Of a stretch of DNA of 64,000 bases, positions 1-64,000 are shown piece by piece; positions within the stretch are counted from its first letter, which is position 1, and every line of letters begins with the position of its first letter. A program made the position numbers and the translations under genes. Source of the stretch: Cladocopium goreaui (Eukaryota > Sar > Dinophyceae > Suessiales > Symbiodiniaceae); assembly GCA_947184155.2 (NCBI GenBank), contig CAMXCT020001826.1, positions 16,001 through 80,000 of the forward strand, written 5' to 3'. The notes beneath the pieces are model-generated. The model ran no database searches. It was given only the letters and a program-made list of their open reading frames with translations, and had not been told where the DNA came from.

Positions 1-10209: not shown

Positions 10210-13200
10210 TACTGGTATTCTATCATGGATTGTTGCCAAGTTGTAGATGTTGTGCGTATCTTGCTGAGACAGGGGATTCGGAGTTGACACATGTTGACAC
10301 TTGATTCAGGTCCTAGCCACCCAGAAAGTGAATGAATAGCTCGCCTACACTTTGCTGCCATGTTATAACATGTTTATTTTGTGGTAGGTCATCGTAGGAC
10401 AGATTTGTTTAAGGTTCAAAAAGGTGCAACAAGAGAAGGCATATGCGTCATAATATGCAGCATTTCAGGTCAACACCATTCAATTTCAAACATGTCCAAA
10501 ATTCACATATCGACTCATATCGAACCCGCGATCACCAGCCGACGGATATCGAGGTGCCAGTTGGGACATGCCTGCACTTTGGAGCCAGGGCCTTGGCTGA
10601 TGTTTGCACCATGGTTTGATCTTCAAAGAATCTTCACAGTATTTTCAGGAGTTTTCAGATATCTTCATGCAGATATCTTTAAATCCCATCTGGCTGTGGG
10701 CGCCAGGTCAAGCTGCTTCACGGACACATACTATTTGTTTGCGCCCTACATTCGATTGCATCGCTGCAGCTGTTTGTAAGCAGTTGAACCGAGTGATCCA
10801 AACAAGGAATGATCCCTAGAAGCTTGGGCTTAGAAACATGGTCTATCATTGAGTCTATCATGTTCATTCATTTTCATTCATGTTCTTCATTGGCATCCCC
10901 GAACAGTAGTAAATCGGCTCAACCCAGCGTCCAGGTTTGGAAGAAGCTACCTGGAATCAGAATCAAGGTGTGACGGACTTGAATAATCTTGACATATCTT
11001 GACTAATCTTGGCTGAGAAAGGGACATAAGGGGACTAGTGAATGACATCTCAGTGGCCAGACCTCGTACGCTGCACCGAAGAAAGCACCGGATCAGCTTC
11101 AGAAACTGCACGGAGCCAGGTACATTGCCGATCCAAGAAATGGGCTTCACTCCAACCTTGAACGGCGTCGGCAATTCCTTGGGCTCGGGACCCTAATCTA
11201 TGCATATATGGCATATATGGATGCATATATGGATGCTCATACGCATCACCGCACGAACCATCACCGACATGGACCAACTGCTTGGTGACAGATGGGAACA
11301 CGATGGGACGATGGGTATCTCATGGCATCTCGGGCATTGTAAGATTGAAATCCGCCCGCTGGCAACAGCGGCAACAACCATTCAAGTATATTCAAGTTGT
11401 ATATTCAAGTTGTATTGAACCAATCCCAACAGCGAATCAACATGAATCAACCATAATCAACCAAGATCAGCCCACCAATTGGAGGCGGTTCTACACTTCT
11501 ACACCGCAGTTAACTTCCAGAAAGGTTTGATGTGTGATACCAGGAACTTAACTTCCAGCTCAGTTAAGAGTGCCGCCATTTTTGTGATGTCCAGGTGAGG
11601 GTGAGCTCTCCGCTGCAAGCGCTAAACCGCGAGCTTTAGGCACCCGGCATTCCGGCACTGGCTGATGTCATCAGTTATGGTTCATGTTGAATAATATTGA
11701 ATCAATCTTGAATCAACATAAACTTCATAAACACTTAAACAGGATGAAACAGGTCCTTTGAAAAAGATGCCACAATTGACGAGTGAACAGTACTCGTAGG
11801 TGAACAGTACTGGTAGGTAAACAGTGGGAAAATCCTACAAGACAACTTGGCTGGTGAATCCGCCATGCTTTGAACATCGAACCATTTCTTGGCTGATGAC
11901 TTCGTTCCCAGGCTCCTCGACTACGACTAGTGCATCTCAAGGCATCCCCACTGCCATGCCGGTGCCATCGATGCCGTCGATGCCGAAAACAGGTGCCCAG
12001 TGACTCCCTAAACCGATAGCAGGACATGGATCTACATCTTATTACATCTTATTACATGGCAAATGATTTTGAATTATATATATATGGGTTTTTACATGGA
12101 TTTACATGAATTTGGCATTAGATGGATCGGACAATAACATTGAAGTGATTTCAAGCATACCCATTGTGTGTGTGTGCATCAATATACAATGAAAATCAAT
12201 GAAACCAAACATGGATTAGCTATCGAGAACCTCAGAATTGCCAGGTGTCGAAGCGATGCGGGCAGAGAGGTCAGATGAGGGGTCGGTTTTGTTGGGAAAT
12301 TTGTATAAATTGTTGTGCTTGTTGGTAGAAACGGATGATTTCCTGTGCATGTTGCCTTGCAAGTGTATATCCAACCCTGGGACTTGCATTGAATTCCACA
12401 ATACATACAATACAGACGATTCCTGGGACTTGGGTGAAGATTACAAAGAGGATTGGAGTTCACAGGATGCTGGACCAAATTCGCTGACAGGATTCATTTC
12501 ATGGCGGATAGGGAAGGTTTGGACTCGTGACTCCGGATGCAACATTCCAGCAGATGCTTCGTTTTTACATCCTCACCCATCCCATCATGCGTCATAGCCT
12601 CAAATTTTACCAACAGGGCAGGAATCCCCTGTGAACAGACACATACGCAGTGAAAATCACTGAAACAAGTTTCACATGGATCCTTGTCAAATCGCGTCTC
12701 CACATGTCTCCACTTACATGAACGGTCTGACCTAGTTACCTAGTTCTGACCTATTGTGACAGATGACATTTCGATAGATTTCGTTGGTCCACCGCACAGG
12801 CCTCCAGTGAAGTCCAGGCGTCCTTTGGAATCCTTTGGAATCCTTTGGATTTGTAACACTTTTGCAACGTTCTCCCACGAAGCAGATGGAAGATGATGGA
12901 AGCAGACTCAAGTTATAGGAATCGTGAAGTGAATGACGGCCTAAGGCCTCAAAGTTTAGGATTCAAAACTGAGCTTCAGCTTTGACTCAATTGTGACTCA
13001 TCAAAGCTTGCTTTCGAGTTGGCAGGCGCAAGATCATCACCGATTTTTGTTGCATTTTCGATGGCTCCTTACCTGAGATTGATACAGACCAGGTAGAGGC
13101 GAGGTTTGGGTTTGAGCGAGTTTGCAGAGACATGCCTCACGTTCAAGAGATTTCAAGAGTCTGCCAGTTTTGTGAGACCAAATTAGGGTTGTCAGCTGGT

Positions 13201-13605
13201 TGGAACTGTTGGGAAAGGTGTGAGGAATGTTGGAGCGGTTGGAGGATATTTTTGGTCCCTTATGTCGCTAGAGCCGCTAGGTGCTTCAGCAGGTGCTCAA
13301 TCAATTGGATCACAGGAACGTCCTGGTTGCCTGGACCAGGATAAGGCCAGATCAACATGGCAGATGCTGCGAGGGCAAGTGGTTTGACCCGTAGGATCTC
13401 TTCGCATCACAGATTTTAGGATGTTGACAAAATAGGAAGAAGACAGTTTTGATCATTCTGAAGGCTGTTGGTTATTAGCTACCTGTGTTGTTCGAGACAT
13501 ATTAAAGCGCTGGAAACATCTCGAAACATATGTGCCAAAGAAACGTAGGGTCCAGCTCTCGCCTCTAGAATTCGAGATTGTGGGTTTCTAATGGCCCCCT
13601 GAAAA
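10210..13605. other. low-density DNA, isolated exon-like pieces
   Basis: Unique DNA with no supported gene. A + strand frame at about 11910-12003 reads as a Pro/Ser/Thr/Met-rich segment ending in a stop and could be a terminal exon. Short duplications include gcatatatggat near 11200-11235 and aatcctttgg three times at 12828-12850. Confidence 0.3.
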
Positions 13606-13806
13606 TTGAGGCCTACGATGACGGATTACTATCCCTACGGCAAGTCATTGGCGAACGCCTTGACTGCTGAAAATGCCACGGTGCGCGGCATGTACTTCTC
13701 GTTGGGAACTCAATCAGTCAGAGAACTAGACAACCCCTCTTTTCAAGCGGAGAAAGGAAAGGCAGATGCCATAATGACTGATGGTTCCTGTGAGTCAAAA
13801 AAATGA
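13606..13806 (+). CDS. uncharacterised 66-codon ORF
   Basis: An ATG-initiated internal start (MTDYYPYGKSLANALTAENA) lies a few codons into the frame, and the rest is of normal globular composition, including MYFSLGTQSVRELDNPSF. No splice signals are clear and no family is recognised. It may be an exon of a gene whose other parts I cannot see. Confidence 0.22.
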   Translation: MRPTMTDYYPYGKSLANALTAENATVRGMYFSLGTQSVRELDNPSFQAEKGKADAIMTDGSCESKK

Positions 13807-13809
13807 ATC

Positions 13810-15059
13810 CATTTCATGTGAAGAAGTCCTGACAATGGATGCTGTAAATTGCTGTAATATTTGTCACATCAAACTTGACAGGGCTAGGAAGATGCTAGGA
13901 AGGTCTGAAGGTCTGAAGCACCTTGTGAGACCTTTGCCTCCACGATTTGACTGCACCTTGTGAGACCGGTGATCATCTCGTATCATTTGTGCTGCCTAGG
14001 CCACAGTTATTCCCGGAAGGCAGGCCAAGAGTTTTACATAGTTTTACTATGTTGTTGTTATATGTGTCGATTTCATTTTATTTCTATAATATAGAATCGA
14101 ATGTCTTTGCAAATGTTGATTTCACAAGATGTACAATCTACACCAAAGAAATGATGTCGACGTTGTCAACGTAGCCTCGCATAGTCTTCTTCGATGTTTG
14201 TTAGTTACACAATTAGTTTCAAGATTTTCAAGTTGTAATTTATTGTAATTTACAGCAGTTGAGTGTTCAGTCGATCATTTGAGGTGGCCTCCGGACCTTT
14301 GTGATCCTGGAGGATGCTCAGGTGGAACTTGATGAGCCATCCATTGCCCAAGATCCAATTGCTTTGCCATGCTGTGCCATGCAGTGCCAGGAATCTACAA
14401 CCTGTGGTGTTTTGGGATGTGCACTATGATATCACTTCACTACCATATACCGCCATCCACCTTGTATCAGCTTGTATCGCCTTGTATCACCTTGTATCAC
14501 CTTATATGGAGGTGATGGCAAACAAGTTGCCCCTCCACTTCACTGTCCAAGCAGCGTGGGCCTAGGGAGATGGGAAGCATCCGAATAGCTTTTCCAATAG
14601 CGAAACAATGAAAAAGCTTGAAACAGAAGTTCAGCTTGTTCGCTTTCGTTCGGCCTGTTCGGCCTGTTCGGCCTGTTCGGCCTTCATGTGAGACAGGGGG
14701 AATGGTAAGAGCCAAGCTTGCAAGGAAACAGGTCAGCTCACAGGTGTGAATCAAACAATACCAGAATATCATATATAATATCCAATGATATAGTAATATC
14801 AAATGTGGGCCAACACATCATTGCCACTTCAGTGGTTTAGAATGGTTTAGAATTGTTAGAATCATCTCATGTTTTTGCACCTCAATCACCTCAAAGCCGA
14901 TTGTTATTCGAAGCCTAGTTGGATCCTTCCAAGGATGGTGAAACGTTAGAGGCCGGAAAAACAGGGAAGACTTGCAAGCGTCGCTGGTGTTTGATGAATT
15001 GATGAATCAAGCATATGTTTTCGTATGTTTTCATTTGTTCATTTGTTCATGTTTATTCT
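13810..15059. other. no gene seen
   Basis: Contains a 10 bp cttgtatcac repeat at 14461-14503 and a 9 bp cggcctgtt repeat at 14650-14682. No supported coding sequence. Confidence 0.35.
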
Positions 15060-15060
15060 T

Positions 15061-15195
15061 CTGCAATCAGCCGTTTGCGGCCAGGTTGATCTGAGCATCT
15101 ACCAGGCTGGATGCCGCGATTGGGATTCTGCCGGTCGTTGCTTTACAAACACCTGTCATAGATCAGCCTTCGGGTCGGTGCACAAATAGAGGATC
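15061..15195 (+). CDS. exon-like Cys-containing segment
   Basis: Open + frame reading LQSAVCGQVDLSIYQAGCRD and then a stretch with two more cysteines before a stop near 15189. A run of pyrimidines and CAG lies just inside its start and could be the true acceptor. No family recognised. Confidence 0.2.
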
Positions 15196-15597
15196 TTAGA
15201 GAAACATGCAAGCCTCGTGCATTTTGTTGCTTTCTCAAAACTCGGGCCATAGGCCATGGATGGCCATGGTATAGCATGGTTGGCTTATGTTCTCCTTCTG
15301 AAATGAGCTATAGATAGCTATAGCATGCTAAGCATGGGCATGCTACGGTGCTACGTGCTACAGAAAGATTGTAGTGACCGAGGCAGGAAGATGAACTGTG
15401 GAGCCAAGGCCACTGAGACGAGGTGCTGGTAAGGTGCCGGCGTCGCGACTACGAAAACCTTGCGGTTGCGGCGATGCCAACAGCAATCTCTGTTTCTGAG
15501 GGGTTGGCCATTGAGAGGTTGAACTTTCATGAAGTGCCATGGCAAAAATAACCAAATCCTTTCAAATCCTATCGCTTTGAAGGCCGATTCTCTCGTC

Positions 15598-15876
15598 TCA
15601 AGGGGATACAGCTTGTGAATCTCCAAAGCTGGTCTCCTTGGAGTAGCTGGTCACTGCCACAAACCAAGCACCAGCCGCTTCAATGGTTTGCACTGGTTCC
15701 AGTTCTTCAATAGTTTCATGCAGAAAGGTAACTTGAGGATTGGATTCAGGAATCCAGATGAACGTGCGTCCCGTTTCAACGACTAGGTTGGTGCTATTCA
15801 TTTGGGTTGTGTTTGGCACGGCACAATTGACGATGCATGGCATCGCCAACGTTAAACCACAGCGCGTGGCGAGCAA
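15598..15876 (-). CDS. uncharacterised 92-codon ORF, minus strand
   Basis: ATG to stop on the minus strand. Composition is balanced (for example LVVETGRTFIWIPESNPQVT) and free of repeats, unlike most ORFs here. No domain is recognised, no signal peptide or membrane segment is evident, and the opposite strand carries the phosphatase-like exon 300 bases away, so this may be chance. Confidence 0.22.
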   Translation of the reverse strand: MLATRCGLTLAMPCIVNCAVPNTTQMNSTNLVVETGRTFIWIPESNPQVTFLHETIEELEPVQTIEAAGAWFVAVTSYSKETSFGDSQAVSP

Positions 15877-16158
15877 AAGCTGGTGCCTTCACCTCTGCAT
15901 TTTAGATATTTAGTTGTTGCCCACATGCCAAGATTTGATGATACTTTGAGTACATTTGATTACTTTTGATTACTTCATGGTGAACATCACCAGGTACAGT
16001 AATAGTATCGATGGGTCTCGTTTTGGTTTCTGGCCGACTTGCTTCTCAACCCTATTGCAGTTCTTCAAGTGGAGTTGGAAGGGTTTCTGTGAGAATTTCT
16101 GTGATTTTTTCTAAACGTTTTTACGTTCAATGTTAGTGGCCTCTTCTGCGCCTCGCAG

Positions 16159-16250
16159 GTTGAAGCTGCGGAAGGGCGATTTGCTAATTGCGGGCACTGA
16201 CGGCCTCTTTGACAACATTGGGGACAGCCGTGCCCGCCGTCCCGTCCTGG
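16159..16250 (+). CDS. PP2C-type (PPM family) protein phosphatase exon fragment
   Basis: After a CAG acceptor the + frame reads LKLRKGDLLIAGTDGLFDNI. The core GDLLIAGTDGLFDN matches the conserved metal-binding segment of PPM/PP2C Ser/Thr phosphatases, especially the PTC7-like branch, in which the Asp of TDG binds the catalytic metal. Only this segment is visible: I do not find the upstream DGVGG motif or the downstream conserved motifs nearby, so this is either one exon of a widely spaced gene or a relic. The 3' boundary is uncertain and the frame stays open to about 16300. Confidence 0.5.
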
Positions 16251-16300
16251 GGCGATCTGGGGTGCTTTCATCCACGGGTCGTGGAGTTCTGAGTGAATAG

Positions 16301-16395
16301 ATAAAAGTTGATAAAAGTTGAATATAGATAGATAGATAGATAGAGTATGATAGAGTATGATAGAGTGAATTACTGTAGATAAAAAATAGGCCCTA
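16301..16395 (+). repeat. short GATA and agtatgatag repeats
   Basis: A short gatagatagata run at 16327-16345 followed by three agtatgatag units. Confidence 0.7.
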
Positions 16396-16790
16396 ATTAG
16401 GTCCTATGATGGTCCTATTTCGATGGCAGAGGTCTCCCAGAGTTGTCCGTTGTCACATCTTTGTGTCACTGCATTGCACATGCATTGCATGTTTGAGATT
16501 TTGGATGATTTTGGTTGTGTCAATTTGTGTCATGGATTTTCATGCATCGGATACCCACAGTAATGCTGTGTTGGATACAATTCGATGCAGTAGTCTGTGA
16601 ATTGTTGGAAAAGTGAAACCAGTGGATAACGATGGATAACGATGGACAGCGGCACACAAGAAATGCCAAAAACATTTCAATATGATCAAACATGGACGAA
16701 CACCATTTCTATCCATTTCTATTCGGACAATCTGTAGCGACCTCATGGCCAACCTCGCCATGACATTCATCTTGGGAACAGCAAGAAATG

Positions 16791-16978
16791 ACGTTACCAG
16801 ACAAAATCGCCACCACGCCACAACGCCAGCCCACTTTGCGCCCAAAATTCGAACCGCGCCAACGAGAGACCGCGTTACCATCCAAAATCGCCACCGTGCC
16901 ACGCCAGCCCAATTTGCGACCAAATTGGGACTGCGCCACAACGGGAGATCACGTTACGATCCAAAATGGCCACCGCAA
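16791..16978 (+). repeat. ~75-80 bp minisatellite, about 2.3 copies
   Basis: Units begin gttaccagacaaaatcgcca, gttaccatccaaaatcgcca and gttacgatccaaaatggcca. They diverge by substitutions and a small deletion. ORFs on both strands cross it and are by-products. Confidence 0.75.
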
Positions 16979-16999
16979 TTTGTCATTGCCACTTTTGGT

Positions 17000-18473
17000 T
17001 CTTTTGATTACCAGAGGGTATCCATTTGGCTACCGCTATGAGTTTGCGAATGTGCCATATGAGCGTTCCACTGTACCATCATGGCTTTGTCACCTTTGTG
17101 CAAAATATGCGGGATGGGCCTCTTTGGTGGGAAAAATGAATGGACATGATGTATCATGATGGGAAACATTAAGCATCTAATCATTCTACTCATTCTAATC
17201 ACTGATTTTAGAACTTTCCCAGCTCTTTCCCAGCTTTCCCCAAAATCGACACACAAACCATCACAAACCCATGGCCCTTGTGTCTGAGAGGACCTGGAGC
17301 TGAAATCCATGGCCCTGGCACATCACAAGGGTCCGGCACTTTCCACATCTTTCCACAACGCACGCAGTGCACGCAGTGCTGTTTATGTTCAGTTATGTTC
17401 AGTTTATGGACTTCAGCTACTTCGTTCGAAAAGCCACACATCTCAATCATCTCAATTGATGTTGGTCGAATGAGAGGGTGGAAAATCTGCCGAATCATGC
17501 TAACACATGCTTATCCACCAAACATCCATGAATGAGTCCACTATCAATATCTATCAAGATCTATCAATCAAAGGTGGTCGTGGTCAAGCAATTAGTGGCC
17601 CTGGAATTTCAATGGACTGACCAGTCATTTGAAGCATTTTGAAGCATTTTGAAGCTATGATGGTCGTTTTACATTGCGATTCTCCCGACCAGGTCGAGAC
17701 CGGTCGGCGCAAGCCCTCGCAGATACGTGGGCTGCCTCAAAAGAGACCTGCATTTTGTAATATGGAACATGGCAAAGTCGTAACAAAGTCCGAACAAAGT
17801 TGGAACTGGCAGGTGTTTGCCTTACGGATGTTTATCTCAAACTCGTTGCATGAATTTGCAAAACTCGAAGCAAATCAGATGGATGAACATCAAACCCCTC
17901 CTGAATCATGTGAGGCTTCTTCAACGTGCCGCTGATGCAGTGAGATGCTCAATCCCTCCGAACTCCGTGGTGTTTCAGAGATGGATCTCAATCATGTTTC
18001 TTGTACATCTTGTAGGATAGAATCATCTTAAGGTTGAAAGGTTAATGTTTTGGAAGTTGCTTTTAAAATGCTTTGAGATGTTTTGATTCATTAGATGCAG
18101 CGTCTTGAAGTTTGGATTGGAACTTGATGCAAATGTTCTAGTAACTAGTAGTGGGATCGAGACAACGGCCAGTTGGTGCACTGTCAATGGCATGATGACA
18201 ACATGTCACCACGGTTCATCGGGCTCCCTCTATCCGCCAAAGTTTTTCAATGTTTTTCACGTGGTGGGAAACATGGGGGAAACGGTGTGAAACCTGAAGT
18301 CAGCTGAGGCACGAGCCCCTGCAGAGTTCGGCCCGGGTGGAAAGCCACTGAGCTGCGAGATATGTTGAAGAATTCATGAAAGGTCATTGGAGTCCCATTT
18401 GGAGTCCCATTTGGAGTATCATTTTTGCTGCTTGATGTTGCTTGAATCTTCTCCATTCTTCTCCCACATTCAG
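17000..18473. other. no supported gene
   Basis: Holds one half-copy of the ttaccagagggtat element end (17008-17021) and a 10 bp attttgaagc triplication at 17631-17657. A 98-codon ORF at 17639-17935 is of mixed quality. Confidence 0.3.
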
Positions 18474-18629
18474 AGAATTTTAGAGACATGATTGATATGA
18501 TGCTTGGAGTTCGTGCTAAAGTTGATATCCATCTTGCGCGCTTTCGTTTCACAGTTTCCAGTTGTTTCCAATCTGATGAAAACTCAAGGCTGGATGATAT
18601 TGCCATTGTCGTTGCAGAGGCTTGGGCAT
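18474..18629 (+). CDS. exon-like segment, unknown function
   Basis: Starts after a pyrimidine run and CAG and reads NFRDMIDMMLGVRAKVDIHL, then a polar segment ending DDIAIVVAEAWA. The frame meets a stop at 18632 unless it is spliced at the GT at about 18630. Composition and splice context support a real exon. The hydrophobic-acidic pattern suggests a helical domain that I cannot name. Confidence 0.35.
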
Positions 18630-19424
18630 TGTGACAGCTGGAGGGCCAACTTGGGTACTGCAACCAAGTTCAGCAAACGGCTGGTTTCTCTTAGACTCTT
18701 CAATACCACAGTTTGCCAAAGGTGGTGGAGACACTTCTCATTTCAATCAGAATAATACTTAGATTTCTTCTGTATTCTTCTGTCATTTTTTGTAGCATGT
18801 GAGTTATGTTGGATGACGTTGGATGATGTTGCAAAGTAAGTTTTCGAGGATTTACGCTTCCCTGAGGTGCAGACGGCTACACCCACCTTCCAGGGCACAA
18901 TCCTCTCAAATACGGCTCGCTGGAAAGTTGAGGGGCCGTGGTTTTTAAACCCTAAACTCTAAGGCAGTTGTCAGCGTTTCCAACTGATACTTCTCATTGA
19001 CCAAAAAGCAAGGGTCTTGACGGGAAACAGAGACAAAATATGACAAAATGATGAACAAATGAACAGCCTTGTGCTTGCTTCCATTTGAACCTGAATCTTT
19101 GAACAGCGGAGCACTGATTTCACGGTTGGGATAGGACCAAACAAGTTTCTCTATGACAGGCTGGCCGTTTGTAAGGGTGAGAATCTGTCTGGATTTATCC
19201 TGGCAACTAGGAAACACAAGTTGTAAACAAAGGTAAACAAAAGGATCAGATGCTCAAACTATATGCGTGATTACTTGTCCCGAAGCATCCCATCATTTGG
19301 TCCCTTTCGCCATAGTGCCAACTTACTCCGATTGTCAGGACGAATGAGCTGTGACTACATGGCCGCCCAGAAATCTTTGGATTAAAGTGATGTTGCAAAA
19401 CCAGAACTTCACATGAACTAGATC

Positions 19425-19760
19425 TTGATATATCTTGAGAGATTAGATTATTTTGAATTCAGGGAGGCCAAAGCTTATGATCGCAATTTTCTCACGGTGC
19501 CGCCGGAGTTCTGGTTTCCAGAACTGAAGCGGCGCACCGAAGCGCTGTCCTGGAGCTTGAAGATGCGAAAGATGCAACTGAACGCAAGTAATACAAATGA
19601 TGCAAATACGTGTTCAATACGTGTTCTTTTCTCAGAACCCAGGTGTTGTGAAGTGCCCGGACTTCGAAAGCAGTTGCGGGCTTCACTGTTCGAGGCTTCC
19701 TGGACTTGCTTCGTTATTGGAAAGAGCGCAAATGTCTTTGCAAAAAAAATGATGAAATAA
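19425..19760 (+). CDS. uncertain exon-containing ORF
   Basis: The 111-codon frame contains a charged stretch (PELKRRTEALSWSLKMRKMQ), but a second + frame over 19497-19590 is also open and highly Ala/Glu-rich. One of the two is probably an exon; I cannot choose. It lies 190 bases upstream of the ankyrin gene but shows no link to it. Confidence 0.2.
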   Translation: MIYLERLDYFEFREAKAYDRNFLTVPPEFWFPELKRRTEALSWSLKMRKMQLNASNTNDANTCSIRVLFSEPRCCEVPGLRKQLRASLFEASWTCFVIGKSANVFAKKMMK

Positions 19761-19945
19761 TGCGCAGTAAATGCGTGATGCAGAGGGCCTTTGAAGAAAG
19801 TGTTGTTAACGTAGCTGACAAGCCTTCAGAAGCATTGAAGCATTGAAAGAAGTCTGAGCAAAGCGTTTGGGTCCAGAATTTCTTGCTGCTGGTGTCATTA
19901 GCAGGCTCAAAAGTTACATGATATACACGAGACAGGCGGTTCCAC

Positions 19946-20857
19946 ATGATAGAAGTGCTGTCGGCCGTATCAGGCGAACCAGTTGCTGTTGTTAATGCAC
20001 AAGAGTTTGAAGGTCAGCCAGTGAAGGTGCTGAAGAAATGCTTGGAGGCGCAGACTGGATTACCAAGATTCCGGCAGAGATTACTTTCGGCAGGAGGTGA
20101 AGAGATAACTGGCAATAGTATCTCTTTGTCTCATGATTTGCAGCTCCTTCTCTTGGAGTATTTGCCACCAGATGCTGAGCAAGACGAAAAACTTGCTGTA
20201 GCGTGCAGCGACAACAATGCTGAGGAAGTTGAAAAGCTGTTGTGTCAACCAAGAAATCCTAATGCCAAAATGAGGTCTGATGGCAGGACAGCGTTGCACT
20301 GTGCAGCGGAAAATGGCAACTTGGACTGTGCACGGTTGCTACTAGAAGCAGGTGCAGAGAGAGGAGCAAAAGCAAAAGGCAAAGCACCTTTGCACCTTGC
20401 AGCTTCAAATGGACATCCAGAAATGGTTCGGGTCCTGCTGGAAAGCGGTGCTGAGAAAGATGCAACAGAAAGATATGGAGCCACACCCTTGCACTTGGCA
20501 GCCAACAAAGGTCGCAGTGAGGTGGTCCGTGTGCTGCTGGACAGTGGGGCTGCGAAGGACCAGGTGAAGGATGACGGTCGCACGCCTCTGCACATTGCAG
20601 CTGAATTTGGTCGCTTGGAAGTTGCGCGGCTTTTGCTTGATGCTGGTGCTGAGATAGAGAAACCCACAGCAGACGAACACGGCATGACGCCTCTACACTG
20701 GGCAGCCTACGGTGGCCACTTGAAAGTTGTTCGCTTGTTGTTGGAAGCTGGTTGTGACAAACGCAAGACCAGCAAACCATTTGACGAGACGCCTTTGCAG
20801 CTCGCCTTGAGCGTGGGCCACGGTGAAGTTGCATCCCTCCTAGCTGAGTGGAGATGA
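19946..20857 (+). CDS. ubiquitin-like/ankyrin repeat protein, intronless
   Basis: A complete 303-residue gene. Residues 1-75 form a ubiquitin-like fold by pattern (beta-rich start, then a conserved LPRFRQRLL-type core and a DLQLLLL strand). Seven ankyrin repeats follow at about 80-111, 113-144, 145-176, 178-209, 211-243, 246-277 and 280-303, the first and last degenerate; central repeats carry the TPLHLAA and VVRLLLEAGA consensus. Ankyrin repeats bind proteins, so a scaffold or adaptor role is likely, but the partner is unknown. There is no signal peptide or membrane segment. The ATG is supported by an in-frame stop about 27 bases upstream. The lack of introns is typical of retroposed or expanded ankyrin families in dinoflagellates. 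Confidence 0.92.
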   Translation: MIEVLSAVSGEPVAVVNAQEFEGQPVKVLKKCLEAQTGLPRFRQRLLSAGGEEITGNSISLSHDLQLLLLEYLPPDAEQDEKLAVACSDNNAEEVEKLLCQPRNPNAKMRSDGRTALHCAAENGNLDCARLLLEAGAERGAKAKGKAPLHLAASNGHPEMVRVLLESGAEKDATERYGATPLHLAANKGRSEVVRVLLDSGAAKDQVKDDGRTPLHIAAEFGRLEVARLLLDAGAEIEKPTADEHGMTPLHWAAYGGHLKVVRLLLEAGCDKRKTSKPFDETPLQLALSVGHGEVASLLAEWR

Positions 20858-20944
20858 GCGCGTCGGGCACATAATCTGACGCGCTTTCTGAGGAGATTCT
20901 AGCGAAACCTGGCTGCATTGAGGTCATGCCAACCAGAAAAATGT

Positions 20945-21165
20945 ATGCCGCCTGAAATACATACATGCATGCATGCATGCATGCATGCATACATACGTAC
21001 ATACATACATACATACATAGATAGAAACTTACACACACACATATACACACACATATACATACATACATACATACATACAGACAGACAGACAGACAGATAG
21101 ACAGACCGACCGACCGACAGACAGACAGACAGCCAGGCAGACAGACAGACAGGCAGACAGACTGA
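20945..21165 (+). repeat. (CATA)n and (GACA)n microsatellite
   Basis: Begins 88 bases after the ankyrin stop codon. catg/cata units pass into acac runs and then gaca/gatc-like tetramers. Confidence 0.93.
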
Positions 21166-21166
21166 C

Positions 21167-21197
<31 letters not shown>

Positions 21198-21535
21198 TGT
21201 ATGTATGTATGTATGTATGGTATGTATGGTATGTATGGTATGTATGGTATGTATGGTATGTATGGTATGTATGGTATGTATGGTATGTATGGTATGTATG
21301 GTATGTATGGTATGTATGGTATGTATGTATGTATGGTATGTATGGTATGTATGGTATGTATGGTATGTATGGTATGTATGGTATGTATGGTATGTATGGT
21401 ATGTATGGTATGTATGGTATGTATGGTATGTATGGTATGTATGGTATGTAATGTATGTAATGTAATGTAATGCAATGCAATGCAATGCAATGTAATGTAA
21501 TGTAATGTAATGTATGTATGTATGTTTGTATGTAC
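21166..21535 (+). repeat. (GTAT)n / 9 bp GGTATGTAT array
   Basis: gtat tetramers change into a very regular 9 bp ggtatgtat array with more than 20 copies, then into aatgt/aatgc pentamers. All frames on both strands stay open, which creates long false ORFs. Confidence 0.95.
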
Positions 21536-22091
21536 ATTGTAGAGCTTCGCACGGCGGTGCCATAAGGGTTATGTATAGTATTGTGATCGCTGGTGTTGTT
21601 CATGTGCTCGACGCATGAGCGCAGGGGCAGAGCACAGTATGATGTTCTTTTCATACCGCAGCTTGCAACACATCTTTTTGTCGCGTGTGTGTGCTTCTTG
21701 TTTTTTTGGACTTCTTGTTTTCTTTGTTTTTTGTTCTTCTTCTTCTTCTTGCAACACATCTTATTTTCGCATTTTTGTGGGCCCCTGAAAATCGTCACAT
21801 AGGTGGTGTTTTCGCCTTGTTTGACTCTTGGAGCAAAAAAACACCGTAAATACCGATGTTTTTTGCCTCTGGTAGCAAAAGTCACAGTATTTACAAAGGT
21901 TTTTGGCTTGCGCCTAGCAAAAACACGGGTATTTACGCAGTTTTCAGCATGTCGCAAGAAGATGCAAGAAGAATTTCCAAAGGCACAAAAACACTAAATT
22001 ACAGTGTTTTGGCTCTTGGCAAGCGCCAAAAAAACAGCAAACATCCACCAAAAAGTGCCCAAAATTGACCTCAAAAAAACGTCTTGCCGAA
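21536..22091. other. intergenic, short hairpin motifs
   Basis: No gene. Several related aaaacaccgtaaat motifs occur, one as an inverted pair AAAACACT...AGTGTTTT at about 21985-22010. The same motif recurs at about 24860. Confidence 0.45.
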
Positions 22092-23185
22092 GGAAGTTTA
22101 GAAGTCAAACTTCCGACAATATGGACAGATGTAAAGCAGAGACGGGAAGAGTCAGAGAGAAGAGAAGAGCAGAAGAGAGAAGATCAGAGAAGAGAAAGAG
22201 TCAGAAGAAAGAAGCTCAGATGCGCGAAAAGGTAGGAAAGTCGCGAAACACTGCGTTCTTCCAATGATTTGTGGCTCCGGAGGGTCGAAAAGTAGGGTCG
22301 CTAAAGCGGCGGGTGCGGAGCCATCTGGCCAGATGAGAGATGAAAAAGTGCACGCCGTTGTGGCGCGAAGCACATTTCGAAGTCAAAATGTACAAAGCAC
22401 ACCGTTGTCGGACCACTTTTGGAAGTTGAGATGTCGAAACAGTGCACGCCGTTGTGGCACGAAGCACATTTCGAAGTCAAAATGTACAAAGCACACCGTT
22501 GTCGGACCACTTTTGGAAGTTGAGATGTCGAAACAGTGCACGCCGTTGTGGCGCGAAGCACATTTCCAAGTCAAAATGTACAAAAAACTACATGTTCGCG
22601 CCGCTTTTGGAGGTTCAGATTCAGATGCCGAAAAAGTGCACGCCGTTGTGGCGCGAAGCACATTTCGAACACGAGGGGTTCGGACCACTTTTGGACGTTC
22701 AGATGTCGAAAAAGTGCACGCCGTTGTGGCGCGAAGCACATTTCGAAGTCAAAATGTTAAAAACACCAGGGGTTCGGACCACTTTTGGACGTTCAGATGT
22801 CGTTTCGCGTAGCAGGGGCAAGGGATTGCGCACCTTCTCAAAAGTGAGCAAAACGTGAGGGTTCTGTAGCACGGCACGCGTGGGACATTTGAAGAGGATC
22901 TGCAAAGGATGCATTTTCCGTGGCAGGCGCAGTACAAGAGACATCGTCATCAGAGCTGTTAGGACGCCCGGGCGCTGATTTCCTGAGACAGGTTGCAGTT
23001 TGGAGCATCAGATCTTCAGGTTTGCCGAGATGATTTTGCGTGACAGGTGCAGCACTTCCTATGACCTGGCATCATTTTTTCGTGGCAGGCGCAGTACTTT
23101 AGACAGGTGGACTGGAAAAATCGCAAAACGCATTGGCACGAGGCCGTCAGCGCTGCACTCAACTTTCCATTTTTCCCCAAACAGT
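22092..23185 (+). repeat. composite dispersed repeat, copy 2
   Basis: Same order as copy 1: terminal hairpin at 22092-22114 (8 bp stem), purine-rich stretch, the gtccggagg-type block, tandem array, then the aaaacgtgaggg block. It extends further right than copy 1, with four occurrences of the motif gtggcaggcgca or a close variant (cgtgacaggtgca) between 22800 and 23100. Copy 3 shares this extension. Confidence 0.82.
22350..22800 (+). repeat. ~94 bp tandem array, 5 copies
   Basis: Units start at 22350, 22444, 22538, 22638 and 22716, so spacing is 94, 94, 100 and 78. The gcacgccgttgtggcgcgaa core is nearly invariant (one gcacgaa variant), while the spacer varies. Confidence 0.9.
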
Positions 23186-23214
23186 TTACTGTTAGGGGTT
23201 CTCATGTCTGTGCC

Positions 23215-24690
23215 TTGTCTCCCTTCATTTGCTTGGATGTCTCCCTTAATGTGTCTCCCTGAGTGGTGGTGTCCGCCTCTCCGGTCTTGTCTGTGCCTTG
23301 TCTCCCTTCATGTGTCTCCCTGAGTGGTGGTGTCCGCCTCTCCGGTCTTGTCTGTGCCTTGTGTCTTCATTTGTCTCCCTTCATGTGTCTCCCTGAGTGG
23401 CAGTGTCCGCCTCTCCGGTCTTGTCTGTGCCTTGTCTCCCTTCGTGTGTCTCCCTGAGTGGTGGTGTCCAACTCTCCGGTCTTGTCTGTGCCTTGTCTCT
23501 TCATTTGTCTCCCTTCATGTGTCTCCCTGAATGGTGGTGTCCGCCTCTCCGGTCTTGTCTGTGCCTTGTCTCCCTTCATTTGTCTCCCTTCCGTCATGTG
23601 TGTCCCTGAGTGGTGGACTGTCCCCTCCCGGTCGTTGTCTGGATTGTCTCCGTTCATGTGTCTCCCTGAGTGGTGGTGTCCGCCTCTCCGGTCTTGTCTG
23701 TGCCTTGTCTCCCTTCATTTGTCTCACTTCATGTGTCTCCCTGAGTGGTGGTGTCCGACTCTCCGGTCTTGTCTGTGCCTTGTCTCCCTTCATTTGTCTC
23801 CCTTCATGTGTCTCTCTGAGTGGTGGTGTCCGCCTCGCCGGTCTTGTCTGTGCCTTGACACCCTTCATGTGTCTCCCTGAGTGGTGGTGTCCGCCTCGCC
23901 GGTCTTGTCTCCCTTCATGTGTCTCCCGTCATGTGTCTCCCTGAGTGGTGGTGTCCGCCTCGCCGGTCTTGTCTAGTGTTGTCCTCACTCCCACCCCGAC
24001 AGACGATAAAGACGAGAGAGAGGGGATAGATATCCCTTATGTGTCTCCGGGTTGGTTGGTGTCGCCTATCCGGGGATTGTATGGGAACTTTCATTAATTG
24101 TCTCTTCCAACACCAGGTATAATGGAGTGGTTGGGTCCGACTCAAGTCTTGTTATTGATGGCATTGTACTCAAATCATTTGTCTCCATTTAACCAACGGT
24201 ATAAATGGTGGTGGTGTCCAGCCTATCCGGTCTTGTATCGTGGAATTCTGTCTACCATTCATGTGGTTCCCTGAGTGGCGGTACAATCCAACTGTACGCA
24301 TACCAGGGTCTTGTTATGTGCGCACTTGTCTCCAATCATTTGTCTTTCCATTTTCCACCCCATAATCATTGTCTCCCTGAGTGGTGGTGTCCGCCTCTCC
24401 AGTCTTGTCTGTGCCTTGTCTCCCCCTTCATTTGTCTCCCTTCACGTGTCTCCCTGAGTGGTGGTGTCCGCCTCTCCGGTCTTGTCTGTGCCTTGTCTCC
24501 CATCATGTGTTTCCCTGAGTGGCGGTGTCCGCTCATCGGTCTTGTCTGTGACTTGTCTCCCCATATGTGTTTCCCTGAGTGGCGGTGTCCGCCTCTCCGG
24601 TCTTGTCTGTGCTTTGTCTCCCTTCATGTGTCTCCCTGAGTGGTGGTGTCCGCCTCTCCGGTCTTGTCTGTGCCTTGTCTCCCTTCACTG
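23215..24690 (+). repeat. 61/73 bp minisatellite, about 18 copies
   Basis: Core ccctgagtggtggtgtccgc with cctctccggtcttgtctgtg and ccttgtctcccttcatgtg. In the left part the interval between cores is 61 or 73-79 bases, depending on whether an extra tcatttgtctccct block is present. Copies at about 24000-24360 are badly decayed. ORFs on both strands (Ser/Val/Leu/Cys or Thr/Arg/Gln/Lys-rich) are artefacts. Confidence 0.93.
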
Positions 24691-24894
24691 CCGTACAGCA
24701 ATGCCACGGCCAGGGGGCCCTGGCCGGACTTAAGGACTTACGCCCGACAGCAGGCCAGGGGCCCGCATGAGTGTAAAGGATCATAAATAGATTGTAAAGA
24801 AGAAGTGAGGGTAAAGGATCACAAATATATTATAAATAATAAAGGGGCACATGGGAAAGCCCAAAAACACCGTAAATTGCGGGATGTTTGTAGG

Positions 24895-24908
24895 GTCGGC
24901 GTTGCTGT

Positions 24909-24940
<32 letters not shown>

Positions 24941-24975
24941 TTGTTGTTGTTGTTCTTGTTCTTGTTCTTGTTGTG
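24895..24975 (+). repeat. (CTG)n/(TTG)n trinucleotide run
   Basis: ctgttg units pass through pure ctg to pure ttg and ttgttc. No reading frame around it is supported as a gene. Confidence 0.92.
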
Positions 24976-26532
24976 TGCTTCACGAGGCCCCATGTCTCGT
25001 GCATTCTCATAGCAAGGTCCTGGACTGTGAGCTTTACCCCCCTGACCTACTAGCACATGTATGGACATATATGTATACAAATGTCAGAATAGTCAGAATA
25101 GATGTCGCATGAAATTTGGCAGATCAAATGTCTGAATTTGGGCCGGGTTTCATGTCAGAACATATGTCCAAATAAACGTCAGGGACATGTCAGAATACAT
25201 GTCAAGAAAAACGCTTGTCAGAATTCCGAGCATATCTCAGAATCTATGTCCGAAGCAATGTTGGATTTTTTACATGTCATCATTCTCGCATGAATATTGT
25301 TTTTACGGTGGAGATCACACAAAGTAAAGTAATTTGAAATTTCCTCAGGTTGTTTTCTGTCTTATGTTGATTTGGCGGTCAGACAAGATCTCATAACGCG
25401 TAGTTCCTGTCAGCGCTCCCTCTCAATATTGCGCGCTTTGAGTCCGAGGATTTCGTCTGATGCACGGCTGCTGAAGTGCAATGAGGAACCAGCATGGCTT
25501 GGTAGCGATTCATGATTCATCGGACGGAGTGTACGCAGTGAAGGGTTGGAAAGGAAAGACAACCCCATGGATGCTTGGGCGAGACCTCGGACGAAATCCT
25601 TGTGGCGACTCTGCTACGTGCAGCTTTGGCCGGATTTGGCGATCCATCGGAGGCACCATTGCTTGCACCTCGAAATTAAAAAAGTGTTCAAGCAGCTATG
25701 TTTCCTAGTGGTGCATCCTTCCTTTAGCGCGATTTGCCCTAGGACCCTTGAAACACAAATCGGTATTGAAAGCATTTGCCGGCTATGGAGCGTTAGAGGG
25801 TTGATTGGACAGGGTACTGGTCGAGCAAAAATTTTTGACGTGACTGGTTGGTTTCTTCTCCGTCACGATGTTGTTTTTGTGGCTATCAGCCCCCGGCGGC
25901 TTAAAGGAGACTGAGTTTCGCTGACTTTGTGTAAAATGACAAGAGCAGGCCTGAGGCCACATTGATCTCGTATGTTTCTGAGCTGTCTCCGACCGTTTAT
26001 TCAGATCTCATGGGCCGTCCCTTGTCTGACTCCAGGGATGAAGGGCCTTTTGCAACCAATGATCTAAGAAAGAACAGAGAAAACGACAATAAGCAATGAT
26101 TCATGGGTTTTCCTTCGTGTTTGAGTGGCACGACATTGGTAGCAACAGACTTTGTTGATGACCTCTTTCAATTGCAGTGACTCAACAGCTGTACCGGTGT
26201 GTTTCGAGTCCCAAAGTTTGCCGTTCTGGTATCCCATGCCAGCATATGCAATATGCCAACATATGCAAACAGCAACGCAGCAACACGCAGAAGGCGACCC
26301 AAGTGTCGAATCGATTGCCTTGAAAACAGTTGATCTGGTATGGTTGAAATTGCCAGGCAAGACTGAGAATATCAAGAACAATGTTTTTGGACATCGTAAA
26401 GTAGTGCCTGTCGCTGTTCCCATCTCCAAGGCTCAGCTCAGTCAAAAAGTTCAACCAAATTCTAGTACAGCTGGCTGGACGCCAGCCGTGTAGCATCGCG
26501 CTGCCGCCGTCTGCCACCTGCGTTCTGCCAAC
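24976..26532. other. sparse DNA, weak ORFs
   Basis: Between 25080 and 25260, atgtcagaat motifs recur irregularly. ORFs at 25481-25708 and 25546-25914 overlap in different frames; neither has a recognisable domain. A 234-codon minus ORF at 26182-26886 overlaps the ankyrin-like exon on the other strand and is not supported. Confidence 0.3.
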
Positions 26533-26603
26533 ATGGCAGATGAATTGGTGGAAGCTGCCCAGCATGGAAACGTGGAAAAGCTGAAGGTTTTCTTCAAGAA
26601 AGG
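26533..26603 (+). CDS. probable first exon of an ankyrin-type gene
   Basis: ATG start followed by ADELVEAAQHGNVEKLKVFF, the usual first helix-turn-helix of an ankyrin domain (xxLxxAAxxGxxxxLxxLL). The matching frame then loses ankyrin character. A plausible GC donor (AAAG before GCTCGG) lies at about 26603. No later ankyrin exon is evident downstream, so the gene may be truncated by the AT-rich and GATA regions that follow. Confidence 0.38.
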
Positions 26604-26899
26604 CTCGGGCTATGGGCCAATCTTCGTCAAGCTCGCAAGATTTCACAAGTTCAAGCGCGGAAACTATCGAAACAGGCTCAGACAGATGTATCCCTTTGTT
26701 TTCAATAGTTGGTGTTCTGTGACCAGGCATGGACGCATCCACGACCCGGGTCCGGCTCCCTTGGAGGGCATGCAATGTTGAGCACTGATGTGACTTTTTG
26801 CCAGGACTCCCAACAAAGCACCCATTCTGATACCATTCGATTGAAGCTAGTTTTCTTTGCCACTGAAACATAGATGTCAAAAGCAATCAAAATTATATA

Positions 26900-27030
26900 G
26901 TTATAAGATGTTGTAAGTTATATATATATACATTAATTAATATATATATATATGTATTGTATATATATATATATGATATATATATATACACGTATGTATA
27001 TTAGAGTTATATACATACAGAGTTATACAT
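26900..27030. repeat. AT dinucleotide-rich stretch
   Basis: Long tatata runs with occasional g or c; likely low-melting DNA. No gene. Confidence 0.85.
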
Positions 27031-27780
27031 ATATCATGTTGAGGCAGACAGAAGTTTGTCACCTGTGCGATGGATGGTACTCTTACTAAAATTTGCGCAA
27101 TGATGTTGGAGCTAGTTTAGAGTGAAGTCTTCAAGTTACCAAGTCACCAGCAGCATGTTTGCATCTTGCCATCTAGGTGCAGCATGCATGCGTTGTTGCC
27201 GCTCAAGCAAAGCACGCCAGGGGCTCAGGTAGAGAGATCCCTTTGACACGTAAAATTGCATCGCTTTTGGCCCCGCATGGCTTTGTTCTACTGGAAGACT
27301 AGAAATTGAATTCCATGCTTGGCAACAAGTCACAAAAAGGGGAGGATACCCAGTTTTGTTGGCCAAGGCTCATGCAAAGCTCATGCTTTCCTGCCTTGGT
27401 TTTGTGGCTAATTACGGCTAGCACATGTCATGCTTCACCACAACTGCAATGGCAGGTTCTTTCAAACATGTTGCAAGGCGAAGCAGCTGATGAAAAAGAG
27501 ACGTTGTTTGGCATCAAACTGGTTTAAACATCTTCAAAAGTTTAGCAGGTCAGAAAATCTGGGCGCCTTCAGCATAGCGTTTGAATACTCTATACTGTAC
27601 GTAGCTCTTGGTTTTTGTTACGAAAGTCATCCAAAGGCTAGGCTAAAGTTGCCCCATGTGAACGAAGTGAGAAGGGGGTCTGGTGGGTAGCGGCTGACGA
27701 GAGGGCACAAAATCTCGTAAATAGGTGTCGATTAGGCCGTCAGTTTTGGTCGTTTATGTTTATGTGTGATGGTGGGGTAT
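27031..27780. other. no supported gene
   Basis: ORFs at 27306-27527 and 27430-27690 overlap in different frames and show no domain. Nothing else is visible. Confidence 0.35.
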
Positions 27781-27997
27781 CGGTTCCCCTAGATGGATAG
27801 ATGAATAGATGGATAGCTGGACCAATAGACTGATGGATGGATACATAGATACATAGGGACACATCGATGCATAGATACATAATGACACATATAGCTATAC
27901 AAATAGATAAGTGGACAGATAGATAGAAAGACAGACAGATAGATAGATAGATAGATACTGTAGATAGATGGATACTGTAGATAGATACTGTAGATAG

Positions 27998-28028
<31 letters not shown>

Positions 28029-28512
28029 GATAGGTAGATAGATAGATTAGGTTAGATTAGATTAGATTAGATTAGATAGATTAGATTAGATAGATAGATA
28101 GAGATAGATAGATAGATAGAGATAGATAGATAGATAGAGATAGATAGATAGATAGAGATAGATAGATAGATAGATAGAGATAGATAGATAGATAGATAGA
28201 GACAGATAGATAGAGACAGATAGATAGAGACAGATAGATAGAGACAGATAGATAGAGATAGATAGATAGATAGATAGACAGACAGATAGATAGATACTGT
28301 AGTTACTGTAGATACTGTAGTTACTGTAGATACTGCAGATACTGTAGATACTGCAGATATTGCAGATACTGTAGATACTGTAGATGCTGTAGATGCTGTA
28401 GATGCTGTAGATGCTGTAGATACTGTAGATACTGTAGATGCTGTAGATACTGTAGATACTGTAGATACAGCAGATACTGCAGATACTGTAGATAGATAGA
28501 AAGATACTGTAG

Positions 28513-28543
<31 letters not shown>

Positions 28544-29074
28544 GATAGATAGGTAGGTAGATAAATAGATAGATTAGATAAATTAGATAGATTAGATAGG
28601 TTAGATAGATTAGATAGATTAGATAGATTAGATAGATTAGATAGATTAGGTAGATTAGATAGATTAGTTAGATTAGTTAGATTAGATAGATCAGATAGAT
28701 TAGATAGATTAGATAGATTAGGTAGGTTAGATAGGTTAGATAGGTTAGATAGGTTAGAGAGATTAGATAGATTAGAGAGATTAGATGGATTTGATAGATT
28801 CGATAGTTTAGATAGGTTCGATAGATTAGATAGGTTTATAGATTAGGGAGAATTAGATGGATTAGATAGATTAGATGGATTAGGGAGATTAGATAGGTTA
28901 GATAGATTGGATAGATTAGATGGATTAGAGAGATTAGATAGATTAGAGAGATTAGAGAGGTTAGATGGGTTAGATAGATTAGATAGATTAGATAGATTAG
29001 ATAGATTAGATAGATTAGATAGATTAGATGAATTAGATAGATTAGATAGATTAGATAGATTAGAGAGATTAGAT

Positions 29075-29107
<33 letters not shown>

Positions 29108-29585
29108 GTAGATAGGTAGATAGGTAGATAGGTAGATAGGTAGATAGGTAGATAGGTAGATAGGTAGATAGGTAGATAGATCGATCGATCGATCGATAGA
29201 TCGATAGATCGATAGATCGATAGATGAATAGATGAATAGATGAATAGATGAATAGATGGATAGATGGATAGATGGATAGATGGATAGATGGATAGATGGA
29301 TAGATGGATAGATGGATAGATGGATAGATAGATAGATAGATTAGAGAGATTAGAGAGGTTAGATGGGTTAGATAGATTGGATAGATTAGATAGATTAGGT
29401 AGATTAGATAGATTAGTTAGATTAGATAGATTAGATAGATTGGATAGATTAGTTAGATTAGATAGATTAGATAGATTGGATGGATTAGATTCGATAGATT
29501 AGAGAGATTAGATGGATTAGATAGATTAGATAGATTAGATAGATTAGAGAGATTAGATAGATTAGCTAGCTAGGTAGCTAGGTAG
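27781..29585 (+). repeat. 1.8 kb GATA-family microsatellite field
   Basis: Sub-blocks in order: diverged gata/gatg; gatagagata; a gatactgta 9 bp block at about 28290-28500; gata; a long tagattagat (10 bp) block; ggta; gatcgatc at 29178-29220; gatgaata and gatggata; and tagatt again. There are no long ORFs because stop codons recur. Confidence 0.95.
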
Positions 29586-29619
29586 GTGGGTACTTTCGGG
29601 GTCCGGGGCACAAAGAAAA

Positions 29620-29790
29620 AATACTTTTTCAAAAAAACTGCTCCCAGGAAATCCAAGTACTGGAGTTTCCGCGGCAGACAAACAGATAGATATAGACAAT
29701 GAGGCAAAGTGGCAGATAGACAGATGACAAATTGATACACTGGGAAACGAAAAGATAAATGGACAAGATACACGGATAGACAAATAGCTA
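29620..29790 (+). repeat. GATA-associated repeat, copy A
   Basis: Contains gaaatccaagtactggagtt, tccgcggcaga and a decayed gaca/gata tail. About 75-80 percent similar by eye to 30062-30205, and both lie beside GATA tracts. Confidence 0.7.
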
Positions 29791-29948
29791 GCCAGACAAG
29801 AAAGAAAGAAAGAAAAAGATAGACAGATAGATGGATAGATGGATAGATGATCCCCTCAAGTACTGAGGGTCTGAAAGTAAAAAAGACCCTAGCCACAGGA
29901 TGATTTTGTGTATTCCTGTCCTGTGTTGCCCATGTTAACACGGTTTAT

Positions 29949-30045
29949 GTTCCCGAAAAAGATGCCTAAAATGTCTAAAAATTCGTTCCCGAAATGGAAG
30001 CCTAAAATATCTAAAAATTGATTCCTGAAATGGAGAATGGGTTCC
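29949..30045 (+). repeat. 36 bp tandem repeat, about 2.6 copies
   Basis: Units gttcccgaaaaagatgccta..., gttcccgaaatggaagccta... and a partial third, each containing ctaaaa-t-tctaaaaatt. Confidence 0.75.
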
Positions 30046-30061
30046 GGAGTAATCCGAAATA

Positions 30062-30205
30062 CAAATATTTTTAAAAAAAAAAAAACTGTTCCATGAAATC
30101 CAAGTGCTGGAGTCTCCGCGGCAGGCAAGCAGACAGATAGACAGATGAACAGATCGACAGGGAGACAAAAAGATAAAGGGACAAGACACGGATAGACAGA
30201 TATGC
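30062..30205 (+). repeat. GATA-associated repeat, copy B
   Basis: Second copy of the 29620-29790 sequence (gaaatccaagtgctggagtc, tccgcggcagg). It follows a 13-base A run. Confidence 0.7.
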
Positions 30206-30661
30206 TGCAGACGCTGATGATATTATGATGTCATCCCCGTATGGCCCAGCTCCGAGGAGGAGGCGGTGAAGGTTTTTCTGGAAGGTGGTGTGCCACTGAC
30301 CTGCCACCTGCTGAGTTTCCCGAGGGTTGAGGGTTGAGAATGCTGACGACAGTTGAGACGAATGCTGAGATGTTTCTCGTGCGGTCTTGTAAAATTTTTG
30401 TATATACATTCGTACAGATTTACGGGCCTCACACTTTATATGTTGATCGAAGTTTCTCAACGCGGTGAAATGGTTTTGAACCCACGGTTTCAATTCTCAC
30501 TTTGGGTTTCTCAAATGCCATGAGAATATATTTAGGTGTTCCAAACAGCCTGTTCCAAACAGCCTGGTATGTAAACAAGGGGCAAGCGGAACGTAGGCGA
30601 ATGTTGTAAGTCTTGAAGAGTTGTGGTTTCCCCATGCTTCACACCATATTCACCCCTTTAG

Positions 30662-30800
30662 TGCCGAGGTTCTGATCGAGAAGGAAGGCGGCTCATCCAC
30701 ACTTGCGCCAGTCGCTGGGCCCAATAAAGTTTGGTTCAAGGGGAAAAGGTTCCTGGAGTATTTCACAAAAAAGAACGGAGATAGTGTTGGATGTAGTTGG
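30662..30800 (+). CDS. exon-like segment, unknown function
   Basis: After TTTAG the frame reads AEVLIEKEGGSSTLAPVAGP, NKVWFKGKRFLEYFTKKNGD and SVGCSW, a balanced, basic, globular-looking sequence. It stops at a possible GTAGTAAG donor at about 30800. The 88-codon ORF that contains it (30621-30887) has non-coding-looking ends, as expected for an exon with intron read-through. Confidence 0.35.
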
Positions 30801-31035
30801 GTAGTAAGTGATAGTAATTGCAATAGGATCAATAAGTACTCTCTTCTGTTAAGCGCCACTGTTGCAATCCTCCCCAAGCGTCAATGATTTTGTATTGACT
30901 CGTGCGACTTCCGATCTAGCCTTTTGACAGCCGAACCTCATGATAATTGCACTGCTAGAACGAATTCTCGCATCAAGTCCGAGTGTCGCAGTTCCAGTAA
31001 AAACAAGTGTAAGACCATGAATAGGTCTTCATTCT

Positions 31036-31470
31036 GTGGAATTGCGACAATTCAGACGGAGCAGCGGGAAGCCAGTGGAAATAGTGGAACTAAAATGTTC
31101 CTTGCGGTATGCCAAAGAGATTCTTGGTTTCTGTCTTCCCGTTGGCGTATCAAGCAATCCAGACCGTGAGCCTCCTTTGAAGCCTTGTAGAAACCAAACA
31201 ACAGACATCCACCGTAGTGTCAAAACTGTTGGTGATATGGAGGATTGTCAAGTTTTGTCAAACACCGGTCCTGGCGTGTCTAGCAGCTTCTGGGAGAGAG
31301 AGGGTTGGCTTGGTGCTGCGCAGCACAACTTAGGAAATGACCTTCCCAAAACGATCAAGCTCATGGTGTCCATGAAAGCGGATGTCACGAAGCCAGACAG
31401 TTCCTTGGCGTTTCCGTTTTATTGTCAAAATTCGTTAAATGAAGGTGGGGCACCAAGGATGGTACTTTGA
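31036..31470 (+). CDS. uncharacterised 144-codon ORF
   Basis: The longest non-repetitive + ORF between 21 and 37 kb, ATG to stop, with normal composition (for example WEREGWLGAAQHNLGNDLPK). No membrane segment, signal peptide or known motif. It may combine exon and intron sequence. Confidence 0.27.
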   Translation: MELRQFRRSSGKPVEIVELKCSLRYAKEILGFCLPVGVSSNPDREPPLKPCRNQTTDIHRSVKTVGDMEDCQVLSNTGPGVSSSFWEREGWLGAAQHNLGNDLPKTIKLMVSMKADVTKPDSSLAFPFYCQNSLNEGGAPRMVL

Positions 31471-32559
31471 AAATGCACGCATGGCCTGTATTGCCTGCAT
31501 TGCCATCTTTTGGTCGCAGTCTGTGAGACACTAGGCACGGATAGGCACAGTTTTCCCAGCACTTTGGAGGCGATGGTGCGCTTCCGATATCTTTGGCCAT
31601 CAAGAACAAGTTCCACGCCGCCGTCAAGGACAGTCTCTGGTCACTCTGGTCCACTTGACAGAGTAAGACTCAAAGCGTGAAATTGAGTCTTTGCGTTTAG
31701 AGTTTAGATCAAAGATGCTCGAATTGACACTGTTTGACGGATATTGACAGATATTATCATTACCTATTTCATCTTATTGAGCCAAAGTGCCGGTCTCTTT
31801 CCCTCATGTGAATGGAAGCTTGGATCAAGCTTGATCAACTCGCCGCCTTTGGTAAGTTCCGCTAGCCGCGGGACTCTGGGATTCTCGGGAACTCTTGCAC
31901 TTGCAAAGCGCATGCGGTTTAAGTTGGTTTAAGTATGCTTTGCGTGTCTAGGTAGCTTTGTGCAGCTGTTGAGCTCCGGGCTGCAAATTGCGAAAGGATG
32001 TTGGTGTGTAAAGGGTCTGTTTGGCAAGCTCCAGATGAGCAACCCGCTGCGTGCAAACGGTACTTGGTGAATGAAAGCTGTTGGTGGAAGAGCGGCTTGC
32101 CTAAAACGGCCTCCTGCATTTTCTTGCTTCTTGTGTAGGTGTAAGAAGTGCTTACAAGGTTGCAGCCATCAAGTACTGAGAAGTGGGGAGGGCGCCAGAA
32201 CCCTGAGACCGTTTGAGGCTTGCAACGGTACTTTGTTGTTTCGTCCTTTGACAATCTTTGACAAAACGGATGGTTCATATGTTTGATTTTGCATGGATTT
32301 TCACCGATTTGACCGATGTACTCGTAGCTCCAGGAACTCTTGATGGGTGGAGCAACGGTTCCTGCCAATGCTGAAATGCCCGGCTTGGCCGCCATCGTCA
32401 TGGAGGTGGCTGTGCACATAGGGAAGGAGCGATGCACTAATTTCGGAGATGCATTGCTGCACTCTGCACGGGTTTGTTCAGTAGGTCAGTCATCTGTGCT
32501 TGAACCATTTCGAACCGCTCATTTCATTGCTTCTCTAAGGGTTTAGGCAACGAACTTAC

Positions 32560-32847
32560 CTGATGCCTGTACGCTACCACGCCTACCAGGTGCAACTGGA
32601 GCAGTGCGGGAACGAGATCCGTCCGCTGGCGGGTTGCGAGGTGTGAGAGCAGCGGTGATGGCATAGTTTCTGGATACTTCGGGGGGCTTGAAAGCAGGGA
32701 TGGTGTTCATAGCAGGTAGTGTTGATGCTTTCAACTTTAGATTCATTCGATTGGATGGCGATGTGCTTTCGGTTTCGCATGAGAAGTAGTTCGAAAAGCC
32801 CGAGCCAGGTGGATCCTCAGGATATTTTGGAAGCAGAGCGGTCCGTG
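32560..32847 (-). CDS. exon-like Pro/Ser/Arg-rich segment, minus strand
   Basis: On the minus strand the segment follows CTCCAG and ends at CAG before GTAAGT, so both borders look like splice sites. It encodes 96 residues rich in Pro, Ala, Ser and Arg, ending near GRRGSVQAS, in which RRGS is a classic basophilic kinase site. The sequence looks disordered. Another minus-strand segment at about 32330-32437 could be the next exon, though the + strand there is also open. Confidence 0.38.
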
Positions 32848-33070
32848 CTGGAGGGTATGCAGGACACCAAGTGACACCAAGTGATGTTGGTGTAAATAAG
32901 GTCTCAAGCTGTGCAAGGATGGGGCTGAAAGCAGAATTCACAGATGAAAGAAAAACCTGGGTGTGTATGAAAGCGAGGGTTACCACTGAAATTACAGTTT
33001 TAGTGAAAATATATTGTGTGAAATATGATGATGAAAGATTCGCGGTTATCCTAGTTTCAATTACCCGCAG

Positions 33071-33165
33071 TACCGCGCAAGGCGGTGGCGAAAGTTTCAA
33101 AAATAGGAAACCTATAGGAGAGCTTGGTTGTTGTGAATCACGGATGGCAGAGCGAATCCGCTGAT
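33071..33165 (-). repeat. conserved flank, inverted copy of 10117-10209
   Basis: Reverse complement of the copy 1 right flank, including the cctataggagagc and tgttgtgaatcacggatggc blocks. It bounds the CTACA-type field at 33250. Confidence 0.85.
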
Positions 33166-33249
33166 GGACCGAAAGGTGGTTGGAGTTGTGTTTTTTGGAG
33201 TGGTTGCAGTGGTTGCAGTGGTCACCTGGTCGGTCACCTCACCCACAAC

Positions 33250-33735
33250 TGCTGGATGTAGTGTGGTGTAGTGTAGCTGTGGTTGTAATGTACTGTAGTG
33301 GAGTTGTAGCTGCGGTGTAGTGTAATTAGTGTAGTTGCAGTTTCATTTGTAGTAGTGTAATGAGCGTAGTGTAACGTGATGTAGGGTCGTGTAGTGTAGT
33401 CTAGTGTCGTGTAGTGCAAAATAGCCTAGTTGTAGCTGTAGCTGTAGTTGTAGTTAATGTAGCATAGTGTGGTGTGGTGTGGTGTTGTGTAGTGCGGTGT
33501 AGTGTTTTGTACTGTAGTGTAGTTGTGGTTGTAGTTGTAGCGTAGTGCAGTTGTAGTTGCAGTTGCCGTTGCAGTTGTAGTTGTAGTTAGCGTAGCGTAA
33601 TGTAAATGAATGTAATGTAGTGAAGTGTAGTGGAGTGTAATTAAGTAGTGTAGTGTAATATAGCATAGAATATTTGTATTTGTAGCTGTAGCAGTAGTGT
33701 AGTGTAGTTGTTGTTGTAGTTCCAGTTGTAGTTGT
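33250..33735 (-). repeat. (TGTAG)n microsatellite field
   Basis: The complement of the CTACA field at 9.1 kb, with the same kinds of variants (gttgta, gtagtg). It sits between the conserved flank and the CTAT field. Confidence 0.93.
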
Positions 33736-33747
33736 AGTTGTTTTTTC

Positions 33748-33780
33748 CCATCTATCTATCTATCGATCTATCTGTCTATC

Positions 33781-33813
<33 letters not shown>

Positions 33814-33866
33814 ATCGATCTATCTATCTATCTATCGATCGATCGATCGATCGATCTATCTCTCTC

Positions 33867-33917
<51 letters not shown>

Positions 33918-33960
33918 ATCTATCCATCCATCCATCCATCCATCCATCCATCTATCTGTC
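33748..33960 (-). repeat. (CTAT)n microsatellite field
   Basis: The complement of a GATA field, with gatc, ctct, tttc and atcc sub-blocks. Confidence 0.95.
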
Positions 33961-34079
33961 GAGAATTCGTCAACTCTTGAATTTGATAACATCAAAAACG
34001 AATCAATTCTGCAAGGCTTCCTCTATTTTTAAAGTTAGCAACATCAAAAACAAAACCATTCTGCAAGACTTCCTTCAAT

Positions 34080-34740
34080 AATGGAAAGCTGGGTGCAGAG
34101 CTGACGGCCTGGTACCAATGCGTTTTGCGTTTTTTCCAGCCCATGTCTCTAAAGTATTGCGCCTGCCACGAAAAAGTGAAGCCGGTTCATACGAAGTGCT
34201 GCACCTGTCACGCAAAATCATCTTAGCAAACCTGAAGATCTCATGCTCCAAAATGCAGCCCGGCCCCTGTCAGGAAATCTCCGCCCTGATCTCCTAACTT
34301 ATCTAACTCATGTGTCTCTTGTACTGCGCCTGCCACGCGAGATGCATCTTGCCAGATCTTCTTCAAATGTCCCACGCCTGCCATCGTTTTTGAAACTGCT
34401 ACAAAACCACCGCGTTTTGCTCACTTTTGACAAGGTGCGCCTGCCACGCAAAACGACATCTGAACGTCCAAAAGTTCTCCGTACCCCACAGTTTTTTACA
34501 CTTTTGACTTCGAAATGTGCTGCGCGCTACAACGGTGCGCATTTTTTCGACATCGCAACTTCTAAAAGTGCCCCCAAGCTGAGGTGTTTCACGCATTTTC
34601 ACTTGGAGATGCGCTTCGCGCCACAACGGCGTGCACTTTTTCGACATCTCAACTTCCAAAAGTGCTCCGAACGTGAGGTGCATTTAGCTTTTTCACTTGC
34701 AAATGCGCTTCGCGCCACAACGGCGTGCACTTTTTCATGG
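34080..34740 (-). repeat. composite dispersed repeat, copy 3, right part (inverted)
   Basis: Reads on the minus strand as the right half of the composite: three ~94 bp array units (cores near 34515, 34610 and 34705), the aaaacgtgaggg-type block, then four tgcgcctgccacg-type motifs, which are the complement of cgtggcaggcgca. The left end lies 2.7 kb away at 37505-37735. Confidence 0.82.
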
Positions 34741-34794
34741 AGGGCTATTTATTTTTGGATTTTTTTCGCGGCAGGTTTTGGATTTTTTTGGGGG

Positions 34795-35110
34795 TTCCTG
34801 GTTCTCTGCTTTTCTGCTTCTCTGCTTTTCTGCTTCTCTGCTTTTCTGCTTCTCTGCTTTTTGCTTTCCCTGCTTCTCTGCTTTTCCTGCGTTCCTGCTT
34901 TTCTGCTTCTTGCTTTTCCTGCTTCTTTGCTTTTCTGCTTCTCTGTTTTCCCTGCCTCTCTGCTTTTGTACTTCTGTGCCTTTCTACTTCTACTATTCTA
35001 CTTTTTCTTTTCTTCAGTCATGTGTTTTTGCTGCTCTACTTCCTGCTCCTTTGCTTCTTTGCTTCCTGTCTTTACTGCCTCTTTGTTTTTCATTTTCTTT
35101 TGCTTTATTC
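34795..35110 (+). repeat. TTCTGCTTCTCTG pyrimidine-rich repeat
   Basis: Irregular units of tgcttctctgcttttc. The Phe/Leu/Cys/Ser ORFs here resemble membrane proteins but arise from the repeat in all three frames. Confidence 0.85.
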
Positions 35111-35234
35111 TGTTCTGTTTGTATCCTGAATGAAACCCTAGAGAGACTCTAGGTGAAACCCACAGACACCCTACATTAAAACCTAAATTACTTTCCTTCG
35201 TGTGATCCCCACCATGACATTTATACATTTTGTT

Positions 35235-35362
35235 ACTGGCAAATCTTCTGGCATTCTATTTGACATACCTTCTGGCATTCTATCTGGCATATCTTCTCAC
35301 ATTCTATCTGACATTCTATCTGACATTCTATCTGGCATATCTTCTGGCATTCTATCTGGCTT
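35235..35362 (+). repeat. CATTCTATCTG 11-12 bp repeat
   Basis: Units such as cattctatctgacattctat and ggcatatcttct, about ten in all. Confidence 0.85.
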
Positions 35363-35364
35363 TT

Positions 35365-35572
35365 GAGGTCCAGCGGTGCGCACTGAACTCGGAAGGCCCC
35401 AGGTTGAGGTCCAGCGGTGCGCACTGAGCTCGGCAGGTCCCAGGTTGAGGTCCAGCGGTGCACACTGAGCTAGGAAGGTCCCGAGTCCCAGGTTGAGGTC
35501 CAGCGGTGCGCACTGAGCTGGGAAGGTCCCAGGTTGAGGTCCAGCAGTGCGCACTGAGCTCCGAAGTTGGCG
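35365..35572 (+). repeat. ~38-45 bp minisatellite, 5 copies
   Basis: Each unit holds gaggtccagcggtgcgcact and gagctcggaaggtcccaggt. Spacing changes by small indels (about 38-45 bases). Confidence 0.88.
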
Positions 35573-35629
35573 AAGAGCTTGGCCAAGAGTTGGCAAGGCA
35601 ACAGTAGACGTGGAAGTGGAGGCAGAGGT

Positions 35630-35700
35630 GGTAGAAGAGGAGGAGGACGCGGAGGAGGAGAAGGAGGAGGAAGGAGGAGGAGGAAGAGGAGAAGAACAAC
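35630..35700 (+). repeat. (GGA)n purine run
   Basis: gaggagga-type trinucleotides, about 70 bases. Confidence 0.85.
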
Positions 35701-35739
35701 TCTGATAAAATCTAACAACCCTCACCTGGCAGGTGGGGA

Positions 35740-37255
35740 ATGAACCCTAAAGAAACCATAAATGAAACCCTAAAGAAACTTTAAATGACACCCTACATGA
35801 CATCCCAAAGAAACCCTGAACAACACTCTGAAAATATTAAAAGAACCTTAACTGACACCTTGCTGAAACCCTAAAGAAAACCTACATGAAACCCTAAATT
35901 GAAACCGAAACGAAACCCTGAATCAAACCCTAAAGAAACCCTGAAGAAACCCTAAATGGCACCTTAAATGAAACCCTAAAGGAACCCTAAAGGAACCCAC
36001 TTGAACGTTTAGAAACCGTGAAAAAAATCTTGATAAGAAACCCTGGAATGAAACCCTAAATTGAAACCCTAAATTGAAACGAATTGAAACCCTAAAGAAA
36101 CCTTTAATGAAACCCTAAAGAAACCCTAAATGAAACCCTAAAGAAACCTTTGCTGAGAGCCTAAATGAAACCCAAACTGAAACCCTAAATGAAACCCTAC
36201 TTGAAACCCTAAGCGAAAACCTTAAACGAAACCCTAAAGAAACCCTAAATGACACCCTAAATGAAACCCCAAAGGAACCCTAAAGGAACCCACTTGAACG
36301 TTTAGAAACCGTGAAAAGAAATGCTGATAAGAAACACTGGAATAAAACCCTAAAGAAAGCTTAAACGAACTCCTGAATGAAATCCTAAATTGAAACCCTA
36401 AATTGAAACCTTAAATGAAACCCTAAAGAAACTCTAAATGAATCCCTAAAGAAACCTTAAATGAGACCCTAAATGAAACCCAAACTGAAACCCTAAAGAA
36501 ACACTAAATGAAACCCTAAGGAAAACTCTAAACGAAACCCTAAATGACACCCTAAATGAATTCTAAATGAAACCCTAAAGAAACCTTAAATGAGACCCTA
36601 AATGAAACCCAAACTGAAACCCTAAAGAAACCCTAAATGAAACCTTAAGCAAAACCCTAAACGAAACCCTAAAGGAACCCTAAATGACACCCGAAATGAA
36701 ACCGTAAATGAAGCCCTAAAGGAACCCTAAAGGAACCCACTTGAACGTTTAGAAACCGTGAAAAAAAATCCTGATAAGAAACCCTGGAATGAAACCCTAA
36801 ATTGAAACCTTAAATGAAACCCTAAAGAAACTCTAAATGAATCCCTAAATGACACCCTAAATGAAACCCTAGAGAAGCCCTAAAGAAACTTTACATGAAA
36901 CCCTAAAGAAAACTTAAATATAAATGAGACCCTGAATGAAACCCAAACTGAAACCCCAAATAAACCCTACATGAAACCCTAAAGAAGCCCTAAAGAAACC
37001 CATTTGAACGTTTAGAACTCCTGATATGAAACCCTGATAAGAGACCCTACATGAAACCGGAAAAAACCCTAAGTGAAACTCTAAAGAAACCTGAACCCCA
37101 AAGAAACCCTAAAGAAACCCTAAATGAAACCCTCAATGAAACCCCAAATGAAACCCCAAGTGAAGCCCTAAATAAAACCCTTAATGAAACCTTACATGAA
37201 ACCTTAAATGACACCCTAAATGAAAGCTTAAAGAACCCTCAAGAGACCCACGTGA
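35740..37255 (+). repeat. degenerate telomere-like array (AAACCCTAAATG)n
   Basis: Mostly 12-15 bp units of the form gaaaccctaaa plus tga, aga or gga; most contain the heptamer CCCTAAA, the complement of TTTAGGG, the plant-type telomere repeat also reported for dinoflagellates. A longer segment with gaacgtttagaaaccgtgaa recurs near 36005, 36297 and 36740 and in altered form near 37010 and 37253, so there is a higher-order layer. Confidence 0.9.
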
Positions 37256-37261
37256 ACGTTT

Positions 37262-37465
37262 GAAGCACCAAAATGCAGCAAATACCATGCAAATGAGAGG
37301 TTGAAATGCCAAAATATGACAAATACCATGCAAAATGGAAGGCGTACATGGCCAAATGTATCAAATACCATGCAAAATGCAAAGTGACCATCCCAAAATG
37401 CAGCAAATACCATGCAAAACGACAGGTTCTAGTTCCAAACTGTTGCAAATACAAGGCAAATGGTA
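37262..37465 (+). repeat. 42 bp minisatellite, 5 copies
   Basis: caaataccatgcaaaatg recurs at 37279, 37320, 37362, 37404 and 37446, a 41-42 bp period. Because 42 is a multiple of three, the + frame keeps a 14-residue unit (KCxKYHAK core) without stops, and the minus frame also stays open. Confidence 0.85.
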
Positions 37466-37504
37466 CCGGGAAAGAAAGCCAAAAAAAAATCCAAAACCTG
37501 AGGC

Positions 37505-37735
37505 AAAAACAAAAAAACAAAAACTTTTCGACCCTCCGGACACAAATCATTGGAAAAACACAGTGTTTCGCGGCTTTCCTACCTTTTCGCGCACCTGGAT
37601 CTTCTTTCTTCTCACTTTTTCTCTTTTTGATATTCTTTTTTCTTCTCTTGTCTTCTCTGGCTCTTCCCATCTCCGCTTTTCATGTGTCCATACTGTCGGA
37701 GGTTTGACTTCTAAACTTGCTTCGACTCTACAAAT
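37505..37735 (-). repeat. composite dispersed repeat, copy 3, left part (inverted)
   Basis: The reverse complement matches 22092-22310 closely: the gcgcgaaaaggtaggaaag block, the tttttccaatgatttgtg block and tccggagggtcgaaaag, then a pyrimidine version of the purine stretch, then a decayed terminal hairpin at about 37694-37722. Confidence 0.8.
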
Positions 37736-38002
37736 ATAGTAGTTTGATTTGTGTGTTCCTTTCATTGTGCGCTTTCAGTGGCGGTTGCCAGGAGCATAAA
37801 CGTCTTTTGAAGCTCCAGGAGGAACAAAGAGTACAGAGATGTGCACCAGCAATCAGCGCTTGACCTCATGGAACAGTATAGAACAGTGAAGGTGTTGGTA
37901 GAACCTTTCATGAATGAAAGTCTACCACTGTAATTACCATGATCTCTACTGTCAAGGAAGGCTTGAAGGTTGCTAATGTTGCTGATGCCCAACATTCGGC
38001 AG

Positions 38003-40777
38003 AATTACCAATGAAGAAGTGGAACGTGTCGCCATTGGACTTCAGGACAGTCGGGCTGCGAAGAGCCTGATTGAGTTGGAGAGTCACATCAAAGAAGAGG
38101 AAGAGACGTTGGAAGAGATACAGAAGAATTCAGCCGCCCATCTGATTTCGATTGATTTCGCACTGGGGAAGTGCAGGGTTGTCCCATTGCAGACGAAGAA
38201 AGTTTGACGATAGAAGAAAGTTGGTGATGGTGGTGAAATTGTGCCCCATGCCCGAATTGGTCAAAATATGCGATTGGCACGCATGAAAGGGTCAGATTTG
38301 GTTGGGTAATGAATTAATTTTCCATAGGCAGAGTTGAATGTTGCCTGAAATATCAAAGATCACAGATGATTACAGCAAGTGGAATGGAAGAGATGGGATA
38401 CCAAGCATTTGTGGTTTCTGAGGCCGGGCTCATTGATGAGTTGCTCCTTGGATCGCATGAACTAATGTTTCAGTTGATGGATGTTAACCAATGATCTTCC
38501 ACCCGCCATGCATGGATGATCATGGATGCTGTCGGTCGGCTTAACTTCCCGGTTGAAGCAGAGGTTCGGTACGCTGTCACTTGAAACCATGCAAAGGTGC
38601 CTCCAACAGGCTTAGGACGCTGCAAACTGCTTACGATTTGCCCCTTGCATCCCCTTGCCTAGCTCCGTGTTTTAGCCAAGGAGTCAACGAAAGATTGATG
38701 TTCGAAATGCGTGCTGCTGGCAAGTCGTCGCCTTGCTCGTCAAATTCGCACCATGTCCCTGACACCTTGCTTTGCCCACTTTGTCCCCACTTCTTTGGGT
38801 TGCCGGCTTCAGAATCTTCAGAACTTTACAACATCTGCAGTTGAAAGCGTAGTCTTGGAGCCCAAAATCAGAACATGACACCTAGGGGTTTTGAGCATCT
38901 TCGAGCAATTTGTAAGGGGCCAAGGTTAAAGGTCGATTTTTTTTTCAAACAGAGCATGCATTTTGGCCACCAGTGCTTGCCAGGGAGACGGAATTGAGTA
39001 AGCTGCGGAAAGAGCTGTCGTCTGCCAGGGCACCTAAATGCGGTGGACCATGGTGGACCATGGTGGACTCTGGGACTCTGGATCTGGATATGACAGGCAA
39101 ACAGGCATTGACATCATTGACAGGCAAGTTGTTTGATGGCAGGCTCGAGAGACCTCAATCGTTTCAAATCGTCGCCTCTGCGGAGCGCTCAGGTTCTTGA
39201 GACCTTCAATGAGACCAAGGAGGATGATGAGAAGGTTACCAAATTGATCCAAATTCTGTGAATTTTGAAGATGAAGATCAATTTAACATAACTTAATATT
39301 GGATAATTGGATAGCAAACTGTTGAATCATGTGAATATTCGAAGGTTTTGAAGATGTTGGGGGTCTTCCAGGATATGTTTGGAGCGTTAATCCTTCCAAA
39401 TCATCTTGGTACACGTTTTGCTGAAAGATGTCCAAAGGGTCATGAAGCTGTAGAAGGTTATACTAGTAGCTAGCCATACGTGGATTTGCACATATTTGCA
39501 CGACAGTTGAAAGTGGAGCTTGAAGAAAACAGCCGCCAACTGAAAGAGGCAGGGGGCGGATCCATGATCGACCTGAGAGATGCCGATGTCGCCGATGCCC
39601 AATTTCCTTTCGCTTGATCCCCTTCTCTCAGACTCTCAGTATACTGAGACTGCAAATCTAGAGTCTTTAAGTCTTTAAGTGCATAAACGACTTTACATTG
39701 ACAAATTGGTATTGGTTCAGGACTTTATTTCCACTCTGGACTACAGCCTGATAGATCTGATTTCTGATGAATTTTTGCTGATCTCTGTTGCTCAAAAGTT
39801 GTCGCGTTTTGACCACCGCAGTGTTGAACTGTCACGCAGTTTTTTGCTCTCCTCATAAGCCCCATGTTCTCGCCCACTAGTGGGTTCAAGTCAACAGTAC
39901 AAAGGTCTACAAAGCTCAATGCCACTGAAGCCTGCAAAGCATACTTTCATGTGATTCACAGAATGTCAAAACCACCTGAACTCCAACCACTGGAAGCACT
40001 GGAAGCATTGATGACAGCACAAGTGCTGCGTTTCTGGGCTTAGTGCTGCTGTTCGCATGGCGGATATCACTCTCCTAGCTGAAGCCGCGAGCTGTTTGAG
40101 TGATGCAGTGCAAGCTCCTGCGGTAGATTTAGAGGAGCACAATGAAATCACACGAAATCACATGAAATCTAGTTTGTTTATCTTTGTTTGCAAGCTGTGG
40201 ATCAAGCTCTGGGTCAAGCTCTGGAGGGGATCAGTGGATGCATACACTGCGCATACTGGATGCATGGCAATCAGATGAATTCCTGTCCTATGTTGTCCTG
40301 GATATGTTCTCAAGTTGTCAAAATGCAGGATTCTTTGGACAAACTCAAGAAAGCTTTGGTCTTGATCAATCGGGCCGATGAAGTCTCTGGGCCAACGCAG
40401 CCCAGAAGATTCTCGGCCATAAGGTTCCATGCTGTCGGGGTCTAGAGTTGTCTGGAAACAGAACGAAAGCAACAAACACACAGGGCTTGTTGCAACGCAT
40501 GATGTTTTTGAGAAACACTTGTTTGAATACAAAGACCAGACATGACAGACATGTTAAAATATGTTAGAAACATTCCCTTCACTTATGATGATTTTTAAGC
40601 ATTTGTGAGTCGTCAGCAGCTCTTTGCGCTGGCTGCATGCGCAAACGAGGCTTGGAATCCATGCTGCTTCGTGGTTTCCAGTCTTTAGCATCTTATGTTC
40701 TCCAAGATGGAGAAGAAGCCAATGACCTCAAGAGGGCAGAAGCACACTTCAATGCTGCATTGAAGCTTGGACGCGTG
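38003..40777 (+). CDS. multi-exon gene with coiled-coil segments (approximate exons)
   Basis: A series of + strand segments with splice-like borders and charged heptad-type sequence. About 38003-38150: ITNEEVERVAIGLQDSRAAK and then a KEEEETLEEIQKN run. 38974-39029: LARETELSKLRKELSSAR, ending at a GC donor. 39507-39600: LKVELEENSRQLKEA and then an acidic tail. About 40070-40137: EAASCLSDAVQAPAVDLEE. 40329-40383: DSLDKLKKALVLINRADE after AATGCAG. About 40665-40777: YVLQDGEEANDLKRAEAHFN, which resembles the start of a TPR helix. Introns would be 300-900 bases. Taken together these suggest a helical coiled-coil protein that may have TPRs. The pieces have not been joined in phase and some may belong to other genes. 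Confidence 0.35.
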
Positions 40778-40889
40778 TGCATTTGGTTTTGGCCCAACCT
40801 TTGCACACTAAGTATTACAATGTATTACATAGTATTACACATTTGCTCATCTTTGGAATTCCCAAATGTCGTTTCAATGCTCTCTTGAA

Positions 40890-41299
40890 ACCTCCCGGCA
40901 CCCAGGAAGGATAGCTCATCTTCCCCCCGTGCACGGTTTGGCAAAGCAGTCCTCAGCGCACACCGGGGCAACTGGCAAACAGCCTTAAAATCCTTTCGTG
41001 AGGCTGGATATGCTGGATATGCTGGATTCAGTTCATTGATTCAACATGATTCCACTGAATCCTCTGAGGACGCAGCTGGAGACGGATAGATTTTCACATG
41101 CCTCCACCATGCAGTAATTAGGTGACGTAAATTCACCGTGTGATAAATGAATCAAATCTAGAAAGAAACCAAGTTTCTTTAGCCGCTCAAAGCAGGAACT
41201 GTTTTTCTCCGTTTTTTTCCAAGGGATCTTGAAAATGTCGCGTCGAGGTGTTGATGCGCGCCGCCCCACATAAGCCCACTGACGGAGTGCGCATGGCCA
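40890..41299. other. no gene seen
   Basis: Unique sequence. A 106-codon minus ORF (41033-41353) overlaps the start of the local duplication and has no supporting features. Confidence 0.35.
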
Positions 41300-41339
41300 T
41301 TCATATTTAAGGGCTGCCGCCCCTGCCGCCGACCCCGGA

Positions 41340-41650
41340 AGAATGCAAACCAAATTGGCCTAAAAACTCTTCGGTGCTTCGCACCTTGAGGCTTTCGACC
41401 TTTTTCCTATGTTTATTGTTGTGAAATATATTTGATAGGTTTGAATTTTCATTTGTAAATGGGTTTTTCATTTGGGTGCATGTTAATATTATGATCCTAT
41501 GGTTTTATGGGTTCATGGATCTAAGTAACTGTATAATAGTTAGATATACATATATATATATTATATACACGATATTTTTGGCCCTATTATTATACAGCTA
41601 GTGTTGCGCCGCACAGGTGCATGGTTGCGCCGCACAGGTGCATGATATTT
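41340..41650 (+). repeat. local duplication, copy A
   Basis: Shares with 42188-42580 the blocks aaccaaattggc, cttcggtgcttcgcacct, ttatacagctagtg and a double gttgcgccgcacaggtgcat. Internal sequence between the blocks differs. Confidence 0.8.
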
Positions 41651-41734
41651 TATCAAAGTATAGGGGGCCCTGTTTTTTTTTTAATCCCCCACCTTGTTTT
41701 TTTGACCCCCCCCCGTGTTTTTTTGACCCCTCAT

Positions 41735-42175
41735 GAATGAAATCCTAAATGAAACTCTAAAGAAACTTTCAAGAAACCCACATGAATGTTTGAAAACCTT
41801 GACAAAATTTTCTGATAAGAAATCCTACACAAAACCCTAAATTAAACCCTAAATGAAACCTGAAAGAATCCCTAAATCAAACCCTACATGAAACCCGACA
41901 GAAACCCAAAAGAAACCCGACATAAAACCCTTAAGAGATGTAAATCTCCAGAGAATCCCTACATGAAACCCTAATTCTTTTGTTTTATTCTCTCTTGTTT
42001 GTATCCGAAATGAAATTTTAAAGACCCTAGGTGAAACCCAAAGAAACCCTAAAGAATTGCTGCTAAGAAACCCGTACATAAAGAAATCATAAATTGGTTA
42101 AAGAAACCATAAATGAAAGCCGAACGAAACTTTGAATGAAACCGTAAATGGCATCCTAAAGAGAGCCTAGGATCG
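41735..42175 (+). repeat. second telomere-like degenerate array
   Basis: Units like those at 35.7-37.3 kb (gaaaccctaaatgaaac) with a diverged copy of the gtttgaaaaccttgac segment. More decayed than the first array. It lies between the two copies of the local duplication. Confidence 0.82.
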
Positions 42176-42187
42176 GCAATGAATCAA

Positions 42188-42580
42188 ACCAAATTGGCAG
42201 AAATATGCTTCGTTGCTTCGCACCTTTAGGCGTTCGACCCTTTTCTTATGAATATGATTCAGGTATCCTGAATTCAGGTATCCTATGCAATGAGCATTGT
42301 TGGTGTCCAAAAAAGATATGGGAAAATACGATGGCTCGACATGCTTGGACATCGTATTTTCTCAGATCATTTTTGGTTTCTACTTATTATTGCAGAATTC
42401 CTTTCTTATCAGTCGTTTAGGTGTCCAAGTGTCCAAGTTTGTCCAAAGTCTTGTCCAGATACTGCTTCCGCTTTGTTGCATGAGGCCCGGAAAATACGGG
42501 TGAAACAAGTAGTTTGGCCCTATGATTATACAGATAGTGTTTGCGCCGCACAGGTGCATGGTTGCGCCGCACAGGTGCAA
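42188..42580 (+). repeat. local duplication, copy B
   Basis: Second copy of the 41340-41650 sequence, about 850-930 bases downstream. It ends where the TGCAA field begins. Confidence 0.8.
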
Positions 42581-43855
42581 TGTAATGCAATGAAATGTCA
42601 TGCAATGCAATGCAATGCAGTGAAATGTAATGCAATGCAATGTAATGTAATGCAATGTAATGCCATGCAATGCAATGCAATGTAATGGAATGCAATGCAA
42701 TGCAATGTAATGCAATGCAATGCGATGCAATGTAAGGCAATCTAATGCAATGCGATGCAATGCAATGCAATGCAGTGAAATGTAATGCAATGCAATGCAA
42801 TGCAATGTAATGCAATGCAATGTACTGCAATGCAATGTAATGTAGTGCAATGTAATGCAATGCAATGTAATGGAATGCAATGCAATGCAATGTAATGCAA
42901 CGCAATGCGATGCAATGTAAGGCAATCTAATGCAATGCAATGCGATGCAATGCAATGCAATGCAGTGAAATGTAATGCAATGCAATGTAATGCAATGCAA
43001 TGTAATGCAATGCGATGCAATGCAATGCGATGCAATGTAAGGCAATCTAATGCAATGCGATGCAATGCAATGCAATGCAGTGAAATGTAATGCAATGCAA
43101 TGCAATGTAATGCAATGCAATGTACTGCAATGCAATGCAATGTAATGTAGTGCAATGTAATGCAATGCAATGTAATGGAATGCAATGCAATGCAATGCGA
43201 TGCAATGCGATGCAATGTAAGGCAATCAAATGCAATGCGATGCAATGTAATGCAATGCAATGAAATGCAATGTAATGCAATGCAATGCGATGCAATGCAA
43301 TGTACTGTAATGCAATGCAATGCAATGCAATGTAATGTAATGTAATGCAATGTAATGCAATGCAATGCAATGCAATGTAATGCAATGTAATGCAATGAAA
43401 TGCAATGCAATGTAATGCAATGCGATGCAATGTAAGGCAATCTAATGCAATGCGATGCGATGCAATGCAATGCAATGTACTGCAATGCAATGTAATGCAA
43501 TGCAAAGTAATGTAATGCAATGTAATGCAATGAAATGCAATGCAATGCAATGCAATGTACTGCAATGCAATGCAATGTAATGTAATGCAATGTAATGCAA
43601 TGCAATGCAATGCAATGTAATGCAATGAAATGCAATGCAATGTAATGCGATGCAATGCAATGCAATGTACTGCAATGCAATGTAATGCGATGCAATGCAA
43701 TGCAAAGTACTGCAATGCAATGCAATGCAATGCAAAGTAATGTAATGCAATGTAATGCAATGAAATGCAATGCAATGCAATGCGATGCAATGTAAGGCAA
43801 TGTAGTGCAATGCAATGCAATGCGATGCAATGTAATGCAATGTAATGCCATCCGG
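42570..43855 (+). repeat. (TGCAA)n pentanucleotide field, 1.3 kb
   Basis: Mostly aatgc pentamers with aatgt, gatgc, agtgt and aaggc variants. The variant string gatgcaatgtaaggcaatct recurs near 42722, 42908, 43028, 43203 and 43424, giving a higher-order repeat of irregular length. Long ORFs of His/Cys/Ile/Ala/Leu on the minus strand are artefacts. Confidence 0.95.
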
Positions 43856-43859
43856 CGGC

Positions 43860-44645
43860 TCAGTGCTGGACAAGTTCCACAAGGACCGGACAGGGATGAG
43901 TAGTCTCCTTTTCATGTGCAGCCACAGCGTATCCCGATCACCGTGTGACAGTTTACAAAATTTGAGTTTTCGAGAGTTGCAACGTTCCGCTTCGAGATCA
44001 TGTTTATTTCACAGGAATTATAACACTTGAAACAACGCTGCAACTTCTGCCAATAGATGTAGACGCGGGATCGCGCACTTTTTCTGGGCATGCAACATGG
44101 GTACACGCTTAAGACACACATTTTCCACATCAACTATTCACTTAGCTTGGACTTCGTGTATTTGCAATTTGACGTGGACAAATTATGCTACTCAATGATG
44201 CTCTATATTATAGCCACTAAAACATGAAAACGGGCACAGACAAGAGGGAACATTCTTGTAAAGCTTCGTCCGTGAGAGTCTCATGACTGCGGAAAGCGAG
44301 AATGGTCTCGAAACCTCTTCACTATGTCTCTTTGGCAGCTTCTTGTCTGAGAATTTAGGGGAAACACCTTTCAATCCGCTCGTTTATCGTCATTTTCACG
44401 ATTGACATGGCTATTGGGGGATACCCCAGAGGCCCAGATCCTTAAATCAGTGGCCCTCCTTTCGCACGGGCAGAAACTGAGATGTTTCAGACCTTTCCAG
44501 TCATTCTTGGGTGAGATCTGAAATGTTTGGTGATTATATACAAACCAAACATTTTTCTCACCATCTTATAAACAATAATAAGAACATATATCCACTGGGA
44601 TTGATGGAGCCACAGCCGGGATCAGGTTCTAAGGGCGACAACAGC
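43860..44645. other. no supported gene
   Basis: Unique AT-leaning DNA. ORFs of 60-76 codons lack features. Confidence 0.35.
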
Positions 44646-44648
44646 CGA

Positions 44649-44741
44649 ATCCTTGGAGTTGTTGTTCTCTCGCCCTGGAGTGTCTGCCACCTACAGCTCC
44701 TTGGAATGGCAGCGATGGTACCAGGAATGGGTTACGATTGA
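44649..44741 (+). CDS. exon-like segment upstream of the flavoprotein exons
   Basis: After a CAG the frame reads ESLELLFSRPGVSATYSSLE and then WQRWYQEWVTIE, ending before GTGCGA, a possible GT donor. It does not match the flavoprotein family, and may belong to another gene or an N-terminal domain. Confidence 0.28.
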   Translation: MLGVVVLSPWSVCHLQLLGMAAMVPGMGYD

Positions 44742-45148
44742 GGTGCGAATGGACACCAACTTGGTATCTTTTGATCATTTTGGATGGTGCCTACCATCAA
44801 CTATTTTAGGGATAATTTTGACGATACTCAGATACTCAGTTACTCAGTGTCCTTTCTCGCGAATCAGACCAGCTTGGCCCCCATTTCATCCGGCAATAAT
44901 GATTGTTTGTTTGGATTTCTGGGCCAATAAATATCAAACATAGGAAGGAATCATCGCTTGTATATAAATTTGTCAGATCATAAATATATTGGGGATCAGT
45001 ATGAATATATTATACATGATTATACAATGTTTGTAACATTTGATTTTTATAGATTCACATTCTGGGGATCACTGTCTCTATAAATGTTGCCAACTTCCCT
45101 TCACCAATCAGATCCTGATTTTAGGACGTAGCCACCGTAGCCACTGTC

Positions 45149-45244
45149 ATGGAACTTAAGGTCGGTGGATATGTCCTGAACGACGCTGGGGTGATGCTTT
45201 CCGGATACGACGGCAAACGAGAAGCCTATGACTTAGCTCCTCTG
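45149..45244 (+). CDS. possible first exon, 32 codons
   Basis: ATG followed by ELKVGGYVLNDAGVMLSGYD and then a charged tail to a possible GTGGGT donor. The ten bases accgtagcca at 45134-45143 match the first ten of the dinoflagellate spliced leader, but the match stops there. Whether it belongs to the downstream flavoprotein is unclear. Confidence 0.28.
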
Positions 45245-45284
45245 GTGGGTGTCCGTTTCGAGGAGAGGGCTAGGGCTATTGGCG

Positions 45285-45440
45285 ATATAATCAACTATAA
45301 ATGGCCATTTTCAATAGCTATGTTGAATTGCCAGAGGGTATATATATATATCCATTATATATATATGTATCCATTATAGTTGATTTACCTATCAAAAATG
45401 GTGATTTTCCATGGTTATGTTAATTTACCAGAGGGTATCT
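45285..45440 (+). repeat. CCAGAGGGTAT element, two adjacent half copies
   Basis: Two units that each end in tt(g/a)ccagagggtat (near 45330 and 45436), separated by a tatata run. The second contains tcaaaaatggtgattttcca, which also occurs at 49349-49380. Located directly upstream of exon 45467. Confidence 0.7.
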
Positions 45441-45466
45441 GATCCATTCTTTTCCCTTGCCCCAGG

Positions 45467-45520
45467 ACACTGCAGGTGGCTTCCTGGAGTTTGAGTTGCT
45501 GGGGCGACTTCTGGAACAGG
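45467..45520 (+). CDS. fumarate reductase-like flavoprotein, exon (FLEFELLGRLLEQ)
   Basis: Bounded by CCCCAG and by a GC donor (CAG before GCAAGT). Its 18 codons read DTAGGFLEFELLGRLLEQ. This corresponds, by order and pattern, to the segment of soluble fumarate reductases (OSM1/FRD1 type) just before the active-site region, where a D-T start and an L-x-x-L-x-x-x-S/Q end are usual. Weak alone; the following exons make it credible. Confidence 0.5.
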
Positions 45521-46062
45521 CAAGTTTTTACCGGGGATGGGCCTCTGGTAACATGGCTTGGACATGGAGGAAAACTTGCTCATTTGTAGATAATTCATGA
45601 CAATTCACCTATTGAAAGTGAGTATTAACTGATTTACCTGGGAGTATTGGCCCTTGGAGGACAAACAGGTTTAGTATGGTGTGCGTCCTGTGACGAGTGC
45701 CTGTAGACGAGTGTAATGCTGTGGACAGTGTCATTAGCCACCGGCACTACCAGTTTAGTACTTGGGGAAGAAGGGAAGAAGGAGTAGAGGAGTAGAGGAG
45801 CATAGGAGTAGAGGAGTGGAGGGGTGGCCTTGGGATTAGTGAGTAGCCATTAGTCACTATTAACCATTCCCAGGGTCTATGTCAGTTTGGGAGATTATAG
45901 TATCATATAGGAATAATTTCATTAGTATTAAGCATGTTATTGATTACCAGTAACCATTTGTGGTTAACCATATTAACTCTAATAACTACTATCGTCTTTA
46001 ACAATCATAGATCACTATAGATGGATGATATAAACCGTCCCTAGATGGACCATCTCCACCAG

Positions 46063-46132
46063 GTTTGGCTTGGACCTGTCACTGGTGGCACGTCTGGGTG
46101 ACCGTTTGCAGCCGTGCACGCACCGTGGAAAG
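46063..46132 (+). CDS. fumarate reductase-like flavoprotein, exon with THRGK
   Basis: After CCACCAG the frame reads FGLDLSLVARLGDRLQPCTH followed by RGK. This matches the FxLxLxLxAxLGGHSxxRTHR segment of NADH-type fumarate reductases (FAD-binding family 2). The His-Arg of THR takes part in dicarboxylate binding in the family. The usual GGHS is here GDRL and the Arg before TH is Cys, which would weaken or abolish substrate binding if real. The 3' end is unsure: AAAG then GAATGA would be a GA donor. Confidence 0.68.
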
Positions 46133-46539
46133 GAATGATTTCCAGGGATGATCATCACCTATGTGCTGGGACCTGGGTTAAGGTGAATTATGATTCTAAC
46201 TTATTCACTGGTCGAACGTTGTTTCTGTTCCTATCTGGGTCACTTGGGCTCGTTATGTAATGTTATTTGACCTTTTCTATCGGAATTTACATCGGTGACA
46301 GCATCACAAATGTGGGAACCAAACGGGCACCCGTTTGTGCATTCGTCCATTGGGTCCCAAGACTCGACCAATTCCCATGTTTTTTTTCCATGGGATCCAC
46401 GTTGTCAAAACATCGAGATTTTGAAGCTTTATAGCTCCAAAATCCACAACAAACTCCGCAACAAGAAGTTGACGGTTAGATAAGCTCTTCAAAACGCGCC
46501 CAAGAAAGATAGAGTGAGTTGCCACACATGTTTTTTTAG

Positions 46540-46627
46540 TGGCATTGCCGTCACCGTCCCTGAGGCACTGATTCAAATGCTGGAGAAGGTGGCTGAAAAG
46601 ACCAACCGCCCCAGGATTATCACCAAG
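46540..46627 (+). CDS. fumarate reductase-like flavoprotein, exon (MLEKVAEK)
   Basis: Follows TTTTTTTAG and ends at CAAG before GTGCGT. Reads GIAVTVPEALIQMLEKVAEK, then TNRPRIITK. In the family this is the G-x-x-I-x-x-A-L-x-x-x-L-x-K-x-A-E helix after the THR motif. Both splice sites are good, and the order relative to the preceding exon is as expected. Confidence 0.65.
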
Positions 46628-47296
46628 GTGCGTGTCGTTGGAATCGGTGAGTTGTATAGGTATGATAAGGCTAGGCAATATCAGGGCTTAACTAGCCGAA
46701 ATGGCGTTTAACGAATTAAGATTACAATGTTTAACATTTGATCATAGTTGACCTACGAAACAATGATAAACATGTGGAAGTAGCATCATTTGACCACTGA
46801 CTATGTGGATTTGACCAGCCATAAAGTATGGATTTGATGGGATCTAAACAGTGAATAATCCACATTGGATAGATTATAACAACCTGATCGTGATGTCTTT
46901 ATAAATGTAGGTTAGGATAGAATCATCCGAAGATGACCGAGCGTTTCATGCTGGTGAACTGGTGAATGCTGATAATATCGCCAGATATTGCAACATGGCT
47001 TTGTTGAGCAACGGTGTGTGTCATAGCTAAATGAATCACTCGAATTTTATGGACGTATATTAATATTGAGGTATAGATGTGAATGGTGGATATTGACCTT
47101 AAACTCAAGCAAGAAGAGTTTGGAACGGTCTGATGGTCACCTACCTGGGGGAAACCATCAAACGGTTCAAACGTGCCTTGACTTAGTAATTGGATTATGG
47201 TGGATGCTAACCAAAGTTTACCAACCAACAGTGGGAAAAAGGTAACATGGTGAACTATGAATATACCAGAAACCAACTGTCCAAATATGTGCTCCT

Positions 47297-47404
47297 TTTG
47301 AACTACTTCGTGACCTTGTGAAAGCTGCTCGCATTTTGAAGCAGGCGGAGGTCTGCAAGATGCTGCAGAGCGGCCACAATGTGGTCGGCTGCGAGTACCG
47401 CAAG
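47297..47404 (+). CDS. fumarate reductase-like flavoprotein, exon (NVVGCEYRK)
   Basis: Open + frame with FELLRDLVKAARILKQAEVC and then KMLQSGHNVVGCEYRK, ending before a GTTTGG donor. The A-x-V-x-x-L-x-x-G-x-x-V-V-G-x-E-Y pattern is the beta-meander that follows the helix in the previous exon in this family. The 5' border is not fixed, since no AG lies close to the start of similarity. Confidence 0.6.
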
Positions 47405-47503
47405 GTTTGGGGAGGTAGACTGTGGGCTTTGGAACCAGTCAAAAAATCTGGACATATCCACCAAAACCATGGGTTTACTAAGTTGACTAATAAAAAAATG
47501 CAG

Positions 47504-47555
47504 GAGATCCTCGTGCAGAACCATGCCTCCCGGCATTGCTTCAAGATGCTTCAAG
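47504..47555 (+). CDS. exon-like segment within the flavoprotein locus
   Basis: Bounded by TGCAG and by CAAG before GCACC (GC donor). Reads EILVQNHASRHCFKMLQ. It has no obvious counterpart in standard fumarate reductases at this point, so it may be an insertion, an alternative exon or chance. Confidence 0.35.
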
Positions 47556-47745
47556 GCACCATACTGGCATAAAATTACAGTATATAGTATAGTAATCTAT
47601 ATTAAGCTATATCATCCCCTATAGTTATTTATTTATCTATCCTGTTTTTATTTTAAATATATGTATGTATATATATATATATATGCAACTACTGTATTCT
47701 ATAATCTTCTAAAACTCATTGAAAATCCCAGTGTTTACATGACAG

Positions 47746-47836
47746 AAGATCCCCTCAAGAAACCCCAAGACGGACCTTGATTTGGAGGTGGGCAAGGTGG
47801 TGAAGGAGTACGGACCCATGATCTTGGCATCCGGAG
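47746..47836 (+). CDS. fumarate reductase-like flavoprotein, exon with EYGPMILASGG
   Basis: After GACAG the frame reads KIPSRNPKTDLDLEVGKVVK and then EYGPMILASGG. The ending is the hydrophobic strand plus SGG turn (VVLATGG or VVFCSGGF in relatives) that closes the FAD-binding fold. A possible GC donor follows (GGAG before GCGCAA). Beyond here I do not find the later HPTG, GGAR or NRLGG motifs, so the gene may be truncated or its last exons may be too diverged to see. Confidence 0.6.
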
Positions 47837-47977
47837 GCGCAAGAGATGGAGCCTCCAACTCACCCAGCGACAATCTACAAGTCGACCCTGTTTAACGGCT
47901 GTTGTTGTTGATGATGATAACGCGTTTCTTTTCAAACTCTTTTGCAACCTTAAAAAATGAGTTTATCTTTCAGAGGT

Positions 47978-48055
47978 TGAAAAAATGTTTTCCGATGGTT
48001 TTCCCGGCCGGAAGGCTTCGGTGGAATTCGTGGGAGCTTTGGCGGATGGATGTGA
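47978..48055 (+). CDS. exon-like segment, unassigned
   Basis: Reads EVEKMFSDGFPGRKASVEFV and then GALADGCD in an open + frame after TTTCAG. Protein-like but not alignable by eye to fumarate reductase. Confidence 0.3.
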
Positions 48056-48227
48056 TACAAGTAACTTTAGCGATAATAATATGGTGGTGTCCATACATGG
48101 GAGATCCCCAAAATGGATGGTTTCTAATAGAAAATCCAATTTCCAGAGATGATTTAGGGGTACCCCTATTTTTGGAAACCTTCATATATGTATATACTAT
48201 TAGACATTGTTAAATATATCCACTGCG

Positions 48228-48288
48228 GGTCCGCGCGCGCGCGCTTTGGACACTGAGCTTGTGAGTCTTCGGCGCGCGCGCGCGGACC
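48228..48288. repeat. 17 bp perfect GC-rich inverted repeat (hairpin)
   Basis: ggtccgcgcgcgcgcgc at 48228-48244 and its exact reverse complement at 48272-48288, with a 27-base loop. Stem arms are alternating CG dinucleotides, capable of Z-DNA or cruciform formation. It lies in AT-rich intronic-looking DNA. An open frame (LDTELVSLRRARADLITQHA) crosses it. Confidence 0.9.
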
Positions 48289-48608
48289 TAATCACTCAAC
48301 ACGCGTTGCTAACTAGATTACGTCGGGAAACACGTCCATTTTGGTGCAGCTGCAAAGTCCGCATACTGCCAAAGACTTGTGATTTACGAGATCAACTTGG
48401 CAAAGGCTTAGGGTTGACCCTGTACTCCAGGCGCAAGGTGGCTACTCCAAAGATCGCATCCTTGGGGGTGAGGCACAGCGGAAGTGGAGACCCCCGTTCT
48501 TGGCAAAACGTTGTTTGAAATCCTTGGGAAATTGGAGATCTAAGATGATTTAACTTGAAGAAACATGAGGATTTACGCATTGATTTATTCCTATATTTGT
48601 GTATGGTG

Positions 48609-48726
48609 ATACCCTCTGGTAATTTGTTACAGTTTGCTATTGAACATGGCCCATTGAAATAGTGAGTTTTCCCAATGATAGCATGGTGAATTGCCATAGT
48701 TTTTTTGTATGGTTACAGGAGGGTAT
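48609..48726. mobile_element. 118 bp terminal-inverted-repeat element
   Basis: Begins ataccctctggtaa and ends ttacaggagggtat: inverted repeats that match at 12 of 14 positions. Internal parts resemble the element copies at 45285-45440. MITE-like in size and structure. A TA flank may be the target site, but this is not certain. Confidence 0.6.
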
Positions 48727-48727
48727 A

Positions 48728-49130
48728 TACTATATACACCACATTTAAATCCCGGCTAGAAACCTCCCTTTAGTTCGTGGAATGTCCGACAAATCTTCCC
48801 CTTACTCCCACTATAATCCCAGTATAATCCAAGTGTACTTAGTATTGGAAAATATATGACAATATAGGAAAATATATGAAGTTATATGAAAATATAGAAA
48901 AATATGATAATCCCGGTATTATTATCCCATTAAATTCCATGATTTTCCTATATGTTTAATTACATATTTTCCCATAATACTCCCAGTAAATCCCAATAAA
49001 TTCCAATAATAATCCCATAATAATTCCAATATATGTTCACATATTTTCCCAATATAATCCCAATAAATCCTATATTGTTTGGTTCCACCCAGCGAGCCGC
49101 TTGAACTTGCTTTGTGTTGTTTTTCGAGGT
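48728..49130. other. no gene; CCCATAATA/CCAATAA-rich DNA
   Basis: Many irregular repeats of aatcccagtataatccca and aaaatatatgaaa. A short open frame near 49085-49200 (ELALCCFSRLKWMAGIRTRR) may be an exon of unknown identity. Confidence 0.35.
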
Positions 49131-49298
49131 TAAAATGGATGGCTGGTATCCGGACCCGGCGTGGTATGAAGCGTAGGATGGGCTTCACCATGCTGGGAAT
49201 TGATGGGAAATCCCCGAAAGTTTTAGTAAATTGCTCCATATTCATGGATTATCAATGGAATTGTCATAGCATATTACTGGAAAAATCGGATTATGACA

Positions 49299-49392
49299 TT
49301 ACCCTCTGGTTATTTAACATAGCCATGATATAGATGGCCTATTTGTAGATGCTTTACCTATTAAAAATGGTGATTTTCCATATCAACCAGGT
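49299..49392. mobile_element. TIR element relative, partial
   Basis: Starts taccctctggttatttaaca, the complement of the end of the 45.4 kb copy, and contains ttaaaaatggtgattttcca shared with it. The right inverted end is not recognisable, so the copy is truncated. Confidence 0.5.
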
Positions 49393-49583
49393 TGCTTGTG
49401 ATAGGTTGCTAAGTTGCATGGCTCTCCATGTAAGTGTAAGCTTTGTTGCCAGTTGCACCGGAAATGGTTTTGTTTGAAAATGGGGTCCCAAACCTATGGG
49501 TTTATCACAGTTGTCGCTGCTATTTGATGGCCATTTGCGAATCTACGCCATTCTCAAACAAATTCAAATCCCAGAATTAACGT

Positions 49584-50060
49584 TATGTTATGTTGTGTTG
49601 TGTTGTGTTGTGTTATGTTATGTATGTAATGTAATGTAATGTAATGTAATGTAATGTAATGTAATGTAATGTAATGTAATGTAATGTAATTAATGTAATG
49701 TAATGTAATGTAATTAATGTAATGTAATGTAATGTAATGTAATGTAATTAATGTAATGTAATGTAATGTAATGTAATGTAATTAATGCAATGTAATGTAA
49801 TGTAATGTAATGTAATGTAATTAATGTAATGTAATGTAATGTAATGTAATGTAATTAATCTAATGTAATGTAATGTAATGTAGTGTAATTAACGTAATGT
49901 AATGTAATGTAATGTAATGTAATTAATGTAATGTAATGTAATGTAATGTAATTAATGTAATGTAATGTAATGTAATGGAATGGAATGGAATGTAATTAAT
50001 GTATTGTAATGTAATGTAATGTAATGTTATGTAATGTAATGTAATGTAATTAATGTATGT
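49584..50060 (+). repeat. (AATGT)n field with ~34 bp higher-order period
   Basis: Pentamers interrupted by taattaatg at 49687, 49711, 49745, 49779, 49817, 49851, 49886, 49919 and 49949; most intervals are 33-35 bases. This implies six pentamers plus one four-base step amplified as a unit. Confidence 0.95.
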
Positions 50061-50092
50061 TTGTATGTATGTATGTATGCATGGATGAATAG

Positions 50093-50120
50093 TATGGTAT
50101 GGTATGGTATGGTATGGTAT
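50093..50120 (+). repeat. (GGTAT)n run
   Basis: Five ggtat units. Confidence 0.9.
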
Positions 50121-50124
50121 GAGA

Positions 50125-51015
50125 TGTCTGACAAAGTCTGAATCTAATCGGAGTTGAAAACTGTCAGAAAGATAGCAAAGCAGATCAAATCAGATGATGT
50201 TTCTGAAATTTTGAATGGAGAATCCGACCACCTTGGATGTGGCGTTTTTATCGCTCCCTGGATCGCGCCAGGTCCATGCTGAGCGGAGCCTGACAAAGAC
50301 AAAAATCAATGTTGCAAAATGTATGGCGCGTGGAGATTTGAGGGCAAGCTGTCCCTGTGATTTTGTCGGATTTCTGTTGCTTACGATACATCGTATCTTA
50401 AACGTTCGTTCCAACTGTGTCTGTGGAAAGCCCACGGGTGGAAATGTTGAGACAGACAAAGAGGAAAAGATCGGCCTGAGCTGATACTTCCACTACAAGT
50501 ATTTGAAGTTGGCATTGAACGGAGAAGACCAAAAAAAAGTTCCTCTAATTGATCTTATTGCTTTTGTATTTAAGACCGTTGTTTTTTTTGACACGAAGAA
50601 GTGTTTCAGAATCCAGCGTGCAGTTTTTGGCTTCCCAAGCTTAGACATATGAAAGTACAAAGGGAGGCTACAAATGCGACACGTGCGTGTGACGCGCGAA
50701 CCTTGGGTTGGCTAGATGTATTTTATCCAGTTTTATTTTTTGTGGAGTTAAGTGTGGGTCAAAATTGAGGCAGTCTGACGCAAAGACGGCTGAACGTCTA
50801 CATCGTTGTACGCACCTTACGATTTCCGATAACCCAACCTTGTTTGCGTCAGATCAATGCGGTTTGTTTCGCCAAAGGTGGTGTCTGCTCCGTAGCAGAC
50901 GGAGCCAGTCAACTGGTTCACGTGCAAAGCGCAAGCACCGACCTTACCCTAACAAAATCATCATTCTTGAATTTCACAAGATAGATTTTCACTAAGGTGA
51001 TCAAAAGAGGCTGTA
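50125..51015. other. upstream region of the Helitron-like ORFs
   Basis: No gene is supported. An 89-codon + ORF at 50215-50484 is of fair composition but unrecognised. The 5' terminus of the element (5'-TC in canonical Helitrons) cannot be located by eye. Confidence 0.3.
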
Positions 51016-54000
51016 ATGGTGAGCCAGAATCACCAAAAGGCCCCGGTGAGCCATAATCGCCCCCAGGCCCTGGCGAGCCACAATCGCCTCCAGGCCCCGG
51101 CGAGCCATAATCGCCCCCAGGCCCCGGCGAGCCACAATCGCCTCCAGGCCCCGGCGAGCCATAATCGCCCCCAGGCCCCGGCGAGCCACAATCGCCTCCA
51201 GGCCCCGGCGAGCCATAATCGCCCCCAGGCCCTGGCGAGCCATAATCGCCCAGAAGCATCATTGCAACTCAATCCCCAGCACACAAAACTACATCAAGTC
51301 ACGTTTAGGTCCATGTCCGCTACAAAGGAGAAACATGTTGATTCTAGCGCATTAGGTTGTGCCCAATGTCGTCGGGTTCGGTATGCTAAAGCATGCACAG
51401 GGTTGACTACGGTCCTTTCTCGGTATCAAGAGTGGGCAGCGCCTTTCTTAAAGCTTTATTCTCGCTACCAAGTGACGCTGCAAAATGAAATGGTTGCAAA
51501 GGTGTTCAAAATAGGAATGCAGTTCCAACAGTTTCTGGCGCACACTGATGTAGCTTATTTTCGTGCTGCATGCCGTTTCAAAATTTCTATACATCCATGC
51601 GCCTGTCACTTGTGTACATGCATGTCAGTGGCCAAAAAAAATCCTACGAGGGCTTCGCATAAAATTGTTGACCAGCCAACCCACAGCCGCAGCCTCAAAG
51701 GAAAAGAACAAGGCGGCAAAAACAACACACGCTGGATAAAAGCAAGACAAAAAAAGCTACAACATGTGCAAGCTATCACCGGTAACACTTGTGGCATGCA
51801 AGGTCCGCACAGGCATTCTTTGACAATACACTCAGTCGAAAAATGCCATGGAACTTATGAATTGCGCAAGCGTAGCCGCAAAGGTATGCCTGAAGCTGTG
51901 TCCACCGACATATATGCCAAAAGTCATAGTAAACGACAACAAAAGAAATGCAAGGCTGTGCTAGTCGAAGCTTGCGCCCACTGTAAAAACAACACCAGCA
52001 TCAAGGAAACGCACACTCAGTATTTGAAATGCATCAACCACACCAAGTACAAGAATGGTATACACTATCATGCCGATGATGCCAGTCCTCTTCGTGGTCG
52101 ATGTATTGGGGGCAGACCGGCTCCAGTTTGGACTTCAATTTCTTCTACTTCTCCGTCTTCTTTTTCTATTTTATCTACCCCAAGCGCGCCAGTTTGCTTC
52201 TTGTGTTCGCGCTGTGCTCCTGACTATGTGCCATTTGCTTGTCAGAAAATATATTCTGCGAAGTGTTCCACTTGCAAGCGCGCTAATCGCAATCAATGTG
52301 GAAACCGGGAGGGCAGTTCATTCTTTTGCAAGTGGTGCTTTGACGAAGACATAACACCATCTGTAGAAGCCATACAATCAGCTGCGCAACAAACATGTAA
52401 AGCCATACGATCTATAAGAACGAAGATTTTGCCATGTCGCTGGGTGGGGCATGCACGCAAAGCACGCGCCCAGAGAATCTGGCGGAGTCTGCGCTCGATA
52501 GTCAATGGCAAGTTAGGTACTCAAAATCTAGCCCCAAGTAGAAGGAAGACAAAGGACAATGTGGAGCATATGAGTTCATGGAGTTTGCAACTCAAAACAG
52601 GCAAGAAGGATGCGGAAACTAGAAAGTGTTGGAGTACAACAACAAGACCCAATACCCATATGAAACCTGTCCGATTTCGAGGAGATGGAGCAGAAACATT
52701 ACAGTCTCATGAACATGAAGCTTGGAAAGGCAGCAACCAAAAAAAGCAACCGCGACAACAAAGGAAACATGTCAAGAGAACTAGCTTTTGTGCAATCACC
52801 CGCACGTGGCGAAGTAGGACAATGAAACAGGTAGGGCAATCACGTAGCTCAACATACACTAATCGAAACCTAGTTTTTAGGTTCAAGATGTTTAAGACAC
52901 GATGCGAAGGTGCCAGCTCTGTTTCTTCATTACGGCAGCATACTTTGTACCATCATCCACTTGTCTCTCCCCAGCTGCTGGGGTCGGCGGATCATTTGCA
53001 TGGGAGGATTCAATTCCCGAAGCGTCGTTTTTCGCAAACTTTAGAGACACTTCCCGCAGAAAAGGTAGAGTCAAAAATGGCAGTAGCCAACAACACCATT
53101 GATGTGTCCTGTGACGCGTTGGGGTCGGTAGTTCAAACACACACGGGAAAGCCGTCCATTGAGCTCGAACATGCAAAACTTGATATGCGCGGGGCGCTGC
53201 CTGTGCGATGTCAAGGAGGCGGCACAGAACAATTGCAGTGTTTCATGTGTTTAGCATATAAAAGCGCATATGTCCCAAAACAATTGAATGATGAGTATGT
53301 GTCGCACTGCTACACCTGTGGTCGCGGAGCGTGCGATAGCCACGGATCCTGGGTAGTCGGGCACTTCCACTGTGCACTTTGCCATGCGACTGACGATGGT
53401 TTATTGGCGGAGGTAAAGGACACTTTTGCAGTAAGATGTCTCAGCAAAACCTTTCAGAACCAAAGGTTGCTACATACGAATGAGGAAGCATTTAACGACT
53501 TAATGCTGACTTTGTGCACGGGAGGAATAAACCGTCCAAGAGGAATTGGAAACTATGAGGAACAAGGCCTGAAGGTGCAGCCACAGGAAGCAGCAGGCGT
53601 AGAGCTTCCTTGGGACGACGCGCGGCAGCTGGTAGAAGCAATCGTACTGTCTCGAGTTGACACACCAGATGATGCAGTAAAGGTGCTCGGACAGAGTTGG
53701 GTGCCAACTTGGGACGGCTGGAAAGAATTGCGCCAATGTGCGACAGAGCGCTGCTGTGTTGCAATCGCAGAGCGACTGTGCGACATCGCCCAGCAAAATG
53801 CCCCTTACCAAAGCAAGACCGACACCCAAGCATTGCAGGCTTTGGCGTCCGAAGGGTTCATGTGGCGGAAAGCGCTGTCACACGGCGTGAATAACTGCTT
53901 GATCGATTCCCTGATGTTGTGCCTGTCGTATGAACACATTTTGCCTAATAACTTAACAACAGATGTCACAGCAAGGCGACGCGTTGCAGCTGCATGCAGA

Positions 54001-56478
54001 AAGCATTTGATTCAAGAGATTGGGGACGAAGTGGCTCCAGGCAGCAATGGGCTTTTCCCGTTCCTGGATGCGCATCGGGATGGCCCCAGAATTGTAGACT
54101 TTTTGTTCCATTGGTTTCGCGTTGTTGCGCGCACGAATATGCTAATTCATGTGCATGACAGATTTGGTGAGCAGGCTGCAGGTGCAGACTGGAATAAAAT
54201 TGCAGTGAACCTTGGCCATAGGTACCCACAACAGACTGTTTTGCAGCTACACATTTATAACCACACTTCTGTTCGGGGTAGAGGGTATCATTTTGATAGC
54301 TTGCTCCCGATCACTGGGCGTGAAGCCGAATCAAAGAAAAAGAGAAGCCGTACCGTAGCGGCCACCAACGCAATGAAGATAGAAGCAGAGTCCGTTCTGA
54401 CAGGAGCGGAACTCAATGATTTGCAGCGAGAGCCGCAGAGAAACGGTGGCACACCTGAGAAGCCGAGTTGTAACAAGGAGGCAGCAGAGCAGCAAGCAGA
54501 TCAAAGAGCAGAAGCCGTATTTGCAAAGATGGCGTGGTACTTTCATGGCACGACTTTCGCGACATCCTGGCTTGATGCGCTGCTGGCAAATCTGATTTTT
54601 CATGGATATATGTTACAGTTTCCAGATTTGCTTGCGCGTCAGGATGCACGCTTTCACCTATGTAGAACATGCCAGGCAAGTTTAGAACCGGAGCAACTAG
54701 AGAGCGACAAAGCCTTCGACTTACAGCATCATCTCGCGAAGGCAATTTTGTTTTTCACAAGTAGGAGCCGAGATGAGGTGAATGCTGAGGTACATGTGTA
54801 CGATTCAACTACCACTGACCTCAGTGTACCGCATGAAGTTTATACCATCGGTCGACTTGACAGCTTGCTGGTGCCAGTCTTCCGCCTCTATCGCTACAAA
54901 AATGGCCGTTACGCTGCCTTGTTGCCTGCTAACCCAGCAGAACGGCCTGTGTTCACAAGTGGCGACTTGCATAAAGCAGCCCAAGGTAGCAAACAAAACG
55001 ACATGAATGCAACGTGCACTGTAGCGCCATCGACAAATTCGTTTGGAACAAGTGGCTGCGCTGCCGGCATAGGCGCAGCGCCCGACCTGTGCGCACCGCA
55101 GAGTGAGCAAGTGCGTGAAATCTTGCAGCGGTTCTGTGACCAAAGAGGCGCAGATGTGCAAGTTGACGAGACAGACGCGCATCGAGTGAGTGATGCTTGG
55201 TGGAACTTAGATGCACTGGGAATAATTTTGCACACCCTTCTGCAGGCAGGGTTGACTTTTGCAGACGCAGGCATGCATCACGCGCGTAGATTAGCAAATC
55301 AGTGGCGCGGTTTTTATAGTGTGCACACGCAAGGTACTGGGAAACGATTGTCAGATGGTTCAATGGAGACAGCTCAGAAGGAAAATGTCGGTCACAAGAC
55401 GGCTGCAATAGATGCAGCTGCTACCTGCTCTTTGCACAGCACATCAGCCGAGAGACAAGAACCAACTAGTACCAGTGAAGTGAATCTGAGCAGTAATGCG
55501 CGAAAACGGAAGGCAACGCAGCAAGATGCAAGTGCAAGCCCACTGCGCAAAACAGAGATGAATGTGCCTCCTCGCCGTGTGCGCCACAAAGCACCGCCGG
55601 TCGGATCAACAACAGCACCACCATCTGGAACTGGTTCGCTGCAAGGCGCTAGCACTGACGCAGAAGATATCTATCCTTTGCGGCTCTGGAAGCCGTCGCA
55701 AGGAAACAAAGACCCTCGGGCAGCATATGATTTTGCAATGCAAGACGCAACAGCTCTTCTTTCAGACAAGCCTACATTGCCGGAACGCCTGCATGCCGCA
55801 ACTGACCCTGAGATGGCATATGACTTGCCGGATTACCATTGCGCATTTCGAAGCTGCGGGTTCGAGTGTGCGACACAGGCGGCGCTCGCAGAACACGTTG
55901 CTCAGCATCATGCGATTGCGTTACATGACTTGGCATTACGGTGGTCATCACAGGTTGGCCCTGCGCAAGCGACATTCCAGGCATATCAAGACCTGCTAAC
56001 GCAGCGCTGCCAACAGTCTGGTCCCCTTGCGACCTGTTCTATTGACCGACGCTGTTTGCGGAGATTCCGTTCTAACATGCTGGGTCACCATGTCGGTACC
56101 GCGATCTGCTTCGTGTGCGCGCGTAGGTTCCCATTCGTGGACGGTTTTCCGAACCAACAAATTTCATGGCTACGAGCATACGAGCCACACACTGGATTGT
56201 TCTTCGACCATGTTCCTGAGATGCTCGAAGCTTTGTTGGGGATGAGCACGTATCACGCACGTTATGTGACGACCTTGCCTGCTGATACGCAACCCGGTTT
56301 GCAATCCGAATTGGCGCAGTGGACCTGTACCATCGCTTGCGCCCCATATAATATGAGCCTGCTTGCATGCCCAGAAGATAAAAGATGCATACAGCGGTGT
56401 CCGTCGAATCGGCTGTGCACACATTGCGAGATACCTATGTGCATGTCTTGCCGCACCAGGATATATCGACAGAAATGA
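51016..56478 (+). CDS. Helitron polyprotein part 1: zinc clusters, OTU protease, C2H2 finger
   Basis: 1820 codons. Residues 2-82 are nine copies of a 9-residue unit (SHNRxQAPA). If the repeat is not coding, the ATG at 51316 (residue 101) is the better start. Cys clusters lie near 115-118, 394-444 and 742-794; the last (CxxC...HCxxC...HCxxC) resembles a RING/PHD cross-brace. An OTU-type cysteine protease fold follows: NNCLIDSL with catalytic Cys961, and GYHFDSLLP with His1092. Around 1178-1310 is a second OTU-like region (WLDALLANL ... NGRYAALLP) whose histidine position is not His. A C2H2 finger sits at Cys1609-His1632, and Cys clusters run from 1674 to the end. The frame breaks after about 56453, where the zinc cluster CxxC continues in the next ORF. 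Confidence 0.85.
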   Translation: MVSQNHQKAPVSHNRPQALASHNRLQAPASHNRPQAPASHNRLQAPASHNRPQAPASHNRLQAPASHNRPQALASHNRPEASLQLNPQHTKLHQVTFRSMSATKEKHVDSSALGCAQCRRVRYAKACTGLTTVLSRYQEWAAPFLKLYSRYQVTLQNEMVAKVFKIGMQFQQFLAHTDVAYFRAACRFKISIHPCACHLCTCMSVAKKNPTRASHKIVDQPTHSRSLKGKEQGGKNNTRWIKARQKKLQHVQAITGNTCGMQGPHRHSLTIHSVEKCHGTYELRKRSRKGMPEAVSTDIYAKSHSKRQQKKCKAVLVEACAHCKNNTSIKETHTQYLKCINHTKYKNGIHYHADDASPLRGRCIGGRPAPVWTSISSTSPSSFSILSTPSAPVCFLCSRCAPDYVPFACQKIYSAKCSTCKRANRNQCGNREGSSFFCKWCFDEDITPSVEAIQSAAQQTCKAIRSIRTKILPCRWVGHARKARAQRIWRSLRSIVNGKLGTQNLAPSRRKTKDNVEHMSSWSLQLKTGKKDAETRKCWSTTTRPNTHMKPVRFRGDGAETLQSHEHEAWKGSNQKKQPRQQRKHVKRTSFCAITRTWRSRTMKQVGQSRSSTYTNRNLVFRFKMFKTRCEGASSVSSLRQHTLYHHPLVSPQLLGSADHLHGRIQFPKRRFSQTLETLPAEKVESKMAVANNTIDVSCDALGSVVQTHTGKPSIELEHAKLDMRGALPVRCQGGGTEQLQCFMCLAYKSAYVPKQLNDEYVSHCYTCGRGACDSHGSWVVGHFHCALCHATDDGLLAEVKDTFAVRCLSKTFQNQRLLHTNEEAFNDLMLTLCTGGINRPRGIGNYEEQGLKVQPQEAAGVELPWDDARQLVEAIVLSRVDTPDDAVKVLGQSWVPTWDGWKELRQCATERCCVAIAERLCDIAQQNAPYQSKTDTQALQALASEGFMWRKALSHGVNNCLIDSLMLCLSYEHILPNNLTTDVTARRRVAAACRKHLIQEIGDEVAPGSNGLFPFLDAHRDGPRIVDFLFHWFRVVARTNMLIHVHDRFGEQAAGADWNKIAVNLGHRYPQQTVLQLHIYNHTSVRGRGYHFDSLLPITGREAESKKKRSRTVAATNAMKIEAESVLTGAELNDLQREPQRNGGTPEKPSCNKEAAEQQADQRAEAVFAKMAWYFHGTTFATSWLDALLANLIFHGYMLQFPDLLARQDARFHLCRTCQASLEPEQLESDKAFDLQHHLAKAILFFTSRSRDEVNAEVHVYDSTTTDLSVPHEVYTIGRLDSLLVPVFRLYRYKNGRYAALLPANPAERPVFTSGDLHKAAQGSKQNDMNATCTVAPSTNSFGTSGCAAGIGAAPDLCAPQSEQVREILQRFCDQRGADVQVDETDAHRVSDAWWNLDALGIILHTLLQAGLTFADAGMHHARRLANQWRGFYSVHTQGTGKRLSDGSMETAQKENVGHKTAAIDAAATCSLHSTSAERQEPTSTSEVNLSSNARKRKATQQDASASPLRKTEMNVPPRRVRHKAPPVGSTTAPPSGTGSLQGASTDAEDIYPLRLWKPSQGNKDPRAAYDFAMQDATALLSDKPTLPERLHAATDPEMAYDLPDYHCAFRSCGFECATQAALAEHVAQHHAIALHDLALRWSSQVGPAQATFQAYQDLLTQRCQQSGPLATCSIDRRCLRRFRSNMLGHHVGTAICFVCARRFPFVDGFPNQQISWLRAYEPHTGLFFDHVPEMLEALLGMSTYHARYVTTLPADTQPGLQSELAQWTCTIACAPYNMSLLACPEDKRCIQRCPSNRLCTHCEIPMCMSCRTRIYRQK
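51019..51258 (+). repeat. 27 bp minisatellite in the 5' end of the ORF
   Basis: Nine units of gagccacaatcgcctccagg-type sequence; alternate units differ at two positions, so the true period is 54. All three minus frames are also open here, which shows the frame is kept by unit length, not by selection. Confidence 0.92.
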
Positions 56479-57863
56479 AGCCGCTAGAGGCACTGAGCAA
56501 CGACTTGTTCCTGGGGCATCCGCCGAGAGAACTATATGCACAAGAATGCACGATGTTGGAATTATTATGCGCAAGTCCTTGCATGACTGCATTAACTTGT
56601 TTCAGCATTGAATGGCGGTATCTCCAAGATCGCAGTCTAGCCCAAGATGCGCTCATGAATCGACATCGTCTGTGTGCAAAGGGCAATGCCACGACATTCC
56701 CGCTCCCCTGGGAAGACCTGTTAGCAGAATTTGAGCGTCTGGGAACCCCGGCCACCAAGGCTTCCGTGAATATGCTGCCGCACGTTGGTAAGGAACTAAG
56801 TGACAAGGTAGCCGTCATCATAAAAATCGGTGACAAGACAGATAAAGAGGCAATACGTCAACAAATTATACATCAGGCCGTAGTTCGTCGCCGGGTCGTT
56901 GTCGGGCTGATTGCTGCCATGGTTGCGCGTAACCATCCGGCATATCAGGGTCTAGATATGGCAGTCGTAGAAACGCGCGCTGAGATGCTCCCCGAGAATG
57001 ATGTGCCGGCTGAAATTATTGCGTTGCTTGACAACGATGGGAGCCTAAATCAGGTGTTGCGCCAAAAGGCTGCCACACCGGTGAATGATCAAATGACGGC
57101 CGAAGAGGCAAGACGAGAATTTGGTCACATGCTGAAACCCAATGCGGTTGTCCTGGAAAAGACAAGTGCTGGATGCCAAGACGTGAATGCTCAACATGTG
57201 TCTGCATTGAAAGAGATTGTGGCGCGCGCTGAGCCAGCATCTACACAGCCTCTGCCCGAAGTGACGTTGTATACTGGGACCAAACTTATGGACCAGTTCC
57301 AGCCGCTGTATTTTGCGTTGGCTTTCCCCTTCGTCTTCCCGTACGGCATTGGCTTACCCGACGTTCCCAAGTGGAGCCAGCGACAACGGCCACGAAGACA
57401 CGCGGATGATCCATATGTGGAGCTGAACACGTGGGTGCGCGCCATGGCGCGGCGCATCGAAGCCCAAGTCAGTCGTGACTGGGTTTTTGGCTTTACATCC
57501 TGGAATTTGCTTTTCCGATCTGCGCTGAATCTTTCACGTACTACAGACGCCTATTCCCGCACATTCTTTGATGAGGACACCCAAGAATGGGTGCAGCCGA
57601 CAGGGCGCCATGTCGAAGCGGCGGCCCAGCAATTGCTCCTTGCTTTAAAAGGATCGTACATAGATGTCAATGGGCAACCACGGCCCGTCAAGGGTGATGT
57701 CGCGAAGCTCCGCTATGTGCAAGGGCTAAAGCCTATGGCCCGAAAACTTTTAAACAACATGCGGCATACAGCCCAAGGCTTGCCTGGGACTCAAGAAGCT
57801 CGGAAAAGGATGCGGTCGAGATTCAAGCTATGCGTATCCGGTACGGAGTGCCGTTGTTTGTGA
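56385..57863 (+). CDS. Helitron polyprotein part 2: DUF6570-like and start of Helitron-like N domain
   Basis: 492 codons in the frame -1 relative to part 1. The first ~23 codons are out-of-frame read-through; true sequence probably resumes near STEMKPLEALSNDL. The segment ECTMLELLCASPCMTAL and the following region resemble the domain (DUF6570 type) that precedes the Rep nuclease in many protist and oomycete Helitrons. From residue 309, YFALAFPFVFPYGIGLPDV begins the Helitron-like N domain. It ends out of frame; similarity resumes in part 3 at about 57822. No function is proven for the DUF6570-like part. Confidence 0.82.
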   Translation: MHTAVSVESAVHTLRDTYVHVLPHQDISTEMKPLEALSNDLFLGHPPRELYAQECTMLELLCASPCMTALTCFSIEWRYLQDRSLAQDALMNRHRLCAKGNATTFPLPWEDLLAEFERLGTPATKASVNMLPHVGKELSDKVAVIIKIGDKTDKEAIRQQIIHQAVVRRRVVVGLIAAMVARNHPAYQGLDMAVVETRAEMLPENDVPAEIIALLDNDGSLNQVLRQKAATPVNDQMTAEEARREFGHMLKPNAVVLEKTSAGCQDVNAQHVSALKEIVARAEPASTQPLPEVTLYTGTKLMDQFQPLYFALAFPFVFPYGIGLPDVPKWSQRQRPRRHADDPYVELNTWVRAMARRIEAQVSRDWVFGFTSWNLLFRSALNLSRTTDAYSRTFFDEDTQEWVQPTGRHVEAAAQQLLLALKGSYIDVNGQPRPVKGDVAKLRYVQGLKPMARKLLNNMRHTAQGLPGTQEARKRMRSRFKLCVSGTECRCL

Positions 57864-59854
57864 CATTTACGCCAGATGAAGCGCATCAGCTGCTTTTTGT
57901 GCGGATGACGCGCGTTCGCTCCTGTGACCCTGTTCGCGCCGCCTCCATAGGGCAAGATTTCCCGGCTGGAGAAATGTTTTTCCCGCATTTGGGCTTGCAG
58001 GATGCTGTTGCCATGGGACCTTTCGAGCATGAGTTCACTTTACCGATGTCTTGGGCAGAACGCCGCGAAGTTCTAGCGCGGGATCCGTTGGCTGCCGTGG
58101 ATGGGTTTCGGGTACTGACGCATTTGATGTTGAAGCATCTCTTCGGCGTTCGTGTGTGTCCATATTGTCCAGATTGCAATGGCTTCAGTGGACTGGAGCC
58201 GTGTCAAGACCTTCGCGGCAGCAACGCAGAAGCAAACGGTGGCATATTCGGTCGCGTGGACGCAGGATATATATCCCTCGAAGCTCAGAAGAGCAGCGGG
58301 GCAGAACATGGCCACATGCAAGTGTTTGTGCAGTGTTTGCATCAACATACTTCACTAGAGGAAATCTTCCGGCTTTCGCACGACAAGTTGGCTGCGTTGC
58401 GCGCAGAATACGAAGCATATAATGCACATGTGTGTCATGCAAGTTACGTGGGCCAATCGAATGAAGACATGGAACGCCGCATCGCCGCTGCGGAAGCATC
58501 CTGGCCAACGCACGAGCTGGATGTGACGATGACAACGATTCCGACATATCAACTGCAACGTGCTACTGAAACCGATAACGCCCAAAACGAAGCTGCAGAC
58601 TGGCGAAGGAGCTACATGGCAGAAGACGTCGTCCAGCTGCAGCTTCTGAAACAGCATCACTACCATCCTTACAATGAAACTAGCCAAGGTCGCGTCCCAT
58701 TGGCAGGCTGCCAAAAGAGTGACCGGCCAGGGCTGTGTAAGAGTGATTTTCCTCGCACGCAATGGCTCTGTGCGCAACCTACTGTATTATGTCCTTGCAA
58801 GTTGAAAACGTATGGGATGCCAAGCGGTGGACGAAAAAATCGCTTAGGAGCTTTGCATGGACCCTGTGGGCATGAGTGGTTAAATGGCTGCGCACCAGCA
58901 ATGTTGGCAGGACTACGTGGTGCAAATTGCGATGTGCAGGTGCCATACCGGCTTCCATATTCATGTCCAACTTGCGGAGACCAATTGACAGCCGAAGAAC
59001 GGCAGCAGATGTCATTGGCGGCGCAGCGGGCGCAAGATTCACAAACCGGGTATTGCGCGGATTACTGCTCCAAGGGCCAGCCGATGGGACATGGAGAAAT
59101 CAGAGAATTCCAAAAAGGACACGAACAGTTGCATGCGCAGCATGCGCGGAAACCATTAGATGACCTAGGCAAGCGACATGCAAACCGATTCCTCAGCGAT
59201 GCGTATCTCAAAGGCGTGGTGCGAGGACAGGTCGAATGTTGTAATCTGCGCGCCTATCATCGCGACGACACGGTCGTCTCAGCCGAACGCATTGCAACAA
59301 CAATCTTCGAAAGCTTCCCTGGGGCTGCTTTTGCGGACTTTGTTGCGAAATATCACAACGGAGATGAGGTAGCGTCGTCCATGCGCCGCGCCGCGGTGAA
59401 ATGGACTCGGAGGCAATCGTCTGGTGTCCGACACCTAGGGACACTTGATATTGTAGAAGTTTATGGGCACCGGCCCAAGACAGCAGAGGTGTGGTGGCTG
59501 TCGCCGTATGAGTTCGTTACAAATTGGGCAGTCACTATAGCTCGTGTACCTACGACGCAACGTGAATGGGAATTGGAAGAGCGTAGTAGCTGGGACGTTT
59601 CGTTGACGGCAGCAGGTCTCAAATTGATACAAAAGCAAACAGATCCCGACAAGAAGTTGCAACTGCAACCAGGGACTCATTATTGCCTGGCTGTGCAAAC
59701 TACGCCGGGTCGAATATGTTTAGAAGATGGAACGGCAACAGCACAGCTCCGACACCGTTGTTATCTGCTACGTCGGCGTCGCCCGTGTTGCCCGCACTTT
59801 GAGAATTTCGCCCGTACCCCTGCAGAAAGCGGGTCAAGAAGAGGTAAACGCTAG
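57830..59854 (+). CDS. Helitron polyprotein part 3: rolling-circle Rep (HUH/Y2) nuclease
   Basis: 674 codons. Opens RIRYGVPLFVTFTPDEAHQL, the usual entry to the Rep core. CPYCPDCN and the SNAEANGGIFGRVDAG stretch follow. The HUH pair is His160-Gly-His162 (EHGHMQVFVQCLHQHTSL) and would bind the metal. The catalytic tyrosines are Tyr408 and Tyr412 in GYCADYCSKGQ, the Y-x3-Y-x2-K signature of Helitron Rep, which cut and carry the DNA strand during rolling-circle transposition. All key residues are intact. The C-terminal ~20 codons are out of frame: the true sequence passes to part 4 at about 59800-59830, where a +1 shift is needed. Confidence 0.92.
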   Translation: MRIRYGVPLFVTFTPDEAHQLLFVRMTRVRSCDPVRAASIGQDFPAGEMFFPHLGLQDAVAMGPFEHEFTLPMSWAERREVLARDPLAAVDGFRVLTHLMLKHLFGVRVCPYCPDCNGFSGLEPCQDLRGSNAEANGGIFGRVDAGYISLEAQKSSGAEHGHMQVFVQCLHQHTSLEEIFRLSHDKLAALRAEYEAYNAHVCHASYVGQSNEDMERRIAAAEASWPTHELDVTMTTIPTYQLQRATETDNAQNEAADWRRSYMAEDVVQLQLLKQHHYHPYNETSQGRVPLAGCQKSDRPGLCKSDFPRTQWLCAQPTVLCPCKLKTYGMPSGGRKNRLGALHGPCGHEWLNGCAPAMLAGLRGANCDVQVPYRLPYSCPTCGDQLTAEERQQMSLAAQRAQDSQTGYCADYCSKGQPMGHGEIREFQKGHEQLHAQHARKPLDDLGKRHANRFLSDAYLKGVVRGQVECCNLRAYHRDDTVVSAERIATTIFESFPGAAFADFVAKYHNGDEVASSMRRAAVKWTRRQSSGVRHLGTLDIVEVYGHRPKTAEVWWLSPYEFVTNWAVTIARVPTTQREWELEERSSWDVSLTAAGLKLIQKQTDPDKKLQLQPGTHYCLAVQTTPGRICLEDGTATAQLRHRCYLLRRRRPCCPHFENFARTPAESGSRRGKR

Positions 59855-62800
59855 ATTGACCATGACCTATTTCCGCGCGTGGACCCTCGATGCGAACAAT
59901 GCTAGCGCCAATGTTCCGTTTGTGGGCCGCTTGAAAGCGCCAACAGAAACTTGGGTACAAGCTCTGCGCATGTGGTTGACGCATTTGCCATGCGAAGAAA
60001 CAAAACGGCACACCGGCAACTTCTTATCAGTCTACCGTGTCCGTCCCAGCGGTGCAGAGGAAGCGAACAGTGACGACAGTGGCATTGATGAACCGCTTCT
60101 AGTTACTCCCACTAGCCTGCCGACAGCTCTAAAAACGTCATTCCGGCAAACTGGCAAAAGGGCTACTGCACATAAAGCAGAACCAGGTCCAGAAGTGCAC
60201 GATAAAGTTTTGGCAAGCTACGAGGAAGCAGCGGCGCAAGCGGAAGCAACATGGGCAAAAAACAACCAATATAAGAATGTGACGAATACAAAGACGCAGA
60301 GCAACAATACGTTCCACGCATACGATCCAGCCGCAGTTCGTCGGGCAATCAAAGCTTTAAACACGAAAAAAGCCGACAGAGCTGTAGTTCGAAAGATTCC
60401 CACGCCGGGCACGTGCGAAGCCGAGGCACGAGCAACATGTGAGAAAGTCGATGCCTTCCTACGCGATTTGCGCGGAACGAGCAAATGCAATCCGGAACAG
60501 CTAGCGTTCATCGAAATCATCTGCGCCCGGGTGAAACATGAAGCTGTGTCCGGACAAGAGCGCGGCGGCACGGTAGACACCAATACCGAAGCGTTGCGCT
60601 GGGCGCTTCATGGCGGCCCAGGCACAGGTAAGTCATACGTGCTGAACATAGCACGGCGCGATTTGTTCGAGGAGTGCCTTGGATGGACGCCAGGAAAGGA
60701 ATTTCAAGTTGTCGCATTTCAAGCTGTCAATGCCGAGCCTTTGGATGGCGAAACCATGCATCAAGCATTGGGGTTGGCTTGGCACGGCAACGATCACAAC
60801 GTCGACGCGCAGCGGATTCTTGATCTTGCACAACACGCCGTGCAGTGGCGCTGGCTGCTGATTGACGAAATCAGCATGGTGAGTGCCGAGATGTTAGCAC
60901 GCCTCGAGGCCCGATGTCGCCAACTTGTTTTAGATGTCTCCGCAACAAAATATGGTAAGCAGAATCGCAACTGCGTTGCGCCCTTTGGTGGGCTCAACGT
61001 CATTCTGTCTGGAGACTTGTGGCAGTTACCTCCGCCGCGTGGAACGTTTCTCGGCCAAATCCCATGGCAGCTTGTAACAGGCGTTTCATCTAAGAAGCTG
61101 CCATTAAGTTTGCAAGGCCAACAGCTCGTATGGGCCCCCAGCGCGCAGGGTGGCTTACAAGGAGTGACCGAACTGGTTCGCTGCGAGCGAACGCAAGACG
61201 TGTGGCTCCAAGATCTGCAAGCAGAACTTCGCGTGGGGCACTTGTCCGAAGACAACCATGCATTCTTGCATGGTCGACCAACAAAGGTTCCAGGAAGTTG
61301 GTGCGCTAGGACTCAACGGCCTATGTGTCAAGAAAACATATGTTATCAGTTGTACAAAAACGCCTCCACAGCGACAGCGATTCTCAAGTACGAATGTCCA
61401 ATCTGTCACGCTGAACGGGATACCAAGCGTCTAGTTGCCGTGGACGCAGACGATCCTCGCTTCGTAGACGGTTTCAGCATGGCGCGGGGGATTTTCCACA
61501 CGAACGGGGTGAAGTGCCACGTGAATAAACTTCGCGCGGAACAATGGGCGCGGCAGCATGGGCAAATAATCTATTATGCAGTGGCTACGGATAATGTATC
61601 ATCGCGAGCTTTGCACGAGAAGCCCGACATCGCCCAAGACAAGCTCACATGGCTGCAACGCAGTGATGCTGATTGCGGGAATCGGTATGGCGTCCTTCCG
61701 CTGTGCATTGGTATGCCTGTACAAGCGCGGGAACACCTACACCGGAAGGATTTCAAGATCTTGAAAGGGTGTCATGGAACCATTTGCGGGTGGTCAACCA
61801 TTGAGACAGAAACAGCGGCGGCAGATGGAGCAGTAATATGGAACAAACTCCCCGATTATATCTTCGTGCGTTTTGAGACGCGAACACGTTGGACAATTCC
61901 AGGCATCGATCAAGAGAACGTCTTCCCGGTCAGCATACAAAGTGCACAGTGGTTTCTAGACGCAGGCCGCACCAACCCACAATTGAAAGTCACCCGGTAC
62001 CAATTTCCCATCGCGCCCGACTTCGCTGACACGTTCTACGGCGCACAAGGAAGCACAATAGAGCCGGGCGTGATCGTTGACATGGTCGGTGCTGACCCAA
62101 TAGCGGCGTACATTGGGATGACGCGGAGCCGCACACGGCAGAAGATCTTGATCTACCGACCGTTCCCGCTGGCGCCTTTTCAAGAAGGCCTTCCACTGGG
62201 ACGGCAACTTCTGCTTGATGTGTGGAAGCAGGAGCCGGTGGATTGGGATGCGTTGCGCAAGAAGTACTTGGACGAAAGGCTCTGTCAAGAGTGTGGGGAG
62301 ATGAAGCGCAAAGACGCCTTCACCAAAGCGCAGTGGAAACAGGAGACCTATCGGGTCTGCAAAGAATGCACCGCGCAGAAGCGCGAGGCAGGCACACCAT
62401 ATCGTTGCACGCAGTGCGGCCTATGGCACGCTGCTTGTCACTTTGCAAGCAAGCATCGAAATCCACGGTGGAGCATGTACCGAGTATGCTTCACCTGTGA
62501 TGCAGTCAAGCAATGTTTTATTTGCAAAACAAAACAAACGCAGGAATATTTCGGTACCGCAGCATGGAAAGCTAGGGAATCAAAACGAAGAGTTTGCTTG
62601 CAATGCCAAGCCAAAACTCGTGGTTCTTGGACGTGCGCGGCCTGTCAACAACGGAAGCCCCAGCAGCAATTTTCCATTTTTATCTCCAAGCGGCCCTCTG
62701 GGGAAAACGGAACTCAGATGTGCAACACATGCCGTACCGCCATTGTGCAGGATGCTATCCGCAAGCGTGCTGCCACGTCCGCCACGGCGCGACTGGAACC

Positions 62801-63224
62801 TCTTCGCAAAAGAGCCCGCCACGTGCAGATTCTACGTGACACCTGGGAAGCGATTGCAAGAAACCGAGGCAGCCAAAAAAGGCAAGCCAGTGACACCACG
62901 GGAACCCCCGTTTCACAGACAAAAGAGGACACGAAAGAATGTCAAGAAGTAACAAAGACCACATTACGAGCGTATGTTTGTCCAGCCTGCGGCAAAGCTA
63001 CAAAATCCACAATAATTACTGGAGAGGTGCTAACACAAGGACATTGCGGACGACGCTTTCGTGTCAAGAATGGTGCAGTGTGTCGGCAGTACACCCACTA
63101 TTGTCCGGCTTGCAACACGAAGGTGACATCAACAAAATCACACGGACGAATACAATCGAAGCACAGAAATGACACAGGACGATATTGTAAAACATATCAG
63201 TGGACCAGTGCCGGCCCAAAGTAA
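59727..63224 (+). CDS. Helitron polyprotein part 4: PIF1-family helicase with zinc-finger tail
   Basis: 1165 codons; roughly the first 30 are read-through, and true sequence starts near SPVPLQKAGQEEVNARLTMT. The helicase runs from about residue 254: Walker A GGPGTGKS (296-303, Lys302), Walker B LLIDEIS (Asp380-Glu381), motif III GDLWQLPPP (429-437), motif V GAQGST (772-777) and motif VI YIGMTRSRTR (795-804). These define a 5'-3' superfamily 1B helicase of the PIF1/Helitron type that would unwind DNA during strand transfer. From 853 to 1154 come at least six CxxC...CxxC pairs spaced by about 20 residues (CQEC...CKEC, CTQC...CFTC, CFIC...CLQC, CAAC...CNTC, then CPAC...CPAC). The tail resembles Stc1-type fingers in spacing and may bind DNA or chromatin; this is inferred. 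Confidence 0.92.
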   Translation: MERQQHSSDTVVICYVGVARVARTLRISPVPLQKAGQEEVNARLTMTYFRAWTLDANNASANVPFVGRLKAPTETWVQALRMWLTHLPCEETKRHTGNFLSVYRVRPSGAEEANSDDSGIDEPLLVTPTSLPTALKTSFRQTGKRATAHKAEPGPEVHDKVLASYEEAAAQAEATWAKNNQYKNVTNTKTQSNNTFHAYDPAAVRRAIKALNTKKADRAVVRKIPTPGTCEAEARATCEKVDAFLRDLRGTSKCNPEQLAFIEIICARVKHEAVSGQERGGTVDTNTEALRWALHGGPGTGKSYVLNIARRDLFEECLGWTPGKEFQVVAFQAVNAEPLDGETMHQALGLAWHGNDHNVDAQRILDLAQHAVQWRWLLIDEISMVSAEMLARLEARCRQLVLDVSATKYGKQNRNCVAPFGGLNVILSGDLWQLPPPRGTFLGQIPWQLVTGVSSKKLPLSLQGQQLVWAPSAQGGLQGVTELVRCERTQDVWLQDLQAELRVGHLSEDNHAFLHGRPTKVPGSWCARTQRPMCQENICYQLYKNASTATAILKYECPICHAERDTKRLVAVDADDPRFVDGFSMARGIFHTNGVKCHVNKLRAEQWARQHGQIIYYAVATDNVSSRALHEKPDIAQDKLTWLQRSDADCGNRYGVLPLCIGMPVQAREHLHRKDFKILKGCHGTICGWSTIETETAAADGAVIWNKLPDYIFVRFETRTRWTIPGIDQENVFPVSIQSAQWFLDAGRTNPQLKVTRYQFPIAPDFADTFYGAQGSTIEPGVIVDMVGADPIAAYIGMTRSRTRQKILIYRPFPLAPFQEGLPLGRQLLLDVWKQEPVDWDALRKKYLDERLCQECGEMKRKDAFTKAQWKQETYRVCKECTAQKREAGTPYRCTQCGLWHAACHFASKHRNPRWSMYRVCFTCDAVKQCFICKTKQTQEYFGTAAWKARESKRRVCLQCQAKTRGSWTCAACQQRKPQQQFSIFISKRPSGENGTQMCNTCRTAIVQDAIRKRAATSATARLEPLRKRARHVQILRDTWEAIARNRGSQKRQASDTTGTPVSQTKEDTKECQEVTKTTLRAYVCPACGKATKSTIITGEVLTQGHCGRRFRVKNGAVCRQYTHYCPACNTKVTSTKSHGRIQSKHRNDTGRYCKTYQWTSAGPK

Positions 63225-64000
63225 GTTGTCATGTTTGAATTTGAATTATTCTTCTCCTCCTTCTTCTTCTGTTGCTGTTGTTCTGCTGCTCCGGCTTAAA
63301 CTATATATAGTACTGGCTGCCTGCTGGCTGCTGCAAAAAACGTGGGTCCCGGACAGGGAAACACCATAGCAGTGAAGGACGGAGGCAGCTGCTAACGTGT
63401 CTTCTGAAATCCTAGCGAATCCTAGAGAATCCTAGACTATACATCCTAGAAAATCTTAGACTATATATAGTACTGGCTGCCTGCTGGCTGCTGCAAAAAC
63501 GTGGGTCCCGGACAGGGAACCACCATAGCAGTGAAGGACGGAGGCAGCTGCAGCTGCTGCTGCTGGTGCTGTCGTCCGCTGATGCTGCCGCTGCTGCTGC
63601 TGCTCTTGCTGTTCCTGCGCTGCTGCTGCTCCTGCCGTGCCATCAAGGCGAGAAACCAAACAGCAAAACACCATCGAATTTCGTGCTAAAAATGGCGCAA
63701 AATCGCAGTGAAGGACGGAGGCAGCTGCAGCTGTAGCTGCCGCTGCTGGTGCTGTCGTCCGCTGATGCTGCTGCTGCTGCTGCTTTTGCTGTTCCTGCGC
63801 TGCTGCTGCTCCTGCCGTGCCATCAACCAGCCTCCAAGGCTAGAAACCAACAGCCAGACATCTTTTTCGAAACTCACTCGAAAAAGCAAAACACCACCTA
63901 ATTTCGTGCCAAAAATGGCACAAAATCGCAGCGAAAAAGTGCCTAACGTGTCTTCTGAAATCCTAGAGAATCCTAGAGAATCCTAGACTATACATCCTAG
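63225..64000 (+). repeat. mosaic tandem repeat 3' of the Helitron ORFs
   Basis: The segment ctatatatagtactggctgc through to a cluster of aatcctaga units occurs at 63301 and again at 63462 (161 bases apart). The module gcagtgaaggacggaggcag recurs at 63369, 63529 and 63705, and gctgtcgtccgctgatgctg at about 63568 and 63751. CTG trinucleotide runs lie inside, and the tttcgtgctaaaaatggcgc block appears twice. The window ends within an aatcctagagaatcctagac stretch that also occurs near 63415. ORFs here are repeat artefacts. Confidence 0.82.

Follow-up and report, generated by a model that had tools for sequence, protein, structure and literature searches.

A frame-broken Helitron-superfamily polyprotein gene in Cladocopium goreaui with putative self-processing sites ahead of its OTU protease

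The window, a 64-kb stretch of the Cladocopium goreaui genome (contig C1826:16001-80000), harbours four overlapping plus-strand open reading frames (ORFs) in three frames, which span 51016-63224 and jointly encode a RepHel-type protein (Table 1). A sibling copy on contig C2558 of the same genome, 99.3% identical to the window over 19 kb, holds the whole protein in one open frame of 4074 codons (4069 when counted from the first Met, the 6th codon), and an intact copy of the gene is thus present in the genome. Long stop-to-stop frames were also found in the copies C668 (3965), C1175 (3812) and C192 (3494). Three single-base indels, located at the ORF junctions, separate the window from C2558; long homopolymers were ruled out as their source, the runs at these places being only 2-3 long, and the window copy is therefore frame-broken, either by decay or by assembly error. 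The polyprotein of ~4,100 residues described in the original prediction accordingly holds for the family, in which C2558 has it as a single frame, but not for the window copy. A search of the genome (1.17 Gb) with the last ORF as query gave 1581 first-look candidates, of which 40, the window included, were scored; these had 75-100% identity, and 36 of the 40 main matches were free of internal stops.

Table 1. Features of the polyprotein gene and its upstream flank, with positions in the window.
Feature	Position	Strand	Evidence or remarks
Upstream stretch	46009..46900	+	96% identical on C1302, C663 and C14, all holding gene copies
ORF, 1820 aa	51016-56478	+	ORF listing
ORF, 492 aa	56385-57863	+	ORF listing
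ORF, 674 aa	57830-59854	+	ORF listing
ORF, 1165 aa	59727-63224	+	ORF listing
N-tail, variable; starts with 27-bp tandem repeat (51038-51251)	51016..53205	+	Uninterrupted frame in this copy and its siblings; sequence highly variable among copies
CRR domain in N-tail, C-x2-CRR-x2-YA-x2-C and following ~75 aa	51355..51630	+	Pattern shared by 6 sibling copies and by 6 relatives
Degenerate RCIGGR (52099) and older FYVE/PHD-like C8 finger (52195-52338)	52099..52338	+	Motif comparison
Degenerate RFRGDG	52672..52689	+	RFRGGG in same context in P0007 and the C1302 copy
RCQGGG, ubiquitin-tail-like motif, putative protease cleavage site	53206..53223	+	Motif comparison
FYVE/PHD-like cross-brace finger, C-x2-C..C-x2-C-x4-C-x2-H..C-x2-C	53239..53382	+	7 Cys invariant in 9 sequences; weak fold matches
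OTU1	53821..54312	+	Predicted fold; Cys961 at 53896, His1092 at 54289, Asp1094 at 54295
OTU2	54460..54927	+	OTU fold without catalytic Cys (Ser1184 instead) or His
C2H2-like finger (55834-55926) and Cys-rich clusters (56107, 56368)	55666..56477	+	Kept in relatives; dN/dS 0.12-0.20; no Pfam match in P0001
DUF6570	56481..56957	+	Pfam 6.8e-9
Rep (HUH) region, broken by frame changes here	56958..59790	+	HGHMQ at 58307, GYCADY at 59048
PIF1-type helicase, Walker A at 60612	60486..62270	+	Pfam 2.9e-10; PDB PIF1 1.3e-6; dN/dS 0.07-0.13
Tandem Stc1-type zinc fingers	62274..62795	+	Stc1 in relatives; dN/dS 0.10-0.15
Two zinc-ribbon-like repeats, C-terminus	62973..63224	+	By eye

The Rep and helicase motifs that had been predicted are all present in the window: the HUH (HxH, as HGHMQ), the Y-x3-Y (GYCADY) and the Walker A. 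The protein thus joins an HUH Rep to a PIF1 helicase, the combination by which the Helitron superfamily is recognised, and judged by its protein the element is a member of that superfamily. From DUF6570 to the PIF1 end this part makes up about 47% of the 4069 residues, in agreement with the claim that Rep and helicase account for less than half. Pfam gave no match on the window ORFs P0001 and P0003, Helitron_like_N being absent from P0003; that model fell just short of its cut-off with the sibling protein P0005 (28.6 versus 28.9 bits) and exceeded it in the relatives P0033, P0045 and P0048. Pfam detected no AP endonuclease in the window or P0005, and none appears among the precomputed Pfam matches of 50 relatives; as this C-terminal domain was not detected, the element falls outside the Helentrons as strictly defined. 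A VTD-type protease had no Pfam match in the window or P0005, and a scan of viral contigs with P0004 gave no match.

Helitrons end in TC...CTRR with a hairpin and insert between A and T without target duplication. Such ends were not found here, since the flanks are common to the copies, so that the ends were not reached, and the 3' flanks are long repeats. The upstream stretch in Table 1 is common to copy-bearing contigs, and the element or a duplicated unit therefore extends upstream of the ORF by at least 5 kb; similarity to other copies persists downstream to the window end, and part of this flank similarity may be segmental duplication. Three groups of copies (C668/C5639/C318/C460/C5682, C153/C1295/C132 and C663/C14) are ~99-99.98% identical over 6 kb, partly including flanks, which may stem from recent activity, from segmental duplication or from redundancy in the assembly. 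At the C-terminus the C3668 copy matches the window at 97% identity as far as about residue 934 of P0004, is unaligned over ~390 bases and then resumes at 88%. Elsewhere, the window contains a 303-aa ankyrin-repeat ORF at 19946-20857 (+; Ank_2 7.3e-54), long short-unit tandem arrays of the AGAT, AATGAAACCCTA, TGCAA and TATGTAATG types at 27917-29585, 35739-37239, 42576-43848 and 49582-50121, and a similar 94-bp tandem unit at 8640-9008, 22342-22669 and 34502-34736, inverted at one place.

The OTU-type protease of the original prediction proved correct by predicted fold and catalytic residues. OTU1 has an OTU fold in the structure prediction together with Cys, His and Asp, and appears to be an intact cysteine protease; Pfam alone missed it, its OTU model matching neither P0001 nor the OTU1 piece, and the assignment stands on fold and residues. 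A PDB profile search with A1 returned no relative. The second OTU-like region does have the OTU fold but no longer possesses a catalytic Cys or His, and OTU2 is a diverged, catalytically dead OTU copy. It occurs in 7 of the 50 relatives described below, with cross-hits to the OTU1 of P0035 and P0023, and also in some later proteins.

A 3270-residue part of the C1175 copy served as the query for relatives, only the 7983 candidates with most words in common being scored, and the 50 relatives obtained include named Cladocopium goreaui and Polarella glacialis entries; a query with OTU1 only gave 23 relatives and added Durusdinium trenchii. A profile built on four closely similar OTU1 sequences detected the domain in 26 of the 50, in 27 copies altogether. 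The Cys box is present in 25 copies and the His box is kept in 24 of these, the second P0038 copy being the one without His, while the partial matches P0027 and P0030 are without the Cys box. Many of the other 24 relatives, which were not counted one by one, start downstream of the OTU region; P0043 and P0044 do have N-termini, but no OTU was detected in them, and P0045 and P0048 retain OTU1 in a degenerate form. That relatives might lack these parts, which would have counted against the original prediction, is not borne out by the 26 OTU1-bearing proteins. P0045 also has, at residues ~190-420, another stretch whose OTU boxes look classical (GGGDCLFFS...HWIALW) and which gave no Pfam or PDB sequence match; it could be a candidate replacement protease.

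Nei-Gojobori dN/dS was estimated in four sibling pairs, several with saturated dS. Low ratios were found for OTU1 (0.12-0.20) as for PIF1, the C2H2/Cys region and the Stc1 tail (Table 1), and purifying selection acts on OTU1 and on the tail. Ratios were looser in OTU2 (0.21-0.35) and the FYVE-like finger (0.36-0.50), rose to 1.1 in linkers and, on few changes, reached 2.09 in the pre-OTU stretch of C668/C1175. Selection accordingly maintains the accessory protease and fingers, with a looser constraint on OTU2 and the front finger.

The predicted "RING/PHD-like" cluster is better named a FYVE/PHD-like cross-brace finger, on weak fold scores, and Pfam found neither RING/PHD nor Stc1 in the window. 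The Cys-rich tail was significant as Stc1 (PF12898) in pieces of two relatives, P0046 (1.4e-10) and P0055 (6.2e-7), but below cut-off in the window itself (E 2.4), as in P0005 (0.0036), P0022 (0.69) and P0048 (3.5e-4; 21.5 versus 24.8 bits). By name likeness to fission-yeast Stc1, the tail may bind chromatin or RNAi proteins. The C-terminus of P0055, a Polarella relative, is a long array of Stc1-like fingers, and that of P0033 has many zinc-ribbon-like repeats (CoiA_N 1.6e-8).

Directly ahead of the conserved module formed by the finger, the pre-OTU stretch and OTU1 lies the motif R-F-[R/Q/V]-G-G-G, in otherwise poorly conserved surroundings. The tail of ubiquitin reads RLRGG. From the GGG closest to this position to the OTU Cys box there are ~97-111 residues where no FYVE-like finger lies between and 205-242 where one does. 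For a count of the motif, OTU1 was clustered at 70% identity into 28 representatives, 25 of which have at least 95 residues upstream; P0013, P0063 and P0064 fell below that length and were left out, as was the shortened sibling P0005. The strict form [RK][FYMLIVC]xGGG was present in 14 of the 25 (0.085 expected from shuffles) and GGG in 21 (2.17 expected), 7 of these 21 being without the strict form; such counts measure conservation and not chance, because related sequences are not independent. GGG was absent from the stretch in P0020, which has RPLIGGS there instead, P0046, P0062 and P0070. Among the unclustered OTU1-bearing proteins the strict form occurred 25 times in 15,734 residues upstream of OTU1 and never in 78,600 residues downstream.

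The motif also accompanies the fingers. In 22 chosen proteins with 24 FYVE-like fingers, 20 fingers have a listed site at most 35 residues before them (in two cases the degenerate RCIGGR); the four others belong to P0054, P0061 and P0069, where GGG alone is present, and to C3668, whose second finger has QFQGGG. Two motif-finger units each were found in P0012 and P0059, and P0035 has the motif on both sides of its finger. The sole fresh test, P0071, fails the strict pattern, with VHLRGGA before and RMRTGGA after its finger.

As a whole the N-tail is unalignable, and its conservation could be shown for the CRR domain only, with pattern hits in P0052 and P0061 excluded from the count as part of the other finger. 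Between diverged copies this domain is 29-49% identical with dS > dN, and in the near-identical pair C2558/C1302 dN is 0.025 and dS 0.031. Since they are open for hundreds of codons and have the CRR domain in common, the N-tails are coding. From 2 bases upstream of the motif onward C1175 shares 97% identity with C668, but the two show no similarity over the 900 bases that precede the motif, and the upstream part of C1175 matches C2558 at 81-87%; at least one whole N-tail has thus been replaced at the motif. Between the C1302 copy and C2558 the difference is a ~120-base indel whose end lies 8 bases upstream of the motif, and C192, C2558 and C3668 diverge 28 to about 160 bases before it. Exchange at the motif in several pairs was therefore ruled out, and the breakpoint argument rests on one pair because the other N-tail breaks lie 8 to about 160 bases off. 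Hydrophobic, possibly membrane-spanning stretches were seen by eye before the GG motif or OTU region in the N-termini of P0021, P0033, P0043 and P0046.

In our interpretation, which has an even chance of being right, the window holds a frame-broken copy of an autonomous dinoflagellate Helitron-superfamily lineage whose giant polyprotein is processed by its own OTU1 at RF[RQV]GGG. A protease of the ubiquitin-cutting type is placed beside ubiquitin-tail-like sites at domain boundaries, and the putative site of the EAV OTU protease is RLIGG (PMC5695851); for these reasons self-processing is favoured over pure deubiquitination, a preference that could fall either way; deubiquitination would be an additional or an alternative role. 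OTU1 would cut after the GG of the motifs and so separate the N-terminal region and zinc-finger units from the OTU/Rep-helicase part, and, as there is no GG site between Rep and helicase, processing would free only the N-terminal part. OTU2 could act as a non-catalytic copy, for example in substrate or ubiquitin binding, while Rep would nick and join DNA and the helicase unwind it as in other Helitrons. Counting against self-processing are the representatives without GGG (4 of 25), those with GGG that miss the strict form (7 of 21), the failure of P0071 on the strict pattern and the RCQGGG of the window. A more tentative extension regards the transposon as a self-processing virus-like polyprotein, in which the OTU would cut RFRGG/G and the N-terminal product could be swapped as a cassette at the cleavage site.

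OTU1 may also strip ubiquitin from the transposase or host factors. That it is chiefly a deubiquitinase for the transposase or host silencing factors, the GG motif having another role, we consider rather unlikely: the OTU fold and catalytic triad would suit such a function, VTD domains of zebrafish Helitrons are active deubiquitinases and OTU accompanies VTD in 121 Helitrons (PMC9741609), but it leaves unexplained why a ubiquitin-tail-like motif stays at domain boundaries of the same protein. Less probable again is that RFxGGG has nothing to do with the protease and is the place where the conserved module begins, a linker belonging to it, or a junction left by recombination. The N-tail change within 2 bases of the motif in C1175/C668 and the nearby end of the C1302 indel fit this reading, as does a Met a few codons before the motif in several copies, the predicted start of P0040 being four codons before it; however, N-tails remain open and keep the CRR domain across families, the motif codons vary synonymously and motifs recur between domains. 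Helitrons do capture gene fragments (PMC6431247), but we give hardly any credence to the extra domains being functionless passengers captured from host genes, an explanation rejected by the same domain order in diverged families and the low dN/dS.

OTU domains in Helitrons and Helentrons have already been published (PMC4067079, PMC9741609, PMC6431247), and the OTU-bearing kind of Helitron is known; what is new is the conserved ubiquitin-tail-like motif ahead of OTU1. The literature listings searched on Helitrons yielded neither an OTU cleavage site nor an Stc1 tail. The present element resembles Helentrons in its RepHel, N-terminal zinc-finger-like motifs and element-borne OTU protease (PMC4067079, PMC6431247), and differs from them in that no AP endonuclease was detected and the protease is fused in one ~4000-aa frame; its pseudo-OTU, Stc1-type tail and GG motifs are not mentioned in the accessible text of PMC4067079 and PMC6431247. 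The zebrafish Helitron DrT2 likewise combines two papain-like-type protease domains, VTD and OTU, with RepHel (PMC9741609), whereas here Pfam found no VTD and the second domain is an OTU paralogue; inactive VTD copies occur in insect proteins (PMC9741609). In arterivirus PLP2 and tymovirus PRO, too, an OTU-fold protease lies within the polyprotein that it cuts (PMC5695851, PMC3968130), but these belong to RNA viruses with unrelated polyproteins, tymovirus sites are not di-glycine, and cleavage in the present element is only inferred.

The roles proposed for the OTU of Helitrons and Helentrons are chromatin signalling and, in general terms, cleavage of Rep and helicase (PMC4067079), as well as protection from degradation, put forward for VTD (PMC9741609). 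Should the motif prove uncut, the host-ubiquitin explanation would gain weight. Cleavage at the motif would instead mean that a eukaryotic DNA transposon matures its proteins like some RNA viruses.
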